Part shown: piece by piece, positions 1 to 64,000 of the stretch
Layout of the letters: every line of letters begins with the position of its first letter
Numbering within the stretch: the stretch's first letter is position 1
IMG/VR virus record: IMGVR_UViG_3300002835_000175
Location: 1-64,000 of that record
Direction: 5' to 3' (one strand)
DNA: 64,000 nucleotides
Source: a virus
Notes under the pieces: model-generated
The model's input: the letters and a program-made list of their open reading frames with translations, nothing else
What the model was told of the DNA's origin: nothing
Databases searched by the model: none
Translations under genes and position numbers: made by a program

Positions 1-53
1 AATTCACTGACTGTGACCATAAAAACCAACCTTGATATATTGGGAAAAACAAG
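1..53 (-). repeat. E-type linker element, copy 1 (divergent)
   Basis: First of seven dispersed ~50-bp elements. On the plus strand they open with a (C/T)GCTGACT-like box and end in GGAAAAACAA. This copy keeps CACTGACTGTGACC and the GGGAAAAACAAG end, but its middle has drifted from the AATCCGTAGGATT palindrome of the better copies. It lies beside copy 2. Confidence 0.6.
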
Positions 54-63
54 TGACCCTTAA

Positions 64-114
64 AATTCACTGACTATCACCAAGACGCCAAATAGGATAG
101 ATTAGGAAAAACAA
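64..114 (-). repeat. E-type linker element, copy 2
   Basis: Keeps TTCACTGACTATCACC and ATTAGGAAAAACAAC. It ends directly at the 3' end of the Ser-like tRNA, the position these elements usually take: behind one gene and ahead of the next. Confidence 0.7.
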
Positions 115-115
115 C

Positions 116-198
116 GGAGAGAACAGGATTCGAACCTGTGGAGATATTATCTCGTCGGTTTAGTAAACCGGTGCATTAAACCGCTCTGCCATCTCTCC
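116..198 (-). tRNA. tRNA-Ser-like, anticodon reads ACT
   Basis: On the minus strand there is a 7-bp acceptor (GGAGAGA/TCTCTCC), a D arm, an anticodon arm CGGTTTACTAAACCG, a long variable arm (GAGAT-AAT-ATCTC) and a T arm with GGTTCGAATCC. Long variable arm and acceptor fit tRNA-Ser. The 7-nt loop TTACTAA puts ACT at positions 34-36 where a GCT anticodon is usual, so the decoded codon would be AGU. No CCA is encoded. The gene call is firm; the A34 anticodon is the odd point. Confidence 0.85.
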
Positions 199-199
199 C

Positions 200-456
200 T
201 ATTTTATTAGGTCTTGATATTTTTGATTATTGGTTTCTATAAGATCCTTTGATTTTATGTAGTTGTATTCCATAGTATTTTTCTGGTTTTGTGTTTGACA
301 ATCGTTATAGGGTATGGTATAGTCGAGTTTGCTAATAGAAGGTTTATGATAAAAACTAGCGTTGGACAAACTTACTATCACCATCGGCCATATAAAGTCA
401 TGTATTATCATTGGGAAACACTTCACAATAATAAACTATAAAAAACAGAAGTATGA
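200..456. other. Stretch without a supported gene
   Basis: A 75-codon GTG-started minus-strand frame (199-426) fills most of this stretch. It has no Shine-Dalgarno sequence, no promoter and no recognisable domain, so I do not call it. Nothing else is evident. Confidence 0.4.
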
Positions 457-540
457 TCAACAACATTTAGGGGTAAACCCTAGAGCAAACCCGTAAATGA
501 AAGCGCCCCAAATAACATACGGAATCATTTCAATAACCAT
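457..540 (-). CDS. Possible 27-aa membrane peptide
   Basis: Short frame starting MVIEMIPYVIWGAF and continuing hydrophobic to a Cys-Cys end, so it would be one membrane-spanning segment. A weak GGGTGA lies just before the ATG and no promoter is visible. Tiny membrane peptides with better ribosome sites occur elsewhere in this arm (12,828-13,002 and 13,556-13,642), which makes it plausible but unproven. Confidence 0.3.
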   Translation of the reverse strand: MVIEMIPYVIWGAFIYGFALGFTPKCC

Positions 541-822
541 AGTCACCCAACTTGTAAGGAAGTAAACGAACTAACACACTCACACACATTGTAACACATC
601 GGCGGTCGTGACGCAACTCCTTGAAACTAAACAACTTACAAACAGTGATCGTTCGATAACTTTTTATTAAGAGGGTTTCGCTGCTTGACCGACCCTTAGT
701 TCTCTAATACTCTTATGCAGAGGTTAAGTAATACTATAGAGATAAGAAGTACAGTAGAGGTAATATAGAATATTAGTATCTCTAGGAACTTGACAACATT
801 CCCTCCTGCATTACTATAAGTA
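541..822. other. Intergenic stretch, no gene seen
   Basis: No convincing frame, RNA fold or linker copy. A plus-strand TTGACA-N16-TACTAT (790-817) would fire into the end of the next minus-strand gene and may be chance. Confidence 0.4.
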
Positions 823-846
823 TGAACCAACACACTCACTGGTTCA
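823..846 (-). terminator. Hairpin at end of the 62-aa gene
   Basis: Inverted repeat TGAACCA ... TGGTTCA (7 bp, 10-nt loop) overlaps the stop codon of the 836-1024 gene. No T-run follows, so it may be a weak or factor-dependent terminator or an RNA stabiliser. Confidence 0.4.
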
Positions 847-1024
847 TCATTGGATTATTACAGGAATTTTTCAGATCATTAATAAGGATACTAATATAGG
901 AACAGTTTGCCTGCTCACTAGGATTATACTGACGATAAAACTCTAGAGCATTTAGGATAATATCCATATCCACCCTAGGAAATCTGTAACTATCATATTC
1001 AGGATCATACTTCATAGTAGTCAT
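836..1024 (-). CDS. Hypothetical protein, 62 aa
   Basis: Starts MTTMKYDPEYDSYRF at an ATG preceded by AAGGA five bases upstream; a longer upstream start has no ribosome site. Polar with several Tyr and Cys residues and no recognised domain. Its 3' end sits in a hairpin. It belongs to the minus-strand accessory set; function unknown. Confidence 0.55.
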   Translation of the reverse strand: MTTMKYDPEYDSYRFPRVDMDIILNALEFYRQYNPSEQANCSYISILINDLKNSCNNPMMNQ

Positions 1025-1078
1025 TATTCCTTGATGCAAAGTAACAAAAGGTAAAATAGGCCAACAAAATATACAAAC

Positions 1079-1252
1079 TCATTCAGCACCACACTTTTGC
1101 TTATTAATAAGTTCATTCATATAGTAACTAGCAACAGTATTCCACTCCTTACATTCTTCCATATACTGACTATCCCCAGTAACAATATACCAAGACATTT
1201 TGGTTTGAGCACAATCTAACGAATGATTAATCGCACTAATAATTTCTTCCAC
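1079..1252 (-). CDS. Hypothetical protein, 57 aa
   Basis: The frame is open to 1285, but AAAGGA lies seven bases before a GTG at 1252, giving a product that continues EEIISAINHSLDCAQTKMSW. Small and acidic, mostly helical by eye, with Cys residues at both ends. An E-type linker lies immediately upstream with no sigma-70 promoter between, so expression would depend on read-through or on the linker. No known family recognised. Confidence 0.5.
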   Translation of the reverse strand: MEEIISAINHSLDCAQTKMSWYIVTGDSQYMEECKEWNTVASYYMNELINKQKCGAE

Positions 1253-1285
1253 TATCTTTTCCTTTCTGCATAATAGACCACACAC

Positions 1286-1335
1286 TTTCGCTGACTATCG
1301 CCAAGACCGCAAATCCGTAGGATGGGGTAAAACAA
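1286..1335 (-). repeat. E-type linker element, copy 3
   Basis: Matches the consensus at TTTCGCTGACTATCGCC and AAATCCGTAGGAT. It lies just upstream of the 57-aa gene with no separate promoter between them. Confidence 0.75.
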
Positions 1336-1336
1336 T

Positions 1337-1496
1337 CCCACAATGATTATCCTATTTTATAGAAAAGATTTCATCTAATCATCTCTCCTAATATTAGTCG
1401 TAACCCCTTGACAGATAACGACTTACGCCTCCATTGTATCGTCTAGCCTCTGGAGTAGCAAGCAACCTTTTTGAGATTCTTTGACAAAATCTCGAT
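1337..1496. other. Intergenic stretch between linkers
   Basis: Only a 26-codon minus-strand frame beginning in the 44-bp module is present (ATG from its palindrome), with no domain and no promoter. I see no supported gene. Confidence 0.4.
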
Positions 1497-1540
1497 CTGC
1501 CATCTTGACAGGCGCCGCGGGCGATCTGCCATTTTGGCAG
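1497..1540. repeat. 44-bp paired-palindrome module, copy 1
   Basis: Arms CTGCCATCTTGACAG and CTGCCATTTTGGCAG around a 14-bp spacer containing GCCGCGGG. It follows the terminator of the DUF932 gene. The first arm's change leaves a G-U pair on the minus-strand RNA only. Confidence 0.85.
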
Positions 1541-1545
1541 GCGAT

Positions 1546-1585
1546 ATAAAAAGAAACCGCCGCAGGGCATTACCCCTACGGCGGC
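1546..1585 (-). terminator. Rho-independent terminator of DUF932 gene
   Basis: On the minus strand an 11-bp stem, CCGCCGTAGGG paired with CCCTGCGGCGG around a short loop, is followed by TTTCTTTTTA. It starts about 25 bases after the stop codon at 1610. This is the clearest classical terminator in the left arm. Confidence 0.9.
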
Positions 1586-1609
1586 TCTTACCACGCCACG
1601 AAAGGAAGA

Positions 1610-2554
1610 CTAGATCGCGTTGGCAAACTCCATAGCAGATTCCAACGCCTTATTATTCTCATTAGCATTCTGGCCAAACCAGAGGCTATCGAGTCGATTG
1701 TCGGTCGTGCGACCCTTCCCATAGTTAAGGTACTCATTAAATCCATTATAAGCGGCCCACCAAGTACCACGAACATTAGCAGCAGTCTGCTTTGGGCCTT
1801 CGATACGGCTCATAATATCGTCCATAATATTACGGGTACGAGTCTTAATATCCTCGTCAGCACCCTTAATATTCAGCACAATCTTAACATACTTATCAAT
1901 ATCCTTCTGGTTAAACTGCTTACCAGCAAGGAACCGATACTGTTCCGCAGTAGCCTCAAAACCAGCGTTAATATTGTCCATAATATCACGAACCTGTTCC
2001 AGATTCTTCTGGCTGGAGCGAGTGTGACGAATACGAATCATCTTACTATCACTATGCTTGTGAGCATAAGAGAGAGTATTCACACAGACCACGCGAATCG
2101 GAGTGTATCCGACACGAATAGCCGTAGTTCCATCGTGACTATTAGAAAGCAGAATAAACTTACTAACCTCATCACCCGGAACAATCTCACTATTATCACG
2201 GTTCAGTTGAGCGAGAACCCAAACCTTCTGACCGCTATGGAGCGATCCGGCAGTATGGATAGCACACTCGTTAGCATCGAGGAAAGGCTGGAACCAATCG
2301 AAAGCATCTTTATTCTGGAGAGGGGTATAGCGAGGCCCAACAACACCAAGGATGCTACCATCGCTCTTGCGATATGTTGCACGATGATTAACAGGAGTAC
2401 CATCAACGGTCTGCAAATCCTTCAGACCCACTTCCCAATCCAGACCAGCCTCGACAATAGCATCGTTAACAGCGATACCCTCATCGACCTGATTACCAAG
2501 GCCATGCCAAGGTGTCTCACCAACAAACATCATCTTTTCAACAGCAGCAGGCAT
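1610..2554 (-). CDS. DUF932 / phage-plasmid-like protein (TIGR03299 type)
   Basis: 314 aa from ATG at 2554, chosen because AAGGAG lies six bases upstream; the frame runs further but without a start signal. The N-terminal part (MFVGETPWHGLG, then the R-Y-T-P-L-Q-N stretch) and the middle (TTAIRVGYTPIRVVC) are typical of DUF932 proteins of phages and plasmids, a family of unknown biochemical role often linked to DNA maintenance. Length is normal. It has its own sigma-70 promoter and a strong terminator and is flanked by 44-bp modules on both sides, so it is a self-contained cassette. Confidence 0.85.
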   Translation of the reverse strand: MPAAVEKMMFVGETPWHGLGNQVDEGIAVNDAIVEAGLDWEVGLKDLQTVDGTPVNHRATYRKSDGSILGVVGPRYTPLQNKDAFDWFQPFLDANECAIHTAGSLHSGQKVWVLAQLNRDNSEIVPGDEVSKFILLSNSHDGTTAIRVGYTPIRVVCVNTLSYAHKHSDSKMIRIRHTRSSQKNLEQVRDIMDNINAGFEATAEQYRFLAGKQFNQKDIDKYVKIVLNIKGADEDIKTRTRNIMDDIMSRIEGPKQTAANVRGTWWAAYNGFNEYLNYGKGRTTDNRLDSLWFGQNANENNKALESAMEFANAI

Positions 2555-2600
2555 CTTAATCTCCTTCGTGGTGGCTAACTTCTTTCGTTCCGATACGTTG

Positions 2601-2628
2601 ATTCTACAGTATGTATTCGGCTTGTCAA
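2601..2628 (-). promoter_or_regulatory. Sigma-70 promoter of DUF932 gene
   Basis: TTGACA, 16 bp beginning AGCCGAAT, then TAGAAT on the minus strand. Confidence 0.8.
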
Positions 2629-2653
2629 GCGTTAGAAATCCAGAAAATCTTTT

Positions 2654-2697
2654 CTGCCATTTTGGCAGGCGGTCCGCGGATGCTGCCATTGTGGCAG
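2654..2697. repeat. 44-bp module, copy 2
   Basis: Arms CTGCCATTTTGGCAG and CTGCCATTGTGGCAG, spacer with TCCGCGGA. It abuts the stop codon of the phosphoribosyltransferase gene with no gap and precedes the DUF932 promoter. Confidence 0.9.
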
Positions 2698-3174
2698 TCA
2701 CCCAATATTTAACAGCGAAACCCCAAGATCACGCTTGCACAGTTTAGAACCATCCTCATCGTTGCGATAAGCACATTCGTTAGGCAGATAGCAATAAACC
2801 CCAACACAATGAGAACGCGAGTATTCATCCTTGATAACTCTTTTAATGTGTTTAACGGTCGAACCAGAACAGATTAAATCGTCTAATATAATATATTGAA
2901 AAGGGGCCACTCCCTCGGTACGAAACTCTGAATAGCATTGTTCCCCCTTTCTTACCACAACAATATTCTTGTTGAGTAACTCTGCGATTTGTGGAACCAC
3001 CATCAATCCACTTACACCGCAGCAGGCAATGCTATCAAAACTATCTGCTATTTTTCTAAGATCACAAACAGCCTTAATAATAATCTTATTTCTGGCCTTA
3101 TGATTCAAAACGTGACAAGTGTGGCTAGCACCTTGAATATACTTGCCTTCGGTTGTTTTTCTTACGTCTTCCAT
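2698..3174 (-). CDS. Phosphoribosyltransferase-family protein
   Basis: 158 aa from ATG at 3174. The PRPP-binding signature YIILDDLICSGSTVKHI, at about residues 94-110 (hydrophobic strand, two Asp, then SGST loop), is the hallmark of type I PRTases. The upstream hydrophobic strand ending in CCGVSG fits the second loop of the fold. The substrate cannot be told; orotate-type or nucleobase-salvage roles are possible. A GTG at 3198 would add eight residues but overlaps a tRNA-like sequence; neither start has a ribosome site. Its stop codon touches a 44-bp module. Confidence 0.8.
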   Translation of the reverse strand: MEDVRKTTEGKYIQGASHTCHVLNHKARNKIIIKAVCDLRKIADSFDSIACCGVSGLMVVPQIAELLNKNIVVVRKGEQCYSEFRTEGVAPFQYIILDDLICSGSTVKHIKRVIKDEYSRSHCVGVYCYLPNECAYRNDEDGSKLCKRDLGVSLLNIG

Positions 3175-3186
3175 AGCAGAGTCAAA

Positions 3187-3278
3187 GATGGACGGCACGA
3201 TTCGAACGTACTAAGAAAGGATAGATAAGGCGTTATGCCTAGGTATAGAATACTTGTCCCACCAAGTTGCATCCATCA
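3187..3278 (-). tRNA. tRNA-like sequence, anticodon arm not resolvable
   Basis: On the minus strand, ATGGATG/CGTCCAT make an acceptor stem with one wobble, ACTT-GGTGGGAC-AAGT a D arm, and GTACG-TTCGAAT-CGTGC a T arm. The 40 nt between D and T arms fit a class II tRNA, but no 5-bp/7-nt anticodon arm with U33 can be drawn; only a small AGGC-ATAAC-GCCT hairpin is present. It is either a decayed tRNA or a tRNA mimic. Confidence 0.4.
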
Positions 3279-3290
3279 GACGAGAAACGG

Positions 3291-3455
3291 CTATTCGTTG
3301 TCTAGTTCATCTACTACATTATGATAGTAATATTCATAGTCCTGTTGGTCAGGAAAATCATAATCGTCACCATCATCAAAAAAGTCATCTTCATATAGAG
3401 CATCGGAATCTTCTACGACACGATCATAATCAAACTCATATTCATCATCAGGCAT
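3291..3455 (-). CDS. Very acidic small protein, 54 aa
   Basis: Starts MPDDEYEFDYDRVVEDSD; more than a third of residues are Asp or Glu, with many Tyr. The start has AAAGGA nine bases upstream, and a good promoter sits at 3476-3503. Short acidic proteins of this kind in phages may mimic DNA or bind basic host proteins, but that is only a guess from composition. Followed by the tRNA-like sequence. Confidence 0.7.
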   Translation of the reverse strand: MPDDEYEFDYDRVVEDSDALYEDDFFDDGDDYDFPDQQDYEYYYHNVVDELDNE

Positions 3456-3475
3456 AGTCGTTTTTCCTTTGCTCT

Positions 3476-3503
3476 ATTCTACACCAAACCAAACAACTGT
3501 CAA
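3476..3503 (-). promoter_or_regulatory. Sigma-70 promoter of acidic 54-aa gene
   Basis: TTGACA-N16-TAGAAT on the minus strand, directly after the tRNA-Lys 3' end. Confidence 0.8.
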
Positions 3504-3505
3504 GT

Positions 3506-3577
3506 GGACCCCCTGGGACTCGAACCCAGAACCTACGGCTTAAAAGGCCGCTACTCTACCAATTGAGTTAGAGATCC
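3506..3577 (-). tRNA. tRNA-Lys (TTT)
   Basis: Cloverleaf with acceptor GGATCTC/GGGGTCC, anticodon loop CTTTTAA and T arm CTGGGTTCGAGTCCCAG. No CCA encoded. Confidence 0.95.
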
Positions 3578-3628
3578 ATATCAGTAGTATACCATACGTT
3601 ATCGTCTTGTCAACCCCAAAACTTTAGT

Positions 3629-3708
3629 AGTGGGTGAGGGACTCGAACCCCCGAAGTTAATAACACCTGATTTACAGTCAGGCCCATTTGCCGCTTTGGT
3701 AACCCACC
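3629..3708 (-). tRNA. tRNA-Tyr (GTA)
   Basis: Anticodon arm CTGACTGTAAATCAG, long variable region and T loop TTCGAGT; acceptor GGTGGGT/ACCCACT. Confidence 0.95.
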
Positions 3709-3710
3709 AT

Positions 3711-3760
3711 TTTTCGCTGACTACAACCACCACAACCAAATCCGTAGGATTAGCTGAAAC
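3711..3760 (-). repeat. E-type linker element, copy 4
   Basis: Full TTTTCGCTGACTACAACC ... AAATCCGTAGGATTAGC. It fills the gap between tRNA-Asn and tRNA-Tyr almost exactly. Confidence 0.8.
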
Positions 3761-3831
3761 TGGCGAGACAGGATTCGAACCTGTAACCTAGCGGTTAACA
3801 GCCGCTTGCACTACCGTTGTGCTACTCGCCA
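3761..3831 (-). tRNA. tRNA-Asn (GTT)
   Basis: Acceptor TGGCGAG/CTCGCCA, anticodon loop CTGTTAA, T arm ACAGGTTCGAATCCTGT. Confidence 0.95.
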
Positions 3832-3860
3832 CCATCGCAACTCAAACGTCAGCCTCCGAT

Positions 3861-3930
3861 TCCGAGACTACGATTCGAACGTAGAATAAAGGATCCAAAG
3901 TCCTCTGTGATACCGTTTCACCATCTCGGA
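3861..3930 (-). tRNA. tRNA-Gln (TTG)
   Basis: Acceptor TCCGAGA/TCTCGGA, anticodon arm GAGGA-CTTTGGA-TCCTT, T arm CTACGTTCGAATCGTAG. Confidence 0.95.
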
Positions 3931-3932
3931 GG

Positions 3933-4004
3933 GCCGATGGAGGGATTTGAACCCCCGACAGGCGGTTTACAAAACCGCTACTCTACCAACTGAGTTACAT
4001 CGGC
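3933..4004 (-). tRNA. tRNA-Thr (TGT)
   Basis: Acceptor GCCGATG/CATCGGC, anticodon loop TTTGTAA within GCGGTTTTGTAAACCGC, T loop TTCAAAT. Only two bases separate it from tRNA-Gln. Confidence 0.95.
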
Positions 4005-4008
4005 AAGA

Positions 4009-4215
4009 CTACATATCATACTCTCGTTGCCAACTCCTGTCAATAGCCTTGCGAGTACGCTGTCGCTTGGGGCGATTATCCATAACCGTATCCCTGTGTT
4101 CCTTGTGACCAGTAGACACTTCCCAAGGCTTCTTAACCTTGAGTTTAATAGTGCCGTACTTGCGGCGTGGTCGCGTATCGTCGTTGTTGTGGAGCGTAAT
4201 CATACCATTGTCCAT
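4009..4215 (-). CDS. Basic hypothetical protein, 68 aa
   Basis: Rich in Lys and Arg, with KYGTIKLKVKKPWEV in the middle and RPKRQRTRKAIDRSW near the end, so nucleic-acid binding is possible. The 5' part overlaps the end of the 4145-4444 gene in another frame. No ribosome site precedes the first ATG; an internal ATG at 4203 is equally possible. A TTGACA-N16-TACAAT promoter inside the neighbour could serve it. It ends directly before tRNA-Thr. Confidence 0.5.
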   Translation of the reverse strand: MDNGMITLHNNDDTRPRRKYGTIKLKVKKPWEVSTGHKEHRDTVMDNRPKRQRTRKAIDRSWQREYDM

Positions 4216-4444
4216 TTTCGTGTTGATAAAAAACCTTGTTTACGTTAGGGTCGTATGCCATTAAACAATATTGTATCGGATGATTCGTTTTTGTCAACTC
4301 CTGTTTTTGTTGTAAAGCAGGAAGTTTAATCTCACCCTTTTGATAATCTTTTACACCATTATAAGCAAAACCTAAAATGGCCACAATCACACCAATCCAT
4401 TGTAGCATAAGTGTTATCCTTGTCAAATCCCTTTTCTCGTCCAT
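4145..4444 (-). CDS. Small membrane protein, up to 99 aa
   Basis: An N-terminal membrane segment (MLQWIGVIVAILGFAYNGV, about residues 13-31) is followed by a polar tail rich in Gln and Tyr. Three starts compete. ATG 4444 sits six bases after a GATAAT box, the leaderless geometry used elsewhere here. ATG 4408 has AAGGA eight bases upstream. A shorter form would start after a second internal promoter. Function unknown. Confidence 0.55.
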   Translation of the reverse strand: MDEKRDLTRITLMLQWIGVIVAILGFAYNGVKDYQKGEIKLPALQQKQELTKTNHPIQYCLMAYDPNVNKVFYQHENGQWYDYAPQQRRYATTPQVRHY

Positions 4445-4480
4445 ACGGATATTATCGGCATGATCGGCTTGGGAACTTTA

Positions 4481-4524
4481 ATGCCATTTTGGCAGTTGGC
4501 CCGCGGAGGCTGCCATTATGGCAG
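4481..4524. repeat. 44-bp module, copy 3
   Basis: Arms ATGCCATTTTGGCAG and CTGCCATTATGGCAG, spacer with CCCGCGGA. The second arm's TTAT supplies the stop codon (TAA on the minus strand) of the 4516-4761 gene, so the module overlaps coding sequence. Confidence 0.9.
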
Positions 4525-4761
4525 ATCTTCCTCCTGTTGCTCTTTAGCACGAATCATAACTTTGGGCGTTTTAATAATCTGGGTTAAACTATCAGCATTT
4601 GTATAGTCACGGAATCCACGTTCATCCACATAAAAATATTCGTCAAAAATATCAAACTCATTAGTATCATTAAATACCGCAATAGCAGCCACCATCGGGC
4701 TACTGTGAGGAATACTAACAATCTTTTCGACCGTATTACTTTTTACATACCACTTACTCAT
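4516..4761 (-). CDS. Hypothetical protein, 81 aa
   Basis: Starts MSKWYVKSNTVEKIVSIPH with GGAG eight bases before the ATG. Looks like a small alpha/beta protein with an aromatic-rich centre (EYFYVDERGF); no family recognised. It follows the 77-aa gene by four bases, forming an operon with it and the GP88-like gene. Its last two codons and stop lie inside a 44-bp module. Confidence 0.75.
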   Translation of the reverse strand: MSKWYVKSNTVEKIVSIPHSSPMVAAIAVFNDTNEFDIFDEYFYVDERGFRDYTNADSLTQIIKTPKVMIRAKEQQEEDLP

Positions 4762-4765
4762 CTGC

Positions 4766-4999
4766 TCAACTCCCTAGGCTAATAACTACAGTGTTGTCGT
4801 ACTTAGCAAAATCTAACTCAACTCCAAAATCATTATCATCAAGTATAGACTGTAATGTTTCTTGACTAATAAGAGTATCAGTATTAGTACCAAAACTAAC
4901 ATCACTGTTAGAAATAGCCTCTATTACATTACCATAATCTAACTCGTTATAATCACAAACTTCTCGTAGATCGAGATATTCCCAAGCATAACTTTTCAT
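4766..4999 (-). CDS. Hypothetical protein, 77 aa
   Basis: Start at ATG 4999 (MKSYAWEYLDLREVC) is set by GAGGA five bases upstream; the longer frame overlaps the preceding gene. Acidic, probably mixed helix and strand. Middle gene of a three-gene unit driven by the promoter at 5733-5760. No function recognised. Confidence 0.75.
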   Translation of the reverse strand: MKSYAWEYLDLREVCDYNELDYGNVIEAISNSDVSFGTNTDTLISQETLQSILDDNDFGVELDFAKYDNTVVISLGS

Positions 5000-5006
5000 A
5001 TTATCC

Positions 5007-5711
5007 TCAATGGGCAGGGAATAGAACATTAGCCAAACCGCGAACGCACAAGTCGCATGATATACTATCTTTCGTGCCAGTGCAAGTGATTTCTGACCGA
5101 CCACGACGGATTTCCGGACACGTTACAAACTTGCTACCATTCAGCACAACAAGTTTGGGCAACGCTTTCCTCCATGCTTCCGCCTTGACTTTACTCTTTG
5201 GACGCTTCGGGGCGATTTTCATATCACTATCACACCACGCGAACAGTTTGAAACCTTGTGCCAGTGCTTCGCCCATGTCATTATCATCGTGAACACTAGC
5301 GTATACATTCATATACTTTTCCAGACTAACAAGCCGACTATCATAAATATGGGTATAAAACCACATATCGGGCAGACTATCGCCATCGGTAAGAATACTC
5401 TCACACGCCCACGTTACATTAGCAACATAGTCTAGGTCAAGTTCGCCATTGAGAAACCAGTCGCCACGTTCGTGCCAGCGAATAGACTTTTTACGCTTCT
5501 TAGCGTCAAGAATCATAGCACGGATTTTATGCTTTTCCGTGACTAGATTAGCAAACCCGGCAGTACGAGCATTTTTATACTGATTTTCCGTAGCCTCAGC
5601 ATAGCAACCATTATTTAGATAATCGCAGTCGCTTGGGCAAGTATCGCCAACCGGACGCGAAACCACAATGCAACCCTTGCCCAACTTATCGTTACCGTCT
5701 GCTGTTTTCAT
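5007..5711 (-). CDS. GP88-like Cys-rich phage protein
   Basis: 234 aa, start supported by AGGAG seven bases upstream. The N-terminal KLGKGCIVVSRPVGDTCPSD with CDYLNNGCYA resembles the phage gene-88 (GP88) type, where an early cysteine cluster is followed by a conserved R-W-H-x-x-G-D-W segment (here RWHERGDWF, about residues 78-86). A second cluster (CTGT...CDLC) lies near the C terminus. The cysteines could bind zinc or an iron-sulfur centre; activity is unknown. First gene of an operon with its own promoter. Confidence 0.65.
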   Translation of the reverse strand: MKTADGNDKLGKGCIVVSRPVGDTCPSDCDYLNNGCYAEATENQYKNARTAGFANLVTEKHKIRAMILDAKKRKKSIRWHERGDWFLNGELDLDYVANVTWACESILTDGDSLPDMWFYTHIYDSRLVSLEKYMNVYASVHDDNDMGEALAQGFKLFAWCDSDMKIAPKRPKSKVKAEAWRKALPKLVVLNGSKFVTCPEIRRGRSEITCTGTKDSISCDLCVRGLANVLFPAH

Positions 5712-5732
5712 TTTATGTCTCCTGTGCTACTG

Positions 5733-5760
5733 ATTCTACAATAGAATATCGGCTTGTCAA
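5733..5760 (-). promoter_or_regulatory. Sigma-70 promoter of GP88-like operon
   Basis: TTGACA, 16 bp beginning AGCCGATA, TAGAAT: the archetype of the left-arm promoters. Confidence 0.85.
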
Positions 5761-5784
5761 GCAAAAAAACTTGAAGAAAAATAG

Positions 5785-5828
5785 CTGCCATTTTGGCAGA
5801 TCGGCCGCGGAGCCTGCCGTTTTGGCAG
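5785..5828. repeat. 44-bp module, copy 4
   Basis: Arms CTGCCATTTTGGCAG and CTGCCGTTTTGGCAG, spacer ATCGGCCGCGGAGC. It lies between tRNA-Arg and the GP88-like promoter. Confidence 0.9.
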
Positions 5829-5833
5829 GATAA

Positions 5834-5905
5834 TAGCCCCAGGAGGAATCGAACCTCCAATAACTGCTTAGAAGGCAGTTGTTATATCCATTTAACTATG
5901 GGGCC
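5834..5905 (-). tRNA. tRNA-Arg (TCT)
   Basis: Anticodon arm ACTGCCTTCTAAGCAGT, T arm GGAGGTTCGATTCCTCC, acceptor GGCCCCA/TGGGGCT. Confidence 0.95.
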
Positions 5906-5971
5906 ATAAAAACCGATAGCCGCCAGTTCGCCACTAGCGGTCTATCGGATATTATAGTAGATATGCTAGGC

Positions 5972-6226
5972 TCAGGCAACAGCCTCGACTTCCTGCTCGA
6001 CCTTGCTATTGTGAGCATCGCCAGCAGCCTTGGCAGTCACGCCAGTAACCCTAGCCCGCCAAACCTTATAACCCTGCTCGCTAAAAGCCTTGACCTCACC
6101 GGCCTTGACGTTAGCATGAACATCGGACGGCAGAGCATCACGCAGACAATCACCAATCGAATCAACCACAACCTCACGGTCAAGATCAGTAGCAACAATA
6201 TCAACAATAAACGAAAACTTCTTCAT
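5972..6226 (-). CDS. Hypothetical protein, 84 aa
   Basis: Starts MKKFSFIVDIVATDLDREVV; GGAG is nine bases upstream, and an earlier in-frame start overlaps the promoter. The strand-rich N terminus and Ala/Val/Glu-rich C terminus look like a small ferredoxin-like fold, by eye only. Two tandem promoters lie upstream (6270-6298 and 6359-6386). Confidence 0.7.
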   Translation of the reverse strand: MKKFSFIVDIVATDLDREVVVDSIGDCLRDALPSDVHANVKAGEVKAFSEQGYKVWRARVTGVTAKAAGDAHNSKVEQEVEAVA

Positions 6227-6269
6227 GGTAAATCTCTCCAAGTTAGTGTTAATCAAACCGAACAAACGT

Positions 6270-6298
6270 ATCTTATCATCCCAATCATCACTTGTCAA
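6270..6298 (-). promoter_or_regulatory. Sigma-70 promoter, proximal
   Basis: TTGACA-N17-TAAGAT on the minus strand, ahead of the 84-aa gene. Confidence 0.65.
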
Positions 6299-6358
6299 GA
6301 GCCAATCCGAACTTTTGTGTTGTCGTGATCGGTTGGCGTCTTGTCGTGTGATGCTATC

Positions 6359-6386
6359 ATTCTACCATAGAGTATCGGCAAGTCAA
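6359..6386 (-). promoter_or_regulatory. Sigma-70 promoter, distal
   Basis: TTGACT, 16 bp beginning TGCCGATA, TAGAAT. It lies between copy 5 of the module and the proximal promoter. Confidence 0.75.
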
Positions 6387-6410
6387 CAGCGGTTCGTGAA
6401 TATTTTTTGG

Positions 6411-6454
6411 GTGCCATTTTGGCAGATCGGCCGCGGCGCCTGCCGCTTTGGCAG
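6411..6454. repeat. 44-bp module, copy 5
   Basis: Arms GTGCCATTTTGGCAG and CTGCCGCTTTGGCAG, spacer ATCGGCCGCGGCGC. It abuts the stop codon of the L7/L12-like gene with no gap. Confidence 0.9.
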
Positions 6455-6823
6455 TCATGAGAGATAACCCTCACAACCCAAAGTGGTCAGGTCACGCAGC
6501 AACGCTTCGGCCGCGTCGGGAGTCTTAGCGGTGAGAGTGATGGGATTACCACCACCACGAAAGAAGCCGCTCGCGTCCCACCGACCCACCATACCATCGG
6601 TCCAATCCTTCGCTTCCTTGAGTCCCCAGCCGGTGTGCTGTCGAACAGCCTTGATGCAAGAGATACGATTGTCCAAATCCATACCCTTGGTGATCGTAAC
6701 CATACGCTTCTGGTTCACACCCAATGCAATCTCAAAAGCCTGCGTGATACGCTCTCTCATGTCCTCCCTAGCGTAGAAAGCAAGTTCCATAGCCTCACGA
6801 ACAGTCAGTTGCAGATTAATCAT
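6455..6823 (-). CDS. Protein with ribosomal L7/L12 C-terminal-like domain
   Basis: 122 aa from ATG 6823 (AAGGG eight bases upstream; a TTG two codons earlier is less likely). Residues about 51-74 (RISCIKAVRQHTGWGLKEAK) match the core of the bacterial L7/L12 C-terminal domain, which in the ribosomal stalk recruits translation GTPases. The N-terminal half (VREAMELAFYAREDMRERI) is helical and is not the L12 dimerisation region. It ends with a Gly-rich turn (FFRGGGNP). It could bind elongation factors or ride on ribosomes; the fold call is fairly firm, the role inferred. It follows the 141-aa gene by two bases. Confidence 0.75.
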   Translation of the reverse strand: MINLQLTVREAMELAFYAREDMRERITQAFEIALGVNQKRMVTITKGMDLDNRISCIKAVRQHTGWGLKEAKDWTDGMVGRWDASGFFRGGGNPITLTAKTPDAAEALLRDLTTLGCEGYLS

Positions 6824-6825
6824 GT

Positions 6826-7251
6826 TCAAACCCTTTCTTCCAAAATATAGACTTGTTTGCCGTTAGTTAGTAGAGTAGCGTACTCGCTACCGTCCCAAAC
6901 GAACTCGTTATTGTCGCTTTCTCGTCGCCAGTGTGGATCACGAAGTGGATTATAAAACAACTTCTCAAGATTGTCAATAGGCAGAGTGGGATGAAAATCC
7001 TTCCTCAACATAACTTCTTCACATCGCACCCATCCACTCACATCATGCACACCAGCCTCAAACACCTGTTTAGCCTTATTCGGTCGGTTCCACAACTTAC
7101 AACCCCGCATCTCTAACTGATATTCTTTGGGGTCATAATAATACACATCAACAGTTTTCCCACCCTGCTTCACTTTCACTTGCCAGTGCATATAATGCTC
7201 ACCGTTAGAAAGGTGAAAACGAACTTCGCCATGTAGTGGTTTCTGTTTCAT
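6826..7251 (-). CDS. Hypothetical protein, 141 aa, leaderless
   Basis: Starts MKQKPLHGEVRFHLSNGEHY. The promoter -10 (TATAGT) ends six bases before the ATG, so transcription would begin at or next to the start codon and no ribosome site exists. Rich in Trp, His and Tyr; an N-terminal beta domain with a YYYDPKEY segment is followed by a segment ending WDGSEYATLL. No family recognised. First gene of a pair with the L7/L12-like gene. Confidence 0.75.
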   Translation of the reverse strand: MKQKPLHGEVRFHLSNGEHYMHWQVKVKQGGKTVDVYYYDPKEYQLEMRGCKLWNRPNKAKQVFEAGVHDVSGWVRCEEVMLRKDFHPTLPIDNLEKLFYNPLRDPHWRRESDNNEFVWDGSEYATLLTNGKQVYILEERV

Positions 7252-7257
7252 GCTTAT

Positions 7258-7286
7258 ACTATACCTTATCGACCAATCGTTGTCAA
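7258..7286 (-). promoter_or_regulatory. Sigma-70 promoter giving a leaderless start
   Basis: TTGACA-N17-TATAGT, then exactly six bases to the ATG at 7251. Confidence 0.8.
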
Positions 7287-7421
7287 GACCTTTAAACTTT
7301 CGCTGACTACAGCCACACTAGCCAAATCCGGAGGATTAGGAAAAACAATGTCGGCTTGGGCCATACTCGACGGACATTTCAGACAACCTTCTTTGATATC
7401 ATTGTGGTTGTCCCCGCCCAT
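7266..7421 (-). CDS. Doubtful 51-aa frame reading through an E element
   Basis: Starts MGGDNHNDIKEGCLKCPSS, ten bases after a TATACT box with a weak AGGGA, and reads on through E-type element copy 5 to a stop inside the next promoter. The N-terminal 20 residues could be genuine; the remainder is translated linker. No domain recognised. Confidence 0.35.
   Translation of the reverse strand: MGGDNHNDIKEGCLKCPSSMAQADIVFPNPPDLASVAVVSESLKVLTTIGR
7298..7348 (-). repeat. E-type linker element, copy 5
   Basis: Near-consensus: TTTCGCTGACTACAGCC, AAATCCGGAGGATTAGG, AAAAACAA. It lies upstream of the leaderless promoter. Confidence 0.85.
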
Positions 7422-7431
7422 TGTTTCCCTA

Positions 7432-7459
7432 AGTATACCATTAGTATCGGCACTGTCAA
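7432..7459 (-). promoter_or_regulatory. Sigma-70 promoter
   Basis: TTGACA, 16 bp beginning GTGCCGATAC, TATACT on the minus strand, next to copy 6 of the module. Confidence 0.7.
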
Positions 7460-7482
7460 TACCAATCTATAAGAAAAATATT

Positions 7483-7526
7483 CTGCCATTCTGGCAGTTT
7501 GGCCGCGGCTCCTGCCGTTTTGGCAG
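7483..7526. repeat. 44-bp module, copy 6
   Basis: Arms CTGCCATTCTGGCAG and CTGCCGTTTTGGCAG, spacer TTTGGCCGCGGCTC. It abuts the stop codon (TAG) of the 57-aa gene with no gap. Confidence 0.9.
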
Positions 7527-7700
7527 CTAGGAGTTTTTATGCACTAGATCAACATATTTGTTAACTAATTCACTTACTGTAATCTCATGATTAGTAGTCA
7601 ACTCCTTTACCTTATTAAGGGACGCTTTATTCATAGCATTCATACGAGAGTTAAAAAAGTTGATAATATAAATCATAGCTTTTTCACGATCTTCAATCAT
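7527..7700 (-). CDS. Hypothetical helical protein, 57 aa
   Basis: Starts MIEDREKAMIYIINFFNSRM with AAGGGG five bases upstream and overlaps the end of the previous gene by eight bases. Charged and helical, possibly a small oligomeriser. Last gene of a five-gene operon (8639 to 7527). Function unknown. Confidence 0.75.
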   Translation of the reverse strand: MIEDREKAMIYIINFFNSRMNAMNKASLNKVKELTTNHEITVSELVNKYVDLVHKNS

Positions 7701-8004
7701 ATAACCCCTTAGTATATTCTTCTGGAATGATTGGACACCAACCTTCTGCTCTCTCTCTATCATATGGATACCAGAATGGGGCATCACAAGCGTCCACAAC
7801 ACCCCAGTTGCTATTATAGAATACGTGTGGACACAGTTCCATTTCTTTACCGTAGAACTTTTCGTTGTTCTCATCGTATCCGTGAGTTTTCACTTTACGT
7901 TCCTCATAAGAATAGTGACCAATCCCTATTCCTATATTGGGGCCAAAGTAATAAACCTTCTGTCCAACCTCTGGTGGATTCTTATGAGAGTTATTCCATT
8001 CCAT
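7693..8004 (-). CDS. Hypothetical protein, 103 aa (DUF551-like layout)
   Basis: Starts MEWNNSHKNPPEVGQKVYYF; AAGGA lies nine bases upstream and the start overlaps the preceding stop by one base. The pattern of an N-terminal W-N-x-x-x-K-N-P-P-E-x-G-Q-K-V strand and a C-terminal D-A-C-D-A-P-F-W-Y-P resembles small phage DUF551-type proteins, but the match is loose. Function unknown. Confidence 0.75.
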   Translation of the reverse strand: MEWNNSHKNPPEVGQKVYYFGPNIGIGIGHYSYEERKVKTHGYDENNEKFYGKEMELCPHVFYNSNWGVVDACDAPFWYPYDRERAEGWCPIIPEEYTKGLYD

Positions 8005-8204
8005 TACTTCAATCCTTCTCTTATCATTTGTATTAGATTAGAAGCATCGCCCAAAGCCGCAGATTCAAAATCATCATCAAGGTTTTCAGCAACGCTATCA
8101 AGTATACTCTCAATGTTCATTAATGCAATAGCCATATCCTTTGACGATAGATCGTCACTATCAATACTAAGAGCATCTGATATTTGTTTTTTACTTATTC
8201 TCAT
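8004..8204 (-). CDS. Hypothetical acidic protein, 66 aa
   Basis: Start MRISKKQISDALSI set by GGAAGG four bases upstream. An acidic helical C-terminal half with a run of Asp around residue 47; the N terminus could be a small helix-turn-helix (KKQISDALSIDSDDLSSKD), though that is weak. The start is two bases from the preceding stop. Confidence 0.7.
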   Translation of the reverse strand: MRISKKQISDALSIDSDDLSSKDMAIALMNIESILDSVAENLDDDFESAALGDASNLIQMIREGLK

Positions 8205-8205
8205 T

Positions 8206-8376
8206 TTACCTTCCATCATCTCTGTAAAGCATCCACCAGTTAGCAGGCATACGTCCCTCATTAGCGAGTCGTGTGCTGTGTTCTCTGGTTTCGCCACACG
8301 CTCGCCAACACAAATAGCGAATCTCCCAAGTATTATTCTCAGGAAACTGTGGGAATGTCCAATATGGATCACTCAT
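8206..8376 (-). CDS. Hypothetical Trp-rich protein, 56 aa
   Basis: Starts MSDPYWTFPQFPENNTWEIR and contains seven or so tryptophans and two cysteines, with RMPANWWMLYRDDGR at the end. It overlaps the upstream gene by ATGA and ends two bases before the next start. No family recognised; codon structure and tight packing show it is real. Confidence 0.75.
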   Translation of the reverse strand: MSDPYWTFPQFPENNTWEIRYLCWRACGETREHSTRLANEGRMPANWWMLYRDDGR

Positions 8377-8639
8377 TCTTCATCCTCCGGCGGAAACAGT
8401 GTATTCCAATGATTAGGGCTAATACCAGACAACAGAATCTCACGATCATCCGCACTAAGATGCGGAAAACAGTTTTGGATACTCTCACCGTTAATCCAGC
8501 GATTAGCATCGCTCAGTTTGGTAGTGATACTGAACGGATGATTATCGAACAGACACCCTCCAGAGAAAGTAACATCTTGTCCGTCAGCACTAACGCTACG
8601 AGTAACCCTGTCAGAAAAAGCAAATCGTGTTCCAAGCAT
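8373..8639 (-). CDS. Hypothetical protein, 88 aa
   Basis: Starts MLGTRFAFSDRVTRSVSADG with AAGGAG seven bases before the ATG. An N-terminal beta region is followed by SDANRWINGESIQNCFPHLS and SADDREILLSGISP, a helical segment seen in small phage proteins of unknown role. First gene of the five-gene operon, with its own promoter. Confidence 0.8.
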   Translation of the reverse strand: MLGTRFAFSDRVTRSVSADGQDVTFSGGCLFDNHPFSITTKLSDANRWINGESIQNCFPHLSADDREILLSGISPNHWNTLFPPEDEE

Positions 8640-8660
8640 CTTTTTTCTCCTTGTGCTGCT

Positions 8661-8688
8661 ATTCTACTATCTATTATCGGCTTGTCAA
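8661..8688 (-). promoter_or_regulatory. Sigma-70 promoter of five-gene operon
   Basis: TTGACA, 16 bp beginning AGCCGATAAT, TAGAAT. Confidence 0.85.
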
Positions 8689-8711
8689 TACGCAAAGTCC
8701 ACAAAAAATAT

Positions 8712-8755
8712 CTGTCATTTTGGCAGATCGGCCGCTCGGCCTGTCATTTTGGCCG
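8712..8755. repeat. 44-bp module, copy 7 (most degenerate)
   Basis: Arms CTGTCATTTTGGCAG and CTGTCATTTTGGCCG; the spacer's CCGCGG has become CCGCTCGG. Length is still 44. Confidence 0.85.
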
Positions 8756-8760
8756 ACACA

Positions 8761-8827
8761 CTGATAGTTTTACGAATAAGCACTCGGCACTATATTTATT
8801 CAACCTTATTTCTAAGGAAACTATCAG
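8761..8827 (-). ncRNA. Structured RNA element downstream of the tRNA-like gene
   Basis: A perfect 10-bp outer stem (CTGATAGTTT/AAACTATCAG) encloses, on the minus strand, a CCTTA-GAAA-TAAGG hairpin with a GNRA tetraloop and about 30 nt more. It lies downstream of the tRNA-like sequence in the same transcription direction. Could be a processing signal, a terminator or a small RNA domain. Confidence 0.45.
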
Positions 8828-8915
8828 CAGAGTTGTATTGTGTCACCAATATAGGCTATGATCTCATTATGGAGGGTAGCACACCGAATGAATCGGAGTT
8901 TCGTTGGTGACTAGG

Positions 8916-9015
8916 GACGAAGGGTGGAATCGAACCACCTCATGGGCATTTGCTTGCCTACTCCACTGGTCAGTGTCTCGGACTTCCCACGCGCTACCAT
9001 TACGCTACATTCGCC
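8916..9015 (-). tRNA. tRNA-like RNA with aberrant anticodon region
   Basis: T arm GGTGGTTCGATTCCACC is perfect, the D arm (GTAGCGTAATGGTAGCGC) is tRNA-like, and GGCGAA/TTCGTC make most of an acceptor stem. The roughly 50 nt between D and T arms is too long for a normal class II tRNA and offers no 7-nt loop with U33, only GGCA-AGCAAA-TGCC and CACTG/CAGTG hairpins. It has its own promoter at 9031-9058. A tRNA with an insertion, or a tRNA mimic. Confidence 0.5.
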
Positions 9016-9030
9016 ATGTCTTACTCTCGT

Positions 9031-9058
9031 ATTCTACACTGTGTTTTTATTTTGTCAA
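9031..9058 (-). promoter_or_regulatory. Sigma-70 promoter of tRNA-like RNA
   Basis: TTGACA-N16-TAGAAT on the minus strand, 15 bases before the tRNA-like 5' end. Confidence 0.8.
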
Positions 9059-9064
9059 CCAGCG

Positions 9065-9496
9065 AATCGTTTACGCCCCGATTCTATAACCCACCAATAC
9101 TCCGATATTATGAACCCTTGGAGCAAGGTAAAAACTGGTGGAAACCGTCCACGGAAATCCTCCCTGCAAAGCGGGCATTGCTAGCACATAAGACCCGCTC
9201 TGGTCTGGCTCTTGGGAACGGTTACTGGTTGTATTGGCCGTGGTGAGGACGCTATCCCTCATAGATTGGACTTCTAGCCCGTTGTATAACCCCAACAGGC
9301 AACGATATACAGTTTTTGACCAGTGATCAACACGGTATGTATATCTATAATCGAAGTGGTTATCCCAATCTAGTCTGGCTTGACCCACGGATGTTTGTAT
9401 TGTTAGGACCGATTGTAGAAGACGTTTCCTAGGACATCAACTACCGTTTTTACCGGCTACTCGGCCCGACATAGCCAACAAGTTTTTGCTTGTTCT
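9065..9496 (-). ncRNA. Candidate large structured non-coding RNA (~430 nt)
   Basis: A strong promoter (9503-9530) faces a stretch with no gene bearing a ribosome site. Hairpins crowd it along the minus strand: ACAAG/CTTGT at the very 5' end, GGCTA/TAGCC, GCC-GTTG/CAAC-GGC, GAGG/CCTC, GACC/GGTC, GCAA/TTGC, GTGG/CCAC, CCTT/AAGG and a final GAATCG/CGATTC. A 105-codon GTG frame (9071-9388) crosses it but lacks a ribosome site, and other frames are equally open. Position beside tRNA genes in a phage recalls large ornate RNAs such as GOLLD and ROOL; I cannot assign it to either. Confidence 0.55.
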
Positions 9497-9502
9497 TCAA
9501 TC

Positions 9503-9530
9503 ATTCTACAATGTAGTATCGGCTTGTCAA
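9503..9530 (-). promoter_or_regulatory. Sigma-70 promoter of the structured RNA
   Basis: TTGACA, 16 bp beginning AGCCGATACT, TAGAAT. Confidence 0.85.
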
Positions 9531-9554
9531 GAGAAAAAATCCACAAAATATTTC

Positions 9555-9598
9555 CTGTCATTTTGGCAGATTTCGCGGCCCCGCTGCCATTTCGGCAG
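9555..9598. repeat. 44-bp module, copy 8
   Basis: Arms CTGTCATTTTGGCAG and CTGCCATTTCGGCAG, spacer ATTTCGCGGCCCCG (the reversed-looking spacer subtype). Confidence 0.9.
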
Positions 9599-9610
9599 GC
9601 GGAGTTTCTG

Positions 9611-10093
9611 TTAGGCTTCTATTTCATCATCAGCAAAAAAGTTCTCCAAATCAAAATCATTCCAAATAGCAATAGGAATCATATCCTTATTAGTATATTC
9701 GATATAGTTATCAAAACCATTATCATAAATACCACAGAAAGCCATACCCGGCTCAAAATAACTTGCCTTTACATTATATCCCAACTCTACCAGTTTTTCA
9801 TACAATCCAATAGGGGGCGACCAAGCAGAGTCAAATGTACCACTAACCTGATTACCAACTCGCGTAGCCTTCAAGCCATAATACTCCACCTTATCTGTAC
9901 CAATATCAGCCCCAATATCCCACTTGGTTCCCCAGTTATTCACACAAAAATCCCACCAACCATCACCAATATCTTCTGGCACGGGAATAAACTCACTACA
10001 AGTCTTACCAGCGTTATAGGCTCTCTCAAAACGGTCAACCATAGCGGGATCGGTGTGTTCAACGGTCAGATTATTCAAGCACCAGTTAGGCAT
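9611..10093 (-). CDS. Api92/YubB-like ferredoxin-like-domain protein
   Basis: 160 aa. It opens MPNWCLNNLTVEHTDP, the signature of the Api92-like/YubB (DUF1281) proteins carried by phages and plasmids; the conserved W-C-x-N start, FIPVPEDIGDGWWDFCVNNW and the W-S-P-P-I-G-L-Y motif are all present. The family has a ferredoxin-like C-terminal domain and no established activity. AAAGGAG six bases before the start; own promoter upstream; acidic C terminus. Confidence 0.85.
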   Translation of the reverse strand: MPNWCLNNLTVEHTDPAMVDRFERAYNAGKTCSEFIPVPEDIGDGWWDFCVNNWGTKWDIGADIGTDKVEYYGLKATRVGNQVSGTFDSAWSPPIGLYEKLVELGYNVKASYFEPGMAFCGIYDNGFDNYIEYTNKDMIPIAIWNDFDLENFFADDEIEA

Positions 10094-10112
10094 TGTTGTC
10101 TCCTTTGTGTCA

Positions 10113-10141
10113 ATCGTACACTAATGTTATCGGCTTGTCAA
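10113..10141 (-). promoter_or_regulatory. Sigma-70 promoter overlapping the upstream gene's end
   Basis: TTGACA, 17 bp beginning AGCCGATAA, TACGAT. The -35 and start of the spacer encode the last residues and TAA stop of the nuclease-like gene. Confidence 0.7.
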
Positions 10142-10651
10142 CTCTAAAAAGTTAGAAAACTGTTGACCGATCATCTTGTCACCCTTACCTTGCCGAATAG
10201 CATACCCCTGTGAACCTCTTGTAAAGCATCCATTACGGATTCTAGCATATACTGCTCGCTTTGTCAAGATATTCAGATTCACACCATAGGGCGTCACATA
10301 GGCCAAAACCAGTCTATCAAAATGCTCAGGTTTGATACCAGAAAAAGTATAGGTGTAATATACACTCCCTTTTCTAGCCACACACTTTTTAGCAAGACTG
10401 CTTTTGATTTCGATTTTTTCGTCATTCGCCCAAAGATCATAAGTTTTCTTTAGGCCACCTTCCCTATAAGTATTATATCCGTACTTTTTATAAAGACCAA
10501 AAACCATAGCCTCAATAGTGTCGCTACGTTGCACATGATTCATGGCACACAACTCATAAGCCAACTTATCCCTAGCAGGACTATAGTGACCTAGTGCATA
10601 ACTCTTTTTCAAGAACCGTTTAGCCTTATCCAAATCTTTGAGCGTAAGCAT
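10127..10651 (-). CDS. PD-(D/E)XK-type nuclease-like protein
   Basis: 174 aa from ATG 10651 (AGGA eight bases upstream; a TTG ten codons earlier is less likely). The centre reads YDLWANDEKIEIKSSLAKKC: a strand carrying E-I-K after an acidic residue, the arrangement of the PD-(D/E)XK nuclease core. A later strand-helix pair (FDRLVLAYVTPYGVNLNILT) fits restriction-type folds. The N-terminal helix region may bind DNA. It could be a restriction or degradation enzyme against host DNA. Its last residues (ELTSR) are encoded by the next promoter. Confidence 0.7.
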   Translation of the reverse strand: MLTLKDLDKAKRFLKKSYALGHYSPARDKLAYELCAMNHVQRSDTIEAMVFGLYKKYGYNTYREGGLKKTYDLWANDEKIEIKSSLAKKCVARKGSVYYTYTFSGIKPEHFDRLVLAYVTPYGVNLNILTKRAVYARIRNGCFTRGSQGYAIRQGKGDKMIGQQFSNFLELTSR

Positions 10652-10691
10652 GATATAGTCCTGTGCCAATGGTCTATCCAAAAAAAAACAG

Positions 10692-10763
10692 TAGCCCCGT
10701 GGAGAATCGAACTCCAGTCTCTGGGATGAAAGCCCAGTGTACTAACCACTATACTACGGGGCC
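10692..10763 (-). tRNA. tRNA-Glu (TTC)
   Basis: Anticodon arm CTGGGCTTTCATCCCAG, T arm TGGAGTTCGATTCTCCA, acceptor GGCCCCG/CGGGGCT. Confidence 0.95.
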
Positions 10764-10766
10764 AGA

Positions 10767-10913
10767 CTAGCGAACTCGTTCAATCCAAACGAAATCGCCA
10801 TACTTTTCTTTTGCAAGAATATTGGCTTCATATTGAGAACTAGCCATAACATAACCAACAAATGTATGGCTAAAACGAAAAACTTTCCAAGAGTAGCAGT
10901 TTGATGTAATCAT
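10767..10913 (-). CDS. Hypothetical protein, 48 aa, leaderless
   Basis: Begins MITSNCYSWKVFRFSHTFVG; ends with helix NILAKEKYGDFVWIERVR, the layout of short phage proteins with a strand-strand-helix fold. Its -10 box (TACAAT) ends six bases before the ATG and there is no ribosome site, so the message should be leaderless. It ends four bases before tRNA-Glu and is probably co-transcribed with it. Confidence 0.75.
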   Translation of the reverse strand: MITSNCYSWKVFRFSHTFVGYVMASSQYEANILAKEKYGDFVWIERVR

Positions 10914-10919
10914 ACGCTT

Positions 10920-10947
10920 ATTGTATCGGCATTGGTGCGGTTGTCAA
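10920..10947 (-). promoter_or_regulatory. Sigma-70 promoter giving a leaderless start
   Basis: TTGACA-N16-TACAAT, six bases before ATG 10913. Confidence 0.8.
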
Positions 10948-10970
10948 GTGAAAAAATCCACAAAAAATAA

Positions 10971-11014
10971 CTGTCATTTTGGCAGAAACCGCGGCCGGCC
11001 TGCCATTTTGGCAG
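10971..11014. repeat. 44-bp module, copy 9
   Basis: Arms CTGTCATTTTGGCAG and CTGCCATTTTGGCAG, spacer AAACCGCGGCCGGC. Confidence 0.9.
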
Positions 11015-11030
11015 AGCCTTAGCACAACCC

Positions 11031-11042
11031 CCTCAAAAGAGG
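11031..11042. terminator. CCTC-AAAA-GAGG mini-hairpin at gene end
   Basis: GC-rich mini-hairpin overlapping the stop codon of the 135-aa gene. Similar small hairpins sit at 13,709, 14,521 and 14,969. Confidence 0.4.
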
Positions 11043-11440
11043 AGGCTGGCCAAGCCGGTCTTGAAAGCAACCCCACCCAAGAGGGGCCGACGCACATTGC
11101 GTGTACGCTCCGCGTAGAAGTTGCGAATCTTACCATCGGGCGTTTGGGCAGTCACAAGATGACGGCTACGCTCAAAGTTAGGATCATCCCTACGATAACG
11201 GCTGGTGCTATTCAGGCGAGAAATGTAATCGTCAGAAAAACGATGCACTTCCAACACCTTTGCCATGAATCGCTCAGGCAAACCCGTAACAGGCTGAACA
11301 TATTCAAAGTTATAAACTCCACCAATCCTAGCATTGGTCAGGCTATCACGCATTCCACGATAAAGATGGAAAACACCAAAAGCCAGAAGACCAGCAACAA
11401 CACCGCAAGCAATCGTAGCAAACAAAATCGTATCGTTCAT
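11033..11440 (-). CDS. Single-pass membrane protein, 135 aa
   Basis: One N-terminal transmembrane helix (TILFATIACGVVAGLLAFGV, residues 4-23), then a soluble domain beginning LYRGMRDSL and containing DPNFERSRHLV, with several Arg. AAAGGG precedes the start by six bases. The soluble tail probably lies in the cytoplasm given its basic charge. Own promoter. A candidate membrane-acting host-takeover or exclusion protein, without direct evidence. Confidence 0.75.
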   Translation of the reverse strand: MNDTILFATIACGVVAGLLAFGVFHLYRGMRDSLTNARIGGVYNFEYVQPVTGLPERFMAKVLEVHRFSDDYISRLNSTSRYRRDDPNFERSRHLVTAQTPDGKIRNFYAERTRNVRRPLLGGVAFKTGLASLLF

Positions 11441-11481
11441 ATCAAACCCTTTCGTTTAGAAATCCTTCACTCAATAAAACT

Positions 11482-11509
11482 AGCATACCACATAGATCGG
11501 CACTGTCAA
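11482..11509 (-). promoter_or_regulatory. Sigma-70 promoter of membrane protein gene
   Basis: TTGACA, 16 bp beginning GTGCCGATC, TATGCT. Confidence 0.75.
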
Positions 11510-11533
11510 GAAAAAAAATGAGAAAATCTTTGC

Positions 11534-11577
11534 ATGCCATTTTGGCAGAAATCGCGGCCCACCTGTCATTTTGGCAG
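11534..11577. repeat. 44-bp module, copy 10
   Basis: Arms ATGCCATTTTGGCAG and CTGTCATTTTGGCAG, spacer AAATCGCGGCCCAC. The T of CTGTCA makes the minus-strand TGA that ends the 85-aa gene. Confidence 0.9.
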
Positions 11578-11823
11578 ATAGGCTATTTCCTGACCGTTTT
11601 CGATCATAGCGGCATAAATAGCGATACGCTTATCCTTCGCCATCTTCTCGATCTGATGATCGGTTTCTACGCTGTCGCGTGAGTCACACTTCCGTTCCAG
11701 ATCGGCCAGCGAAACACCATCGGTGCGATTGTCACGAAAATCTTCCGGCAGCCAATCGTTAGGAACAACAATCACATCCTTGATCAGTCGCTCAAACTCG
11801 GCCATCAGTTCGTATCCGTTCAT
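11566..11823 (-). CDS. Hypothetical protein, 85 aa
   Basis: Start MNGYELMAEFERLIKDVIVV supported by AGGAG eight bases upstream. Acidic and helical, with a DLERKCDSRDSVETDHQIEK coil-like centre. The final residues LPK and the stop come from copy 10 of the module, so the gene end and linker are fused. Own promoter. Function unknown. Confidence 0.75.
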   Translation of the reverse strand: MNGYELMAEFERLIKDVIVVPNDWLPEDFRDNRTDGVSLADLERKCDSRDSVETDHQIEKMAKDKRIAIYAAMIENGQEIAYLPK

Positions 11824-11848
11824 CTTTTTTTCTCCTGTTGATGAATAG

Positions 11849-11877
11849 AGTATACGTTTAGAGATTGTGTTTGTCAA
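11849..11877 (-). promoter_or_regulatory. Sigma-70 promoter of 85-aa gene
   Basis: TTGACA-N17-TATACT on the minus strand, just after E-type element copy 6. Confidence 0.8.
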
Positions 11878-11890
11878 CTAAAGAAAATAG

Positions 11891-11940
11891 TTTTCGCTGA
11901 CTACAGCCCATCTAGCCAAATCCGTAGGATTAGGAAGGAC
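11891..11940 (-). repeat. E-type linker element, copy 6
   Basis: TTTTCGCTGACTACAGCCC and AAATCCGTAGGATTAGG. Its TCCTAATCC (minus strand) supplies the stop codon of the zinc-ribbon gene. Confidence 0.85.
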
Positions 11941-12079
11941 AGTCCTCAACCCCGATAAACTCATTCATCATTTGACTATGTAGACTATCATCTACAATGA
12001 TGGAGCAATGTTCACCACACCTAGAGCAAATCTCATGATCCACATCACTCTCAACATAACAGCAGTCGCTCACGAACAT
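11930..12079 (-). CDS. Small zinc-ribbon-like protein A, 49 aa
   Basis: Starts MFVSDCCYVESDVDHEICSR. Cys pairs (CC ... CSRCGEHC) spaced for one zinc knuckle. AAGGAG six bases upstream and a promoter at 12107-12134. It is a paralogue of the 46-aa protein at 15014-15154, sharing SDCCY, ICSRC and EHC. Typical of short phage zinc-ribbon proteins; likely a nucleic-acid or protein-binding accessory. Confidence 0.75.
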   Translation of the reverse strand: MFVSDCCYVESDVDHEICSRCGEHCSIIVDDSLHSQMMNEFIGVEDCPS

Positions 12080-12106
12080 TTTATTCTCCTTTACCTTTAT
12101 ATCGGT

Positions 12107-12134
12107 ATTTTACAGGAGGAATCTTGAATGTCAA
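12107..12134 (-). promoter_or_regulatory. Sigma-70 promoter of zinc-ribbon gene A
   Basis: TTGACA-N16-TAAAAT on the minus strand. Confidence 0.75.
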
Positions 12135-12146
12135 CTAAAAAAATAT

Positions 12147-12190
12147 CTGTCATTTTGGCAGAAATCGCGGCCCCGCTGCCATTTTGGCAG
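12147..12190. repeat. 44-bp module, copy 11
   Basis: Arms CTGTCATTTTGGCAG and CTGCCATTTTGGCAG, spacer AAATCGCGGCCCCG. Confidence 0.9.
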
Positions 12191-12203
12191 ATCGGGGTTG
12201 TTT

Positions 12204-12479
12204 TCAGTAATCCTCGTTATAATCGCCGTAGAAACCGTAGTCCTCATCGGTTCCCCAGCCAGCACTGGCGAGGCCGCTCTCGTGGTCGCCGTCCATGCTA
12301 TCATCGTACTCGTCCTCATCGGTGAAGTCGTTGAAATCATCATAGTTGATATCGTCGGCTTCGTGCGACTCATCATCAATCCACGGCCAAATCGTACGCT
12401 CGGCCATCTCGTCGAAACGGTCAAAAGAATCCTGGCTCATCGTGTTCTCCTCGTCGTGAAGGGGATCGGGGTGACTCAT
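12204..12479 (-). CDS. Very acidic protein, 91 aa
   Basis: Two starts have ribosome sites: ATG 12479 (AAGGA) and the internal MSQDSFDRFDEMAERT (AGGAG). From WPWIDDESHEADDINYDDF onward it is dominated by Asp, Glu and aromatic residues, ending GFYGDYNEDY. DNA mimicry or binding of a basic partner is possible from charge alone. Second gene after the 54-aa gene, about 20 bases apart, in one transcription unit. Confidence 0.7.
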   Translation of the reverse strand: MSHPDPLHDEENTMSQDSFDRFDEMAERTIWPWIDDESHEADDINYDDFNDFTDEDEYDDSMDGDHESGLASAGWGTDEDYGFYGDYNEDY

Positions 12480-12500
12480 GACTTATCCTTTCTACACTAA

Positions 12501-12665
12501 TCAAAACCGTTCGTCAAGGGGAGCAAACTCGTCAACAATGCCGACCACTTCGGCCCAATCCCAGAAGTCGGTCAGGTTTTGAGGATCATCAATCGGCTCG
12601 ACCATACGCTCGTCAACAAGTTGATTCAGAATCGCGTTGATGGTATCCGTATCTTCGAGAATCAT
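12501..12665 (-). CDS. Hypothetical acidic protein, 54 aa
   Basis: Starts MILEDTDTINAILNQLVDER, with GGAG eight bases upstream; ends DEFAPLDERF. Helical N-terminal half, a Trp pair (FWDWAEVVG) in the centre. Own promoter at 12695-12722. No family recognised. Confidence 0.7.
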   Translation of the reverse strand: MILEDTDTINAILNQLVDERMVEPIDDPQNLTDFWDWAEVVGIVDEFAPLDERF

Positions 12666-12694
12666 TTTTCAATCTCCGTTGGGGTGATGCGTTG

Positions 12695-12722
12695 ATTCTA
12701 CAGTTAGATATCGGCTTGTCAA
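12695..12722 (-). promoter_or_regulatory. Sigma-70 promoter of acidic pair
   Basis: TTGACA, 16 bp beginning AGCCGATATC, TAGAAT. Confidence 0.85.
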
Positions 12723-12754
12723 GCAAAGAAAATGTAGTCAAAAAAAGATTTTTG

Positions 12755-12770
12755 TGGCACACCGTTTGCT
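12755..12770 (+). promoter_or_regulatory. Sigma-54-type -24/-12 element 1
   Basis: TGGCAC-ACCGT-TTGCT, matching the -24/-12 consensus, on the strand opposite to the genes; three bases before copy 12 of the module. Confidence 0.5.
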
Positions 12771-12773
12771 AGC

Positions 12774-12817
12774 CTGCCATTTTGGCAGATCGGCCGCGGA
12801 AACTGCCGTTTTGGCAG
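12774..12817. repeat. 44-bp module, copy 12
   Basis: Arms CTGCCATTTTGGCAG and CTGCCGTTTTGGCAG, spacer ATCGGCCGCGGAAA. Confidence 0.9.
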
Positions 12818-12827
12818 CCCGTTAGAT

Positions 12828-12905
12828 TTAGTGGATTAGGTAAACTGTGAGGCAACCCAGGATAAAAGATCCGGTCAAAATAATATAATCACTTTTATTC
12901 ATCAT
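12828..12905 (-). CDS. Membrane micro-peptide, 25 aa
   Basis: MMNKSDYIILTGSFILGCLT and five more residues: a single membrane span. AAGGA sits five bases before the first ATG. It overlaps the end of the 35-aa membrane peptide, so the two are translated as a pair. Confidence 0.6.
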   Translation of the reverse strand: MMNKSDYIILTGSFILGCLTVYLIH

Positions 12906-13002
12906 GCTTCCTTATTGGAAAAACAAGATCACAAACAAAGTAACTAGCAATAACACCGCAAAGAAATCCCACACCAATCTGTACCCAGTTTAAATCGGCC
13001 AT
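12895..13002 (-). CDS. Small membrane peptide, 35 aa
   Basis: MADLNWVQIGVGFLCGVIAS then a short polar tail (FPIRKHDE). One transmembrane helix. AGGGG is six bases upstream, and it follows the 100-aa gene by 15 bases. Role unknown; a Gly-rich span like this could insert in the host membrane. Confidence 0.65.
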   Translation of the reverse strand: MADLNWVQIGVGFLCGVIASYFVCDLVFPIRKHDE

Positions 13003-13017
13003 CCCTAGCCCCTTTCT

Positions 13018-13320
13018 TTAAGAGTTAACCAGAATATTATCTTCAAACTCTGTACCATCCTGCAAATACCATTCATACTTTCGCTGGTAAACTTTAACAG
13101 GAGAATACTTGTTAATCCTATCCTTTGTGGTACTGGTTCGCCATCCGCCACTATTCAACTTCACCAGCCCGTTAGGATAAAACCTTACAACCGCTGTACC
13201 ATGCAACCGAATGGAAACGCTATCATCATATCCGATTTCGGCGTATGTATTATTACCAATCTTCCGTTCTTTACGATTGGTCTTCCCATGCACCATAGAT
13301 ACCGCTTCGGCGTAGTTCAT
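13018..13320 (-). CDS. Conserved phage protein of unknown function, 100 aa
   Basis: Starts MNYAEAVSMVHGKTNRKERK; contains SVSIRLHGTAVVRFYPNGLV and GGWRTSTTKDRINKYSP, a pattern I recognise from many small phage proteins (T-x-V-V-x-x-x-P-x-G then G-G-W-R-T-x-T-T-K-x-R-I-N) without known activity. AAGGA seven bases upstream. Second gene of an operon after the 71-aa gene. Confidence 0.8.
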   Translation of the reverse strand: MNYAEAVSMVHGKTNRKERKIGNNTYAEIGYDDSVSIRLHGTAVVRFYPNGLVKLNSGGWRTSTTKDRINKYSPVKVYQRKYEWYLQDGTEFEDNILVNS

Positions 13321-13335
13321 TTTATTTTCCTTAGA

Positions 13336-13551
13336 TTACAGAGCCTTAATCTTATTCAGAATATCCGCAACGTCCGCAAAGTCAAGCCAACCAATAACAT
13401 CATTAGTGATGGGCGTATTGTATGCAATCTCTCCGTTACTGTCAAGCACAGCAACCTCGAAAAGACCATCTTTGGCCCCATAGGTTCCAAAGTTACAAAC
13501 CACACTAGCCCCGTAACCATTATCAAACTTATAGGTTTTCTGGTAATCCAT
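13336..13551 (-). CDS. Hypothetical phage protein, 71 aa
   Basis: Starts MDYQKTYKFDNGYGASVVCN; strand-rich first half, C-terminal helix WLDFADVADILNKIKAL. GGAG eight bases upstream, overlapping the end of the 28-aa peptide gene. The layout (K-x-x-F-x-N-G-Y-G-A-S-V) is common among phage small proteins of unknown role. Confidence 0.8.
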   Translation of the reverse strand: MDYQKTYKFDNGYGASVVCNFGTYGAKDGLFEVAVLDSNGEIAYNTPITNDVIGWLDFADVADILNKIKAL

Positions 13552-13555
13552 TTTT

Positions 13556-13642
13556 CTACTCCAGTGAAAGCAACCAAATCATACTAAGAATCATACTACC
13601 AGCAATCCATCCTGTCAATACCAAACTAATAAGGATTTCCAT
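13556..13642 (-). CDS. Membrane micro-peptide, 28 aa
   Basis: MEILISLVLTGWIAGSMILS and eight more residues, almost wholly hydrophobic. GAGGGA lies just upstream. Opens the operon 13,642-12,828, directly behind E-type element copy 7 with no TTGACA promoter between. Confidence 0.6.
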   Translation of the reverse strand: MEILISLVLTGWIAGSMILSMIWLLSLE

Positions 13643-13652
13643 GTTCCCTCAC

Positions 13653-13703
13653 TTTCGCTGACTATAGCCCACCTTGCCAATCCGATAGGATCGGATAAGA
13701 CAA
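13653..13703 (-). repeat. E-type linker element, copy 7
   Basis: TTTCGCTGACTATAGCCC followed by AATCCGATAGGATCGG, a longer version of the palindrome. It stands where the operon's promoter would be expected. Confidence 0.8.
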
Positions 13704-13724
13704 ATCAACCCCCACAACAGGGGG
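13701..13724 (-). terminator. GC hairpin after the 71-aa gene
   Basis: CCCCC-TGTTGT-GGGGG then TTGATTT on the minus strand, immediately after the stop codon at 13726. Confidence 0.65.
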
Positions 13725-13725
13725 A

Positions 13726-13941
13726 CTACGAAATCCCCATCCAAGCGGCCTTTTCCACGCAGTAATCGTAGAACATATCGTTCAGCACGTTCCGATAGTT
13801 GAGATCGGTAAGACGCTTACACTGGAGAGTTTCTGCACACTCGGCGTAAAGTTTACCATCGGCCAAACCGATAAACTGGACGTTATGGCTTTCGCTTCCC
13901 CAAATCTGAACCAACGCATCTTTGATTTTGTTGTCGATCAT
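13726..13941 (-). CDS. Hypothetical protein, 71 aa
   Basis: Starts MIDNKIKDALVQIWGSESHN, with AGAGGA eight bases upstream. An N-terminal helix, a strand hairpin (VQFIGLADGKLYAECAET) and a second helix ending AAWMGIS; no family recognised. Single-gene unit: own promoter and own hairpin terminator. Confidence 0.75.
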   Translation of the reverse strand: MIDNKIKDALVQIWGSESHNVQFIGLADGKLYAECAETLQCKRLTDLNYRNVLNDMFYDYCVEKAAWMGIS

Positions 13942-13971
13942 TTTCTTTTCCTCTCTGCTAGGTATATCGGT

Positions 13972-13999
13972 ATTCTACCAGCCATACCTTGAATGTCAA
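13972..13999 (-). promoter_or_regulatory. Sigma-70 promoter of 71-aa gene
   Basis: TTGACA-N16-TAGAAT on the minus strand. Confidence 0.8.
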
Positions 14000-14032
14000 C
14001 CATAAAAATACCAAAAATAATATTTTGTTGTT

Positions 14033-14048
14033 TGGCACGGTATTTGCT
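14033..14048 (+). promoter_or_regulatory. Sigma-54-type -24/-12 element 2
   Basis: TTGGCACG-GTAT-TTGCT, a full match to YTGGCACG-N4-TTGCW; five bases before copy 13 of the module. Confidence 0.55.
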
Positions 14049-14053
14049 TGTGC

Positions 14054-14118
14054 CTGCCATTTTGGCAGAAAGGCCGCGGTTTCTGCCATTTTGGCAGTCG
14101 AGGCTGCCAACTTGACAG
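14054..14118. repeat. 44-bp module, copy 13, plus a third arm
   Basis: Perfect arms CTGCCATTTTGGCAG (14054-14068 and 14083-14097) around AAAGGCCGCGGTTT, then an extra arm CTGCCAACTTGACAG at 14104-14118. Confidence 0.9.
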
Positions 14119-14137
14119 ATCCCCTCTTGTGGGTGGG

Positions 14138-14458
14138 TCACCCCTCCCAAGCGAAGGGGCTAATCTCCTCCCCCATAGTGAGGGTAGCCTCGTACTGCGA
14201 CCGCAAAGCCTCCACCCTCTCCCGACTACCGGGCTTGCCAACCTTGACGATCATCGTATCCTCACCCCTACCCATGCGGGGGTCAACCTTTTCGGCCTTG
14301 ACGTTGACGCTATCCCGCATAGCAGACCGATTGAACTTCAGAACCTTCTCACTGCGAATCGTTCCGCCGTCTACGGTACGCTTGTCGCAAGGGATCGCCA
14401 ATCCCACGAAGCACAGGTAGGCTTGACGCTTGGCATTTTCGATGATCGGGAAACTCAT
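14138..14458 (-). CDS. Hypothetical basic protein, 106 aa
   Basis: Start MSFPIIENAKRQAYLCFVGL chosen for AGGA eight bases upstream. Mixed fold; the middle is basic (RSEKVLKFNRSAMRDSVNVK), a loop of K-V-D-P-R-M-G-R-G-E-D follows, and the C-terminal helix REREALRS-like region ends in MGEEISPFAWEG. The codons are more G/C-rich than in the structural genes. Lies downstream of the 81-aa gene in one unit. No function assigned. Confidence 0.65.
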   Translation of the reverse strand: MSFPIIENAKRQAYLCFVGLAIPCDKRTVDGGTIRSEKVLKFNRSAMRDSVNVKAEKVDPRMGRGEDTMIVKVGKPGSRERVEALRSQYEATLTMGEEISPFAWEG

Positions 14459-14520
14459 GATTCTTTTCCTATGGTGAAGTGAAAAACGGAATGTACCAAA
14501 CTTTTCTATGCTGCACAACC

Positions 14521-14534
14521 CCCTCACACGAGGG
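14521..14534. terminator. CCCTC-ACAC-GAGGG mini-hairpin
   Basis: Overlaps the stop codon of the 81-aa gene; no T-run. One of several GC-rich gene-end hairpins. Confidence 0.4.
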
Positions 14535-14769
14535 ATGGCTCCTCGGTGAACCAAACCTTGCAATCTTCAAGGTAGATGCTCTTGTGGATCATCGACATCT
14601 CACCCACACTATACATACGATCATTTTCGAGACGATCAGGGTATCGAATCGTGACCAGTGTACCGCGAGCGTATGCGGCAACCTTGACGATCTCACCCGC
14701 ATACGTCTTGCCGTTATTCTTCTCACACTCGAAACCGTATCCAACCTTGACGCTTCCGAACTTGGTCAT
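14524..14769 (-). CDS. Small beta-rich protein, 81 aa (paralogue 1)
   Basis: Starts MTKFGSVKVGYGFECEKNNG with AGGAG eight bases upstream. The pattern G-Y-x-F ... G-x-x-x-x-G-x-I-x-x-V-x-A-x-A-x-G-T-x-V-x-x-R ... KSIYLED looks like a small SH3/KOW-like barrel and is shared with the 15360-15635 product. Such barrels often bind RNA or proteins; role unknown. Own promoter at 14803-14830. Confidence 0.7.
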   Translation of the reverse strand: MTKFGSVKVGYGFECEKNNGKTYAGEIVKVAAYARGTLVTIRYPDRLENDRMYSVGEMSMIHKSIYLEDCKVWFTEEPSLV

Positions 14770-14802
14770 CTTCTGTTCTCCTGGGTTACTTCTTATATCG
14801 AC

Positions 14803-14830
14803 ATTATACAGATCGAACTTTAGGATTCAA
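14803..14830 (-). promoter_or_regulatory. Sigma-70 promoter of 81-aa gene
   Basis: TTGAAT-N16-TATAAT on the minus strand. Confidence 0.7.
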
Positions 14831-14865
14831 GTTAGGATTGTGTTAGGAAAAAGTTTTTTTGTGAG

Positions 14866-14881
14866 AGCAAATATCATGCCA
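14866..14881 (-). promoter_or_regulatory. Sigma-54-type element 3 (minus strand)
   Basis: TGGCAT-GATAT-TTGCT facing the 81-aa gene, with the 44-bp module upstream, the natural order for an enhancer-driven promoter. Forms an inverted repeat with element 4. Confidence 0.45.
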
Positions 14882-14899
14882 AATATTTTTTATAGAGTT

Positions 14900-14915
14900 T
14901 GGCACAGGATTTGCA
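14900..14915 (+). promoter_or_regulatory. Sigma-54-type element 4
   Basis: TGGCAC-AGGAT-TTGCA, four bases before copy 14 of the module; inverted with respect to element 3. Confidence 0.5.
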
Positions 14916-14919
14916 GTGC

Positions 14920-14963
14920 CTGCCATTTTGGCAGAAACCGCGGGATTTCTGCCATTTTGGCAG
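14920..14963. repeat. 44-bp module, copy 14
   Basis: Two perfect arms CTGCCATTTTGGCAG around AAACCGCGGGATTT. The rightmost copy seen. Confidence 0.9.
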
Positions 14964-14968
14964 TCAAC

Positions 14969-14982
14969 CCCCCTTACGGGGG
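14969..14982. terminator. CCCCC-TTAC-GGGGG hairpin
   Basis: GC-rich hairpin between copy 14 of the module and the end of zinc-ribbon gene B; no T-run on either strand. Confidence 0.4.
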
Positions 14983-15013
14983 AGAGTTCGTTGTTTCCCT
15001 ACCATAGAGGGGG

Positions 15014-15154
15014 TTAGGTTCCCGGAAGGAATCCGGGCTGTCCGTTATCCTCCTCGGTTTCCACCCATATAGGCTCACAATGTTCCTTGCATCGTGAACA
15101 AATGTCCTCCAGCACCACCGGAGCGTAGCAGCAATCGCTTTCCAGAATCGTCAT
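15014..15154 (-). CDS. Small zinc-ribbon-like protein B, 46 aa
   Basis: Starts MTILESDCCYAPVVLEDICS; CC plus CSRCKEHC provide the metal ligands. Paralogue of the 49-aa protein at 11930-12079. AGGAGG upstream; the start overlaps the preceding stop (ATGA). Its 3' end contains a CCCGGA/TCCGGG hairpin. Confidence 0.75.
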   Translation of the reverse strand: MTILESDCCYAPVVLEDICSRCKEHCEPIWVETEEDNGQPGFLPGT

Positions 15155-15306
15155 GCGAACTCCTCCTCACCTTGAAAATCTTCGGGGTAATAATCGTCAA
15201 CGTCAATCCATTCGTCATCATCCCAACCCGTAGCATCCTCAACAATCCACTCGCGACCATCCTCGTCGATCATACTATCGGCAATGATACGCTCAAAATC
15301 GCTCAT
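15151..15306 (-). CDS. Acidic small protein, 51 aa
   Basis: Starts MSDFERIIADSMIDEDGREW; the second half is a run of Asp, Trp and Tyr (GWDDDEWIDVDDYYPEDFQG). AAAGGA five bases upstream; overlaps zinc-ribbon gene B by four bases, so translation is coupled. Resembles the acidic 91-aa protein in composition. A TTGTAG-N17-TATATT promoter lies just upstream. Confidence 0.7.
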   Translation of the reverse strand: MSDFERIIADSMIDEDGREWIVEDATGWDDDEWIDVDDYYPEDFQGEEEFA

Positions 15307-15327
15307 GATTTCCTTTCGGTTGGATTC

Positions 15328-15356
15328 AATATACCCCTATAAACGCCGGTCTACAA
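15328..15356 (-). promoter_or_regulatory. Probable sigma-70 promoter
   Basis: TTGTAG-N17-TATATT on the minus strand ahead of the acidic 51-aa gene. Confidence 0.5.
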
Positions 15357-15359
15357 CCC

Positions 15360-15635
15360 TCACAGGTTATAGTCGTGGGCGAGAACGCTATAGTCCTCAT
15401 GGGTCGCCCACGAGTTGAGGCTTTCCAGATAAAAGGACTTGTAAACCGGCCCGTCTACGTCATCCGCAATCCTCACGACAACGAACGTACCCTTGGCAAG
15501 AGCCTTGACGGATTGAATATGGCCCACAAAATCGCGGCCATCCTTGCGGGTGGCGAAAATGTAGTGGCCGGTGTGAACGGGAGCGTATGCGGTTTGCATC
15601 TTATTAGCCTTTTGGGTTTGGGTTTCCATCATCAT
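15360..15635 (-). CDS. Small beta-rich protein, 91 aa (paralogue 2), leaderless
   Basis: Starts MMMETQTQKANKMQTAYAPV; TAGACT ends six bases before the first ATG, so the message is probably leaderless. An internal ATG at 15599 has AAGG upstream and is an alternative. The body (YIFATRKDGRDFVGHIQSV, KGTFVVVRIADDVDG, KSFYLE) matches the 81-aa product at 14524-14769. Confidence 0.7.
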   Translation of the reverse strand: MMMETQTQKANKMQTAYAPVHTGHYIFATRKDGRDFVGHIQSVKALAKGTFVVVRIADDVDGPVYKSFYLESLNSWATHEDYSVLAHDYNL

Positions 15636-15641
15636 GCCCGA

Positions 15642-15670
15642 AGTCTACTCTCTATCTTCGGCAGTCGCAA
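15642..15670 (-). promoter_or_regulatory. Sigma-70 promoter giving a leaderless start
   Basis: TTGCGA-N17-TAGACT, six bases before ATG 15635. Confidence 0.6.
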
Positions 15671-16049
15671 GTTAGAATCTTGTGAGTTTTTAGATTCTTT
15701 CTTTCGACGTTCCATTTTATGCGAAACGGTCAAATCCGATTTTCAGATTTTCCCTAAACCCTTACCAGTATTGGAGTTACGCCCAATGGACACCTTGGCA
15801 AAATCGAATCTGGCCGATTCAATATCTCCCCCGTTGGTGGGGTTGGTGAAAGTTTCGTCGCTCTATCGGTTTGGCATGGGATTTGCTCGAGGTTACCCTA
15901 CCGTTGGGGGGTATGTAGCCTATTCCCCAATAGGGGGGTTTTTCTGTTTTCCCTCCAATGGGGGGTTGAACCCCCAAAACCCGGCGGTGGTATAAACATA
16001 GTAAGCAACCCATATCTAATTAGCCAGTTTAATAGCCTTAATCCCCACA
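15671..16049. other. Non-coding stretch with G/C-tract hairpins
   Basis: No gene with a ribosome site. From 15828 to 15976 there are successive C-run/G-run hairpins (CCCCGTTGGTGGGG, CCCTACCGTTGGGGGG, TTCCCCAATAGGGGGG, CCCTCCAATGGGGGG, GGGGGTTGAACCCCC). A sigma-54-type element lies at 15872. Confidence 0.6.
15872..15887 (+). promoter_or_regulatory. Sigma-54-type element 5
   Basis: TGGCAT-GGGAT-TTGCT on the plus strand, within the hairpin-rich stretch and not beside a 44-bp module. Confidence 0.4.
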
Positions 16050-16083
16050 TTAAATAAAAAAGGCGATGCTCTTAACATCGCCC
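16050..16083 (-). terminator. Rho-independent terminator of 72-aa gene
   Basis: On the minus strand GGCGATG-TTAAGAG-CATCGCC is followed by TTTTTTATTTAA, about 30 bases after the stop codon. Confidence 0.9.
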
Positions 16084-16111
16084 GATTTATTCCTAGTTAT
16101 ATTTCGCAGAT

Positions 16112-16330
16112 TCAGGTTGCGTTTTCAATCTTAGCAACAGATGGCCTACGACCCCTTGGCTTCGAGATACTCATCTTACGCCTTTGACGTCTTACCATGC
16201 CCACAGTAATAACTCTTGACCCATCAATCTTGTTCAAATAGGTAGCAATTTCTTCGTCCTTCATGTTTTTACTGTTATTGGCCACAAAATCCATCTCTTC
16301 TTTAGTCCACTTTTTGTATGTTTTTGACAT
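16112..16330 (-). CDS. Putative DNA-binding protein, 72 aa
   Basis: Starts MSKTYKKWTKEEMDFVANNS with AGGAG six bases upstream. The sequence W-T-K-E-E-M-x-F-V-x-x-N then EEIATYLNKI and a basic VRRQRRKMSISKPRGRR tail resembles a Myb/SANT-like or homeodomain-like helix-turn-helix, and also resembles the N terminus of the small terminase on the other strand. At the divergent promoter region, it may regulate the switch between arms. Own promoter and terminator. Confidence 0.7.
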   Translation of the reverse strand: MSKTYKKWTKEEMDFVANNSKNMKDEEIATYLNKIDGSRVITVGMVRRQRRKMSISKPRGRRPSVAKIENAT

Positions 16331-16377
16331 TTTATTCTCCTGCTAAATTTGCCTTTTGTGTATCAAACATCTATTAT

Positions 16378-16405
16378 ACTATAAATAGAACAAAAATCTG
16401 GTCAA
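16378..16405 (-). promoter_or_regulatory. Leftward promoter of 72-aa gene
   Basis: TTGACC-N16-TATAGT on the minus strand. Confidence 0.65.
16380..16387 (+). promoter_or_regulatory. T4-late-type box TATAAATA
   Basis: Exact match to the T4 late promoter consensus, 28 bases before the first right-arm gene and overlapping the leftward -10 box. Confidence 0.5.
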
Positions 16406-16414
16406 GGATAAATA

Positions 16415-16588
16415 ATGAAAAATTCTAAACACATACACACAATATCATCAACTTTAAAAACTGTGGCTAGCGAAAACCTTGTTACCGAAGAAGAAATCGC
16501 TAACGCCGAAGATAAACCACTAAAGGAAATATTAAATGACAAAGAAAACCAAGAAAAGCCAGTTTCACCCAACAGTGAAAGAAGCTGA
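16415..16588 (+). CDS. Hypothetical protein, 57 aa
   Basis: Starts MKNSKHIHTISSTLKTVASE, with AAGGA seven bases upstream. The acidic second half (EEEIANAEDKPLKEILND) reads like an interaction peptide. Overlaps the start of the sigma-like gene by 53 bases in another frame. First gene of the rightward arm; could be a partner of the sigma-like protein, by position only. Confidence 0.65.
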   Translation: MKNSKHIHTISSTLKTVASENLVTEEEIANAEDKPLKEILNDKENQEKPVSPNSERS

Positions 16589-17174
16589 ATTTGTTGCTGT
16601 TTGGGAAAAAATTAGTAAAAAACTTGGTTATAAATTTAAGTTTGGATATCACAGTCACGAAGATATGAAGCAACAAGCCGCAATATTCGCATTGGAAGGA
16701 CTTAAAAATTACGATAAAAGTCGCCCCCTAGAAAATTTCCTTTGGACCCACGTTCGTAATAGACTTTTTAATTATAAAAGAGATAACTATCAAAGGCCCG
16801 ATAAACCTTGCTTAACTTGCCCCTTTTTTAAGGGAAAGGACTCGTCTTGCTCTAGCCAATGTTCCGAATTCACAGACAAAGCTGAATGTTCTTTATATTC
16901 TTCTTGGACCAAAAGAAACGAAAGCAAAAAGAATATTATGAAGCCCGTGACCATAGATAACATAAGTGAAAATAGCAAAGAGATAACGAATGACAATCTG
17001 CTCAAAAATATTAGCAATAAGGAAATCATCAAAATAATAGATGAAAATATTAGTGTTAAAAATCGCCCCATATTTCTCAAACTATTAGGAAACAGCAAAG
17101 TCCCCAAAACCGAAATAAATAAACTTATTAAAGAGATTAAACAAATATTAAAAGATCATGACATCGATTCCTAA
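16536..17174 (+). CDS. Sigma-70-family-like transcription factor
   Basis: 212 aa; AAAGGA about eight bases upstream. Residues about 40-85 (DMKQQAAIFALEGLKNYDKS, then FLWTHVRNRLFNYKRDNYQR) match sigma region 2, which binds the polymerase clamp and the -10 element. An inserted cysteine cluster (CLTC ... CSSQC ... C, residues about 89-115) may bind zinc. The C-terminal helical part could be a divergent region 4. Size and position at the head of the late genes recall T4 gp55-type late sigma factors. Confidence 0.75.
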   Translation: MTKKTKKSQFHPTVKEAEFVAVWEKISKKLGYKFKFGYHSHEDMKQQAAIFALEGLKNYDKSRPLENFLWTHVRNRLFNYKRDNYQRPDKPCLTCPFFKGKDSSCSSQCSEFTDKAECSLYSSWTKRNESKKNIMKPVTIDNISENSKEITNDNLLKNISNKEIIKIIDENISVKNRPIFLKLLGNSKVPKTEINKLIKEIKQILKDHDIDS

Positions 17175-17982
17175 AAAACGTGGCCAACTTAGTCTCGAAG
17201 AAGAAAAATTCATACGAGATAATCTACAAACTTTAACAGTAGAAACTATTGCCGAACAATTAAATCGCAATGTTGCCCCCATTAAAAGATATATTAGCGA
17301 AACTAAGAATCTCTTATCAGGAGACCAAGCAGCAGAAGATGATCTGCTCAAACAAAAACTATACGGAAAAACATTCTGGCACGAAATTAAAAAGCAATTT
17401 GACGAAGAGAGTGGTGAACTAGAATACTTTGAGAATGTTTGGATTAATTTATTGAAGCAGTTCAGAGAGGACGTTCTTCCTGCTGAAGAATTACAGATCA
17501 AACAATTTATCACTATAGATATTCTTATCAATAGAAGTATGAAAGAGCGTAAGCGTCATATTAGCGAAACCGAAAAATTACAACGTCTGGTAGATGCAGA
17601 ATACGACAAGCCCGATGATCAAAGAGATGTTCCACGATTAGCAAATTTAGAAACCCAATTAAGTTTCGCACGAAATAGTATAGCAAATTATACAAATGAA
17701 TATACTAAATTACTTGGCGAACAACAAAAAATTAGTAAAGATTTAAAAGCCACACGAGAACAACGTATCAAAAGAATCGAAGATGGTAAAAGTAGTTGGG
17801 TTGGTTTAATAAGAATGCTAGAAGACGAAGATGTTAGAGAAAAAGAGGGACGCGAAATGGAAATTATTCGCTTGGCGACAAACAAAGCCAAAGACAACCT
17901 TATGAGTTATCACCAATATCAAGACGGCAAATTAGATACCCCATTTTTAACTCCAGAATCAGTAATGAAACATGAACAATAG
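17158..17982 (+). CDS. Probable terminase small subunit
   Basis: 274 aa. An N-terminal helix-turn-helix (LSLEEEKFIRDNLQTLTVET, then IAEQLNRNVAPIKRYI, residues about 10-46) is followed by long coiled-coil-forming helices (about 120-225). That is the plan of small terminases, which recognise phage DNA and form rings on the motor. It overlaps the sigma-like gene by 17 bases and lies three genes before the large subunit. Assigned from layout and context, not from a strong motif. Confidence 0.65.
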   Translation: MTSIPKKRGQLSLEEEKFIRDNLQTLTVETIAEQLNRNVAPIKRYISETKNLLSGDQAAEDDLLKQKLYGKTFWHEIKKQFDEESGELEYFENVWINLLKQFREDVLPAEELQIKQFITIDILINRSMKERKRHISETEKLQRLVDAEYDKPDDQRDVPRLANLETQLSFARNSIANYTNEYTKLLGEQQKISKDLKATREQRIKRIEDGKSSWVGLIRMLEDEDVREKEGREMEIIRLATNKAKDNLMSYHQYQDGKLDTPFLTPESVMKHEQ

Positions 17983-18238
17983 AAACTACAACGATCCTGT
18001 TTATAAACAGTGGCGAAAAAATGTTTACAAAAGAGATCACTATCAATGCCAATGGCCAAATTGCACCTTCAAGAAAAAATTACACGCCCACCATATTTAC
18101 AAATGGGCCGATTTCCCCGCTCTAAGATTCGTAATAGATAATGGAATTTCTCTCTGCAAAATTCATCATGATATGATTAAAAACCAGGAAGAAATATATG
18201 CTCCAGTATTTAGTAAAATTTTAGCGAGTAAAAAATGA
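17972..18238 (+). CDS. HNH endonuclease
   Basis: 88 aa. The HNH core is complete: C-Q-W-P-N-C, then LHAHHIYKWADFPALRF, DNGISLCKIHHDMI. HNH proteins beside terminase genes help cleavage during packaging in several phages. It overlaps both neighbours by a few bases, so it is an integral part of the packaging operon and not a stray homing gene. Confidence 0.9.
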   Translation: MNNRNYNDPVYKQWRKNVYKRDHYQCQWPNCTFKKKLHAHHIYKWADFPALRFVIDNGISLCKIHHDMIKNQEEIYAPVFSKILASKK

Positions 18239-18705
18239 TAGATAATGAATTTACTATTATAATAGATACGCGCGAACAAAAACCCTGGGAGTTTTCTAAT
18301 CACGCTACTGCTAACCATAAGTTAGATACTGGAGACTATAGTATACAAGGACTAGAAAGCATTCTCGCTATAGAACGCAAAAGGAACATATCAGAATTCG
18401 CCAATAATATAACAGAAAGTCGTTTTACTGATGTTGTTGATAGATTAAGCAAAACTAAATACTCATTTATTCTTTTCGAGTTCGACATGAAAGATGTAAT
18501 GAATTATCCCATTGGAAGCAATATACCAAAACGACTATGGAACAAAATTAGAATTAGTCCGGCCTTTATTATTAAACATATTGTGGATCTGCAAGTTGAA
18601 CACAATATTAAAATTATTTTCTGTGGCGACAGCTCAAATGCTGAAAAAATAGCTTTGTCTTTAATGAGAAAAATATACAAGAAAGAAAATATCAAAGATG
18701 TATGA
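18235..18705 (+). CDS. ERCC4/XPF-type nuclease
   Basis: 156 aa with all core motifs of the ERCC4 nuclease domain: IIIDTREQKPWEF (residues 8-20), KLDTGDYSI (about 30-38), AIERKRNISEFANNI (about 45-59) and RFTDVVDRL. The G-D-x(n)-E-R-K-x3-D/E arrangement binds metal and cuts branched DNA. Overlaps the HNH gene by ATGA and the terminase by eight bases, so it probably trims branches before or during packaging. Confidence 0.85.
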   Translation: MIDNEFTIIIDTREQKPWEFSNHATANHKLDTGDYSIQGLESILAIERKRNISEFANNITESRFTDVVDRLSKTKYSFILFEFDMKDVMNYPIGSNIPKRLWNKIRISPAFIIKHIVDLQVEHNIKIIFCGDSSNAEKIALSLMRKIYKKENIKDV

Positions 18706-20701
18706 TGATGCTTGGTTGGGATTAGGCGAACTAGATAAAATCGTTATACCAACGAACCCTATGATTCGTCGGAATAAAAAAGATATAGAAAACCCTGATC
18801 GACATTTAATCAAGCTACTTAAAGATCCTGAATACTTTGGAGCAACCTGTAAACTCCTGTTTGATATAGAGCTTCATCCTATACAGGTGGCAATATTACA
18901 AGAGTTTTGGACAAGACCATTTCCCATGTTCGTTGCTAGTCGTGGTTTCGGCAAGTCTTTTATTTTAGCATTATATGCTTTTTTGAAATGCATATTTGTT
19001 CCGGGCACTAAAATTGTTATTGTGGGCGCCGCTTTCCGACAGAGTAAAGTTATATTTGAATATATGGAAACATTATGGAGAAACAGTGCTATTATTCGTA
19101 GTATTTTTAGTGGCAATGAAGATGGTCCACGACGCGATGTTGACAGATGCACTATGAGACTAGGAACAAGTTGGGCCATTGCTATTCCATTAGGAACAGG
19201 TGAAAAGATCAGAGGTTTGCGCGCTCACATTATTATCGCGGACGAATTTGCTTCTATTAGTCCGGATATTTATGAAACGGTTGTTTCTGGCTTCGCTGCT
19301 GTTAGTGCCACACCAATACAAAACGTAAAGAAAGAAGCAAAAAAACAAGCAATGAAAGACGCAGGAATATGGAACGAAGATCTTGAAACACTAAGCCAAA
19401 GCATGGGTAATCAAGCACTAATTGCTGGAACCGCTGATTATGCTTTTAAACATTTTGCTAGTTATTGGAAACGATATAAATCTATTATAGAAAGTAGAGG
19501 AGAAAAATATAAACTAGAAGAAATTTTTAAAGGAGAAGTACCAGATAATTTTAACTGGAAAGACTATAGTATTCTTAGAATACCATATGAATTAATACCC
19601 AAAGGATTTATGGATGACAAACAAGTAGCGCGAGCAAAAGCTACCATTCATACTGGCATATACAACATGGAATACGCAGCATGTTTTACAGAAGATAGCG
19701 ACGGGTTCTTCAGAAGGTCGTTAATAGAAAGTTGTGTAACAAAAGATAATAGTCCAATTATTATTGGCAATGAAAATATCGTATTTGATGCTAAGATAGT
19801 CGGAGATCCAAAATTAAAATATATTTACGGTGTGGATCCTGCTAGTGAAAAAGATAATTTTAGTATAGTTGTTTTAGAATTACATCCTTCTCATAGTCGA
19901 ATAGTTTATTGTTGGACAACAAATAGAACAAATTTTAAAGAAAGACAAAAGGCTGGTCTAATATCAGATCACGACTTCTATGCGTTTTGTGCAAGAAAAA
20001 TACGTAATTTAATGAAAGTATTTCCATGCGAACGCATAGGCATGGATGCTCAGGGCGGAGGTATCGCAATAGAAGAAGCTCTACATGATCCAGCAAAATT
20101 AGAAGAAGGAGAAAATCTAATATGGCCAGTTATAGAAGAAAAAAGTAAAGATACTGATGATCAAGTAGGCTTGCATATTTTAGAATTGGTTCAATTTGCC
20201 AAGGCAGACTGGACAGCACAATCTAATCATGGTTTAAGAAAAGATCTTGAAGATAAAGTTTTATTGTTCCCAAGATTTGACGAACTAAGTTTAGTTTTAG
20301 CTTTAGATCAAGAAAATAGAAATATAGAAACAGCAGATCTAACTCCTCTTTATGATACAACTAGTGAATGCGTACTAGAAATAGAAGAACTAAAAAATGA
20401 ACTGACAACTATAGTAATGAGCCAAACCAGTGGATCATCCGGAGCCAGAGATAGATGGGATACTCCTGATATTAAAATGCCAAATGGTAAAAAAGGAAAA
20501 CTACGAAAAGATAGATATAGCGCATTATTAATAGCAAATATGTTAGCTAGACAAATAAATAGAGCATTACAACCAGTAACTTATGATATAATAGGAACAG
20601 ACGCTTCCAAATCAGTTAAAAATAATGGTCAAATGTATAAAGGTCCTACTTGGTTTACAGAAGCAGCAAATGAGGATATTTATATAGGAATACGGAAGTA
20701 G
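18698..20701 (+). CDS. Terminase large subunit (ATPase/nuclease)
   Basis: 667 aa. Walker A at VASRGFGKSF (residues about 79-88), Walker B at HIIIADEFAS (about 177-186). The RNase H-like nuclease has GVDPASEKDNF (first As p about 380), GMDAQGGG (second about 450) and KDRYSALLIAN (third about 605). It pumps DNA into the prohead and cuts it. Length is at the upper end for the family. A GTGTATAAT box follows its end. Confidence 0.95.
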   Translation: MYDDAWLGLGELDKIVIPTNPMIRRNKKDIENPDRHLIKLLKDPEYFGATCKLLFDIELHPIQVAILQEFWTRPFPMFVASRGFGKSFILALYAFLKCIFVPGTKIVIVGAAFRQSKVIFEYMETLWRNSAIIRSIFSGNEDGPRRDVDRCTMRLGTSWAIAIPLGTGEKIRGLRAHIIIADEFASISPDIYETVVSGFAAVSATPIQNVKKEAKKQAMKDAGIWNEDLETLSQSMGNQALIAGTADYAFKHFASYWKRYKSIIESRGEKYKLEEIFKGEVPDNFNWKDYSILRIPYELIPKGFMDDKQVARAKATIHTGIYNMEYAACFTEDSDGFFRRSLIESCVTKDNSPIIIGNENIVFDAKIVGDPKLKYIYGVDPASEKDNFSIVVLELHPSHSRIVYCWTTNRTNFKERQKAGLISDHDFYAFCARKIRNLMKVFPCERIGMDAQGGGIAIEEALHDPAKLEEGENLIWPVIEEKSKDTDDQVGLHILELVQFAKADWTAQSNHGLRKDLEDKVLLFPRFDELSLVLALDQENRNIETADLTPLYDTTSECVLEIEELKNELTTIVMSQTSGSSGARDRWDTPDIKMPNGKKGKLRKDRYSALLIANMLARQINRALQPVTYDIIGTDASKSVKNNGQMYKGPTWFTEAANEDIYIGIRK

Positions 20702-20702
20702 T

Positions 20703-20711
20703 GTGTATAAT
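20703..20711 (+). promoter_or_regulatory. GTGTATAAT box before portal gene
   Basis: Extended -10-like box 38 bases before the portal start, with no good -35; same sequence at 40364 and 42925. Confidence 0.5.
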
Positions 20712-20748
20712 ACAATTATAATCCTATTACAATACTAATAGAAAAAAT

Positions 20749-22950
20749 ATGGCCAAAAAATATCCAAAAAGCGAAGCTATTCAAGATGCTGTTTTAGCCG
20801 ATTCTGAAGCATATGTTACTTGGGGGGATGACTTAAAAAGCAAACAAGACGCTCTCAAACAAACAGCAGGATGCTTAGATGAATACGGTCTTTTCAAAGC
20901 TAACGCTGGATTTAACTATCGTAGCAATGATTATTCTAATCTTTTACCCGGAGATATAAGCGGTAAACCAGGATTAACTAGACGAGGATATGATTATTTT
21001 CGTCCAGACGAAGCTGTTCCAACAGAAATAAAACAGATTATTCGTAGAGCAGATGATGTTTATCAAAGGGTTGGTCTTGTAAAGAATGTTATTGATCTTA
21101 TGGCAGACTTTGCTGTTCAGGGTATTAAACCAGTTCATAAAAATAAAAGAATAGAAAGATTTTATAGAAAATGGTTTAAGAAAATTAATGGTAAAGAGAG
21201 AAGCGAAAGATTCTTAAATAATATTTATAGAGTAGCAAACGTAGTAATTAATAGACAAACAGCAAAAATTAGTTTAAAAACTGCTGATGAATTCTTTAGA
21301 GCAACAGCGGCAGCAGATACTACAGAACAAGACTCTCTCAATGTAGACGTAGAGAAAAGAGAGATACCTTGGAGATATACTTTTATAGATCCAGTTTATG
21401 TTAATGTGGCTGCTGGTCCTTTAGCATCTTTTGTTGGTCAAAAAAGATACGAGCTTTCTATCCCAGTTGGATTAAGAAAAATTATAACATCACCAAAAAC
21501 AGATAATGAAAAAGCTATAATTGCTGGATTACCATCACAAATTGTAGAAGCAGCAAAAACTAAAAAACCGTATCCTTTAGACCCACAAAAAACTCTTGTA
21601 TTTCATTATAAAAAAGATGATTGGCAGAGTTGGGCATTTCCTATGATCTATAGCATTATGGATGATATTACAGTTATAGAAAAGCTTAAATTAGCAGATA
21701 TGGCCGCGCTAGACGGAGCAATATCAAATATTAGAATTTTTAAACTTGGTAATCTCGAACATAAAATTGCTCCAACAAAAGCAGCAGCAAGTAAACTATC
21801 AAATATTTTACAAAATAATGTTGGTGGAGGAACTTTAGATCTTGTTTGGGGTCCAGATATCGAGCTTTTAGAATCCCAAACTAACGTACATCAATTTTTA
21901 GGGGAAAATAAATACATTCCGCATATGAATAGTGTTTATGCTGGTCTTGGCATTCCTCCAACCTTAACAGGAACATTCGGTGCTGCTGGCACAACAAATA
22001 ATTTCATAAGCCTGAAAACACTTACTCAAAGACTTCAGTATGGCAGAGATACTTTGATCTCTTTTTGGGAGAAAGAATTTGAGTTAGTACAAAAAGCTAT
22101 GGGTTTTAAATACTCAGCTAGATTAGAGTTTGATAGAATGGATCTAAGTAACGAAGATGCAGAAAAAGCACTATTAATTCAATTAGCAGATCGTAATATT
22201 ATTAGTGATGAACTTATTCAATCCAGATTTGGATTTGATTCTGAAATGGAAAAAATTAGACTTAATAGAGAAAATAGAGAAAGAGATACAAATAGGATGG
22301 TTCCCAAAGCCGGTCCTTGGTATGATCCTATGTTTGAAGAAGCAATGAAAAAAATTGCTTTGCAAATAGGTCTTGCTACTCCGAGTCAAGTTGGTCTTGA
22401 GTTGGAAAAGAAAAAATCTGGAGAAAAAACTGTTTTGGAAATGAAAATACCAGCCGCTCCCTTTGGCCAACCAACTAGCGTTAAAGATTCGCCAGAATCT
22501 TTAAAAGGAGTGCCAGGACAAGGAAGGCCCAAAAACTTAAAAGATTCTTCAAAGAGAAAAGAAAAGAAATTTTCCCCACAAACCGGAGCCACACTTCAGT
22601 TATGGGCAGATAGCGCACAAGATAACATTTCTGAAATTATAAATCCAATTCTATTAGATTTTTATAAAAAGAAAAATATGAGAAGTTTATCTAGCATTCA
22701 ATATTTAGAGGCCGAAGAAACACGATCTAAAATCCTCTTTTCTGCATCACCTTTCGATAAGATAGATCAAGACTTTATACAAAAAAGTTTTGCGACTATT
22801 AACAATAATAATGTCAATAAAATTTTTGATCAATATTCTTATTTTCTTACCAATATTAAAAAGTCTTTTGCCAGAGAATTGACTGTTAACGAACTAAAAC
22901 AGGTTAAATCTTATTTCTATTCTATGGTGTATGAAAATCTACACAACTAA
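20749..22950 (+). CDS. Portal protein
   Basis: 733 aa. The region from YDYFRPDEAVPTEIKQIIRR through VYQRVGLVKNVIDLMADFAV is typical of portal N-terminal domains; the middle has the wing/stem-like LEHKIAPTKAAASKLSNILQ and the IPPTLTGTFGAAGTTNNFIS loop. Position right after terminase supports it. It forms the dodecameric DNA gate at one capsid vertex. The C-terminal Lys/Pro-rich stretch (about 580-610) is likely disordered. Confidence 0.9.
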   Translation: MAKKYPKSEAIQDAVLADSEAYVTWGDDLKSKQDALKQTAGCLDEYGLFKANAGFNYRSNDYSNLLPGDISGKPGLTRRGYDYFRPDEAVPTEIKQIIRRADDVYQRVGLVKNVIDLMADFAVQGIKPVHKNKRIERFYRKWFKKINGKERSERFLNNIYRVANVVINRQTAKISLKTADEFFRATAAADTTEQDSLNVDVEKREIPWRYTFIDPVYVNVAAGPLASFVGQKRYELSIPVGLRKIITSPKTDNEKAIIAGLPSQIVEAAKTKKPYPLDPQKTLVFHYKKDDWQSWAFPMIYSIMDDITVIEKLKLADMAALDGAISNIRIFKLGNLEHKIAPTKAAASKLSNILQNNVGGGTLDLVWGPDIELLESQTNVHQFLGENKYIPHMNSVYAGLGIPPTLTGTFGAAGTTNNFISLKTLTQRLQYGRDTLISFWEKEFELVQKAMGFKYSARLEFDRMDLSNEDAEKALLIQLADRNIISDELIQSRFGFDSEMEKIRLNRENRERDTNRMVPKAGPWYDPMFEEAMKKIALQIGLATPSQVGLELEKKKSGEKTVLEMKIPAAPFGQPTSVKDSPESLKGVPGQGRPKNLKDSSKRKEKKFSPQTGATLQLWADSAQDNISEIINPILLDFYKKKNMRSLSSIQYLEAEETRSKILFSASPFDKIDQDFIQKSFATINNNNVNKIFDQYSYFLTNIKKSFARELTVNELKQVKSYFYSMVYENLHN

Positions 22951-22962
22951 AGAGACAAAAAT

Positions 22963-24450
22963 ATGATTATATACGCTCAAGAAAAACAAGACGATCTAGA
23001 AGACCTAATTTTGGCCACTCCACTAATTAGTATAGCATCTATAGTTGAGCCAGCAGATAATAAAAAAATATTTAATAAAAACATTAAAGCATTAGCTTCT
23101 TATAATGATGAAGATCTTTATTATGTTCAATCTATTTTAGTTACATCTTCTTGGAATAAAAATGACGATATTTTTCCCAAAGAAGAAGTTTGGGCAGCTA
23201 AAGATACTCCAGAGGACAAACCAACAAATTTAGAACATGATGAAAACACTATTATAGGCCATATTGTTTCTAATTGGTCAATTACAGATGACGGAATACT
23301 TATAGACAATAATACCGATGTGGATAATTTACCAGATCGATTTCATATTGTCACAGGCTCAGTAATTTACAAAGCATATACAAATCCAGAATTAAAAAAT
23401 AGAACAGCTAAATTAATAGCTGAAATTGAAAACGGAACAAAATATGTTAGTATGGAATGTATGTTTAAGGGTTTTGATTATGGATTAATTAATGAGGCTA
23501 CTGGAGAATATAAGATATTATCTAGATCTGATGAGACATCATTTTTAACAAAACATCTTAGAGCATATGGTGGAAGTGGTAAATATGAAAACCATAATAT
23601 AGGTAGAGTATTGAGAAATATTACTTTTTCTGGTAAAGGCTATGTTGACAAACCAGCCAATCCGGATAGTATAATATTTAACAAGGAAAATTTTACCAGT
23701 TTATCAACAACAAAAAATAGCGAAAAAAGTTTTTCGGGTGTATCAGAAAAGAGTACAAATCCTATGGAGGCTAATAATATGAGTTTAGAAAAAGAAGTAG
23801 CAGAATTAAAAGAAAAGGTAGAGGCCATGACAGACTGCGCCTCAGCTACCAAGGAAGCTTATGCTCAAATTATTGAGCTAAAAGAAACAGTAGCTTCTTT
23901 ACAATCAGAACTTGAAACCAAGTCCACTGAGTTAGTAAATACAAAATCTTCAATCGACGAATTAGTTGCTCAAACAGAAGCCGCTAAAAAGATGAGCGAA
24001 GAAGAAATGATGAAAAAAGAAGAAGAAATGAAGAAGGCCAAATCGGAACTCGATTCTGCTCTAGAGGCGATTGCTGCTTACAAGGGTAAAGAAGAAGAGA
24101 TGATGAAGAAAGAAAAGAAAATGAAAAGAATGGCTTCTTTACTCGAAAAAGGTCTAGATCAAGAAGTTGCTTCGTCAGCCGTTGATCAATTTGAATCCTT
24201 AGAAGACGTTGCTTTTGATGCTATGGTAGAACTAGTCAGTAATGCGGCTAAAAAGGTTAAAATGCCAGAAGTCAAAAAACCAAAAGCTTCTGAAACAGAA
24301 GTTGAGGAAATTCTTGATAACGTAGAACCAAATGATGATCTTGATCTCAGTGCTGGTAGCGACACCCAAGAAAGTGTTAACACCACCCGTGCTGCATTAG
24401 TTGATTTTGTATGCGCTAGACTAGGTAAAAAACTTAATAAGGGAGAATAA
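22963..24450 (+). CDS. Prohead protease fused to scaffold
   Basis: 495 aa. Residues 1-235 form a prohead-protease-like domain: NLEHDENTIIGHIVSNW (His about 92), KYVSMECMF (Ser about 163) and GKGYVDKPANPDSIIF match the His/Ser layout and the end of the domain. Residues about 273-410 are a long coiled coil rich in Glu and Lys, the scaffold. The acidic C terminus is probably the capsid-binding tail. A GGAGG before ATG 23779 would make scaffold alone. Confidence 0.85.
   Translation: MIIYAQEKQDDLEDLILATPLISIASIVEPADNKKIFNKNIKALASYNDEDLYYVQSILVTSSWNKNDDIFPKEEVWAAKDTPEDKPTNLEHDENTIIGHIVSNWSITDDGILIDNNTDVDNLPDRFHIVTGSVIYKAYTNPELKNRTAKLIAEIENGTKYVSMECMFKGFDYGLINEATGEYKILSRSDETSFLTKHLRAYGGSGKYENHNIGRVLRNITFSGKGYVDKPANPDSIIFNKENFTSLSTTKNSEKSFSGVSEKSTNPMEANNMSLEKEVAELKEKVEAMTDCASATKEAYAQIIELKETVASLQSELETKSTELVNTKSSIDELVAQTEAAKKMSEEEMMKKEEEMKKAKSELDSALEAIAAYKGKEEEMMKKEKKMKRMASLLEKGLDQEVASSAVDQFESLEDVAFDAMVELVSNAAKKVKMPEVKKPKASETEVEEILDNVEPNDDLDLSAGSDTQESVNTTRAALVDFVCARLGKKLNKGE
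23766..23781 (+). promoter_or_regulatory. Internal ribosome site for separate scaffold
   Basis: GGAGG, eight bases, ATG in frame inside the protease-scaffold gene. It would yield a 223-residue scaffold starting MSLEKEVAELKEKVEA. Confidence 0.6.
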
Positions 24451-24454
24451 TAAT

Positions 24455-24910
24455 ATGGCTCTTAAATCAGATCGTATCGAACTTTTAACTGATATCTCTT
24501 TCTTCATGACAACAACTGCTGAAAGAGGCGGTGTTGTTAGTGCAGTAACAAGTGGTTCAGGCGTTTCAATGGACGACGCTAGTGCTGTAGTAGCTTATGC
24601 TGCTGCTGCTTCTGGCGCTAAACCATTAGGCGTTTTACTAAATGATGTTGTTAATCTTGATCTTACAAGACAACACATTAACTGGCACAAAGATGAAGTG
24701 CAAGTTGGTGGTAAAGTAACACTATTACGCAATGGTCAGGTAACAACAAACCGTCTCGTATCTGGCATTACTCCAACAGCGGGTACTCCAGCATATGTTG
24801 GTGCTAGTGGTCTAATTGGTACAAGTAGTACAAATGCTGTTCAGATCGGTTCGTTCTTAAGTAGTAAGGACACCGATGGTTATGCCAAAGTATCCGTAAA
24901 CATCGCTTAA
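24455..24910 (+). CDS. Putative capsid decoration protein
   Basis: 151 aa, Ala/Val/Gly-rich and beta-strand-like with an N-terminal arm (ALKSDRIELLTDISFFMTTT). The segment KPLGVLLNDVVNLDL then HKDEVQVGGKVTLLRNGQVT resembles small decoration proteins encoded between scaffold and capsid genes. It would bind on the capsid surface after expansion. Codons here are more balanced than in neighbours, in keeping with high expression. Confidence 0.6.
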   Translation: MALKSDRIELLTDISFFMTTTAERGGVVSAVTSGSGVSMDDASAVVAYAAAASGAKPLGVLLNDVVNLDLTRQHINWHKDEVQVGGKVTLLRNGQVTTNRLVSGITPTAGTPAYVGASGLIGTSSTNAVQIGSFLSSKDTDGYAKVSVNIA

Positions 24911-24928
24911 TTAAGGGAGAAAAAAAAT

Positions 24929-25930
24929 ATGACTAAGGCTTTTGAACCAACACCAGAACTTACCGATCTTCTAGTTCGTTCTGGCTCATTAAATAAAGAA
25001 GAGGCACTAGGTGCTAATGCAGAATTTGCAAAAGCTCTAGAACTTCCACTTCGTCAAGGCATTCTAAATGGCGATATTCTAGACGGCATCTTTGAGCCAA
25101 TCACACTTGCCCAAAGTGCTACTCCAGAATTCCCACTAGATTTCCTTGCTCCAGGTACTGAAAAGGACTTTGTGGCTTACACAATTCCTAATCACGGTTA
25201 TATTCCAGAGCGTCACGTTGAAGGCGATTATGTCATGGTTCCAACCTATGACATCGGCGCTTCAATCGACTACCTCTTAAAGTATGCTCGTGATGCTCGC
25301 TGGGACGTTGTTGGTCGTGCTATGGAAGTTATGGAAGCCCAATTCGTCAAGAAGATGAATGACGATGGCTGGCATACACTTCTCGCTGCTGGTGTTGATC
25401 GTAATATCGTAGTATTCGATAGCGATGCTGCTGCTGGTCAATTTACAAAACGCCTAGTAAGTCTAATGAAGACTGTTATGCGTAGAAATGGCGGCGGTAA
25501 CAGTGCCAGTAATAATCGTGGTATGTTAACTGATCTTTATGTCTCTCCAGAAGCTATGGAAGACATTCGTAATTGGGGTGTTGATCAAGTTGATGAAGTA
25601 ACTCGTAGAGAAATCTATGTTGCTGCTGATGGCACACTTAATAGAGTTTTCGGCGTGAATCTTCATGATCTTGATGAACTTGGCGAAAGTCAAGAATATC
25701 AACTATTCTATACCAATGTTCTTAATGGCACATTAGCCGCTAGTGACGTTGAATTAGTTGTTGGCCTTGATATGCGCAAGAGAGATAGTTTCATAATGCC
25801 AGTTCGTCAAGAAGTTCAGATTTTCGAAGACGATACTCTACATCGTCAAAAGAGAGCTGGTTTCTATGGCTGGGCAGAACAGGGCTTTGCTGTTCTTGAT
25901 AACAGACGTGTCCTACTAGGCTCTCTCTGA
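24929..25930 (+). CDS. Major capsid protein (HK97-type)
   Basis: 333 aa. LVSLMKTVMRRNGGGNSASN and LTDLYVSPEAMEDIRNWGVD fit the long helix and A-domain of HK97-type capsid proteins. The end MPVRQEVQIFEDDTLHRQKR, then GFYGWAEQGFAVLDNRRVLL, is typical of the family. A strong AGGGAG ribosome site precedes it. The usual N-terminal delta arm is short, consistent with a separate scaffold. Confidence 0.85.
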   Translation: MTKAFEPTPELTDLLVRSGSLNKEEALGANAEFAKALELPLRQGILNGDILDGIFEPITLAQSATPEFPLDFLAPGTEKDFVAYTIPNHGYIPERHVEGDYVMVPTYDIGASIDYLLKYARDARWDVVGRAMEVMEAQFVKKMNDDGWHTLLAAGVDRNIVVFDSDAAAGQFTKRLVSLMKTVMRRNGGGNSASNNRGMLTDLYVSPEAMEDIRNWGVDQVDEVTRREIYVAADGTLNRVFGVNLHDLDELGESQEYQLFYTNVLNGTLAASDVELVVGLDMRKRDSFIMPVRQEVQIFEDDTLHRQKRAGFYGWAEQGFAVLDNRRVLLGSL

Positions 25931-25965
25931 TTACTATAAGTTAATAACTTAAATATCAAACAATT

Positions 25966-25998
25966 AAGCCGCTCTTTACTGGGCGGCTTTTTTGTTTA
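25966..25998 (+). terminator. Rho-independent terminator after capsid gene
   Basis: AAGCCGC-TCTTTACTGG-GCGGCTTTTTTT, 36 bases after the capsid stop; ends the head operon. Confidence 0.9.
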
Positions 25999-26020
25999 TT
26001 AGGTGTATAGTGTTTATATA
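25992..26020 (+). promoter_or_regulatory. Promoter of connector/fibre block
   Basis: TTGTTT-N17-TATATA with a GTGTATAGT in the spacer, just after the terminator and 22 bases before the next start. Confidence 0.55.
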
Positions 26021-26042
26021 CAACAAAATCTGAGGATATAAT

Positions 26043-26564
26043 ATGTCATGGCAAACAGAGTTGACCGCAATGGTCAGAACTTTAATTAACGATGCCACAA
26101 AACCATATCAATTTAGTGATAATAGAATAGTACAAACAATATTAGTCGCTGGTAAATACATACAATTTGATGTTGATTTTGATAATCAATATACAATAGA
26201 TGTTACAAATCTTACCATGTCGCCCGACCCTACTCAAATTAATGATCAATTTTTTATAATATTATTATCTCTAAAAGCTTCTTGCTTAGTGGACCAGGGA
26301 ACTTTAAGATCAAAAGCCGCCACAGAAGGAGTTAGGGCTGCTCTAGGGCCTGCTAGTTTAAGTGTTGGTGGAGCCGCTGCTGGTTGGGAGATGATTTTAA
26401 AACACGGTCCATGCAAGCTTTATAGAGATCTAGCAGAATATTGGGATGTTTCTAATGCTAGTGCTATTGCTGCTATTCTTGGACCATTTAGTGGTAATAA
26501 ATTTGATCCAGAATTTCAACATGAGAGAAGCAAAAACAGTGATCGTAGTGGCTTTTATCCGTAA
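26043..26564 (+). CDS. Head-tail connector-like protein
   Basis: 173 aa. Starts MSWQTELTAMVRTLINDATK; N-terminal helices and a Gly/Ala-rich centre (LGPASLSVGGAAAGWEMILK) resemble the adaptor proteins that cap the portal. GAGGA before the start. First gene after the capsid terminator, where connectors usually lie. Confidence 0.6.
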   Translation: MSWQTELTAMVRTLINDATKPYQFSDNRIVQTILVAGKYIQFDVDFDNQYTIDVTNLTMSPDPTQINDQFFIILLSLKASCLVDQGTLRSKAATEGVRAALGPASLSVGGAAAGWEMILKHGPCKLYRDLAEYWDVSNASAIAAILGPFSGNKFDPEFQHERSKNSDRSGFYP

Positions 26565-26580
26565 ACTAGAGGTATAAACT

Positions 26581-26985
26581 ATGCCAGCAGGAACTTATAA
26601 TTTTACTATAGAACAAGGGGCCTCTTTTGGTCTTAGCTTAACATATGCGGATTCTAGTGGAGTGCCAATAAATCTATCCGGATTCCAGTGTGCTAGAATG
26701 CAGTGGAACGCAAATAATAATAATACATATCAATTTACTACTACTAATACAAATAGTGGTTTATATTTATTTGAATTTGGATCACCATTAAGTAGTGGTA
26801 TTATTAATTTTAAATTACCAGCTAGTATCACAGCAGGATACGACTTCACATCGGCTAATTATGATATGGAATTAGAATCTTATGCTGTATTTTATAGTGG
26901 CGGAGGTCCGCAAGTTATAAGATTATTACAAGGCACAATTACTGTAGAACCTGAGATTACGAAAATTAGCTGTGCTGGTGTTTAA
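26581..26985 (+). CDS. Beta-sandwich structural protein, 134 aa
   Basis: Starts MPAGTYNFTIEQGASFGLSL. The pattern Y-x-F-x-I-x-x-G-x-x-x-x-L-x-L-x-Y, then INLSGF, and a C-terminal RLLQGTITVEP strand reads as an Ig-like or fibre-N-terminal domain. The 40399-40794 product has the same order (LTLDKGSGYRITFLL, VNLSGYSLRGTI, KGLITFI). Its stop overlaps the fibre start by one base (TAATG), so it probably anchors or precedes the fibre. Confidence 0.6.
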   Translation: MPAGTYNFTIEQGASFGLSLTYADSSGVPINLSGFQCARMQWNANNNNTYQFTTTNTNSGLYLFEFGSPLSSGIINFKLPASITAGYDFTSANYDMELESYAVFYSGGGPQVIRLLQGTITVEPEITKISCAGV

Positions 26986-29900
26986 TGAGCACTATTACGA
27001 TAGTAACGCTTAATGGTGAAACATACACCATAAATGTTGATCAACCGAACTCAAATAATCTTGAGGTCACAGAAGGTGTTGGATCAACTAATAATGTGTC
27101 TGTTTCTGAACTTGGCTCTGAAAGCCAAAATATATCATTAGATGATGCTGAAATTAATGTTGTTACTATACAACCAACAGAATCATCAACAATATCTGTT
27201 GCTACTACGGAAATATCTAATTCTGTAGTAACAATTAACGAAGGACAACAAGGTCCTCCTGGAGCGGGCGCTCAAGGCATACAAGGCATACAGGGTCCTC
27301 AAGGAACAACTGGAATACAAGGATTTTATGGTATTCAAGGAACTCAAGGAGTTCAAGGTCGTCAAGGGACTCAGGGAATCCAGGGGACTCAAGGAACTCA
27401 AGGAATTCAAGGAATTCAAGGGGTCCAAGGAACTCAAGGAGTACAAGGAAACCAAGGAACACAAGGTACTCAAGGTGTACAAGGCTCTCTTGGCATACAA
27501 GGTATCCAGGGAATACAAGGTGTTCAAGGAAATCAAGGAACTACAGGCATACAAGGGTTAGTTGGTAACCAAGGAACACAAGGAATCCAAGGAGCTCAAG
27601 GAATTCAGGGCAATACTGGTACTCAAGGATCTGTTGGAATTCAAGGAACACAAGGCGTTCAAGGCGTTCAAGGCAATCAAGGCACTCAGGGCTTATTAGG
27701 CATACAGGGAAATCAGGGTATACAAGGTGTTCAAGGAACTCAGGGTACTCAAGGCATACAGGGCAACACTGGCGCCCAAGGATCTAATGGTACACAAGGT
27801 ACTCAAGGTACCCAAGGAACTCAGGGGATCCAGGGTGTTACTGGAAGCCAAGGAAACACTGGTAGTCAAGGCTCTCAAGGATTACAGGGTAGTCAAGGTA
27901 CTCAAGGAACAATTGGAAGCCAAGGAAGTCAAGGAACTCAAGGTAGCGTAGGCAATCAGGGTACTCAGGGAATCCAAGGCACCACTGGCTCTCAGGGATC
28001 TGTGGGAAGCCAAGGGAGTGTTGGATCTCAAGGCTCTCAAGGAACACAGGGAATACAAGGAGAGCAAGGCATTCAGGGACAGACAGGTATCCAAGGCAGT
28101 CAAGGTGCTCAAGGAACACAAGGAGTACAAGGAACTATAGGAGCACAAGGACAGATTGGTTCTCAAGGAACCCAGGGTCTGCAAGGAACTCAAGGAATCC
28201 AGGGTATACAAGGAACTATTGGCAGTCAGGGCTTAGATGGCATACAAGGAAGTCAAGGAGTTCAAGGTATACAAGGAGGCATTCCGTCTATAACTAATTA
28301 TGCAGATAATAGGATATTAACTAGTGATGGAACCACAACTGGCGTTAATGCCGAAACCAATCTTACGTTTAATGGTTCTCTATTAGCTATTAGCGGAAAT
28401 CTTGTTGCTAATACTGGCAATTTAGATGTTTTATATTTTAATACCAATATAGAACCAACACTATTACAAGGACAAATGGCTTGGAATGATACTGAGGGCA
28501 CTGTTGATATAGCTCTAACAGATACTGCTATTATAAATCTTGGTGAACATGAAATGTTTAGAGTTAGAAACGAGACAGGTGGCGTTCTATACAAAGGTCA
28601 GGCCGTTATGGCTAGTGGAGTTCACGCTAATGGTATTATAGAGCCAAGCTTATATACCGCTAATGGTAGTGTCAGAGAAGTAAGATTTATGGGGCTGGTT
28701 TATGAAAACATAAATGATAATAATAATGGTTACGTTATTCATTTTGGTCATGTAAATAATATTGATACTCGTGGAAATGTTGTTAGCAATATTGCTGTGG
28801 GCGATGAAACATGGGCTAATGGAGATATATTGTATGTGCATCCAACCGTAGCGGGTAAACTCACTAAGAACGAACCCAAACATAGTATCTCCGCCGCCAT
28901 AATTCTTGATGCTGCTAATAATGGTAAAATATTTGTAAGACCCATAAGTTATGGTCATTTAAATGATAATCATGATGTGGCTGTTAGTGGTGCTACTAAT
29001 GGTCAATTTTTACAATACAATTCTGCTACAGACTATTGGGTTCCTAGTAGTAGTGGAAACTTTACTACATTATTAGTTAATGGTATCGGAGTTAGCATTA
29101 GTGGTCATACACACACAGCCTCTCAGATAACAGATTTTAATGAGGCCATAGACGATAGGATTGGTAGCGGATTGTTTGTTGCTGGAACTGGTATCAATCT
29201 AAATTACAATGATGCTGGAAATATTTTCACGGTTAGCGTTACTGGTCTAGTTAATAACCCAACCAATAATAGAATATTGACTAGTAGAGACAACACAACC
29301 ACAGGTATTGATGCTGAAAGCAACGCTACGTTTGATGGAACCACATTAGCTGTTAGCGGGGTATTAATAGTTGATAAAGTTAAAATAGATAATAACGTTA
29401 TATTTGCAGAAACACCAACAAACAATAAACACTATTTAGGTATTAATGTTGATCAACTCTTTATTGACACGTCGGAATATTCTGCTGCTGCTGGTAGTGG
29501 AGGAGTAACAATATTTGGAACTAATAATCCAACATTAATAATTACAAATGAAACAGCCGAAGACTATCCTACAGAAATTAAATTAAGAAGCGCTGGTGGA
29601 TCATCCAATAAATTAATTATAGGTTCTTATAATACCGAAAATTATAATGGAAATGGTCCTTCAGCTAATGTTAATGAAATTTACTCTTTAGCCGATTATG
29701 ATCTAAGTATTCTTGCTGAGAGCGGTAGTTTAAATCTTAATGCTTTTAATAATAGCGTTAATATCGGACCAATATTAAATGTTGATAATTTAAGAATAGA
29801 TGGAAATACTATTAGTTCCACTAATACTGATGGTAACATTATTATAACTCCAAGTGGTAGCGGAGCATTACAAAGAGATAGTGGTGGAAATACCAGAGGT

Positions 29901-32087
29901 TCCTATGCTGTTGACTGGCAGACAGAGAGATTTAATAATAATCAAGTAGCTTCTGGGCCATGGAGTGTTATAGGTGGAGGAACATACAACAGAGCGGCTG
30001 GACAAGAGAATGTTATAGCGGGTGGAAATAGCAACTATACGGATGGCCTTGTTTCTGTTATAGCTGGTGGAACAACAAATAAAGCTTTAGGAGCTTATTC
30101 TGCTGTTGTTGGCGGAGATAGAAATAGTGTTAGTGGAGACTACTCTTTTATAGGAGCAGGATCTCTTAATAATATTAGTGGAAATTTTAGTTCAATAATT
30201 GGAGGAGAATATAATAATGATGGAGGATATAATAATGTATTTATTTTAGGTAGTAATCTTACCGGAGTACAACCAGACACAACATACACACAAAATCTAA
30301 TTGCTGCTGGTAGTGGCAAATTTACAAATCTTTATGTTAACACTACTCCTGTTAGCGTTAGTGGACATACCCACATAGCATCACAAATAACAGACTTTAA
30401 TGAGGCTGTTGATGACCGCATAGGATCAGGATTATTTGCGGCCGGAACTGGTATTAATTTAAATTATAATGATGGTAGCAACAGCTTCGCTGTCAGTGTC
30501 ACAGGACTCATAAGCAATCCTGCAAACAATAGAATATTAACTAGTAGAGACAGCACAACCACTGGCATTGATGCTGAAACTAATGCTACTTTTGATGGAA
30601 CCACACTAGCAGTTAGCGGAGCCGTAACTGTTGATAATCTAAGACTAGACGGTAATACTATTAGTAGCACAAACTCTAATGGTAGTATTATTATACAACC
30701 AAGTGGTACTGGAGCATTACAGCGTGATAGTGGCGGAAACGCTAGGGGAGAATATGCTGTTGATTGGCAAACTGTGCGATCTAGCGGCACCATGGTGGCT
30801 GGTGGAAATTATAGTGTTATTGGCGGGGGATATAACAACACCAGCAGCAACAACTACAGCACCGTGGGCGGGGGAAGTAGCAACACCAGCAGCGGAAACA
30901 AAAGCACAGTTGGCGGGGGGTATGAAAACACCAGCAGCGGATTCGCTAGCACCGTTGGCGGGGGAAATAGCAACACCAGCAGCGGATACTACAGCACAGT
31001 TGGCGGGGGAGGAAGCAACACCAGCATCAACCTCTACAGCACAGTTGGCGGGGGAAAATACAACACCAGCAGCGGCACCTACAGCACCGTGGGCGGGGGA
31101 AGAATCAACACCAGCAGCAACAACTACAGCACCGTTGGCGGGGGACTTAACAACACCAGCAGCGGATTCGCTAGCACCGTTGGCGGGGGAAATGGCAACA
31201 CCAGCAGCAACAACTACAGCACCGTGGGCGGGGGATATGACAACACCAGCAGCGGAAACAAAAGCACAGTTGGCGGGGGATATCAAAACACTGCCAGCAA
31301 CTTCTACAGCACAGTTGGTGGGGGACATAACAACACCAGCAGCGGCTACTACAGCACCGTTCCTGGCGGATTTAGAGCAGCAGCAACAAAATACGGCGAA
31401 TTGTGTCACGCGGCAGGACGCTTTGCTAATAATGGTGATGCTCAGCACACAGTACTATTAGCAAGAACATCAACACTAAGCGGAACGTTTACTGTTAGCA
31501 TAGCTAGTCCAGCAGTATTTACAAAAAGTAATCACAACTTAAAAGCTGGAGATACCATAACACTAAGCACCACAGGAAGTTTACCAACAGGATTAAATAC
31601 TACCACAACCTACCATGTTATTAGTTCTGGTATCAGCGCCAATGCCTTTAGGGTTAGTACAAGTGCGGGCGGAAGTGCTGTTAATACTAGCGGAACTCAA
31701 AGTGGAACTCATTCATTAACTGTTACTAGTAGCAGATTAACACTAAACGGAGCGATTGGGGTAACAGCTCAAGAACTATTAACACTACCAGCAGAAACAA
31801 CTTGGACATTCGAAATCAAATTGAGCGCATATAATGATACTGATAATGTTGCCGCTGGCTGGATATATCGAGGAGTTATACGACGAAACGCCGCTAACAG
31901 CACAACATTAGTTGGTAGTTTAATAGAAGAAAGTTGGAAAGAAACCGCCATGAATAGCGCAAGTGCTAGTGTGGTTGCTGATGATACTAACGAAGCATTA
32001 GAAATAAGAGTAACCGGATTAACTAGTAAAAATATTCGCTGGGTAGCAGTTGTGGATATCTCTCAAGTTAGTTATGGTACACCATGA
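26985..32087 (+). CDS. Giant tail fibre with collagen-like and YadA-like repeats
   Basis: 1700 aa. Residues 1-88 are an anchoring N terminus. About 89-435 is an unbroken Gly-x-x collagen-like rod (GPPGAG, then GIQG/GTQG units). About 435-1270 has beta-rich modules repeated here and in other fibres (ISGHTHTASQITDFNEAI; IGSGLFVAGTGINLNYND). About 1273-1462 consists of YadA-head-like repeats (STVGGGYENTSSG). The C-terminal part begins RAAATKYGELCHAAGRFANN, a known phage fibre tip pattern. A trimeric receptor-binding fibre. Confidence 0.85.
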   Translation: MSTITIVTLNGETYTINVDQPNSNNLEVTEGVGSTNNVSVSELGSESQNISLDDAEINVVTIQPTESSTISVATTEISNSVVTINEGQQGPPGAGAQGIQGIQGPQGTTGIQGFYGIQGTQGVQGRQGTQGIQGTQGTQGIQGIQGVQGTQGVQGNQGTQGTQGVQGSLGIQGIQGIQGVQGNQGTTGIQGLVGNQGTQGIQGAQGIQGNTGTQGSVGIQGTQGVQGVQGNQGTQGLLGIQGNQGIQGVQGTQGTQGIQGNTGAQGSNGTQGTQGTQGTQGIQGVTGSQGNTGSQGSQGLQGSQGTQGTIGSQGSQGTQGSVGNQGTQGIQGTTGSQGSVGSQGSVGSQGSQGTQGIQGEQGIQGQTGIQGSQGAQGTQGVQGTIGAQGQIGSQGTQGLQGTQGIQGIQGTIGSQGLDGIQGSQGVQGIQGGIPSITNYADNRILTSDGTTTGVNAETNLTFNGSLLAISGNLVANTGNLDVLYFNTNIEPTLLQGQMAWNDTEGTVDIALTDTAIINLGEHEMFRVRNETGGVLYKGQAVMASGVHANGIIEPSLYTANGSVREVRFMGLVYENINDNNNGYVIHFGHVNNIDTRGNVVSNIAVGDETWANGDILYVHPTVAGKLTKNEPKHSISAAIILDAANNGKIFVRPISYGHLNDNHDVAVSGATNGQFLQYNSATDYWVPSSSGNFTTLLVNGIGVSISGHTHTASQITDFNEAIDDRIGSGLFVAGTGINLNYNDAGNIFTVSVTGLVNNPTNNRILTSRDNTTTGIDAESNATFDGTTLAVSGVLIVDKVKIDNNVIFAETPTNNKHYLGINVDQLFIDTSEYSAAAGSGGVTIFGTNNPTLIITNETAEDYPTEIKLRSAGGSSNKLIIGSYNTENYNGNGPSANVNEIYSLADYDLSILAESGSLNLNAFNNSVNIGPILNVDNLRIDGNTISSTNTDGNIIITPSGSGALQRDSGGNTRGSYAVDWQTERFNNNQVASGPWSVIGGGTYNRAAGQENVIAGGNSNYTDGLVSVIAGGTTNKALGAYSAVVGGDRNSVSGDYSFIGAGSLNNISGNFSSIIGGEYNNDGGYNNVFILGSNLTGVQPDTTYTQNLIAAGSGKFTNLYVNTTPVSVSGHTHIASQITDFNEAVDDRIGSGLFAAGTGINLNYNDGSNSFAVSVTGLISNPANNRILTSRDSTTTGIDAETNATFDGTTLAVSGAVTVDNLRLDGNTISSTNSNGSIIIQPSGTGALQRDSGGNARGEYAVDWQTVRSSGTMVAGGNYSVIGGGYNNTSSNNYSTVGGGSSNTSSGNKSTVGGGYENTSSGFASTVGGGNSNTSSGYYSTVGGGGSNTSINLYSTVGGGKYNTSSGTYSTVGGGRINTSSNNYSTVGGGLNNTSSGFASTVGGGNGNTSSNNYSTVGGGYDNTSSGNKSTVGGGYQNTASNFYSTVGGGHNNTSSGYYSTVPGGFRAAATKYGELCHAAGRFANNGDAQHTVLLARTSTLSGTFTVSIASPAVFTKSNHNLKAGDTITLSTTGSLPTGLNTTTTYHVISSGISANAFRVSTSAGGSAVNTSGTQSGTHSLTVTSSRLTLNGAIGVTAQELLTLPAETTWTFEIKLSAYNDTDNVAAGWIYRGVIRRNAANSTTLVGSLIEESWKETAMNSASASVVADDTNEALEIRVTGLTSKNIRWVAVVDISQVSYGTP
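27250..28285 (+). repeat. Collagen-like coding repeat
   Basis: Continuous 9-nt-period repeat, mainly GG(N)-(A/N)(T/C)(A/N)-CA(A/G), encoding Gly-Ile/Thr/Val/Ser-Gln triplets. Near-identical units make it prone to length change. Confidence 0.9.
30800..31375 (+). repeat. YadA-like coding repeat with G/C-rich codons
   Basis: Twelve or so 42-nt units of the type GTTGGCGGGGGA ... AACACCAGCAGC. Codon choice (AGC, ACC, GGC) differs from the A/T-ending codons on either side. Confidence 0.85.
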
Positions 32088-32134
32088 TGTTTATGAGTAT
32101 TATAGGATAAGGATCTGATACAACAGGAGACAAT

Positions 32135-32935
32135 ATGAAAAAGTTCTTTTTTATTAGCGGACTTCCAAGATCTGGAAGCACCTTACTTTGTAATATATTA
32201 GCCCAAAATGACAACGTTTTTGTTAGCAAAGCAACAAGTGGCTGTCACGATGTTTTGTTTGGTGTTAGAAATCAGTGGGATAAACTGATTGAGCATCAAG
32301 CGGAAGGTGTGGATTATAATCAACTAAAGAGAGTACTAAACTCTATATTAAATAATTATCATTCAACAGATAAAAATACTATTATTGATAAGGGTAGAGG
32401 ATGGCTTTCTTTGATAGAAATGATTGAATTTATAAATGGTTCAACCCCTAAAATTATAGTCCCGGTGCGTAATATTACAGAAATACTAAGTAGTTTTGAA
32501 AAACTATGGAGAAAAAGTACTGGTCAAAGTCAGTGGAACTTTGAACAGGGTGATTATATCAAGAGTCAAACTGTGGAGGGACGCTGTGATATTTGGGCTA
32601 GTGCTGGTCAACCAGTAGGACTAGCATACAACAGAGTAAAAGATACTATTACTAGAGGCTATCAGAACGATCTTCTTTTTGTGGAATTTGACCAATTAAC
32701 TAGCCAGCCAACGCAGACCCTCAAAATGGTGTATGATTATTTAGAATTACCCTACTATCAACACAACTTTAATAATGTGGAACAATACACTCAGGAGGAT
32801 GACGAAGGAGTTCATAGAATCCAAGATTTGCACAAAATCAAACCAGTAGTAGTTCCTGTTCCCCATGATAGTGATAAAATATTAGGTAAATTTTTAGTAG
32901 AAAAATATAGTAATCTAGAATTATGGAAAAATTAA
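32135..32935 (+). CDS. Sulfotransferase-family protein
   Basis: 266 aa. MKKFFFISGLPRSGSTLLCN carries the 5'-phosphosulfate loop (G-L-P-R-S-G-S-T, residues 9-16); IIVPVRNITEILSSFEKLWR (about 108-127) carries the 3'-phosphate contact. These mark PAPS-dependent sulfotransferases. Lying in the fibre block, it may modify host surface glycans or the virion. GGAG upstream. Confidence 0.85.
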   Translation: MKKFFFISGLPRSGSTLLCNILAQNDNVFVSKATSGCHDVLFGVRNQWDKLIEHQAEGVDYNQLKRVLNSILNNYHSTDKNTIIDKGRGWLSLIEMIEFINGSTPKIIVPVRNITEILSSFEKLWRKSTGQSQWNFEQGDYIKSQTVEGRCDIWASAGQPVGLAYNRVKDTITRGYQNDLLFVEFDQLTSQPTQTLKMVYDYLELPYYQHNFNNVEQYTQEDDEGVHRIQDLHKIKPVVVPVPHDSDKILGKFLVEKYSNLELWKN

Positions 32936-32936
32936 A

Positions 32937-33293
32937 ATGAGTATATTAGACAACAACAGGCCAGACAGAATAGAAATTCCCAAAGCTAAAATGGCCGCTA
33001 ATCGTTTAATTCAAATGACCAAACAAACTTATCAACAAATGGTTCAATCTTTTAATCAGGGTGCTCAAATATTTTGGAAAAATGGTATGGGCGCCACCCC
33101 ATCAGAGATTGCTGCTGAATTGGGGGAAGACGCTAAAGAAGTTTTTGAGTTGCATCACAAGCTCGGCCAACTTATTGCTACCGTTAAACCAGAAGCCATA
33201 GCCGAAGGAGTTGATCTAGTTGGTAACTTTATAATAAATGAAGATGGTACCGTTACTATAGTTGAGCCAGAAACGCCAGTTTCTCCAGAATAA
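32937..33293 (+). CDS. Hypothetical structural-block protein, 118 aa
   Basis: Starts MSILDNNRPDRIEIPKAKMA; helical middle (QMTKQTYQQMVQSFNQGAQI), then NGMGATPSEIAAELGEDAKE, a pattern of tail-associated proteins found between fibre genes in many phages. It starts one base after the sulfotransferase stop. Role unknown. Confidence 0.65.
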   Translation: MSILDNNRPDRIEIPKAKMAANRLIQMTKQTYQQMVQSFNQGAQIFWKNGMGATPSEIAAELGEDAKEVFELHHKLGQLIATVKPEAIAEGVDLVGNFIINEDGTVTIVEPETPVSPE

Positions 33294-33303
33294 GGATTAA
33301 AAT

Positions 33304-35373
33304 ATGCCTATTGATTATGGTACAAATAATGTATCTAGTAGTGGCAATATTAGTGTTAGTGGTATAGTTACCGCTATTAGTGGTGTTTTTACTAATCTAA
33401 CATTTAATGGAACTGTTGTCAGTATTAGTGGTCATACTCATACGGCTTCTTCAATTACTGATTTCAATGAGGCTGTTGATGATCGTATAGGCAGTGGACT
33501 ATTCGTTGCTGGTACTGGCATCAATCTAAACTATAATGATAGTACTAATAGTTTTACTGTTAGTGTAACCGGGGTTAGTTTTAGTGGTCATACCCATACC
33601 TCGTCAAATATAACTGACTTTAACTCTAGCGTAAGTGGATTATTACCAACCATATCAAATAGTGGAAATAATAGAATTCTTACAAGCACAGGAAGTACTG
33701 TTGGCATAAATGCTGAGTCGAATCTTACATTTGATGGTACTACTTTTGTTTGTAGCGGAAGTGCTAGAATAGGAAATTTAGATTATATAGATGTGGATGA
33801 TGAGTATGTTTTTATTAGAAATTTCAATGATATTCCTATATTTGAGGGTGAAGAACTTATACTAAATAGCAGCGACGGAATCAATTCAGTAAGTTGGGGC
33901 GGTAGAAGTTTAGTTAATAACTATGGACAACCAAATTTCAATTGGAGCGGATCAGGAGTTTCTGTTGGTGTTGGCGCTTCACCGGTAAATGACTATGCTC
34001 TATATGTTACTGGTAGTGGTTATTTTAGTAATAATGTAACGATAAATAATCAAACAGCAAACACCATAGCGGGTTTTGACGGTAATAAAAATATTACCTC
34101 TCTAGCTACTGGAACATATCCAAGCTTAACCGAATTAAGTTATGTTAAGGGTGTTACGAGCGCACTACAAACCCAACTTAATGCTAAACAAAATACTTTA
34201 ACAAATCCTGTTACTGGCACAGGAGCAGCGAATCATATAGCATACTGGACTAGTAGTAGCGGAATAGCTCACGATGCTAGTCAATTATTTTGGGACGCTA
34301 CTAATAATAGATTGGGTGTAGGTACCGCTTTACCATCCGGAACATTAAATGTTATAGGAACTGGATTGTTTTCTACCACAACAGGTATAATTCCAAATGC
34401 TTTACTAGATCTGTATTCAGCTACTAGTGGGGATATGATATTTAATGTTGAGGGTACTAATGGGTCATTATTTAGCGTTATAGACAATCTTAGTGGCACT
34501 CTTATGAGTGTTAATAATAATGCTGGGTTACCAGTGTTTGAAGTATTTAGTGATGATAGAGTGATTGGTGGACGATATAATCAAAATGATTTTGTAATTA
34601 GTAGTGGTGGTAATGTTGGAATTGGAACAGCGTCGCCCACCTCAAAACTTCATGTTATTGGCTCTGGTCTATTTAGTTCAGATATTAATGCTAATAGATT
34701 TATTAGCTCACAATCATCTGGCGATGAGGGTGGAGAAATATTACTCAATAAACCAGCAACAAATAGTTCCATTAGTGGTAATCTCACAATAGATTTATGG
34801 CAAAATAGATTACGAATTTTTGAGACCACAGGATCTAACAGAGGATACTATCTAGATATAACAGAGGGTGCTGCGACCGCAGGAACTCCATTAAAAACAA
34901 AAACTTTAAGATTATTTACAGCTCTAGATAATCAACCTCCAGCATCCGCATTCGCAACATTAGATACGAGAAACAGTATTGCTGTTTTAGATTTCGACGA
35001 CACGACAGAAGAAAGTGCAGTATTTGTTGGGGTTGTACCAGATAATGCTAATCTAGCATCAGGACTTTCAGTACGAATTCATTGGATGGCAACTACTGCT
35101 ACCAGTGGTAATTGTCGTTGGGGTATTCAATTTGAAGATATGAATACCGACGAGGATGCCGATTCATTCGATACCGCAACAGAAGCTCATTCTGCTACTA
35201 ACGGCACCGCCGGAATACCAACCACAACAACAATAACATGCACAACCATAGATTCATTAGTTGCTGGTGATTTCTTTAGGATCAAAATTTATAGAGATGT
35301 TAGTGATACTACTAATGACACTATGACTGGAGATGCTGAACTTATTGCTGTGGAAGTTAGGAGTGTTCTATAA
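33304..35373 (+). CDS. Tail fibre protein 2, 689 aa
   Basis: Shares whole modules with the 1700-aa fibre: VSISGHTHTASSITDFNEAV, IGSGLFVAGTGINLNYNDST. The C-terminal domain (about 540-689) starts at LRLFTALDNQPPASAFATLD and ends in a beta-rich region found at the tips of phage fibres. Stop and next start overlap (TAATG). Probably a second receptor-binding fibre or a shaft partner. Confidence 0.75.
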   Translation: MPIDYGTNNVSSSGNISVSGIVTAISGVFTNLTFNGTVVSISGHTHTASSITDFNEAVDDRIGSGLFVAGTGINLNYNDSTNSFTVSVTGVSFSGHTHTSSNITDFNSSVSGLLPTISNSGNNRILTSTGSTVGINAESNLTFDGTTFVCSGSARIGNLDYIDVDDEYVFIRNFNDIPIFEGEELILNSSDGINSVSWGGRSLVNNYGQPNFNWSGSGVSVGVGASPVNDYALYVTGSGYFSNNVTINNQTANTIAGFDGNKNITSLATGTYPSLTELSYVKGVTSALQTQLNAKQNTLTNPVTGTGAANHIAYWTSSSGIAHDASQLFWDATNNRLGVGTALPSGTLNVIGTGLFSTTTGIIPNALLDLYSATSGDMIFNVEGTNGSLFSVIDNLSGTLMSVNNNAGLPVFEVFSDDRVIGGRYNQNDFVISSGGNVGIGTASPTSKLHVIGSGLFSSDINANRFISSQSSGDEGGEILLNKPATNSSISGNLTIDLWQNRLRIFETTGSNRGYYLDITEGAATAGTPLKTKTLRLFTALDNQPPASAFATLDTRNSIAVLDFDDTTEESAVFVGVVPDNANLASGLSVRIHWMATTATSGNCRWGIQFEDMNTDEDADSFDTATEAHSATNGTAGIPTTTTITCTTIDSLVAGDFFRIKIYRDVSDTTNDTMTGDAELIAVEVRSVL

Positions 35374-35999
35374 TGGCATATAATTTTGTTAGAGCAAGCT
35401 CACAATCTATTTCTGGTAATGGACCATCTATTTCTGTTTATCCTGTAACTTTTTCCGCATGGGCCTATGCTACTAATGATACTGTTGCTATGACAATTAT
35501 GTCTTGGCTGCAAGCAGCTACTAATCAAGGATTTCGTACGCTATTTGCTGGCCAAGCAGTAGCAGATCCTATTAGAGGTAATTTATTAACAACAGTAAAT
35601 TATATTGCCCAAACCACTAGTGGATTCACTATTAATACTTGGCACCATGTTTGTTTCGTTTGTTCATCCTCAACATCACGAACAATTTATAGAGATGGAG
35701 GTTCCAGTGGCACTAATACGACTGATGTTACGCCAACTAGTTTAACTAGAGTTTTAATTGGAACAAATACAGTAGAAGGTTTCGATGGTTATATAAGTGA
35801 CATTGCTATATGGTCAGCAGCTCTCAATATTGACGAGATTAATAGCTTAGTTAAAGGATTCTCTGCAAAAAAAATAAGGCCACAATCACTAGAGTATTAT
35901 GCTCCTTTGGTAAGAAATCTTTATGAATATAATAATAATACTACTTTAACAAATAATAACGCAGCAACAGTTACTACTCATAATAGGATATATTCATGA
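35373..35999 (+). CDS. LamG/concanavalin-A-like lectin domain protein
   Basis: 208 aa. MAYNFVRASSQSISGNGPSI, then VTFSAWAYATND, TWHHVCFVCSSSTSRTIYRD and DGYISDIAIWSAALNIDEIN are the strands and terminal helix of a LamG-type jelly roll, used by fibres for glycan binding. Overlaps the preceding fibre by TAATG and the next gene by ATGA. Confidence 0.8.
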   Translation: MAYNFVRASSQSISGNGPSISVYPVTFSAWAYATNDTVAMTIMSWLQAATNQGFRTLFAGQAVADPIRGNLLTTVNYIAQTTSGFTINTWHHVCFVCSSSTSRTIYRDGGSSGTNTTDVTPTSLTRVLIGTNTVEGFDGYISDIAIWSAALNIDEINSLVKGFSAKKIRPQSLEYYAPLVRNLYEYNNNTTLTNNNAATVTTHNRIYS

Positions 36000-36415
36000 A
36001 TTTATATTATAATGTTGACACTTATGAAATTAAAGATCTGAGTGATGAACTTGTATCTGGTTGGATTGAAAACGACAATCCCAAAAAAAACAAGTGGGCT
36101 TTACTACCAGAAAAACCAGCCAATGATTATTATTGGAATAATGGAGTATGGACGCAATATCAACAATCGGTTCCAGAAAGCGTTAGCGCACGACAAATAA
36201 GATTATGGTTAATAAATAACGGCATTCAATTAACTCAAGTAGAAAATGCTATAAATAGTATAGAAGATCCAATAACACGAGAAACTATAAAAGTTGAATG
36301 GGAATATGCTCCTTATGTGGAAAGAAATCATCCTATGTTAGCTCCGCTAGCTCAGGCTCTAGGATTAACAGAAAATCAGGTTGATACTGCTTTTATAGAA
36401 GCTCAATATATATAG
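35996..36415 (+). CDS. Tail fibre-associated protein, 139 aa
   Basis: An N-terminal part rich in Trp, Asn and Pro is followed by SARQIRLWLINNGIQLTQVE and a helix pair to LGLTENQVDTAF. This R-x-A-L-L-x-x-G-I type segment is common in small proteins downstream of fibre genes (fibre assembly or accessory). The start overlaps the LamG stop. Confidence 0.65.
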   Translation: MNLYYNVDTYEIKDLSDELVSGWIENDNPKKNKWALLPEKPANDYYWNNGVWTQYQQSVPESVSARQIRLWLINNGIQLTQVENAINSIEDPITRETIKVEWEYAPYVERNHPMLAPLAQALGLTENQVDTAFIEAQYI

Positions 36416-36424
36416 GAAAATATT

Positions 36425-36571
36425 ATGTCTATATACGGAGGACCAGATATAGTTACTGATGGATTAGTTTTTTGTATTGATATTGCTATTACTAGAGTTT
36501 ATAATAAAGAATTATCAGCAAATGAAATTTTATACAATTATAATGCTACTAAAGGAAGGTTTGGACTATAA
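36425..36571 (+). pseudogene. Collapsed LamG gene, 48 aa
   Basis: MSIYGGPDIVTDGLVFCIDI matches the first 20 residues of the 37390-38022 lectin (GPKIVTDSLILCLDA), and RVYNKELSANEILYNYNATK with GRFGL matches its last 30 (KLYNKELSSSEVLQNYNTIK, GRYGL). About 160 residues between them are missing, in frame. A deletion remnant that could still be translated. Confidence 0.75.
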
Positions 36572-37131
36572 TGACTAATGTATACGGACAACCTCCACAT
36601 TTTGACAACAATGATCCTTATTTTGATCCGGTAGGAGAAACATATTCATTTTATACCCCCCCAACTCTTAAAAGTGGAGGAAAAGCTATTCTTTACGGAT
36701 CTGGATCAACAGGTAGTAGAAAGAATCTTTGTATAAGAAGATATGTTTATCAATATATATCCATGAATGACAATTTTAATTACTACAAAACATATAAAGG
36801 TGTTAAAAATTTTGAACAGCCCGATAATGTGATCGACATTTCTGAACTTAATTCTAGATCTCTTGTTCATTCGACAGAAGTAACAGGAGAAAGCGAACCA
36901 ACATTTATTACTCAATCTATTTTAAAGTCTTTATTTAGCTTTCCTTCTAACAATAGCTATTTTTTTATAGAGGGTGTTCACAGTATAGCTATTGAAAAAG
37001 AGCCTGGCGATTTTCCTAATCTTCCTATTCCTAATTTTTTTAAAATATATAGATACGGAAAAATTACTCAAAATAACATTGTCATAGTATATAAGAACAA
37101 TAATATTGAAAGGAGGCCCAGCACCATATGA
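36571..37131 (+). CDS. Fibre-block protein interrupted by a group I intron (5' exon)
   Basis: 186 codons open to a stop inside the intron; the last few codons (ERRPSTI) are likely intronic or at the splice point. No domain recognised; strand-rich with FFIEGVHSIAIEKEPGDFPN in the second half. It starts overlapping the collapsed LamG gene (TAATG). After splicing the frame probably gains a short C terminus from about 37345. Confidence 0.55.
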   Translation: MTNVYGQPPHFDNNDPYFDPVGETYSFYTPPTLKSGGKAILYGSGSTGSRKNLCIRRYVYQYISMNDNFNYYKTYKGVKNFEQPDNVIDISELNSRSLVHSTEVTGESEPTFITQSILKSLFSFPSNNSYFFIEGVHSIAIEKEPGDFPNLPIPNFFKIYRYGKITQNNIVIVYKNNNIERRPSTI

Positions 37132-37350
37132 GAATAGGCCCATTGGGGGTGAATTCGGTGAAACCTTAACAGATAATGCTGATGGCAATACCGAGCCAAG
37201 CACAGAGCCATCTCTGTGAAGGTGTAGAGACTACCTGAAACAAAAAGGTTTGTTTTAATAACAGGCTAGAGCGCCCCCACCACAAACGTGGAAGATATAG
37301 TCCATGCTTATAGGAAACTATAGGACACAATGTTGGCGGTAGCCATGGGT
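37110..37350 (+). ncRNA. Group I intron, ORF-less
   Basis: All four conserved elements appear in order: P (GAATTCGGTGAAACC, 37151), Q (CAATACCGAGCCAAG, 37186), R (GTGTAGAGACTA, 37222) and S (AAGATATAGTCC, 37292). R and S pair to form P7. A CACAGAG-CCAT-CTCTGTG hairpin sits between Q and R. No homing endonuclease inside. Ends are approximate. Confidence 0.85.
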
Positions 37351-37389
37351 CAAAAACATTAAACAATTTTACTAATAAGGTTTTATTGA

Positions 37390-38022
37390 ATGAGCTATAA
37401 TAACGGACCAAAAATAGTCACAGACTCTCTTATTCTATGCTTAGATGCCGCATCTAATAAAAGCTATTCTGGCAGCGGAGCTAATTGGAATGATATGTCT
37501 AGTTCAGGATATAATGCTACACTATATAATAGTCCAACTTTTACTAATAATTATTTTTCTCTTAATGGAACAAGTCAGTATGCAATAGTTCCGCATGTTC
37601 TTGAGCCACTGTCTGTGGAAGTTTCTTTTTATATGAACAATAGAAATAATTTTCCAATTATATATGCTGGAGCTAATGCTTATAATTCTACCACGTGGCA
37701 GTGGAGCATATTCAATTTCGCTTCTGTTACATATTGGGGTCCAGGATCTTCGTCTACAGCAGTAACAAGTTCTGTTCCTATTAATTCATGGGTTATCGCC
37801 ACGATTATTAGAAAGTCATCATCTAGTTTATTTTATGTTAATGGTAATCTAGTAAGTACTTTTGGATCAAAGGTTACAACAACTGGGAATATCTATATTG
37901 GTCGAGCTGATACAGCTTATATGTCTGGTAGAGTATCCACACTAAAATTATATAATAAAGAACTATCATCGTCTGAAGTTTTACAAAATTATAATACTAT
38001 TAAAGGTAGATACGGCCTATAA
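37390..38022 (+). CDS. LamG-like lectin domain protein, 210 aa
   Basis: MSYNNGPKIVTDSLILCLDA opens a concanavalin-A-like domain; NWNDMSSSGYNATLYNSPTF, LEPLSVEVSFYMNNRN, NSWVIATIIRKSSSSLFYVN and the closing STLKLYNKELSSSEVLQNYN are the usual landmarks. Likely an adhesion lectin. It is the intact relative of the collapsed gene at 36425. Confidence 0.8.
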   Translation: MSYNNGPKIVTDSLILCLDAASNKSYSGSGANWNDMSSSGYNATLYNSPTFTNNYFSLNGTSQYAIVPHVLEPLSVEVSFYMNNRNNFPIIYAGANAYNSTTWQWSIFNFASVTYWGPGSSSTAVTSSVPINSWVIATIIRKSSSSLFYVNGNLVSTFGSKVTTTGNIYIGRADTAYMSGRVSTLKLYNKELSSSEVLQNYNTIKGRYGL

Positions 38023-38107
38023 AACAAAGAAAATTTACCGATAGGCTCAAAATATCTAATTTGCCTAATTCTCTTTTTTGATTACTATAATCATATAAGG
38101 AGAACTT

Positions 38108-39094
38108 ATGATTAGTGATATAGGAAATTTTGTACAAAAAGCTATCCAAAATGGTGGAAATATTTATCCACTATTAATTCCAACCGATAAAATGGTTGGG
38201 CCATCTTTAATGAATCCATCTATAATTAATTTAGATGGTAAATTATTAGTTAATTTGCGTAATGTTAACTACACTCTTTATCATTCAGAAAATGGCGTAA
38301 ATGAACACGTTTGGGGACCATTGTGTTATCTGCATACCGAACAACACCAAGTATTAGCCACTCATAACATTATATGTGAGCTAGATAATAATTTTAATAT
38401 AATTCATAGTTCTGTAGTGGATACGTCAACTCTGGATGTTAAACCATTATGGGAATTTGTAGGATTAGAAGATGGTCGATTAATTAAATGGAATAATAAA
38501 TTATTTTTGAGCGGAGTTAGAAGGGATACCACTACTAATGGTCAGGGTAGAATTGAACTATCAGAAATTGATATAAAAGATAATCCAAAAGAGATTAATA
38601 GACAAAGATTACCAGCTCCAGAGCCGAACAACTCATATTGCGAAAAAAACTGGATGCCAATAATTGACAGACCATATCAATATGTAAAATGGACAAATCC
38701 TACTGAAGTTGTTGAGTATGATCCAACATCGCAATCTACTAAAACTATAATAATGTCAGAATATAAAAATTTTAATACTTCTGATTTGAGAGGAGGCTCA
38801 CAAGTTATACCATATGAAAACCACTATCTCGCAATATTACATGAAGTTCATTTATTTACGAGCGAAGCTGGTCGAAAAGACGCAATTTATAGACATAGGT
38901 TTGTTTTATGGGATCAAAATTTAAATCCTCTCAGAGTTTCTCCTAGATTTGATTTTATGGACGGTGGTATAGAATTTGCTTGCGGTATGACCGAATTTGA
39001 AGGAAAAATATTGATTACTTTTGGTTTTCAAGATAACGCAGCATATTTACTTTCTCTAAATAAATCTATAATTAATGAAATGGTAGGACTATGA
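38108..39094 (+). CDS. GH43/GH130-like five-bladed propeller protein
   Basis: 328 aa. NPSIINLDGKLLVNLRNVNY, then VGLEDGRLIKWNNKLFLSGV, CEKNWMPIIDRPYQYVKW and GGSQVIPYENHYLAILHEVH mark the blades of the beta-propeller found in beta-mannoside phosphorylases and related glycoside enzymes. The E-D-G-R motif aligns with their active-site region. Could trim or bind host glycans. GGAG upstream. Confidence 0.7.
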   Translation: MISDIGNFVQKAIQNGGNIYPLLIPTDKMVGPSLMNPSIINLDGKLLVNLRNVNYTLYHSENGVNEHVWGPLCYLHTEQHQVLATHNIICELDNNFNIIHSSVVDTSTLDVKPLWEFVGLEDGRLIKWNNKLFLSGVRRDTTTNGQGRIELSEIDIKDNPKEINRQRLPAPEPNNSYCEKNWMPIIDRPYQYVKWTNPTEVVEYDPTSQSTKTIIMSEYKNFNTSDLRGGSQVIPYENHYLAILHEVHLFTSEAGRKDAIYRHRFVLWDQNLNPLRVSPRFDFMDGGIEFACGMTEFEGKILITFGFQDNAAYLLSLNKSIINEMVGL

Positions 39095-40338
39095 ATTATT
39101 TAATAGATTATATAAATAATCCTAAAAATGATTTATGTAATTTTAATATTGCATTATGGTACGAGTCAATCAATCATTATTCACCAGCACTTTCCTTTTT
39201 TCTAAGGTGTGCAGAAGTAACGAATGATATAAATCTAAGATATGAATCTATAATAAGGATGTATCTATGCTATGATAGATTAGGAGGCAGAGATATTACT
39301 TGCGAAACTCTACTAAAGCAAGCTATAACGATTGATCCTAAGAAACCTGAAGCATATTTTTTTCTTGGTCAATATTATGAGAAAAAAAATAATTGGATTG
39401 ATATGTATACGAATGCTTGTATAGCTTTTGATATTTGTGGTCAATCATCAAAATTGATCACCCAATCGAACTACCCTGGGAAATATATTTTTTTACTACA
39501 AAAAGCCATATCAGCCTACCATGTTGGTAAACCAACAGAGGCTAGACAGATTTATCAAATCTTATTAAACAATTATTTTGATCAACTATCCGAAGAACAT
39601 AAGTCTGTTATTGGTAACAATGTATTTTGGCTAGGATCTGGACCGTGTCACATATGTATTAGAACATATTATTCTAAATTTAGAGAGAGGTTAAAATTTT
39701 CTTTCTCTGGAATTGAACACGTAGAGAGAAATTATTCTCAAACATATCAAGATATGATGCTATTACATTTATTTAATGGAAAATATAATGGTACATATTT
39801 AGAGATTGGAACATCAGAACCATTTAAAAATAGCAATACTGCGCTAATCGAACAGAAATTTGGATGGCATGGAATAGGTATTGAATATGATCAAGATTTA
39901 GTTAATAATTATAGACAACATAGAAAAAATCCAGTATTATGCATCGATGCTTTAATTATTGATTATAATAAATTATTACAAAAATATTTTTCAAATATAT
40001 CTACTATAGATTATCTACAATTAGATATAGAACCTTCTGATAAAACATATGAAGCTTTAATATCAATACCGTTTGATAAATATAAATTTGGATTCATAAC
40101 ATATGAACATGATTATTATGTAGATATTACAAGATCATATAGAACTAAATCTAGAGAATATCTAGAGTCATTAGGATATAAACTTTTAATTCCTAATATT
40201 GCTCCAACAGATATTAGCCCATTTGAGGATTGGTGGGTTCATCCAGATATAATAGATAAGAAAACTATAGAAAATATTCAAAAAAATATCATAAGCAACG
40301 ACTGTAATCAGATAGATCGGTTTTTTCTAAATAATTAG
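39091..40338 (+). CDS. TPR-like domain fused to FkbM-type methyltransferase
   Basis: 415 aa. Residues 1-185 are helical repeats (TPR-like: AITIDPKKPEAYFFLGQYYE). About 215-400 is a SAM methyltransferase: TYQDMMLLHLFNGKYNGTYL, EIGTSEPFKNSNTALIE (SAM loop), GWHGIGIEYDQDLV, and DYLQLDIEPSDKTYEALISI. The end FEDWWVHPD is common in this subgroup. It probably methylates a sugar. Overlaps the propeller gene by ATGA, implying a joint role. Confidence 0.8.
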   Translation: MNYLIDYINNPKNDLCNFNIALWYESINHYSPALSFFLRCAEVTNDINLRYESIIRMYLCYDRLGGRDITCETLLKQAITIDPKKPEAYFFLGQYYEKKNNWIDMYTNACIAFDICGQSSKLITQSNYPGKYIFLLQKAISAYHVGKPTEARQIYQILLNNYFDQLSEEHKSVIGNNVFWLGSGPCHICIRTYYSKFRERLKFSFSGIEHVERNYSQTYQDMMLLHLFNGKYNGTYLEIGTSEPFKNSNTALIEQKFGWHGIGIEYDQDLVNNYRQHRKNPVLCIDALIIDYNKLLQKYFSNISTIDYLQLDIEPSDKTYEALISIPFDKYKFGFITYEHDYYVDITRSYRTKSREYLESLGYKLLIPNIAPTDISPFEDWWVHPDIIDKKTIENIQKNIISNDCNQIDRFFLNN

Positions 40339-40343
40339 TCATT

Positions 40344-40372
40344 TTGTTCAATTATGCCATATGGTGTATAAT
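40344..40372 (+). promoter_or_regulatory. Promoter with GTGTATAAT box
   Basis: TTGTTC-N17-TATAAT; the -10 is extended as GTGTATAAT. Opens the neck/tail block. Confidence 0.6.
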
Positions 40373-40398
40373 ACACTATACCACATAAGGAGAATAAA

Positions 40399-40794
40399 AT
40401 GGCCTCTTTCTGCGTTACTCTTTTTGATACTTTAGAGAATCCTGGCGAAAACGATGCGTGTTTTCTATGCGCAACAAGAAATTTAACGCTAGATAAAGGA
40501 AGCGGATATAGAATTACATTTCTTTTATCAAAAGACAATAATTCTGTTAATCTAAGTGGATATTCACTAAGAGGAACCATAAAGCTATCTTATACTTCCA
40601 CAGAATCTTTATTAAATATGTCATCTGCGAATCAATTATTAGAAATAAACAATCAAGCAAGTTCTATATATATGTTTGTTCCAGAAAGTTTTACAAGAAG
40701 ATTCGATCAAACTTTTGCTGTTTATGAAGTGGAGCTAATTAGCCCAACATCAGAAAATAGCAAAATAGTTAAAGGACTAATTACTTTTATATAA
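40399..40794 (+). CDS. Beta-sandwich structural protein, 131 aa
   Basis: Starts MASFCVTLFDTLENPGENDA; LTLDKGSGYRITFLLSKDNN, VNLSGYSLRGTIKL and KIVKGLITFI follow the same strand order as the 26581-26985 product, suggesting an old duplication. Possibly a fibre or neck adaptor. Own promoter and AAGGAG. Confidence 0.6.
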   Translation: MASFCVTLFDTLENPGENDACFLCATRNLTLDKGSGYRITFLLSKDNNSVNLSGYSLRGTIKLSYTSTESLLNMSSANQLLEINNQASSIYMFVPESFTRRFDQTFAVYEVELISPTSENSKIVKGLITFI

Positions 40795-40800
40795 AATATT

Positions 40801-41310
40801 ATGAATATAATAACTACTGAGTTAAAAAATTTATACAAATCTTTCATAGATGAGTTGCTAAGATCTGGCTCTTTGTCTTTACCATGTAAATTGATCTATG
40901 AAGGCTCATCATTTTTAGAATGTATAAATTGTGATATAGATCCTATTTCACACAAATCAAGTAATATGTATAAAACTGGTGGGCCAATAACTTTTGCGGA
41001 TGGACAAATATGTCCCTACTGTAGAGGTATTGGTGGATCATATAGTGAAAATTCTGATACTCTAGATTTATTAGTTATATTTGATTATAAGTACTGGATA
41101 AATTTTAATAGCAAAATACATAGTCCAGATGGTTTAGTACAAACTATTAGCAAACTAGAAGACTATCCAAAAATTAAAAATTGCAATAAAATTATAATAG
41201 ATACAAATATTCAAAACTATACAGAAAGTTTTTATCAAAGAAATAGCGAACCAGAGCCATGTGGCTTTGGAGACAGTTCTTATTTTTTTACATATTGGAA
41301 AAAGATATGA
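40801..41310 (+). CDS. Neck/head-closure-like protein with CxxC motifs
   Basis: 169 aa. C-I-N-C (about residue 40) and C-P-Y-C (about 71) could bind one zinc, as in several head-closure proteins. The remainder is beta-rich. Position between connector-like and tail genes fits a neck protein. Overlaps the next gene by ATGA. Confidence 0.55.
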   Translation: MNIITTELKNLYKSFIDELLRSGSLSLPCKLIYEGSSFLECINCDIDPISHKSSNMYKTGGPITFADGQICPYCRGIGGSYSENSDTLDLLVIFDYKYWINFNSKIHSPDGLVQTISKLEDYPKIKNCNKIIIDTNIQNYTESFYQRNSEPEPCGFGDSSYFFTYWKKI

Positions 41311-41951
41311 CTCTAAATTTTAAAGTAAAAGTTTTAGAGGACGATTTCACCATTGCTCAACGCATATCATATGCCTTAGTACCAGAGATTAATAAATATT
41401 TAAATAAGATATATCAAAGCATGGCTAGTTCAATATCAGATATTGTTGTTGATAGTATTATTAGTCAACCAGAATATGACTCTTTAATGGGAGGTCAACT
41501 ACAAGGTGAGTTCGGCATTCCTGATCCATCATCAAGATTATCAGATATAATTTCAACAATAAAGTCAGGATCTAACATAGTAAGAAAACCAACATCTATA
41601 GTCAATGGAAAAATTAATGCCGGAATTAGATTTCAAATGATTAGTTCAGATTTTCAAGATCTTATAAGCCTAGGTTCGGCCTCTTTTACTACAGAAAAAG
41701 GAACTAAATTAAATTGGCTACAATGGCTTTTGTTAGAAGGAGATACTATTATTATAAGTGATTATGGATTCGTTGCTGGTCCAAATCCTTCATCTAGAAC
41801 AGGACTAGGTATAATGAAAGGTTATTCTGGAGCATCATGGAGAGTTCCGCCAGAATTTGCTGGTAATATAAAAAATAATTGGATTACGAGAGCCATAGAC
41901 GCTGCTCAACCATCAATAGAAAAAAAACTAAAAGACCTTATGGACATATAA
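41307..41951 (+). CDS. Neck/tail-completion-like protein, 214 aa
   Basis: Start MTLNFKVKVLEDDFTIAQRI at the ATGA overlap; a longer frame runs back into the previous gene. Helical N terminus (SMASSISDIVVDSIISQPEY), then TEKGTKLNWLQWLLLEGDTI and a Gly/Pro-rich loop, the general pattern of minor tail proteins of the HK97-gp10 type. Tentative. Confidence 0.55.
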   Translation: MTLNFKVKVLEDDFTIAQRISYALVPEINKYLNKIYQSMASSISDIVVDSIISQPEYDSLMGGQLQGEFGIPDPSSRLSDIISTIKSGSNIVRKPTSIVNGKINAGIRFQMISSDFQDLISLGSASFTTEKGTKLNWLQWLLLEGDTIIISDYGFVAGPNPSSRTGLGIMKGYSGASWRVPPEFAGNIKNNWITRAIDAAQPSIEKKLKDLMDI

Positions 41952-41952
41952 C

Positions 41953-42918
41953 ATGACATACGATCCATCATTCATGGGTGTTGATAATATTGGCACACCA
42001 TTAATTATTAACGAACTTGAAAATAACTACAAGTCTTTTTTAGACTGGGGATTTTTAAATATTGGTGCGTTTACGAATGTGCATATACCAACACAAAATA
42101 TAGCTGGATTTGATTTACATATACTCAAACCAACAAATAATCCAAACAAATCTGATCGAACAGTTTGGCAGGCAGCACGAAAAGATTGGGTACACGAATC
42201 CGGAGTAAACTATTCTACAGCTGCTCCTATTAACGTCAGCGGTGTTTATGTAAATTCTGTATTTTATCCTGGACCAACAGGAAATGCTACTTTAGGATAC
42301 TCTATTAATTATCCAGAAGGATGTGTGGTTTTTAACAAGCCCGTAGCTTCCAATAGTAATGTGCAAGTATCATATTCTTATAAAAATATTCAAATCTATA
42401 AAATGGAAGAATTTCCATACTGGAGAGAAATACAATATAGATCTTTAGAAAATAAGACCGGACTATCTCTTAGTGATAAGGGCGATTTTGCTATCAATAG
42501 TGAACACAGAATACAACTACCAGCAATAATTATAGAAACGATAGCCAGATCCAATAGCAAGCCATATAGACTCGGAGATAAGTCACTAATAATAGAACAG
42601 GATATGCTGCTTCATGTTTTATCGGATACTCCGAATCAAAAAAATAATATTATTGATGTTATTAGACTTCAAGAAGATAGAGTAATTTGGCTATATAATA
42701 CTAAAGAAATTATTAATAGTGGTATTTATCCATTAAACTATAATGGTAGCAAAAATATAAATGGTCAAAATTACTATACAATTGTGAACAATCCAAACTA
42801 TAGATGGATTAGATGTCAAATTACAGATGTAAATATATCAGAAATTAACTTCACCAATATTAGAATGTACGGGTCTGTAATAAGGCTATCTAACGAAATA
42901 ATTTTTACTTCTTTCTGA
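41953..42918 (+). CDS. Structural protein of the neck/tail block, 321 aa
   Basis: Starts MTYDPSFMGVDNIGTPLIIN one base after the previous stop. Contains VYVNSVFYPGPTGNATLGYS, a beta domain with a turn common in neck proteins, and a strand-rich second half. No family recognised. Confidence 0.6.
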   Translation: MTYDPSFMGVDNIGTPLIINELENNYKSFLDWGFLNIGAFTNVHIPTQNIAGFDLHILKPTNNPNKSDRTVWQAARKDWVHESGVNYSTAAPINVSGVYVNSVFYPGPTGNATLGYSINYPEGCVVFNKPVASNSNVQVSYSYKNIQIYKMEEFPYWREIQYRSLENKTGLSLSDKGDFAINSEHRIQLPAIIIETIARSNSKPYRLGDKSLIIEQDMLLHVLSDTPNQKNNIIDVIRLQEDRVIWLYNTKEIINSGIYPLNYNGSKNINGQNYYTIVNNPNYRWIRCQITDVNISEINFTNIRMYGSVIRLSNEIIFTSF

Positions 42919-42924
42919 AAATGT

Positions 42925-42933
42925 GTGTATAAT
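42925..42933 (+). promoter_or_regulatory. GTGTATAAT box before tail-tube genes
   Basis: Same box as at 20703 and 40364, 45 bases before the first tail-tube gene, without a clear -35. Confidence 0.5.
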
Positions 42934-42977
42934 AAATATGTCCAATACAAAACTCTCGTATATAGTGGAGAAATAAT

Positions 42978-43871
42978 ATGCCAAATCGTGTTTTTTATGC
43001 TAGTCAAGGCGTAAGGGTAGGCGGTACAACAGTACAAGGCGCTCAAAGTGTTGGTATCTCAACAACATTTAATCTAGAGCAAGCTTTTCAATTAGGTCAA
43101 GTTGCCCTATATGATAATATCGTGGTTGATCCAGAAGTAGAAGTTACAGTTAGTAAGGTTCTTGATAGCGAAAGCACAATTTGGAATTTGACCACTGGCG
43201 GCGGCACACTCATAGCAAATGCTAACAAGTCAACACAAGTTGTTGTTGGTATTGGAGAGGATACAAATGCTACACTAACTACTTCTGCCAGTGTCATCTG
43301 TAATGAAATGTTTATTTCTAGTTTAACATATACTTTTCCTGTTGATGGAAATTTTACAGAAGACGTAACATTTGTAGGCAATGCTAAAACAATCGCAGCA
43401 ACAGGTGTTAGTGCTCCAACTACAAGTGGTACAACTGTTATGCGCAGACAGAATCTTGATATAGCTGGTTCAACTTTACCATCAGAAGTGGCTGGTAAAA
43501 ATATTACTAGTATCACTATTAATGCTGATCTTGGAAGAGAAAGCATGTACAAGCTTGGTCAATATGGCCCATTCCATCGCTTTGTTAATTTCCCACTAGA
43601 AGTAACATGCGAATTCGAAGTTAGTGCTACTGGTGTTGATGGTGTTGCTCTTGATCTCACCGCGATAGGCTGCAGTGGCTCGCCAGTCAATGAACAATCT
43701 ATTGTTGTAAAGGTTTGTGATACATTAAGCAGTGGAACAGCATACACATTCAATCTTGGTAGTAAGAATCTACTATCTAGTATCAATCAAACCGGTGGCG
43801 ATACTGGTGGTGGTAATGCTACAATTACATATAGTTATTCAACATATAACGAATTAGATATTGCCGGCTGA
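42978..43871 (+). CDS. Tail-tube-like protein 1
   Basis: 297 aa. Starts MPNRVFYASQGVRVGGTTVQ; long beta-rich domain with VEVTVSKVLDSES and FHRFVNFPLEVTCEFEVSAT. Forms an in-tandem pair with the next gene (43905-44801), which shares the N-R-V-F-Y start, the S-x-x-Y-x-(F/L)-P-V-D centre and F-V/Y-N-F-P-L-E. Abundant tail-tube subunits occupy this place before the chaperones and tape measure. Confidence 0.7.
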   Translation: MPNRVFYASQGVRVGGTTVQGAQSVGISTTFNLEQAFQLGQVALYDNIVVDPEVEVTVSKVLDSESTIWNLTTGGGTLIANANKSTQVVVGIGEDTNATLTTSASVICNEMFISSLTYTFPVDGNFTEDVTFVGNAKTIAATGVSAPTTSGTTVMRRQNLDIAGSTLPSEVAGKNITSITINADLGRESMYKLGQYGPFHRFVNFPLEVTCEFEVSATGVDGVALDLTAIGCSGSPVNEQSIVVKVCDTLSSGTAYTFNLGSKNLLSSINQTGGDTGGGNATITYSYSTYNELDIAG

Positions 43872-43904
43872 TTCGATATATAAACAAACTCAAAGGAAAA
43901 GTTT

Positions 43905-44801
43905 GTGCCAGGAAACAACAGAGTATTTTATGGATGTTTGGGTGTTGCTGAGTGCAAATCAGCAGCATACCAGAGAGTTATTTCAGGATCTTTATCTCTG
44001 AACAGAGCATTTAGCAATATTTTTGCTAGAGGCAGAAGAGATCCCGTATCAACTTATGGTGAAATGCCAAATGTAGAGTTTACATACTCTCAATATTTAT
44101 CTAGTCTTACCGGGTTTGCTTCTGAAAATGGCATCAATGATCCAACAGGATTTGACTTGATTATAGGAGACGATACCGCCCCATTCCTTTCTGGTAATAA
44201 ATCAACAGCGAGATGCTCGTTTGCCCTATTAAATAGTGTAACCTATAATTTACCAGTGGATGCTCCATTTACTGTGGAAAGAAAATATATAGGATTTTCT
44301 AAATTGACAGGATCAGCCGCTGGATTAGCAGCAGAATCCACAGGAACTGTTCTCAGAAGACAAGCCTTTGCTAGCGGACTACCCGCCGGATTGGGGCAAC
44401 AGGCACTTCAAAATATTTCAATTAATTTTACTATAAATAGAACACCAGTTAACGAATTCGCAACAAGAAAACCATATGCAAGTTATGTTAATTTTCCTCT
44501 AGAAACAACAGTAACTTTTGAGGTTCTGACACAATCTGTAGACACCTATACCATAGATGCTCTACAGTCTGCGTGTCAAAATCCTTCAACCTACAAACAA
44601 AATATTACTATATCTTTAAACTGTGGAGGAGGTAGCATTACAATACCAGAAGCATATTTGACGAATTTAAATTATTCTGGAGCAGACGCTGGTTCAAACA
44701 GCAATCAAACACTATCGGCTACATTTACTAGTTATAAAGTTACTAATAGTCAAAATATAAAACCAGTTACAATAATGCCCATAAATGATCCGTGTGCGTA
44801 G
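43905..44801 (+). CDS. Tail-tube-like protein 2 (GTG start)
   Basis: 298 aa. GTG start with AAAGGA seven bases upstream; PGNNRVFYGCLGVAECKSAA. Paralogue of the preceding protein (VTYNLPVDAPFTVERKYIGF; SYVNFPLETTVTFEVLTQSV). The two may form different tube layers or a tube plus a terminator. Confidence 0.7.
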   Translation: MPGNNRVFYGCLGVAECKSAAYQRVISGSLSLNRAFSNIFARGRRDPVSTYGEMPNVEFTYSQYLSSLTGFASENGINDPTGFDLIIGDDTAPFLSGNKSTARCSFALLNSVTYNLPVDAPFTVERKYIGFSKLTGSAAGLAAESTGTVLRRQAFASGLPAGLGQQALQNISINFTINRTPVNEFATRKPYASYVNFPLETTVTFEVLTQSVDTYTIDALQSACQNPSTYKQNITISLNCGGGSITIPEAYLTNLNYSGADAGSNSNQTLSATFTSYKVTNSQNIKPVTIMPINDPCA

Positions 44802-44804
44802 ATT

Positions 44805-45827
44805 ATGGAAATAGATGTAGAAAAAATTCTATACAGAATTTTATTAGGATACTACTATATAGTTATACATAATATAACTTATAAAATTATTTATCCTAGT
44901 TTGGATATAAAATATAAAGCTCAATTATTATATGAAAAAATTATAGAGGACAATAAATATGACAAAGCATGGTTAACTCCAGCAGAGATATCTATTTATT
45001 TGGATCATAATAATATATGGAACAAGACTAAAGAAGAAGAACTGGAAAATAATAATAAAATTTTAGAGGATCTAAAAATAGATCTATATTTAAATTATAT
45101 AAATGAGAAGAAAAAAAAGAACATAAAAAATAGCATAAAAACACTAAATAAGTTAATCAATCAACAATATACTCAAAAAACATCAATGAATCATTTGGGC
45201 ATAGAAGAACAAGCTCTCTCTATTAAAAACGAATTTATTATAATGAACACTATCTATCTTGATGATAAATTGTATTTTGATAATCCAGAAAAAGAAACCC
45301 ATGATAGTTTATATTTACAAAAATTTATTCATGAGATAGTTATCAATACTATTGATGCGACCAAGCTTAGATTAGTAGTAAAGTCCGACCTATGGAGATC
45401 CTACTCTAATTGTGCAAATTTAATTATGAATTTTTTAGATATAAATGATGACTATAGACATTTAATAGGTTTACATAAGATGTATGATAATGCTAGACAA
45501 CACCAAGAATCTCCATCTGAGGATATAATAAAAGATGATGATGCTTTAGATGGATGGTTTTTACATCAAAATAGAAAAGCAGAAAAGGAAAAGAAGAAAA
45601 ACGCTATTCTTGGCAAGGTTGGTGATAAAAATAAAAATAAAGATGAAATATTCTTAATAACAAACGACGCCAAAGAATCACAAGAAATATTTAGTGTGAA
45701 TGACGACAAAGGAAAACAACAAATACAAGAAATGATTGCTGCTAGTCAGCAAAAAGAAACTAAGTGGCAAGATTTGAATTTTGTAAAAGAAAATGTAAAA
45801 CAAGAAATTAGTTCTAGAAGGAAATAA
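44805..45827 (+). CDS. Tail-assembly-region protein, 340 aa
   Basis: Very Lys/Ile/Asn-rich and helical, starting MEIDVEKILYRILLGYYYIV; the C-terminal third is charged and coil-like (KAEKEKKKNAILGKVGDKNK). Stands three bases after tail tube 2 and before the chaperone-like genes. No family recognised; a tail-assembly factor by position. Confidence 0.55.
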   Translation: MEIDVEKILYRILLGYYYIVIHNITYKIIYPSLDIKYKAQLLYEKIIEDNKYDKAWLTPAEISIYLDHNNIWNKTKEEELENNNKILEDLKIDLYLNYINEKKKKNIKNSIKTLNKLINQQYTQKTSMNHLGIEEQALSIKNEFIIMNTIYLDDKLYFDNPEKETHDSLYLQKFIHEIVINTIDATKLRLVVKSDLWRSYSNCANLIMNFLDINDDYRHLIGLHKMYDNARQHQESPSEDIIKDDDALDGWFLHQNRKAEKEKKKNAILGKVGDKNKNKDEIFLITNDAKESQEIFSVNDDKGKQQIQEMIAASQQKETKWQDLNFVKENVKQEISSRRK

Positions 45828-45829
45828 TT

Positions 45830-46132
45830 ATGAAAAATAATAGAAAAGGAATAGTTAATAGTATAAGTAAAAGATTTCAAACCACAATGATTGGATGCCT
45901 CGCTAGATTTGAAGATAATTTTGGACACCTTTGGAACCATAATTCCGATGGTAAATTAACAGATAAACAAGAAGAGCTTGCTGAACTATGGGAATATACT
46001 AGAACATCTATACTTAATCATGGCAATAATCAAATGAGAGAAGCTATTGATGAAATTATAGATTATATAGAAAAGGAAAACGAAATATTTAGATATCATT
46101 TTATTATTAATAACAAGACAAATAAGGAGTAA
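45830..46132 (+). CDS. Small tail-assembly-region protein, 100 aa
   Basis: Starts MKNNRKGIVNSISKRFQTTM; contains LARFEDNFGHLWNHNSDG and a helical end. It lies two bases after the 340-aa gene and four before the next. Unknown; possibly half of the tail chaperone pair. Confidence 0.55.
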   Translation: MKNNRKGIVNSISKRFQTTMIGCLARFEDNFGHLWNHNSDGKLTDKQEELAELWEYTRTSILNHGNNQMREAIDEIIDYIEKENEIFRYHFIINNKTNKE

Positions 46133-46135
46133 ATT

Positions 46136-47023
46136 ATGAACTTAGATTCTTTTAAATTTTTTATTGATGGTTCAGAACAGGACTTTACAATTAAATCTCC
46201 CTCTCTAGGGGATCAGAGAGAGGCCCAGAAGGTATATAATCAAGCCTTCTCTGATGCTGTAAAGTCAGGATGTATTGTACGAGCTAGACTAGATGATCTA
46301 TTAAAAGAACAAGGTCTGTGGGATGATAACAAACAGGTCAAGTTCAATACCTTGCAACAACAGATATTAGATTATGAAAAGACACTATCCAAAGGTGGTA
46401 TTAATCTAAAATCGGCTAAAGAGATAGCCATTAAAATGAAAGGTCTCAGAGAGGACATGAGAGAGCTGATCTCTGTTAGAACCAATTTGGATAATCACAC
46501 AGCAGAAGGTCAAGCTGATAATGCTAGATTTAACTATTTAATATCTGCCTGCTTGGTGTATTCATCTAATAAAGACAAGAAGTATTTTAAGAGTTATGAA
46601 GAATATTTGTCAAAAGCCGCAGAGCCTATAGCGATCAAAGCGGCTCAAGTCTTGGCGAATATGCTTTACGGCCTGGATAATGATTACGAAAAGAAATTAC
46701 CAGAAAATAAATTTTTAATTAAGTATAAGTTTGTGGATGATAAATTACGTTTGGTAAACGCAGAAGGAAAACTTGTTGATAGTGATGGTAGACTAATAGA
46801 TACTTTTGGAAGATTTATTAACGAAAAAGGGGAATATGTTGACAAAAACGGAAACCTTGTTGATGAAAATGGAGACTACATCACCGACTTTAAACCATTT
46901 ACTGATGATGATGGTAATCCTATTGTCGAAGATAGTGCTGAAGTTCAACCAAAACCCCAGACTCCAGAAGAGCCTAAAACAGAATTGGTTAATGAAACTA
47001 AGCCAGTATCTGTGGACTCTTGA
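46136..47023 (+). CDS. Tail assembly chaperone-like protein, 295 aa
   Basis: MNLDSFKFFIDGSEQDFTIK opens a helical domain (about 1-200) of the kind found before tape measures in large phages. Residues about 215-260 are a short repeat: G-K-L-V-D-S-D-G-R-L-I-D, G-R-F-I-N-E-K-G-E-Y-V-D, G-N-L-V-D-E-N-G-D-Y-I. The tail is Pro/Glu-rich. No frameshift site was evident to me. Confidence 0.55.
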   Translation: MNLDSFKFFIDGSEQDFTIKSPSLGDQREAQKVYNQAFSDAVKSGCIVRARLDDLLKEQGLWDDNKQVKFNTLQQQILDYEKTLSKGGINLKSAKEIAIKMKGLREDMRELISVRTNLDNHTAEGQADNARFNYLISACLVYSSNKDKKYFKSYEEYLSKAAEPIAIKAAQVLANMLYGLDNDYEKKLPENKFLIKYKFVDDKLRLVNAEGKLVDSDGRLIDTFGRFINEKGEYVDKNGNLVDENGDYITDFKPFTDDDGNPIVEDSAEVQPKPQTPEEPKTELVNETKPVSVDS

Positions 47024-47049
47024 TAATTTAACTTTAAAGATTGAATACA

Positions 47050-47080
47050 ATCAGGCACGTTGTATACGCGTGCCTTTTTG
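47050..47080 (+). terminator. Rho-independent terminator before tape measure
   Basis: GGCACG-TTGTATACG-CGTGCC then TTTTTG. It would limit read-through into the tape-measure gene; a TATACT box follows at about 47086. Confidence 0.85.
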
Positions 47081-47111
47081 TATTTTATACTAGATTTAAA
47101 AGGAACACCAT

Positions 47112-50100
47112 ATGGCATCAGCTTTTAATCTAACCGCGGAAATTAATCTAAGAGGACCGTCCAATCTTAGTAAAGTTGTATCTGATATTCGTCGTCAATT
47201 ATCAACAGTAACTCTTGATCTTAATATTAATCCTAGATCACTATCTAGCATACAACAAGCTACCGGAAATATACAGTCACTAAATGCTGCATTGAAAAGC
47301 GCATCAACCAATGCTGCTAATTTAAATACTGCTCTAAGTAATCTTGGAACAGCTATTGGAAATGCCTCTAGAGGAATGAATAATCTTGGTGGTGGCGTAA
47401 ATAATATAGCTAATCAAGTTAATAATGCTAGAAAAAGCACTGCTCAAATAACATCACAGATGGAAGAGTTTGGTAAGCAGTCAGCTCTTGCGGTCAGAAG
47501 ATTCGCAGCGTTTAGTGTTGCTACCGGAGGCATATATGCGCTAAGTAGAGCAGTAGCCTCTGCCTATGGAGAATTCTTAAATTTTAATAAAGAACTTGTT
47601 AAACTACAACAAGTTACTGGAGCAACAGAAAACGGATTGAAAGGCATCACTAACGAAATAACCAGACTATCCACTAGTCTTGGTGTGACAAGTTCAGACT
47701 TATTGACCGTGAGTTCAACACTCGCCCAGGCTGGTTTAAGTGCGACAGAAACAAAAACGGCATTAGAAGCCTTAGCTAAATCCGCATTAGCTCCGTCTTT
47801 CGATAATTTAAATGATACCGTAGAAGGTAGTATCGCTTTAATGAGACAGTTCGGTATTAGTGCTAGTGATCTAGAAAGTTCGCTTGGTTCTGTAAATGCT
47901 GTTGCTGCTGCGTTCGCGGTAGAATCAGGAGATATTATTAAAGCTATTCAAAGAACGGGCGGTGTGTTCGCTGCTGCTAGTAAAGGAGTTAGCCAAGGCA
48001 AAGACGCTCTTAATGAATTTATTGCTGTATTTACAAGTGTTCGTCAAACCACTCGTGAAAGTGCAGAAACAATTGCTACTGGTTTAAGAACTATCTTTAC
48101 AAGAATTCAAAGAGGAAGCACCATAGAAGCACTAAAAGAATATGGTGTTGTTTTAACAGATTTAGAAGGTAAATTCGTTGGACCATACGAAGCAATCAGA
48201 AGACTTAGCGAAGGCTTAAAATTATTAGATCCAAGAGATCTTAGATTTAATAAAATAGTAGAAGAACTTGGTGGCTTCCGACAAATCGGCAAGGTTATTC
48301 CTCTTATTCAACAATTCACGGTTGCTCAACAGGCTCTAGGGGTCGCTCAAAGAGGAGCCGGATCTTTGGCTGAAGATGCAGCAATAGCACAAATATCTTT
48401 AGCTAATAAAATTACAAAAGTCAGAGAAGAATTTATAGCTTTAATTCGTGATATAGGACAAAGTAAAAACTTTCAAAGATTTGTGGATATTTCTCTTCAA
48501 TTAGCGAGCGCTCTTATAAGCGTGGCTTCTGCGGCTAAAGAAGTTTTACCAGCAATAGCAGCACTAACAGCTATAAAAGCCATCCCTGCGATTGGTCAAT
48601 TTGTTGGTGGTTTTGGTAGAAACATAGCTCGAAAAAATGATGGTGGACCAGTAAGAGCGTTTGCTAGTGGTGGATATGTACCAGGATCAGGAAATAGAGA
48701 TACCGTTCCTGCTATGTTAACTCCTGGCGAATTTGTTATTCGTAAAAAAGCAGTACAAGCAATTGGTCTTAATGGTTTGAAGAATATGAATAAATATGCT
48801 GGTGGAGGCCCGGTTAAATTAAAAGATTTAGAAAGAAGAAGTGGTTCGGAAACAATTAAAAAAGCATATAGCTCAAAAATACAACCAAATGACAGCATTA
48901 GAGGAAATATTAATCGTAAATCAGAAACCATTAAACCAAATGATCCTAAGTGGACATTTATTCAAAACAACGCAAAACAGAGATATCTTCAATTAAAACA
49001 AAAAAGTCCTAAAGCATCCGATAAAAAACTAAAAGATATAGCTGCTGGAGACGCTTTCGAAACAGGTGTTGAAAAATTTTATGGAGGAACAAGAACTCCA
49101 CAAAGTTATCCTGTTGATATTATTGGTAGAAAAAATCCTACTGAAGTTAAATTTACTAGTAAAAAAGTTCCAATACTAGATCTTTTAAGTAAATTATTTA
49201 GATATAAATATCAACAAAATACTCTTTCTAGATATAATTTTACTCCAAATACAGATGATGTGAATATTGGTAATTTAGATACCATAGAGATGGGGCGTGG
49301 ACAAAAACAAAAATTTATGCAACTATATCCATTTAATAATGGTGGTATAGTTCAAAAATTTAAAAAAGGAGCCAAGGTTCAAGAACTTAGTCCACAATTA
49401 AAATCTCAGGTTGAGGATGCTGGTAGTTTTGAAAATCTAATTAATAGAAATATGATTGATAGACAAGGCAATTATAATTTTGGATTAGTATCGTTAAAGT
49501 CAGGTACTTCCAAAGGAGGTAGGATAGAGAATAGGCCAATTAAAGATACTGGTAAAAGAGCAAGAATTCATGTCGGAGCTTTATCAGACAATAAATCTCA
49601 ATATGGCAATATTGAAAAAGATATCGTTGATAGTTTAGAAGGAGTGATTGTAAATACTGGTAAAGCATTAGCATCATCCATAAAAGCAACACCAGCATCT
49701 GGAAACTTAGAAAAAAATATTTTAAGTGGAGCAGTATTAAGTAGTGCTACTGGAAGCATATTTGAAGCCGCTTTACAAATGGTTGGTGCTCCATTTATTG
49801 ATAAGGTAGAATCATTAAAATCTATAGATTTTCCATTTGGCCTAGGTACTGCTTCTAAATTGTTTGGTCAATTTCCAACAGATGTACCAACTGATGCAAC
49901 AAGAACTTCCGGAGGCGTTGGTAAAGGTATATCAAGTTTTGTTGATCAGATATCTAGATTTACTAAAGCAGTAAATAAAGGAGAATTTTCTAAATCAATA
50001 AAATTAGCTCCTAATGCTTTTACCGCTCAGAATCTATTTGATATTGCTAAAAAAAGTCCAACAAATCAAACACAACTTAATAGTGTATTAGGTGAATTCG

Positions 50101-53100
50101 GATTGCCTAATATTGGTAGAAAAATGCCAAAAGCAACAGGCAATGTTCTTGATAATGCGTTGGCGACCAATAGTAAACTTATTGAAAAATTAAAATCAGC
50201 AGGATTAATATCTGCTAATGCTACGGGTGGTTCAATTTCTGGACAAGATACTGTTCCGGCACTATTAACTCCTGGCGAATTTGTTATAAATAAAAAAGCG
50301 GCAAAAAGAATAGGTTCATCCAAATTACATCAACTTAATAAAGCTGATAAAACACAAGGATTTAATAAGGGTGGAGCTGTCGGAAATATACAAAGTTTTG
50401 CTGGTGGTGGAGGAGTTCAAAGTTTTGCGGCCGGTGGTATGGCTCAAGTATTTAGTGGATTAGTGTCGGTTATTTCTAAATTAATACCTAGTTTTAATCA
50501 ACTATCTACCACTACCGCAACCGTTACAAAAAATATGGCCGCTCAACAAGTGGCGACATTTAGACAGCAAGGGTTGTCTGGAGCTGCTTTGAAAGCCGCA
50601 ATGGTTAATGCCGGATATGCCACTGGCGGCATAAATAATATGAGAAGTAGAAATCAAAAAGCAGCCAATCAAACAGCGAATCAAACTAATGATAGTGGTG
50701 GCGGATTAAAATCTCTAGGCTTGATGTTTATTGGGCCAATGATAGCAGAAGCTATTAATTCTTCTGTAACTAAAAATTTTGGTAAAACCGGAGCTGTTGT
50801 TGGTGCTGGGATAACATCTGTTGTTTCTGGGGCTACTGTTGGTTCAGCTTTTGGTGCTCCCGGAGCTATTGTTGGAGCTGCTGCTGGACTAGCTTCTGCT
50901 TTTATAAATGCCGAATCGGCAGCAGACGCTTATACTAAAGCCCAGAACGAACTAAAAATAGAAACCGAATCATCTAAACTTGAAAAAGCACTACAAAATC
51001 TTTCACAAAATGTTGGAGACACAGCAAGCAATATATCCGACGCTAGTAATGCTCTTATGGCTATTATGTCATCTGGGGCTGAAAATAGACAAATTGTTAC
51101 CAGAGAGTCACAAGGCTTATTAGGACTAGAAGAAGGAACCATAGGAAGATTTATTGGAGAGTTTTTTAGGGACGCGTCCGCTAATTTTTCAGAAACATAT
51201 TTTGGAACAACACCAGAAACAATAGATACAACAGCCCTTAATAGAAATCTTTTATCTGAATCTTTACCACAAGCAACCGCGTTACAAAGAGCCATAGAAA
51301 CACAATTAACATCCGGAATATCTTTAGAAGACGTTTTTAAAAATCTGAAACTTACAGGAGCAGATGCTAATCCTGAAACAAAAAGAACACTAGCAATTGC
51401 TAGAGGCAAAGACGAAGTTACAAAAATAGAAGCAGATATTGCTGCGGCAGAAACTAAGCGTTATACTGGAGGAGACATTAGAGCAAATGGTACTGTTGAG
51501 ACAGCAGAAGAAGAAAAAACAAGAAAACTAGAAGCTTTGAATGCAAAAAGAGCAGCAGCTATAGACAGATTGTCCTCGGAAGAATTAAAAGAAATAGAGA
51601 CTCGTAATAAAAATGCAGCAGCAGCAAAAGCTGTGAGCGTTGAAATAGATATGTTCGCTCAACAGATTAAAAAATTAGGAGGGGTTATAAGTAGGGCCGA
51701 TGCTGAATTTGCAGAAGCTGGTAGATTACGAGACATAGCAACATCCTCTGGTCTAGGAGATGCCAAAATAGTTGGTCCATCAAGATTAGATGAAAATGTA
51801 TTAGGTAATTTAACAGCATATTCTACAGACGAACTTGTTCAAGCATTAGATAGAACATCAGAAACTTTGGGATTTTCTCCAGAATTTAGCAAACAAATAA
51901 AAACTAGCGCTGTAGCACAGCAAACATTAGAATCGGAGTTACCACGAATTCTACTAGAGGCTGCTCAATCTCAAAAAACTCCTGGAGGAGAAGTAGATCA
52001 ATCTGTTACAGACAGAATAACAGAGGTGTTTGATCCATTAAAGGCAGCACTAGGAGAAGAAATAGATTCAACAACTCTAGATACAGCATTAAAAAATGTT
52101 GTTACCGCTCTTGGTAAATCAGCAACATCACTACAAGGAAAGAGTTTCGAAGAGATTGCTGCTAGTGTACCGGAATTACAAGGATTATTAAAGCCATTGG
52201 CTGATGTTACATCAACTGTTGAGTCTTCGTTGAAAGCATTCAATGACATGCTAAGCGCAACCAATAATGAAATGAATAATTATACCAATCATCTTGGTAG
52301 AATTTTAGATTTACAAATCCAAGCATCTTCTATCGAATTAGATGCTGCTAATAATCTTAAACAAGCTCTTGGCAAAGGAGTTTCAGTAACAGAATTAAAT
52401 AGACCATTTGAAAACGCTATAGACTCTTTAACAAGTACTCAGGGACCGAATGGAATTGTTCGTGGAACCGGAACCCTAGATCCAGAAGAGATAGCTCGTA
52501 GATTAGCTCAAGCAGACAAAGAACTTGCTCAAACACAAGCGGGTGGTCAGCAAAAGGGTGAAAGTTTAGATGAATTTTACACTAGATTAGCCAAAAATAA
52601 AACAACGGTCGATAGGCTTGCTAAAGCACAAGAAATGCTTGCTAATAATACCACAAGAGCTTCTAATGCTCTTACTAGAATCGGAGAACTACGACAAGCA
52701 CAAGAAAGTAGACGAGGAACCTTTGATGAAATACTTAAAAATCTAAATAATCCAGAATGGATATCGGAATTTACTAGTCAAGTTGGCTCTCTCGTTAGAG
52801 TTGATCAAGGAGCAGGCACTATATATGATATAGGCCCAGCACTTGAAGCCTTTAGAACAAGAATTGCTGGTATGGATCCATTAGAAAGAGAAGCAGCAAC
52901 AGAAAAATTCTATAATAATATTATTAATATTTTACAAAAGGCCGGATTAAAGGTAGATCCAGAAGTTATACGAGGATTAATAGGAGTTGGCGGTCCGGAC
53001 GCTAAAATGACCCAAGCAATTGATCAATATAATCAAGCAATAAAAGCTCAAACAGATGCCACATTACTATTATCTGAACGTATGGAAGACTCATCTGAAA

Positions 53101-56100
53101 TTTTAAAGACTAAAGTAATAGAAGCAGCAGATGCATTTCTAGATAGAATAAAAAATGCTGGAGATTTACCATTAGAAGCGCGTCCGGTTGGTGTTGGTAT
53201 AGATGGAAATCCTGCCAATGTTGCTGGTTATGCTTCTAGAGGAGGAATGATTTATGCTAGCAAGGGCCAGCTAGTTAATTTTCAACCAAAAGGAACCGAC
53301 ACTGTGCCAGCGATGCTAACTCCTGGCGAGTTTGTTGTTAATGCTAGAGCCACCAAAAAGAATATGGGATTATTAAAATCTATAAATAATGGATCTAATA
53401 ATACTGGATATTCTAAGGGGGGTATGGTTTATTTAGCTGATGGTGGCGTAATAGATATCAATAAAGGTAAACAATTATTTAGTAAATTTTTGACATCTAG
53501 TGGTGATGACAAATATTATGCTGATCTATTAGGATCAGGATCCCAAGCTGACTTAGATGCTATTTTTAAAGATTTGCGAGCCACTAGTGAAAGACCATTA
53601 GGATACGAATCTTTAGCTCCAGAAGATATAGAATCAGTAGACGCTGCTATAAATGAATTTATTAAGAATTATGAATTTGGAAGATCAAAAGCAGCTAATG
53701 CTGAAGGAGACAAAGTTAGAGAAGCTAGAGCAGCAGATGCTCCAAGATTAGCTCAATTACAAGCCGAAGAACTTCGAAAAGCCGTAAATGCTGGTATAGT
53801 TAGTGCTGATGATCTTGGAATTAGGGATGGAGATTATTCAACAGCATCTAGACCACTAAGCATTGACGAAAGAGATAAATTAAGACAAGCGCAGATCAAC
53901 GCTCAGGCGGCTGAAAGAGAACAACAAAGAAAACAAGAATTTGAGGGACGTTTTGCGGAAATTGAGAAAACTAAAAGACAGATGGAAACTGTGAAACAAG
54001 CAGATACTCAGGCAAGAACAGAAATTAATCCACTAACTAAAAAACCATTTTCAAGCGATGCTGAAAAACAGGGTGTTTTAGCACGACAGGCTTTTGAGGC
54101 TCAACAAAAGGTTCTTTCCGATGATAAAGCAAGAAAATTACGTCTGAAAGAAGAAACAAAAATGTACCAGGCAGAAAGTTTTGGGGCGTCTCTCGTAGAT
54201 ATGTATAGAAACAGTAGCTATTATAACCAAACATCCGATCCTATTTTAAGAGAATTTATTGAAAATAGAATAAGAGAACAAACACCATCTATTTATGGTA
54301 CTGATTGGGATAGAAGGAGAGTCAACGTGCCTTTAGCCAAATCTAGGTCATCATTGAGAGCTAGAATAGGAGAGATAGTAACGTCAGCTACTGTTGAATA
54401 TAATAGACAGGGACGAGCAAGACAAGAGATGGTCGCTAAATCTCAAGAAGACTTTGCTAAGAAAAATATGGATACGGCCTTGCAACAATTTGGCGAAGGT
54501 GTTGATAAAAGTCCAGTTTTAGCTGCTGTTAGTGCTGTTCCAAAGAATGTTGCTAATGTTATAAGAACAACTGTTGGCGGAGCCGGTGTTCTTGCTGGTG
54601 GACTAACTTATGGAGCTGGCAAACTTACTGGAAGTGATATGCTTACTCAGTTTGGTCAAGAGTTAGCAAAATCCGGCGGCGCTCAGGCCGGAATGGGTAT
54701 AGAAGGAATCCGACAAGTTGGCTCAGGATTAGGATCTCGTTTGGGCTTTGGAGAAGCATATGGTACTGCGGAACAAGAAGCAATGAAAAGAAGAGAAGCT
54801 TTGATATCTCAAGAAGTGGAGAGAGCTAGTGGGGCCTATCAAACAGATAACAGAACAACGTTGGGTAATCTGTTAACTCCTGAAAATGTTGTTAGAGGAG
54901 CCATTACAACAGGAGATATTTTCGGTGAAGCAGCTGGTGATATTGGTGGTGAAAAGTTATTTGGAAGATTGTTTCCAAATGCTTTCAAAGGAATGGCAAA
55001 ATCTGTCGGACCCAGACCACCAACCCCTGTTAAAACAACAACAGCTAGTGCTGATTTATTTGATAATACAAACGTAAGATTTCCAACAGGAGCTTCTAGT
55101 GATATTGCAAATCGCACAACATCTGGCACAGGCACAAATTTTGCTAATATGACAGCAAATCTATTGGATCAAAAAGCGTCAACAGAGTTTGGACAAACAG
55201 TTGGACGAGGACTTGGTATTCTTGGAGGAGGAATTAAAAAAGGTTTTTTTGGAGGTGTTGATTTGGCCGAAAAAGGTCTAGCTGGTTTACAAGATTTTAC
55301 CGGCAAGGCACTTATGGGTACGGCCAGTATTTCTGGTAAGAGCGTTATGGGTGCTGCTAGTATTGCTGGTAAAGGAGTTATGGGTGCTGGTAAAGGAGCT
55401 ATGGGCGCCGCTAGAGGTTTGTTACAGTTTGAAAAAAGCCCAATTTTAAATTCATTACGAAAAATAGGCGTCCTTCCAAAAATAGACTGGATGAAGAAAC
55501 AAGCAAGAAAAACCGCAAGAGCGCAAGGAGCTGGTCGTTTTGGCCTTGGTGAAAAAATTATGGGTTTTGGTGAAAATATAAGTAATATATTTAGAGATAG
55601 ATCCACAAGAAAATGGTTTGAAAATTTACAAAAACAACAAAAACTATCTGAAAATCCTTTAGAAGATCTGGTAAAATTAGGATCAGAGAAAAGAACCAAA
55701 ACAACTCAACCAATTCCAGAGACACCAAAACCAATAACTCAAATTGAACAACCAAAACCAATAACTCAAGAAAAACCTTTGTCTTTTGGAGATGCTATAC
55801 GAGCAAGAGCAGCGGAACAAGGAATTACAGTAGAACAAAAATTAGAAGAATTAAGAAATCTTTTTCCTGAGGGTAGAAGCACAATCAAGTCTGGTCTTTC
55901 TAGTCCTATTGGAGCAAGATCTTCAAAATCTATAAAAGATATAGCTTTATCATCTAAAGCAAAAGCATACGCAGAAAATATACCTCAGGCTCAAAGAGAT
56001 GCCTTTGAAGCTTTGTCACGAAATGTTAATCCAGATAAACAAGAAGCATTTTTAATAGACATGCTAGAAAAAGCATCCGCTGATGAGTTGGCATGGATAG

Positions 56101-58982
56101 ATGACCCAGCCGCTTTTGAAACACATCTCAATAAAGTAGCAAATAAATGGTCTACGAACTTTAGAGCTCGTGGATTACCTGATACATCATCATATATAAA
56201 AAAGGCTAAAGGAATATTTACTAAAAAAGGTAGTGTATCTTCAAATCCGGTTATAGGAGTAGGTCCTGGATCGCAAATGTCAACAGGGGTTCATGAATCT
56301 ACACATTTTGCCGCTGGTATGGCTGGTAAATTGAATATGACATATGATGAACTGAAAAAGATGGTTGATCCAAAATTATTGGACTCTTTTTTGGATACAG
56401 AATATAATGATATAGCTAAAGGACTAAATAGCGCATATAATGCTAAATTTGTTAGAAATCCAAACTCTAATGTAGCTGGAGCAGAATTTTTTACTACTCT
56501 TAATCAAGCCGCTTTCGACCCTGCTACTAAAGACTTATTTGAGAAATCCTCTAAAGCTCAAGAAATTTTAAGACAAATGTGGAAAGCGCATGGATATAAA
56601 AAGGGCGGAACTGTTTATGCCAGCAAAGGCACACTAGTTCCATATCAACCTCGTGGCACAGATACTGTACCCGCTATGCTTACTCCGGGAGAGTTTGTGG
56701 TAAATGCCAGAGCCACTAAAAACAATCTTGGACTTCTCAGATCTATTAATGGTGGCGCTAAGGGATATAGTAAGGGTGGGGTTGCTTATTTACAGGATGG
56801 TGGAGATGTTCAGAAGCCAGAACAAAAAGATGGAGATGGCTTATTGGGTATGAGACATCTCGGAGAAGGTATGGACTTGCTTTTCGCATCGTCTTTCACC
56901 GATCAAAACCTAACTCCAGAACAATTCGAGTACGCTGCTAAAGAAATAGAAACTGGACTAGGCTGGATTAAAGGGCAGTCAGAACTATCTCCAAATACCA
57001 TAGATAATCAGGCTGTTATGGATTTCGAGACTGCTATAATGAGCTTGATACAAAGCAGTGGCGAAGAAATTAGCAAAATGTCTAATATAGAGTTTGATGC
57101 TTGGAGAACACCATATAATGACGCGTATAATAAACTTAAACAATCTTTACAGAATCGTCAAGGTCCACCAACATACATATTAGACGATATGGTTTCTCTA
57201 TTCGATAATCAGACTCCAACACCTACTCAACAACCCGCTGGAGTATCAGCGCCTCAAACTATCGGTTCAAAATTAATTGGAATGCTTCCAGAATCTATTA
57301 GAGGAGTTGTTGGTACTACTGCTGCTTCTATCCAAACTATGCAAAGCATGAATACTAAGGCTGAAGAAATGCTTGAGAATGTAAGTGGTGCTCAACCAGA
57401 TTATTATGATGAGCCAACATACAGAGAATTTATTAAAGGGTTGGTAGGTATGACGCCACCCCAACCACCCGTACCACCAATTAAAGATAAATTTATAACA
57501 GACGCTAGATATATTAAGAAGGCTGATGAAGAATTATTCGGTGAAACAACTCCAGGCAAGACACAAAGAATTACTGGTCTAGACACAAGAGAAAAAGGAA
57601 AAATAGTTCAAAGCGATAATGATGAAACAGCTCAGACCGAACAAAAAAATAGAGAAAACATATTTGCAATAAAAGAGTTTGATCGCTTAAGATCAGAATT
57701 ATTAATAAGAGCACAAGAACAATCGTTAGAGGAGGACCCACTAAAGACAGATACTACAACATATTTAACTGCGGTTAATGATTATATAAAAAATAACTTC
57801 GGTAAGACAATAGAATCTTTTGAAGAGTTTGGATTACCTTCTATTTATAGTTTAGAAGATTTTAAAAACAAATCATTAGAAACATTTTTAGTTCCAAAAG
57901 ATTTTGATAAAAAACGTTTTGAGGAAAAAAAGAAAGCTGATGCAGCTTGGGCTTTGGAAAATAATGCAGAAGACCCCTTTAAAAATCGAAAACTATCTGG
58001 TGTTAGAGAAGGGGATTTATCTTCTTTAAGTTTAGGTCTGAAAGCAGGAAGTGCTTTAGTTGGCGAGCTGGGGAATGAATCTAATAAAATAGTAGGTTAT
58101 AAATCAGCTTATAGTCAATATAAGGACTCTTTAGCGTTTTATAAAGTACAAAGAGGTAAATTTAATTATTCATCAATGCAAGAGGATAAACGTAAAAATT
58201 ATGAAGATTCAAAGAAAAATAAACAACTAGCATATCAACAAGAAATGGAACGAAGACGCACTCAAAATATGTCTACTGGTGGTATTGTTTATGCTAGTAA
58301 GGGCCAATTAGTAAACTATCAACCACGAGGAACCGACACTGTTCCCGCAATGTTAACTCCGGGAGAATTTGTGGTCAATCGTAAAGCCACTAGACAAAAT
58401 TTAGGCTTATTACAACAAATTAATAGTCAAAACTACAATACCGGAGGTATGGTAAAACCCAAATATTTTGCTGATGGTGGAGTTAATGGTGGTAATATTA
58501 GTTCATCCGGAGGATCATCTGGCGGTGTATTATCAATTGATACTTCTAATTTGGATGGTTCATTTTCGTCTTTTGATTCTATTGTTGGCCAGTTATCTGG
58601 TAGTATTCAAGAATTTGTTAGTGGCGGATCAGCAATAATAAGTGGATTTGGAGCATTAGATAGTATCGTAAGTGGATTTACAGCATTATCAACAGCAGCA
58701 GCATTATTAGGAGGAGCATCAACAGGACTAACAACTTCTATCGGAGAATTTAATACTGCTGTTGGTAGATTACAATCTGCCCTCGACGGCATACCAGATT
58801 CAATAAGCCTTAATGTAACAGGGTCCATACCAGTAAATGTAACAGTAACAGTTAATGGCGGACAAGGATTGGGAGAAAAACTTGAGCAGTTTGCTGACGA
58901 TATTTATAATACAATATCAACCGAATTAAGTAATAAAACTAATGGTGGAATTAAATTAGATTTACGCACTTCTAAAAAATAG
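47112..58982 (+). CDS. Tail tape measure protein, 3956 aa
   Basis: Helix-rich N terminus with phage-tape signatures (GGIYALSRAVASAYGEFLNF, QVTGATENGLKGITNEI, TGLRTIFTRIQRGSTIEALK). The motif D-T-V-P-A-M-L-T-P-G-E-F-V recurs five times (about residues 530, 1050, 2065, 3185, 3745), each followed by a Gly-Gly turn. Residues about 640-700 look like a PD-(D/E)XK nuclease, and HESTH at 3061-3065 like a zinc peptidase. At roughly 0.15 nm per residue the tail would be near 0.6 micrometre. It sets tail length and may carry enzymes into the cell. Confidence 0.9.
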   Translation: MASAFNLTAEINLRGPSNLSKVVSDIRRQLSTVTLDLNINPRSLSSIQQATGNIQSLNAALKSASTNAANLNTALSNLGTAIGNASRGMNNLGGGVNNIANQVNNARKSTAQITSQMEEFGKQSALAVRRFAAFSVATGGIYALSRAVASAYGEFLNFNKELVKLQQVTGATENGLKGITNEITRLSTSLGVTSSDLLTVSSTLAQAGLSATETKTALEALAKSALAPSFDNLNDTVEGSIALMRQFGISASDLESSLGSVNAVAAAFAVESGDIIKAIQRTGGVFAAASKGVSQGKDALNEFIAVFTSVRQTTRESAETIATGLRTIFTRIQRGSTIEALKEYGVVLTDLEGKFVGPYEAIRRLSEGLKLLDPRDLRFNKIVEELGGFRQIGKVIPLIQQFTVAQQALGVAQRGAGSLAEDAAIAQISLANKITKVREEFIALIRDIGQSKNFQRFVDISLQLASALISVASAAKEVLPAIAALTAIKAIPAIGQFVGGFGRNIARKNDGGPVRAFASGGYVPGSGNRDTVPAMLTPGEFVIRKKAVQAIGLNGLKNMNKYAGGGPVKLKDLERRSGSETIKKAYSSKIQPNDSIRGNINRKSETIKPNDPKWTFIQNNAKQRYLQLKQKSPKASDKKLKDIAAGDAFETGVEKFYGGTRTPQSYPVDIIGRKNPTEVKFTSKKVPILDLLSKLFRYKYQQNTLSRYNFTPNTDDVNIGNLDTIEMGRGQKQKFMQLYPFNNGGIVQKFKKGAKVQELSPQLKSQVEDAGSFENLINRNMIDRQGNYNFGLVSLKSGTSKGGRIENRPIKDTGKRARIHVGALSDNKSQYGNIEKDIVDSLEGVIVNTGKALASSIKATPASGNLEKNILSGAVLSSATGSIFEAALQMVGAPFIDKVESLKSIDFPFGLGTASKLFGQFPTDVPTDATRTSGGVGKGISSFVDQISRFTKAVNKGEFSKSIKLAPNAFTAQNLFDIAKKSPTNQTQLNSVLGEFGLPNIGRKMPKATGNVLDNALATNSKLIEKLKSAGLISANATGGSISGQDTVPALLTPGEFVINKKAAKRIGSSKLHQLNKADKTQGFNKGGAVGNIQSFAGGGGVQSFAAGGMAQVFSGLVSVISKLIPSFNQLSTTTATVTKNMAAQQVATFRQQGLSGAALKAAMVNAGYATGGINNMRSRNQKAANQTANQTNDSGGGLKSLGLMFIGPMIAEAINSSVTKNFGKTGAVVGAGITSVVSGATVGSAFGAPGAIVGAAAGLASAFINAESAADAYTKAQNELKIETESSKLEKALQNLSQNVGDTASNISDASNALMAIMSSGAENRQIVTRESQGLLGLEEGTIGRFIGEFFRDASANFSETYFGTTPETIDTTALNRNLLSESLPQATALQRAIETQLTSGISLEDVFKNLKLTGADANPETKRTLAIARGKDEVTKIEADIAAAETKRYTGGDIRANGTVETAEEEKTRKLEALNAKRAAAIDRLSSEELKEIETRNKNAAAAKAVSVEIDMFAQQIKKLGGVISRADAEFAEAGRLRDIATSSGLGDAKIVGPSRLDENVLGNLTAYSTDELVQALDRTSETLGFSPEFSKQIKTSAVAQQTLESELPRILLEAAQSQKTPGGEVDQSVTDRITEVFDPLKAALGEEIDSTTLDTALKNVVTALGKSATSLQGKSFEEIAASVPELQGLLKPLADVTSTVESSLKAFNDMLSATNNEMNNYTNHLGRILDLQIQASSIELDAANNLKQALGKGVSVTELNRPFENAIDSLTSTQGPNGIVRGTGTLDPEEIARRLAQADKELAQTQAGGQQKGESLDEFYTRLAKNKTTVDRLAKAQEMLANNTTRASNALTRIGELRQAQESRRGTFDEILKNLNNPEWISEFTSQVGSLVRVDQGAGTIYDIGPALEAFRTRIAGMDPLEREAATEKFYNNIINILQKAGLKVDPEVIRGLIGVGGPDAKMTQAIDQYNQAIKAQTDATLLLSERMEDSSEILKTKVIEAADAFLDRIKNAGDLPLEARPVGVGIDGNPANVAGYASRGGMIYASKGQLVNFQPKGTDTVPAMLTPGEFVVNARATKKNMGLLKSINNGSNNTGYSKGGMVYLADGGVIDINKGKQLFSKFLTSSGDDKYYADLLGSGSQADLDAIFKDLRATSERPLGYESLAPEDIESVDAAINEFIKNYEFGRSKAANAEGDKVREARAADAPRLAQLQAEELRKAVNAGIVSADDLGIRDGDYSTASRPLSIDERDKLRQAQINAQAAEREQQRKQEFEGRFAEIEKTKRQMETVKQADTQARTEINPLTKKPFSSDAEKQGVLARQAFEAQQKVLSDDKARKLRLKEETKMYQAESFGASLVDMYRNSSYYNQTSDPILREFIENRIREQTPSIYGTDWDRRRVNVPLAKSRSSLRARIGEIVTSATVEYNRQGRARQEMVAKSQEDFAKKNMDTALQQFGEGVDKSPVLAAVSAVPKNVANVIRTTVGGAGVLAGGLTYGAGKLTGSDMLTQFGQELAKSGGAQAGMGIEGIRQVGSGLGSRLGFGEAYGTAEQEAMKRREALISQEVERASGAYQTDNRTTLGNLLTPENVVRGAITTGDIFGEAAGDIGGEKLFGRLFPNAFKGMAKSVGPRPPTPVKTTTASADLFDNTNVRFPTGASSDIANRTTSGTGTNFANMTANLLDQKASTEFGQTVGRGLGILGGGIKKGFFGGVDLAEKGLAGLQDFTGKALMGTASISGKSVMGAASIAGKGVMGAGKGAMGAARGLLQFEKSPILNSLRKIGVLPKIDWMKKQARKTARAQGAGRFGLGEKIMGFGENISNIFRDRSTRKWFENLQKQQKLSENPLEDLVKLGSEKRTKTTQPIPETPKPITQIEQPKPITQEKPLSFGDAIRARAAEQGITVEQKLEELRNLFPEGRSTIKSGLSSPIGARSSKSIKDIALSSKAKAYAENIPQAQRDAFEALSRNVNPDKQEAFLIDMLEKASADELAWIDDPAAFETHLNKVANKWSTNFRARGLPDTSSYIKKAKGIFTKKGSVSSNPVIGVGPGSQMSTGVHESTHFAAGMAGKLNMTYDELKKMVDPKLLDSFLDTEYNDIAKGLNSAYNAKFVRNPNSNVAGAEFFTTLNQAAFDPATKDLFEKSSKAQEILRQMWKAHGYKKGGTVYASKGTLVPYQPRGTDTVPAMLTPGEFVVNARATKNNLGLLRSINGGAKGYSKGGVAYLQDGGDVQKPEQKDGDGLLGMRHLGEGMDLLFASSFTDQNLTPEQFEYAAKEIETGLGWIKGQSELSPNTIDNQAVMDFETAIMSLIQSSGEEISKMSNIEFDAWRTPYNDAYNKLKQSLQNRQGPPTYILDDMVSLFDNQTPTPTQQPAGVSAPQTIGSKLIGMLPESIRGVVGTTAASIQTMQSMNTKAEEMLENVSGAQPDYYDEPTYREFIKGLVGMTPPQPPVPPIKDKFITDARYIKKADEELFGETTPGKTQRITGLDTREKGKIVQSDNDETAQTEQKNRENIFAIKEFDRLRSELLIRAQEQSLEEDPLKTDTTTYLTAVNDYIKNNFGKTIESFEEFGLPSIYSLEDFKNKSLETFLVPKDFDKKRFEEKKKADAAWALENNAEDPFKNRKLSGVREGDLSSLSLGLKAGSALVGELGNESNKIVGYKSAYSQYKDSLAFYKVQRGKFNYSSMQEDKRKNYEDSKKNKQLAYQQEMERRRTQNMSTGGIVYASKGQLVNYQPRGTDTVPAMLTPGEFVVNRKATRQNLGLLQQINSQNYNTGGMVKPKYFADGGVNGGNISSSGGSSGGVLSIDTSNLDGSFSSFDSIVGQLSGSIQEFVSGGSAIISGFGALDSIVSGFTALSTAAALLGGASTGLTTSIGEFNTAVGRLQSALDGIPDSISLNVTGSIPVNVTVTVNGGQGLGEKLEQFADDIYNTISTELSNKTNGGIKLDLRTSKK

Positions 58983-58993
58983 GTAACATTATA

Positions 58994-61900
58994 ATGTCTA
59001 TAACATATTATGCTAATAAAATTCAAGAAACATCAACAACAAATGGTTCGGGAAATTTTGTTCTTTCCGGAGCCACACTAGGATCCAGATCTTTTGTTGG
59101 TGCAATAGGATCGGACAAAAAACTAGCCTATTATATATATAGACGAGACACAAACTTGGAGTGGGAAATTGGTATTGGCTATATTAGTAGTGGTGGTGGA
59201 GTTAATCAGTTAGTTAGAGAGAGAGTATTATCTTCTACAAATGGTAATAATTTTGTTAGTTTCTCATCTGGCACAAAATATGTAGAGAGTGTTGTTGCCG
59301 ACAATCTAATTAATAATGGGTTTGTTAATTTAGAAGAAAAATCATCATCTTTTACCGCACCATATGCTCCTGCGGTTTATGTTGTGGATGCTTCTGTTAC
59401 CGGAGTAACAGTAACTCTACCACAAGTAAATTCCGAAGATGATCCTGTAATTTTATCATTTTTATTAAAATCCACAATAGGTGGAGCTTACGAACAATCA
59501 AACGCTATAGTTTTAGATCCATATGGAACAGAGACAATAAACGGCTCGACATCTTCTGAAACAGTAACAATACTAAATGATTATCTACAACTGATTTCTG
59601 TACCATCACAAACAGGATGGTTAAAGTTAGATCCTGTTCAAGATTCCACCAATCCATACGGTAATGATGGCTATGTACAATTTAAATATGATGGATCATT
59701 TAGTGGAGTCAATAATTTTGTGTGGGATTATTCTAGCAGTTCACTACTAATAGGCAATTCTGGAAATGCCACAGCAGATATAGTTCTGCCATCATCTTCT
59801 GGACAAACCACAATTTTTAATCAAAGATTATATGATAATGATCTTAGAGTAGCTGGTACAGGAAATACCCATCTGCTATTTGTTGATGGCGGAGCAAATA
59901 CTATAGGAATAAACACATCCGCCGCATACGATACTTTAACAATAAATAGTAATAATAAAAATGGAATAGTTATCTATAAGAGTGGTGTTGGTCCATCAAT
60001 TGTTCTTGGAAATACGTCAACCAGTGGTTTAGCCACAAATAATGTGGTTGGAACAATAACTTATTCTGGATTAAATTCTGCTAATGCTCCTGTTGCGTAC
60101 AGTAAAATCGTAACAGAAATAGAATCAACAACTAGCGGATCAGAAAAATCTTTAGTCAATATTGGTATCATGAATAATGGATCGTTCGAAGATGTGGCAG
60201 TTTTTGCTCCTAGTGGAATAACTCTTGGTTTTAATAATTCTAATCTTGACGGAACAATCATAGGTGGAGCATCATCTAACGAAGGCAATAACGTTGTTCT
60301 CGGATACTATAATAATATCTGTGGAGAAAACTGTGCTGTTATAGGAGACAACTGTTCCTTATCGTCTGGTACATTTGGTGGTTTAATAGGTAGCAATCAT
60401 TCAGCGTCTGGAAATAACATATGGGTAATAGGTGGGGAAAATGTGAGTGTTAGTGGCAATAATAAAATTTATATAGCCACAAATAACGATAATCACTTCT
60501 CAATCACCAGTTCCGGTAATGCAACATACACAACATTAACAGATAATAATGTGGTATTCAGTATTAAAAATAAATCAATATTAGCAAGCGGTATTGATGA
60601 ATCTTTAGTCTTCACATTTGTAAACTCATCTGGTGTGGAAAAAACAGGTTTAGCCTTAGTATCTAATATAAATGCTATTACAAACAACTCTGAAAGATCA
60701 ACATTCATTGTTAAAAGTCTTAATAGTGGAGTGCTTTCGGAAATTATTAACGTTAATGGTAATGGGGCCTCTATAGGTCGCAATAGTATTAGTGGCGTAA
60801 ATACAGTAGTTGGACACGATAATACTGTTATAAGTTCTGGAAACTTTATTTTTGGAAAATCAATAGTTACTAGTGGTACAAATAATATTCTTTTTGGAGA
60901 TGACATAGTATGTTCAGGATCGAACATGAGCATATTTGGTATAAATAACACATGCTTAAGTAGTGGTAATTTTGGAGTAGTTATAATTGGCAATAATAAC
61001 GAAGTCAATGAAGATTATGTTACCGCAATAGGTATCGGTAATGCTAATAGTGGTTTGTACTCGGTTACTTGTGGTTATCTTAACGGAGCGCACGGTGACT
61101 ACTCTGTTGGTTTAGGAGAATCTAATCTCGTTACAGCAAACAACTCTGTTGCTGTTGGTAAAAATAATTCTTTGTTAGCAACCGCGAACGATGGTTCTCT
61201 TGTGGCTTTTGGTATAGGAAACTATGGCTCAATTTCTAACACCGGATTTATGGCCGGATACCTCAATCAAATATACGGATCTGGCGGATTAGTTTTTGGC
61301 AATAACATAGTATCGTCTGGCAATAATAATATTGTTATCGGCGCTAATACAAAAGTTTCTGGAATTAACAATATACTACTTTCTAATAATAGTTTAGCAT
61401 CTTTTTCTGGTAATAATATTATAAGCCTTTATACTGATGCTAGTAATTATATCAATGTTAGCAACACCGGAGTTGTTGTTAAAACATCATCAGATTTTGT
61501 TGTGGATTCTGGATTGATAGTTTATGGTAGTATATCTGTGGATAATCTAAAATTGGATGGAAATACATTAAGTTCCACAAGCGGTAACCTAATACTAGTT
61601 CCTAGTGGAACTAATGCTTTTCAATTAGATCCTTCTGGTAATCTTAGAGGATCTTATGCGGTTGATCTACAAAGAGGACGATCATCTGCTCTTAGTGTAG
61701 CATCAGGAACTTATAGCTTTTTAGGTGGCGGATATAACAATAGAACAGCGGGATCTTTCTCTTCCATAATTGGTGGAAGCCAAAATATTAATAATGCTCA
61801 AGAAAGTTTTATTGGTGGTGGTCAATCTAATACTATAGGTAGTAGTGGCACATGGAGCTGTATATTAGGTGGAGCAAATAATAGTATTAGTGGAATACAT

Positions 61901-62713
61901 AGTTCTATTATAGCTGGAGCAGTAAATAACTCGACCGGCGATTATACCACAATAAATGGTTTTGCTAATGTTTCAAGTGGGGATTTTAATGTAATCTTTG
62001 GTGGGTATAATAACGATGGAGGATATGATAATGTATTTATTTTTGGACAAAATATAACTGGAATTCAACCAAATACAACATATGTTGAAGATCTTATAGC
62101 TAAAACTGGATATCTAGATAAGATCGTTGTTGGTAGTGGGACTTCCGGAAATAACGCGAAACTTTTTGTTATTAATGATGTAGTTAGTATTGGAACAGGC
62201 GTTTGGAACAGCGGCACAATGGAAGTTAGTGATGAGGGAGATTTTATTGTTCGTAATAGCATCTCAAAAGTAATAGATATAGATTTTGATGGAACATATG
62301 CAACCGGTGACTTTACATCTTTTAGTACCGATCAATTAATATTACCCTCTATGATTTCCGTTTCTGGTAGTGGAAGTGTTCAATCATTATTGTATCAAAA
62401 TAATCAAGTAGAATATAATAATTTAGCATCGTCCGGAACTTTTGTATCACCCAGACAGTTAACACACACAGACGCCGAGTATCAATTTTTATATCCAACA
62501 GGATCTTCTATTGTTTATCTACCAAATGGCACGGGCTTATATTTAGGTAAAAAATTTACTATAGCTAATATGTCATCTGTTAATACTATAGAAATTAGAA
62601 AATCAGGAGCAGGATCCGCATTTGAAACGTTATCCTCTCTATATAACATAACACTAGCTCATGGCGGCAATGATAATTGGATTAAAATTACAGCATCAAC
62701 ACTTAATACATAA
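58994..62713 (+). CDS. Fibre-like virion protein, 1239 aa
   Basis: The N-terminal domain (1-200) begins MSITYYANKIQETSTTNGSG, a known baseplate-attached fibre start. The middle is built from Gly/Asn/Ser repeats of YadA-head type (SGNNIWVIGGENVSVSGNNK; SGSNMSIFGINNTCLSSGNF). Residues about 845-1000 repeat a module of the 1700-aa fibre (LDPSGNLRGSYAVDLQRGRS; FLGGGYNNRTAGSFSSIIGG). The C terminus from about 1110 is a different beta domain. Likely a side or tip fibre. Confidence 0.75.
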   Translation: MSITYYANKIQETSTTNGSGNFVLSGATLGSRSFVGAIGSDKKLAYYIYRRDTNLEWEIGIGYISSGGGVNQLVRERVLSSTNGNNFVSFSSGTKYVESVVADNLINNGFVNLEEKSSSFTAPYAPAVYVVDASVTGVTVTLPQVNSEDDPVILSFLLKSTIGGAYEQSNAIVLDPYGTETINGSTSSETVTILNDYLQLISVPSQTGWLKLDPVQDSTNPYGNDGYVQFKYDGSFSGVNNFVWDYSSSSLLIGNSGNATADIVLPSSSGQTTIFNQRLYDNDLRVAGTGNTHLLFVDGGANTIGINTSAAYDTLTINSNNKNGIVIYKSGVGPSIVLGNTSTSGLATNNVVGTITYSGLNSANAPVAYSKIVTEIESTTSGSEKSLVNIGIMNNGSFEDVAVFAPSGITLGFNNSNLDGTIIGGASSNEGNNVVLGYYNNICGENCAVIGDNCSLSSGTFGGLIGSNHSASGNNIWVIGGENVSVSGNNKIYIATNNDNHFSITSSGNATYTTLTDNNVVFSIKNKSILASGIDESLVFTFVNSSGVEKTGLALVSNINAITNNSERSTFIVKSLNSGVLSEIINVNGNGASIGRNSISGVNTVVGHDNTVISSGNFIFGKSIVTSGTNNILFGDDIVCSGSNMSIFGINNTCLSSGNFGVVIIGNNNEVNEDYVTAIGIGNANSGLYSVTCGYLNGAHGDYSVGLGESNLVTANNSVAVGKNNSLLATANDGSLVAFGIGNYGSISNTGFMAGYLNQIYGSGGLVFGNNIVSSGNNNIVIGANTKVSGINNILLSNNSLASFSGNNIISLYTDASNYINVSNTGVVVKTSSDFVVDSGLIVYGSISVDNLKLDGNTLSSTSGNLILVPSGTNAFQLDPSGNLRGSYAVDLQRGRSSALSVASGTYSFLGGGYNNRTAGSFSSIIGGSQNINNAQESFIGGGQSNTIGSSGTWSCILGGANNSISGIHSSIIAGAVNNSTGDYTTINGFANVSSGDFNVIFGGYNNDGGYDNVFIFGQNITGIQPNTTYVEDLIAKTGYLDKIVVGSGTSGNNAKLFVINDVVSIGTGVWNSGTMEVSDEGDFIVRNSISKVIDIDFDGTYATGDFTSFSTDQLILPSMISVSGSGSVQSLLYQNNQVEYNNLASSGTFVSPRQLTHTDAEYQFLYPTGSSIVYLPNGTGLYLGKKFTIANMSSVNTIEIRKSGAGSAFETLSSLYNITLAHGGNDNWIKITASTLNT

Positions 62714-62715
62714 TT

Positions 62716-64000
62716 ATGTCAATTACAATAGGATCATTGGTATTAGATGAGGAACAATATGCTCCAACATCTAATATATCATTTGAATACTATACATCAG
62801 ACTCCGGAGAAATCATCGGAGGAAATATAATTGCTAAAATAACAGGAATTGTATCTGTTTCGGATCAAGACGGCTCGAAAACCGGAAGCGTAGTCATGTC
62901 CAGACTAGCATTAATCAGAAAATTAGGATCGTCACCAAAGTGTGTGGTTACTACTGGTATACCAAATTTTAATCCACTAGGTGACAAAGCGAGGATTACA
63001 AATGTTACCATAGACCAAGGTCCTGATCCATCATGGGTAAACCAGGGCGCTTATAGTATAGAACTAAGAGGATTAATATCTTCTATACCATCAAATAGCT
63101 TTGGAATAACAGCCGCTGATGGTGTGGTTGAACTTAGTAGAAAAGAATCAATTACCATAGGGGAAGATTCTCACGGATATGTTTATGATGAAGTTAATGG
63201 AGTGTCAAAAGCATTTATAAGATTTTCTAATAGTATTAGTTTAAAGTGCGAAACATATTGCGGATCAACAAATACTACTATCAGTGTTTTGAAAAGACTT
63301 GTTAAATACGGTATTTCAAATTCAAAATTAATAACACTGTATGGAGCGTATAAAAAATATTTACAGTCTAGATCTATAGAAATAGATAACGATGGATCTA
63401 TAAGTTTTAGTTGTGATATGATTTTATTACCACCAACATCTACCGGAACAGCATTGGTCGATTTAATTTTTTCATATAATCGAACATACGAATCTAAAGA
63501 TATAACATATGTTACATCTGGAACCGTAACGGGTCTTGTTAATGTAGATTGGGGAGACTTAGTTACTCTGGTATCAACATGCTCTGTTTCAAAATTGGCT
63601 AATGCTATGGGAACTTTTACAAAAGTAAGGGGAAAATATGAAGATTTAAATAGTTGGGCTGGTCAAACATTAGAACTTAATGAAAAACCAAATTGTCCAC
63701 CAACAAGCAACACTAATATAGGCAGATGCGAAAACAAACCAGAAGATGGTGGTAATGAGGACTCGAATTATATAAAACCATCCTCTGGCACAATATCAGT
63801 ATCTAGAACAGATGGAGTAATCAACTTTAATTTTGAATGGTCAACAACTCAAGATAGTAGCGGAGGTACATGTATAAAAGATGGAATCAAAACAGAAACA
63901 ACAGTAGAAATTATCGAACCACAACCTCAATATGTCGAGCATATTTTACCAGGAAGAGGCACCCTTATACAAAATTTAAATTGTAAATCAGCAAAAAAAG
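62716..64000 (+). CDS. Tail/baseplate-side protein, partial (>428 aa)
   Basis: ATG 62716 after the fibre stop; the frame MSITIGSLVLDEEQYAPTSN stays open to the window's end. Beta-rich, with Cys-containing loops (CETYCGSTNTTISVLKRLVK). Position after a fibre and the tape measure suggests a distal-tail or baseplate component. Incomplete, so no family is claimed. Confidence 0.65.
   Translation, partial: MSITIGSLVLDEEQYAPTSNISFEYYTSDSGEIIGGNIIAKITGIVSVSDQDGSKTGSVVMSRLALIRKLGSSPKCVVTTGIPNFNPLGDKARITNVTIDQGPDPSWVNQGAYSIELRGLISSIPSNSFGITAADGVVELSRKESITIGEDSHGYVYDEVNGVSKAFIRFSNSISLKCETYCGSTNTTISVLKRLVKYGISNSKLITLYGAYKKYLQSRSIEIDNDGSISFSCDMILLPPTSTGTALVDLIFSYNRTYESKDITYVTSGTVTGLVNVDWGDLVTLVSTCSVSKLANAMGTFTKVRGKYEDLNSWAGQTLELNEKPNCPPTSNTNIGRCENKPEDGGNEDSNYIKPSSGTISVSRTDGVINFNFEWSTTQDSSGGTCIKDGIKTETTVEIIEPQPQYVEHILPGRGTLIQNLNCKSAKK

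What the first reader, a model, noticed from the sequence alone, without database searches (positions are those of the whole stretch)
56225..56600. HExxH metalloprotease-like segment inside the tape measure
Seen: GVHESTHFAAG (HESTH at residues 3061-3065) and a downstream AGAEFFT glutamate that could be the third ligand, in a helical segment of about 120 residues. Inference: a zinc peptidase for self-processing or for crossing the envelope.
Basis: partly seen in the sequence, partly recalled or inferred. Interest (0 to 1): 0.5.

Follow-up and report, generated by a model that had tools for sequence, protein, structure and literature searches.

The report
Zinc-peptidase cargo in phage tape measure
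A giant tail-length protein of an uncultured phage carries, in a swappable slot between repeated linker motifs, a domain with the hallmarks of a zinc-dependent protein-cutting enzyme, and some relatives carry other such domains in theirs, which suggests the phage's ruler protein may double as a carrier of enzymes injected into the host.

Summary
The motif is real: HESTH at residues 3061-3065 (56292-56306) of a 3956-aa tape measure protein (TMP) with only 8 His; chance expectation 0.001. The candidate third ligand is E3125. The segment belongs to a domain of about 213 residues (2954-3166; 55971-56609) whose divergent relatives sit in TMPs of other uncultured phages. H, E, H and the downstream E are kept at all 8 places examined. 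The direct link is to one member (L166, E 3e-6); links to the rest run through it. AlphaFold of a better-behaved relative (L155, pLDDT 70) resembles gluzincins (Z about 6); the window domain's own model failed (pLDDT 49). Across 84 TMP ORFs HExxH occurs 21 times (0.15 expected), in about seven families. These TMPs share a repeated DTVPAMLTPGEFVV module with regions of unshared sequence between modules; the three closest cores lack this domain. They are almost cysteine-free, and the window's TMP also has a conserved PD-(D/E)XK-like motif set. Best reading: a modular TMP carrying swappable injected enzymes, here a gluzincin. Peptidase supported; self-processing or envelope crossing untested, a general maturation role unlikely.

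The parts
47112..58982 (+). giant tape measure protein, 3956 aa, no cysteine
   Evidence: ORF; PF10145 E 6e-24; PHROG tape measure families; 0 Cys, 8 His
47112..48626 (+). conserved N-terminal tape-measure domain (residues 1-505), includes PhageMin_Tail 181-375
   Evidence: 55-75% identity in 19 of 29 records searched, besides the same virus (100%) and one truncated hit (44%); PF10145
48633..48761 (+). PGEF module 1 (DTVPAMLTPGEFVI)
   Evidence: motif scan
49047..49154 (+). PD-(D/E)XK nuclease-like motif set GDAFE / YPVDII / TEVKF (residues 646-681), candidate second enzymatic cargo in slot 1
   Evidence: P-x-D and E-V-K-F kept in L118, L123, L126 and L148 (same record as L122); GDxxE seen in WIN and L148 only
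50181..50309 (+). PGEF module 2
53232..53360 (+). PGEF module 3 (GTDTVPAMLTPGEFVV), upstream border of the slot
54765..56390 (+). part of slot 3 without match (E 1e-6) in the 16 other TMPs compared (residues 2552-3093)
   Evidence: all-against-all blastp; no alignment to L109, L111 or L112 there
55971..56609 (+). predicted gluzincin domain (residues 2954-3166)
   Evidence: homology to L166; family alignments A2, A6
56292..56306 (+). HESTH, residues 3061-3065: two predicted zinc ligands and catalytic Glu
   Evidence: invariant in A2 and A6
56484..56486 (+). E3125, predicted third zinc ligand (AGAEFFTTL)
   Evidence: invariant in A2 and A6
56595..56723 (+). PGEF module 4, directly after the zincin domain, downstream border of the slot
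58269..58397 (+). PGEF module 5 and start of the conserved C-terminal part

Best explanation
Residues 2954-3166 form a catalytically competent zinc metallopeptidase of the gluzincin type (H3061, H3065 and E3125 bind zinc; E3062 is the general base). It is one of several interchangeable enzyme domains that this phage group carries in slots of its giant tape measure protein, between modules of the form GG-xVYAxxG-GTDTVPAMLTPGEFVV. Shown: the motif, its conservation, recurrence of HExxH segments, slot variability beside a conserved core, near absence of cysteine. Inferred: the TMP lies stretched in the tail tube (general knowledge of tape measure proteins), leaves with the DNA, and its slots fold after entry; the peptidase then cleaves a host protein, or frees neighbouring cargo such as the nuclease-like domain.
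For: Chance expectation 0.001 for the window protein; 21 HExxH against 0.15 expected in 84 TMP ORFs, with permuted motifs EHxxH, HxxEH, HxxHE and HExH at 0. 21 in 89 PGEF ORFs (294,574 aa) against 3 in 605 other ORFs (365,492 aa) of the same loci. H, E, H and downstream E invariant in seven rows. L166 homology: blastp E 3e-6 with L166 as query, 4e-5 with the window as query; z 12 against 1,000 shuffles with the last four residues before the module cut off. The five other members support each other in leave-one-out searches, E 2.5e-8 to 7e-22. L166/L210: dN 0.088, dS 0.473 over the domain. L155 model pLDDT 70, pTM 0.75; its re-aligned structural rows are metallopeptidase or lethal-factor-type chains, best Z 6.4. 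Slot swapping: L109, L111 and L112 share 70-74% of residues 3-572 and 43-44% of the C-terminus, but no alignment covers HESTH. Cys 0.005% in PGEF ORFs against 0.871% in other ORFs.
Against: The window domain's own model failed (pLDDT 49) and none of its 50 structural rows shown is a zincin that I recognise. phmmer with the window domain did not list L166 at E up to 10. With the window left out of the profile it is found only at 8.5e-4, over 3124-3166, next to the conserved linker (likewise 1.9e-4); direct pairwise scores to L155 and L172 are at shuffle level. For the L155 model Foldseek's best E is 0.9, with nuclear receptors among the rows, and Z is below 8, weak by the tool's own note. No Pfam or PDB sequence match above cut-offs. 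Only 12 of 19 HExxH lie in segments scored variable, which are 40% of residues. Another close core, L112, has an HExxH of a different family. Delivery into the host and any substrate are unshown.
Confidence: 0.55

Rival explanations
1. Self-processing peptidase: the zincin cleaves its own TMP, for example near the adjacent PGEF module, to mature the tape or free neighbouring cargo.
For: The domain ends directly before PGEF module 4, as do those of L146 (two copies), L155 and L172 (HExxH to PGEF 121-178 residues). Autoproteolysis by zincin-like peptidases was proposed for polyvalent proteins (PMC5512222, passages seen).
Against: PGEF-type motifs occur in every TMP ORF of the set (selected so), HExxH in 17 of 79, so cleavage at PGEF cannot generally need it. 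HExxH families are non-homologous and six of 19 lie 1,135-2,046 residues before the next PGEF.
Confidence: 0.2
2. Envelope-crossing enzyme: it cuts a cell-envelope protein or peptidoglycan cross-link so that the tail or DNA can pass.
For: Tape measure proteins with peptidoglycan-degrading motifs are known (TM4, cited in PMC12619734, passage seen); [quoted passage not shown]
Against: Structural neighbours of the L155 model are mostly protein endopeptidases, not peptidoglycan hydrolases; the close cores L109 and L111 carry no HExxH at all, so entry does not generally need one.
Confidence: 0.12
3. Degenerate or structural remnant: a zincin-derived spacer without activity, kept for tail length.
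For: The window domain is the most weakly linked family member and its model is an all-helical low-confidence one.
Against: All four catalytic positions are kept and half of the protein's 8 His (3005, 3061, 3065, 3160) lie in this 213-residue domain; the relatives L166/L210 are under purifying selection.
Confidence: 0.1
4. Chance motif.
For: A single HExxH in a long protein can be random.
Against: Expected 0.001, recurrence 21 against 0.15, homologue with the same motif.
Confidence: 0.02

Closest known systems
Zincin-like MPTase domains of polyvalent proteins (Iyer et al. 2017, PMC5512222; passages seen)
   Same: HExxH plus Glu from a later helix; embedded in large multidomain phage proteins with other enzymes; unified by those authors with lethal factor; proposed to be injected
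   Different: Here the carrier is the tail tape measure protein itself, with PGEF-bounded slots; none of their 12 clades was compared; no Pfam match above cut-off
P23-45 gp96, 5,002-residue TMP with virion RNA polymerase and a metallopeptidase domain (PMC10770324; passages seen)
   Same: Giant TMP used as carrier of an enzyme that works at infection
   Different: Cargo is an RNA polymerase; the type of its metallopeptidase is not stated in the passages seen, which describe no swappable slots
HExxH cargo protein BDI_2459 of a contractile injection system (PMC12210884; two passages seen)
   Same: A putative HExxH metalloprotease carried by a phage-tail-like injector; the passage reports weak activity on E. 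coli when sent to the periplasm
   Different: A separate cargo protein, not part of a tape measure protein; no sequence comparison made here
Lethal-factor/Pro-Pro endopeptidase/MtfA-like gluzincins (M34 and M90 codes, and MtfA for 3dl1/3khi, recalled)
   Same: Fold resemblance of the L155 model, Z 5.1-6.4 over 126-141 residues
   Different: 10-13% identity; Foldseek E near 1; found for a relative, not for the window domain
Tape measure proteins with peptidoglycan hydrolase motifs (TM4; cited in PMC12619734, passage seen)
   Same: Enzyme inside a TMP
   Different: Different enzyme class (recalled)

Membership tests
Phage tape measure protein | TMP homology and size | tested here: met
   PF10145 85 bits, cut-off 33; PHROG 28 and others; 3956 aa
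Gluzincin metallopeptidase | HExxH plus downstream Glu, conserved in homologues | tested here: met
   invariant in the six rows of A2 and seven of A6; alignments of 16-31% identity to the window row
Gluzincin metallopeptidase | zincin fold with ligand geometry | tested here: inconclusive
   L155 relative resembles gluzincins, Z up to 6.4; window domain model pLDDT 49, no zincin recognised; ligand distances not measured
Gluzincin metallopeptidase | zinc binding and proteolysis | not testable with these tools
   needs purified protein
Lethal-factor/PPEP/MtfA-like (M34/M90) | detectable sequence or fold membership | tested here: inconclusive
   no PDB sequence match; weak fold match of a relative
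Polyvalent protein | two or more effector-type enzymatic domains in one polypeptide | tested here: inconclusive
   zincin plus PD-(D/E)XK-like motif set; neither enzyme proven
Polyvalent protein | membership of a described MPTase clade | not tested
   clade alignments not at hand; Pfam gave no MPTase match
Polyvalent protein | delivery into the host with the DNA | not testable with these tools
   needs experiment
PD-(D/E)XK nuclease | conserved D and ExK | tested here: met
   P-x-D and E-V-K-F in WIN, L118, L123, L126, L148/L122
PD-(D/E)XK nuclease | restriction-endonuclease-like fold | not tested

The most novel reading that the evidence does not exclude
In a large group of uncultured phages the tape measure protein is a modular injection vehicle: a constant cysteine-free core with PGEF-bounded slots into which unrelated enzyme domains (several zincin families, nuclease-like domains, many unknowns) are swapped, so that each phage threads its own set of effectors into the host ahead of or with its DNA. 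PGEF would be the cargo border.
Probability: 0.45. Interest if true: 0.82.

Novelty: new variant of a known kind. Interest (0 to 1): 0.62.

Why it matters
Injected phage effectors are known mostly from other virion proteins and a few special tails (general knowledge). If a whole phage group loads a variable set of enzymes into its ruler protein, then the variable slots of tape measure proteins are a place to look for unknown anti-host and anti-defence enzymes. It also gives a test of how much of a TMP enters the cell, and whether cysteine loss marks proteins that must pass a tail tube unfolded.

Tried and rejected
Close relatives of the window domain: in viral contigs only the same virus, none in 28 further records, none in plasmids; in phages 2 Parabacteroides phage records at E 0.3, over residues upstream of HESTH, not followed. 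Segments of L112 and L116: no phage match. Pfam: no match above cut-off; below it, L155 and one L146 copy hit the same model PF19527 (DUF6055) around HExxH at E 0.03-0.05. On 65 variable segments Pfam gave EF-hand (2 of 65) and SHD1 (2 of 65), otherwise single weak or tape-measure matches; PHROGs gave single-member matches, most named tape measure; NCBIfam gave seven families, none an enzyme family that I would use. PADLOC was not run.

Glycine zipper at residues 1240-1259 as a membrane device, suggested by PMC10240207 (passages seen): zipper patterns are in 71 of 79 ORFs but in 58-68 of 79 after block shuffles, so not used as evidence.

Enrichment of HExxH in variable segments: 12 of 19 against 40% of residues; weak, partly because families with more than three matches count as non-variable.

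Moraphages (PMC12619734, passages seen) as the same lineage: not tested; those authors identified no TMP gene.

Literature: 8 searches of an open-access library; from their listings I opened passages of PMC10770324, PMC7824862, PMC5512222, PMC12619734, PMC10240207, PMC8472413, PMC6893835 and PMC12210884. None of these passages describes zincin cargo slots in tape measure proteins. One search listed 15 of 50 papers; subscription journals and preprints are not covered. 'PGEF' in PMC6893835 is a gene name (PgeF), unrelated.

Counts and rows dropped: the 84-ORF set left out L110, L124, L127, L128, L130, L135, L137, L139, L144, L148, L160 as copies or pieces of listed ones, but still holds near-duplicates (for example L181/L182, L167/L175, and L133/L147/L159 at 94%), so 21 HExxH are about 7 families. 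The 79-ORF set (used) dropped further copies but, by my slip, also lost two records altogether: L126, and L123 together with L160; none of the three has HExxH. Of the 74 ORFs, 46 reach an end of their locus and may be cut.
Full report
What was claimed and what is there. The ORF 47112-58982 encodes a 3956-aa tape measure protein. HESTH is at residues 3061-3065 and the proposed third ligand is E3125. The protein has 8 His in all; the expected number of HExxH is 0.001, and 17 of 20,000 shuffles show one. Four of the 8 His lie in the 213-residue stretch discussed here. The window is part of a 64,258-base virus record; a 159-kb IMG/VR contig holds the same virus (99.98% over 17,880 bases).

Anatomy of the carrier. 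The protein repeats a module, in its fullest form GG-x-VYA-x-x-G-...-GTDTVPAMLTPGEFVV, with PGEF at 538, 1054, 2071, 3192 and 3750. Terminase relatives (444 stretches, best 80 kept) led to 29 records searched for the TMP N-terminus; 21 of 29 matched, one of them the same virus and one a truncated end. TMP ORFs of the fetched records are 2168 to 5862 aa, plus one with an open frame of 6900, all with PGEF-type motifs. All-against-all comparison shows shared N-terminal, middle and mostly C-terminal parts, and regions without any match between modules. Against L109, L111 and L112 the window TMP aligns over residues 3-572 (70-74%), a middle part starting at 1037-1277 and ending near 2120 (31-33%), and about 3706-3950 (43-44%); within 2552-3150 only L109 aligns, from residue 3119 on, in a hit that runs into the module.

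Relatives of the segment. Direct searches for close relatives found only the same virus. One, in L166, is homologous to window residues 2956-3168: blastp 26% identity, E 3e-6 in the set of 91 ORFs, 4e-5 the other way round, while phmmer did not list it; Smith-Waterman z 12 with the last four residues cut off, none of 1,000 shuffles reaching it. L166 in turn belongs with L155, L172 and two copies in L146: leave-one-out hmmsearch gives 3e-14, 3e-15, 2.5e-8, 7e-22 and 2.5e-10 for those five, but only 8.5e-4 for the window domain, over residues 3124-3166. In the six-row alignment the invariant residues include H3061, E3062, H3065 and E3125, at 16-31% identity to the window row; with L210 added they stay invariant in seven rows. 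A profile built without the window found the same virus's contig at E 1.9e-4 among 47 records, again over the last part only, with one unfollowed match at 0.0026 in another record. L210 and L211 are 84% identical to L166 and keep HELAH; over the domain L166/L210 have dN 0.088 and dS 0.473. The six domains of A2 end in a KGG/RGG that begins the module-like stretch; in L166 the PGEF itself is 420 residues from HExxH.

HExxH is a recurrent feature of these TMPs. In 84 ORFs (283,769 aa) there are 21 HExxH; composition predicts 0.15 and 20 rounds of local shuffling gave a mean of 0.15; the permuted motifs EHxxH, HxxEH, HxxHE and HExH are at 0 and HExxxH, HDxxH and HKxxH at 1 each. Other ORFs of at least 250 aa in the same loci (605, 365,492 aa) have 3, against 21 in 89 PGEF ORFs. 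By blastp the 21 fall into about seven families: the window's; L133/L147/L150/L154/L159/L181/L182; L152/L159/L167/L175; and the single L112, L116, L120 and L188. Within the two larger other families the motif is kept in 7 of 7 and 4 of 4 aligned members, queries and near-duplicates counted. Several, such as L133, L150 and L154 with EEFLTTL, have a Glu in a similar setting further on (read by eye).

Structure. The window domain's model is poor (pLDDT 49, pTM 0.34) and in its 50 structural rows I recognise no zincin. The model of L155, predicted with the family alignment A6, is better (pLDDT 69.9, pTM 0.75) with strands, then the helix 82-96 that carries HEFGH at 87-91, then helix 151-163 that carries E152. 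Foldseek has no significant match (best E 0.9, a Pro-Pro endopeptidase; many other rows are nuclear receptors); in the viral library the first row is an annotated metalloprotease at E 0.5. Re-aligned by VIA-align, 17 of the 18 rows shown (23 of 144 chains reach Z 2) are a putative metal-dependent hydrolase (MtfA-like, recalled), Pro-Pro endopeptidase, lethal-factor or Certhrax chains, Z 4.4 to 6.4; the last, Z 3.0, is a 595-residue chain of an ACE2 complex, probably ACE2, itself an HExxH peptidase (recalled). For one lethal-factor row (1pwq, Z 4.4) the aligned range, 54-255, is not the 594-776 range of the other lethal-factor rows. These Z values are in the range the tool calls common, so I take them as support, not proof.

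A second enzyme-like stretch. Residues 646-681 read GDAFE, YPVDII, TEVKF. Relatives L118, L123, L126 and L148/L122 keep P-x-D and E-V-K-F at 28-34% identity, the pattern of PD-(D/E)XK nucleases (pattern recalled). It lies in the first slot.

Cysteine. PGEF ORFs have 0.005% Cys in 294,574 aa, other ORFs of the same loci 0.871% in 365,492 aa; 53 PGEF ORFs in prokaryote contigs have 11 Cys in 70,743 aa. The window TMP has none. I infer selection for a chain that must stay unfolded or thiol-free in the tail; the same depletion in the slots suggests that the slots travel with the tape.

How it probably works. The TMP occupies the tail lumen and leaves at infection (general knowledge of TMPs). The slots then fold; the zincin cuts a host protein, or releases neighbouring cargo. 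HExxH is optional (17 of 79 ORFs), non-homologous between many phages, and this domain is absent from the three closest cores, of which L112 has an HExxH of another family. That argues for effector-like cargo rather than a maturation step. This last part is inference.

What is known. Polyvalent proteins carry zincin-like peptidases with HExxH and a Glu on a later helix, related by their authors to lethal factor (PMC5512222, passages). The P23-45 TMP carries an RNA polymerase and a metallopeptidase domain (PMC10770324, passages). A contractile injection system carries a separate HExxH cargo protein (PMC12210884, passages). The present case joins these ideas in one carrier with module-bounded slots. 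Eight literature searches and the passages opened from them gave no description of that.

Verdict. Observation confirmed; peptidase supported, with the weakest link being the single bridge (L166) and the failed model of the window domain; the role as injected, swappable cargo is the best reading but unproven.

Noticed in passing
window 49047-49154: PD-(D/E)XK nuclease-like motif set in the first slot of the same tape measure protein, P-x-D and E-V-K-F kept in four other TMPs
   Followed up: partly
window 47112-58982 and PGEF ORFs of L109-L203: Tape measure proteins of this group are almost cysteine-free (0.005% against 0.871% in other ORFs of the same loci)
   Followed up: partly
window 48633, 50181, 53232, 56595, 58269 (module starts): GTDTVPAMLTPGEFVV-type module repeated five times; similar stretches also on contigs of Enterococcus, Nostoc, Burkholderiales and others
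   Followed up: partly
variable segments in alignment A5: EF-hand matches in 2 of 65 cargo segments and SHD1 in 2 of 65; few others have a Pfam match
   Followed up: no
L146 residues 1958 and 2293: Two related HExxH domains in neighbouring slots of one tape measure protein
   Followed up: partly
G010:C1:13471-13578 (L292): Match to the zincin profile (E 0.0026) in an open frame of 211 aa, about 99 kb from the tape measure gene
   Followed up: no
window 18698-22950: Terminase with 444 related stretches in IMG/VR, while the following 733-aa protein has no match in the phages collection
   Followed up: no
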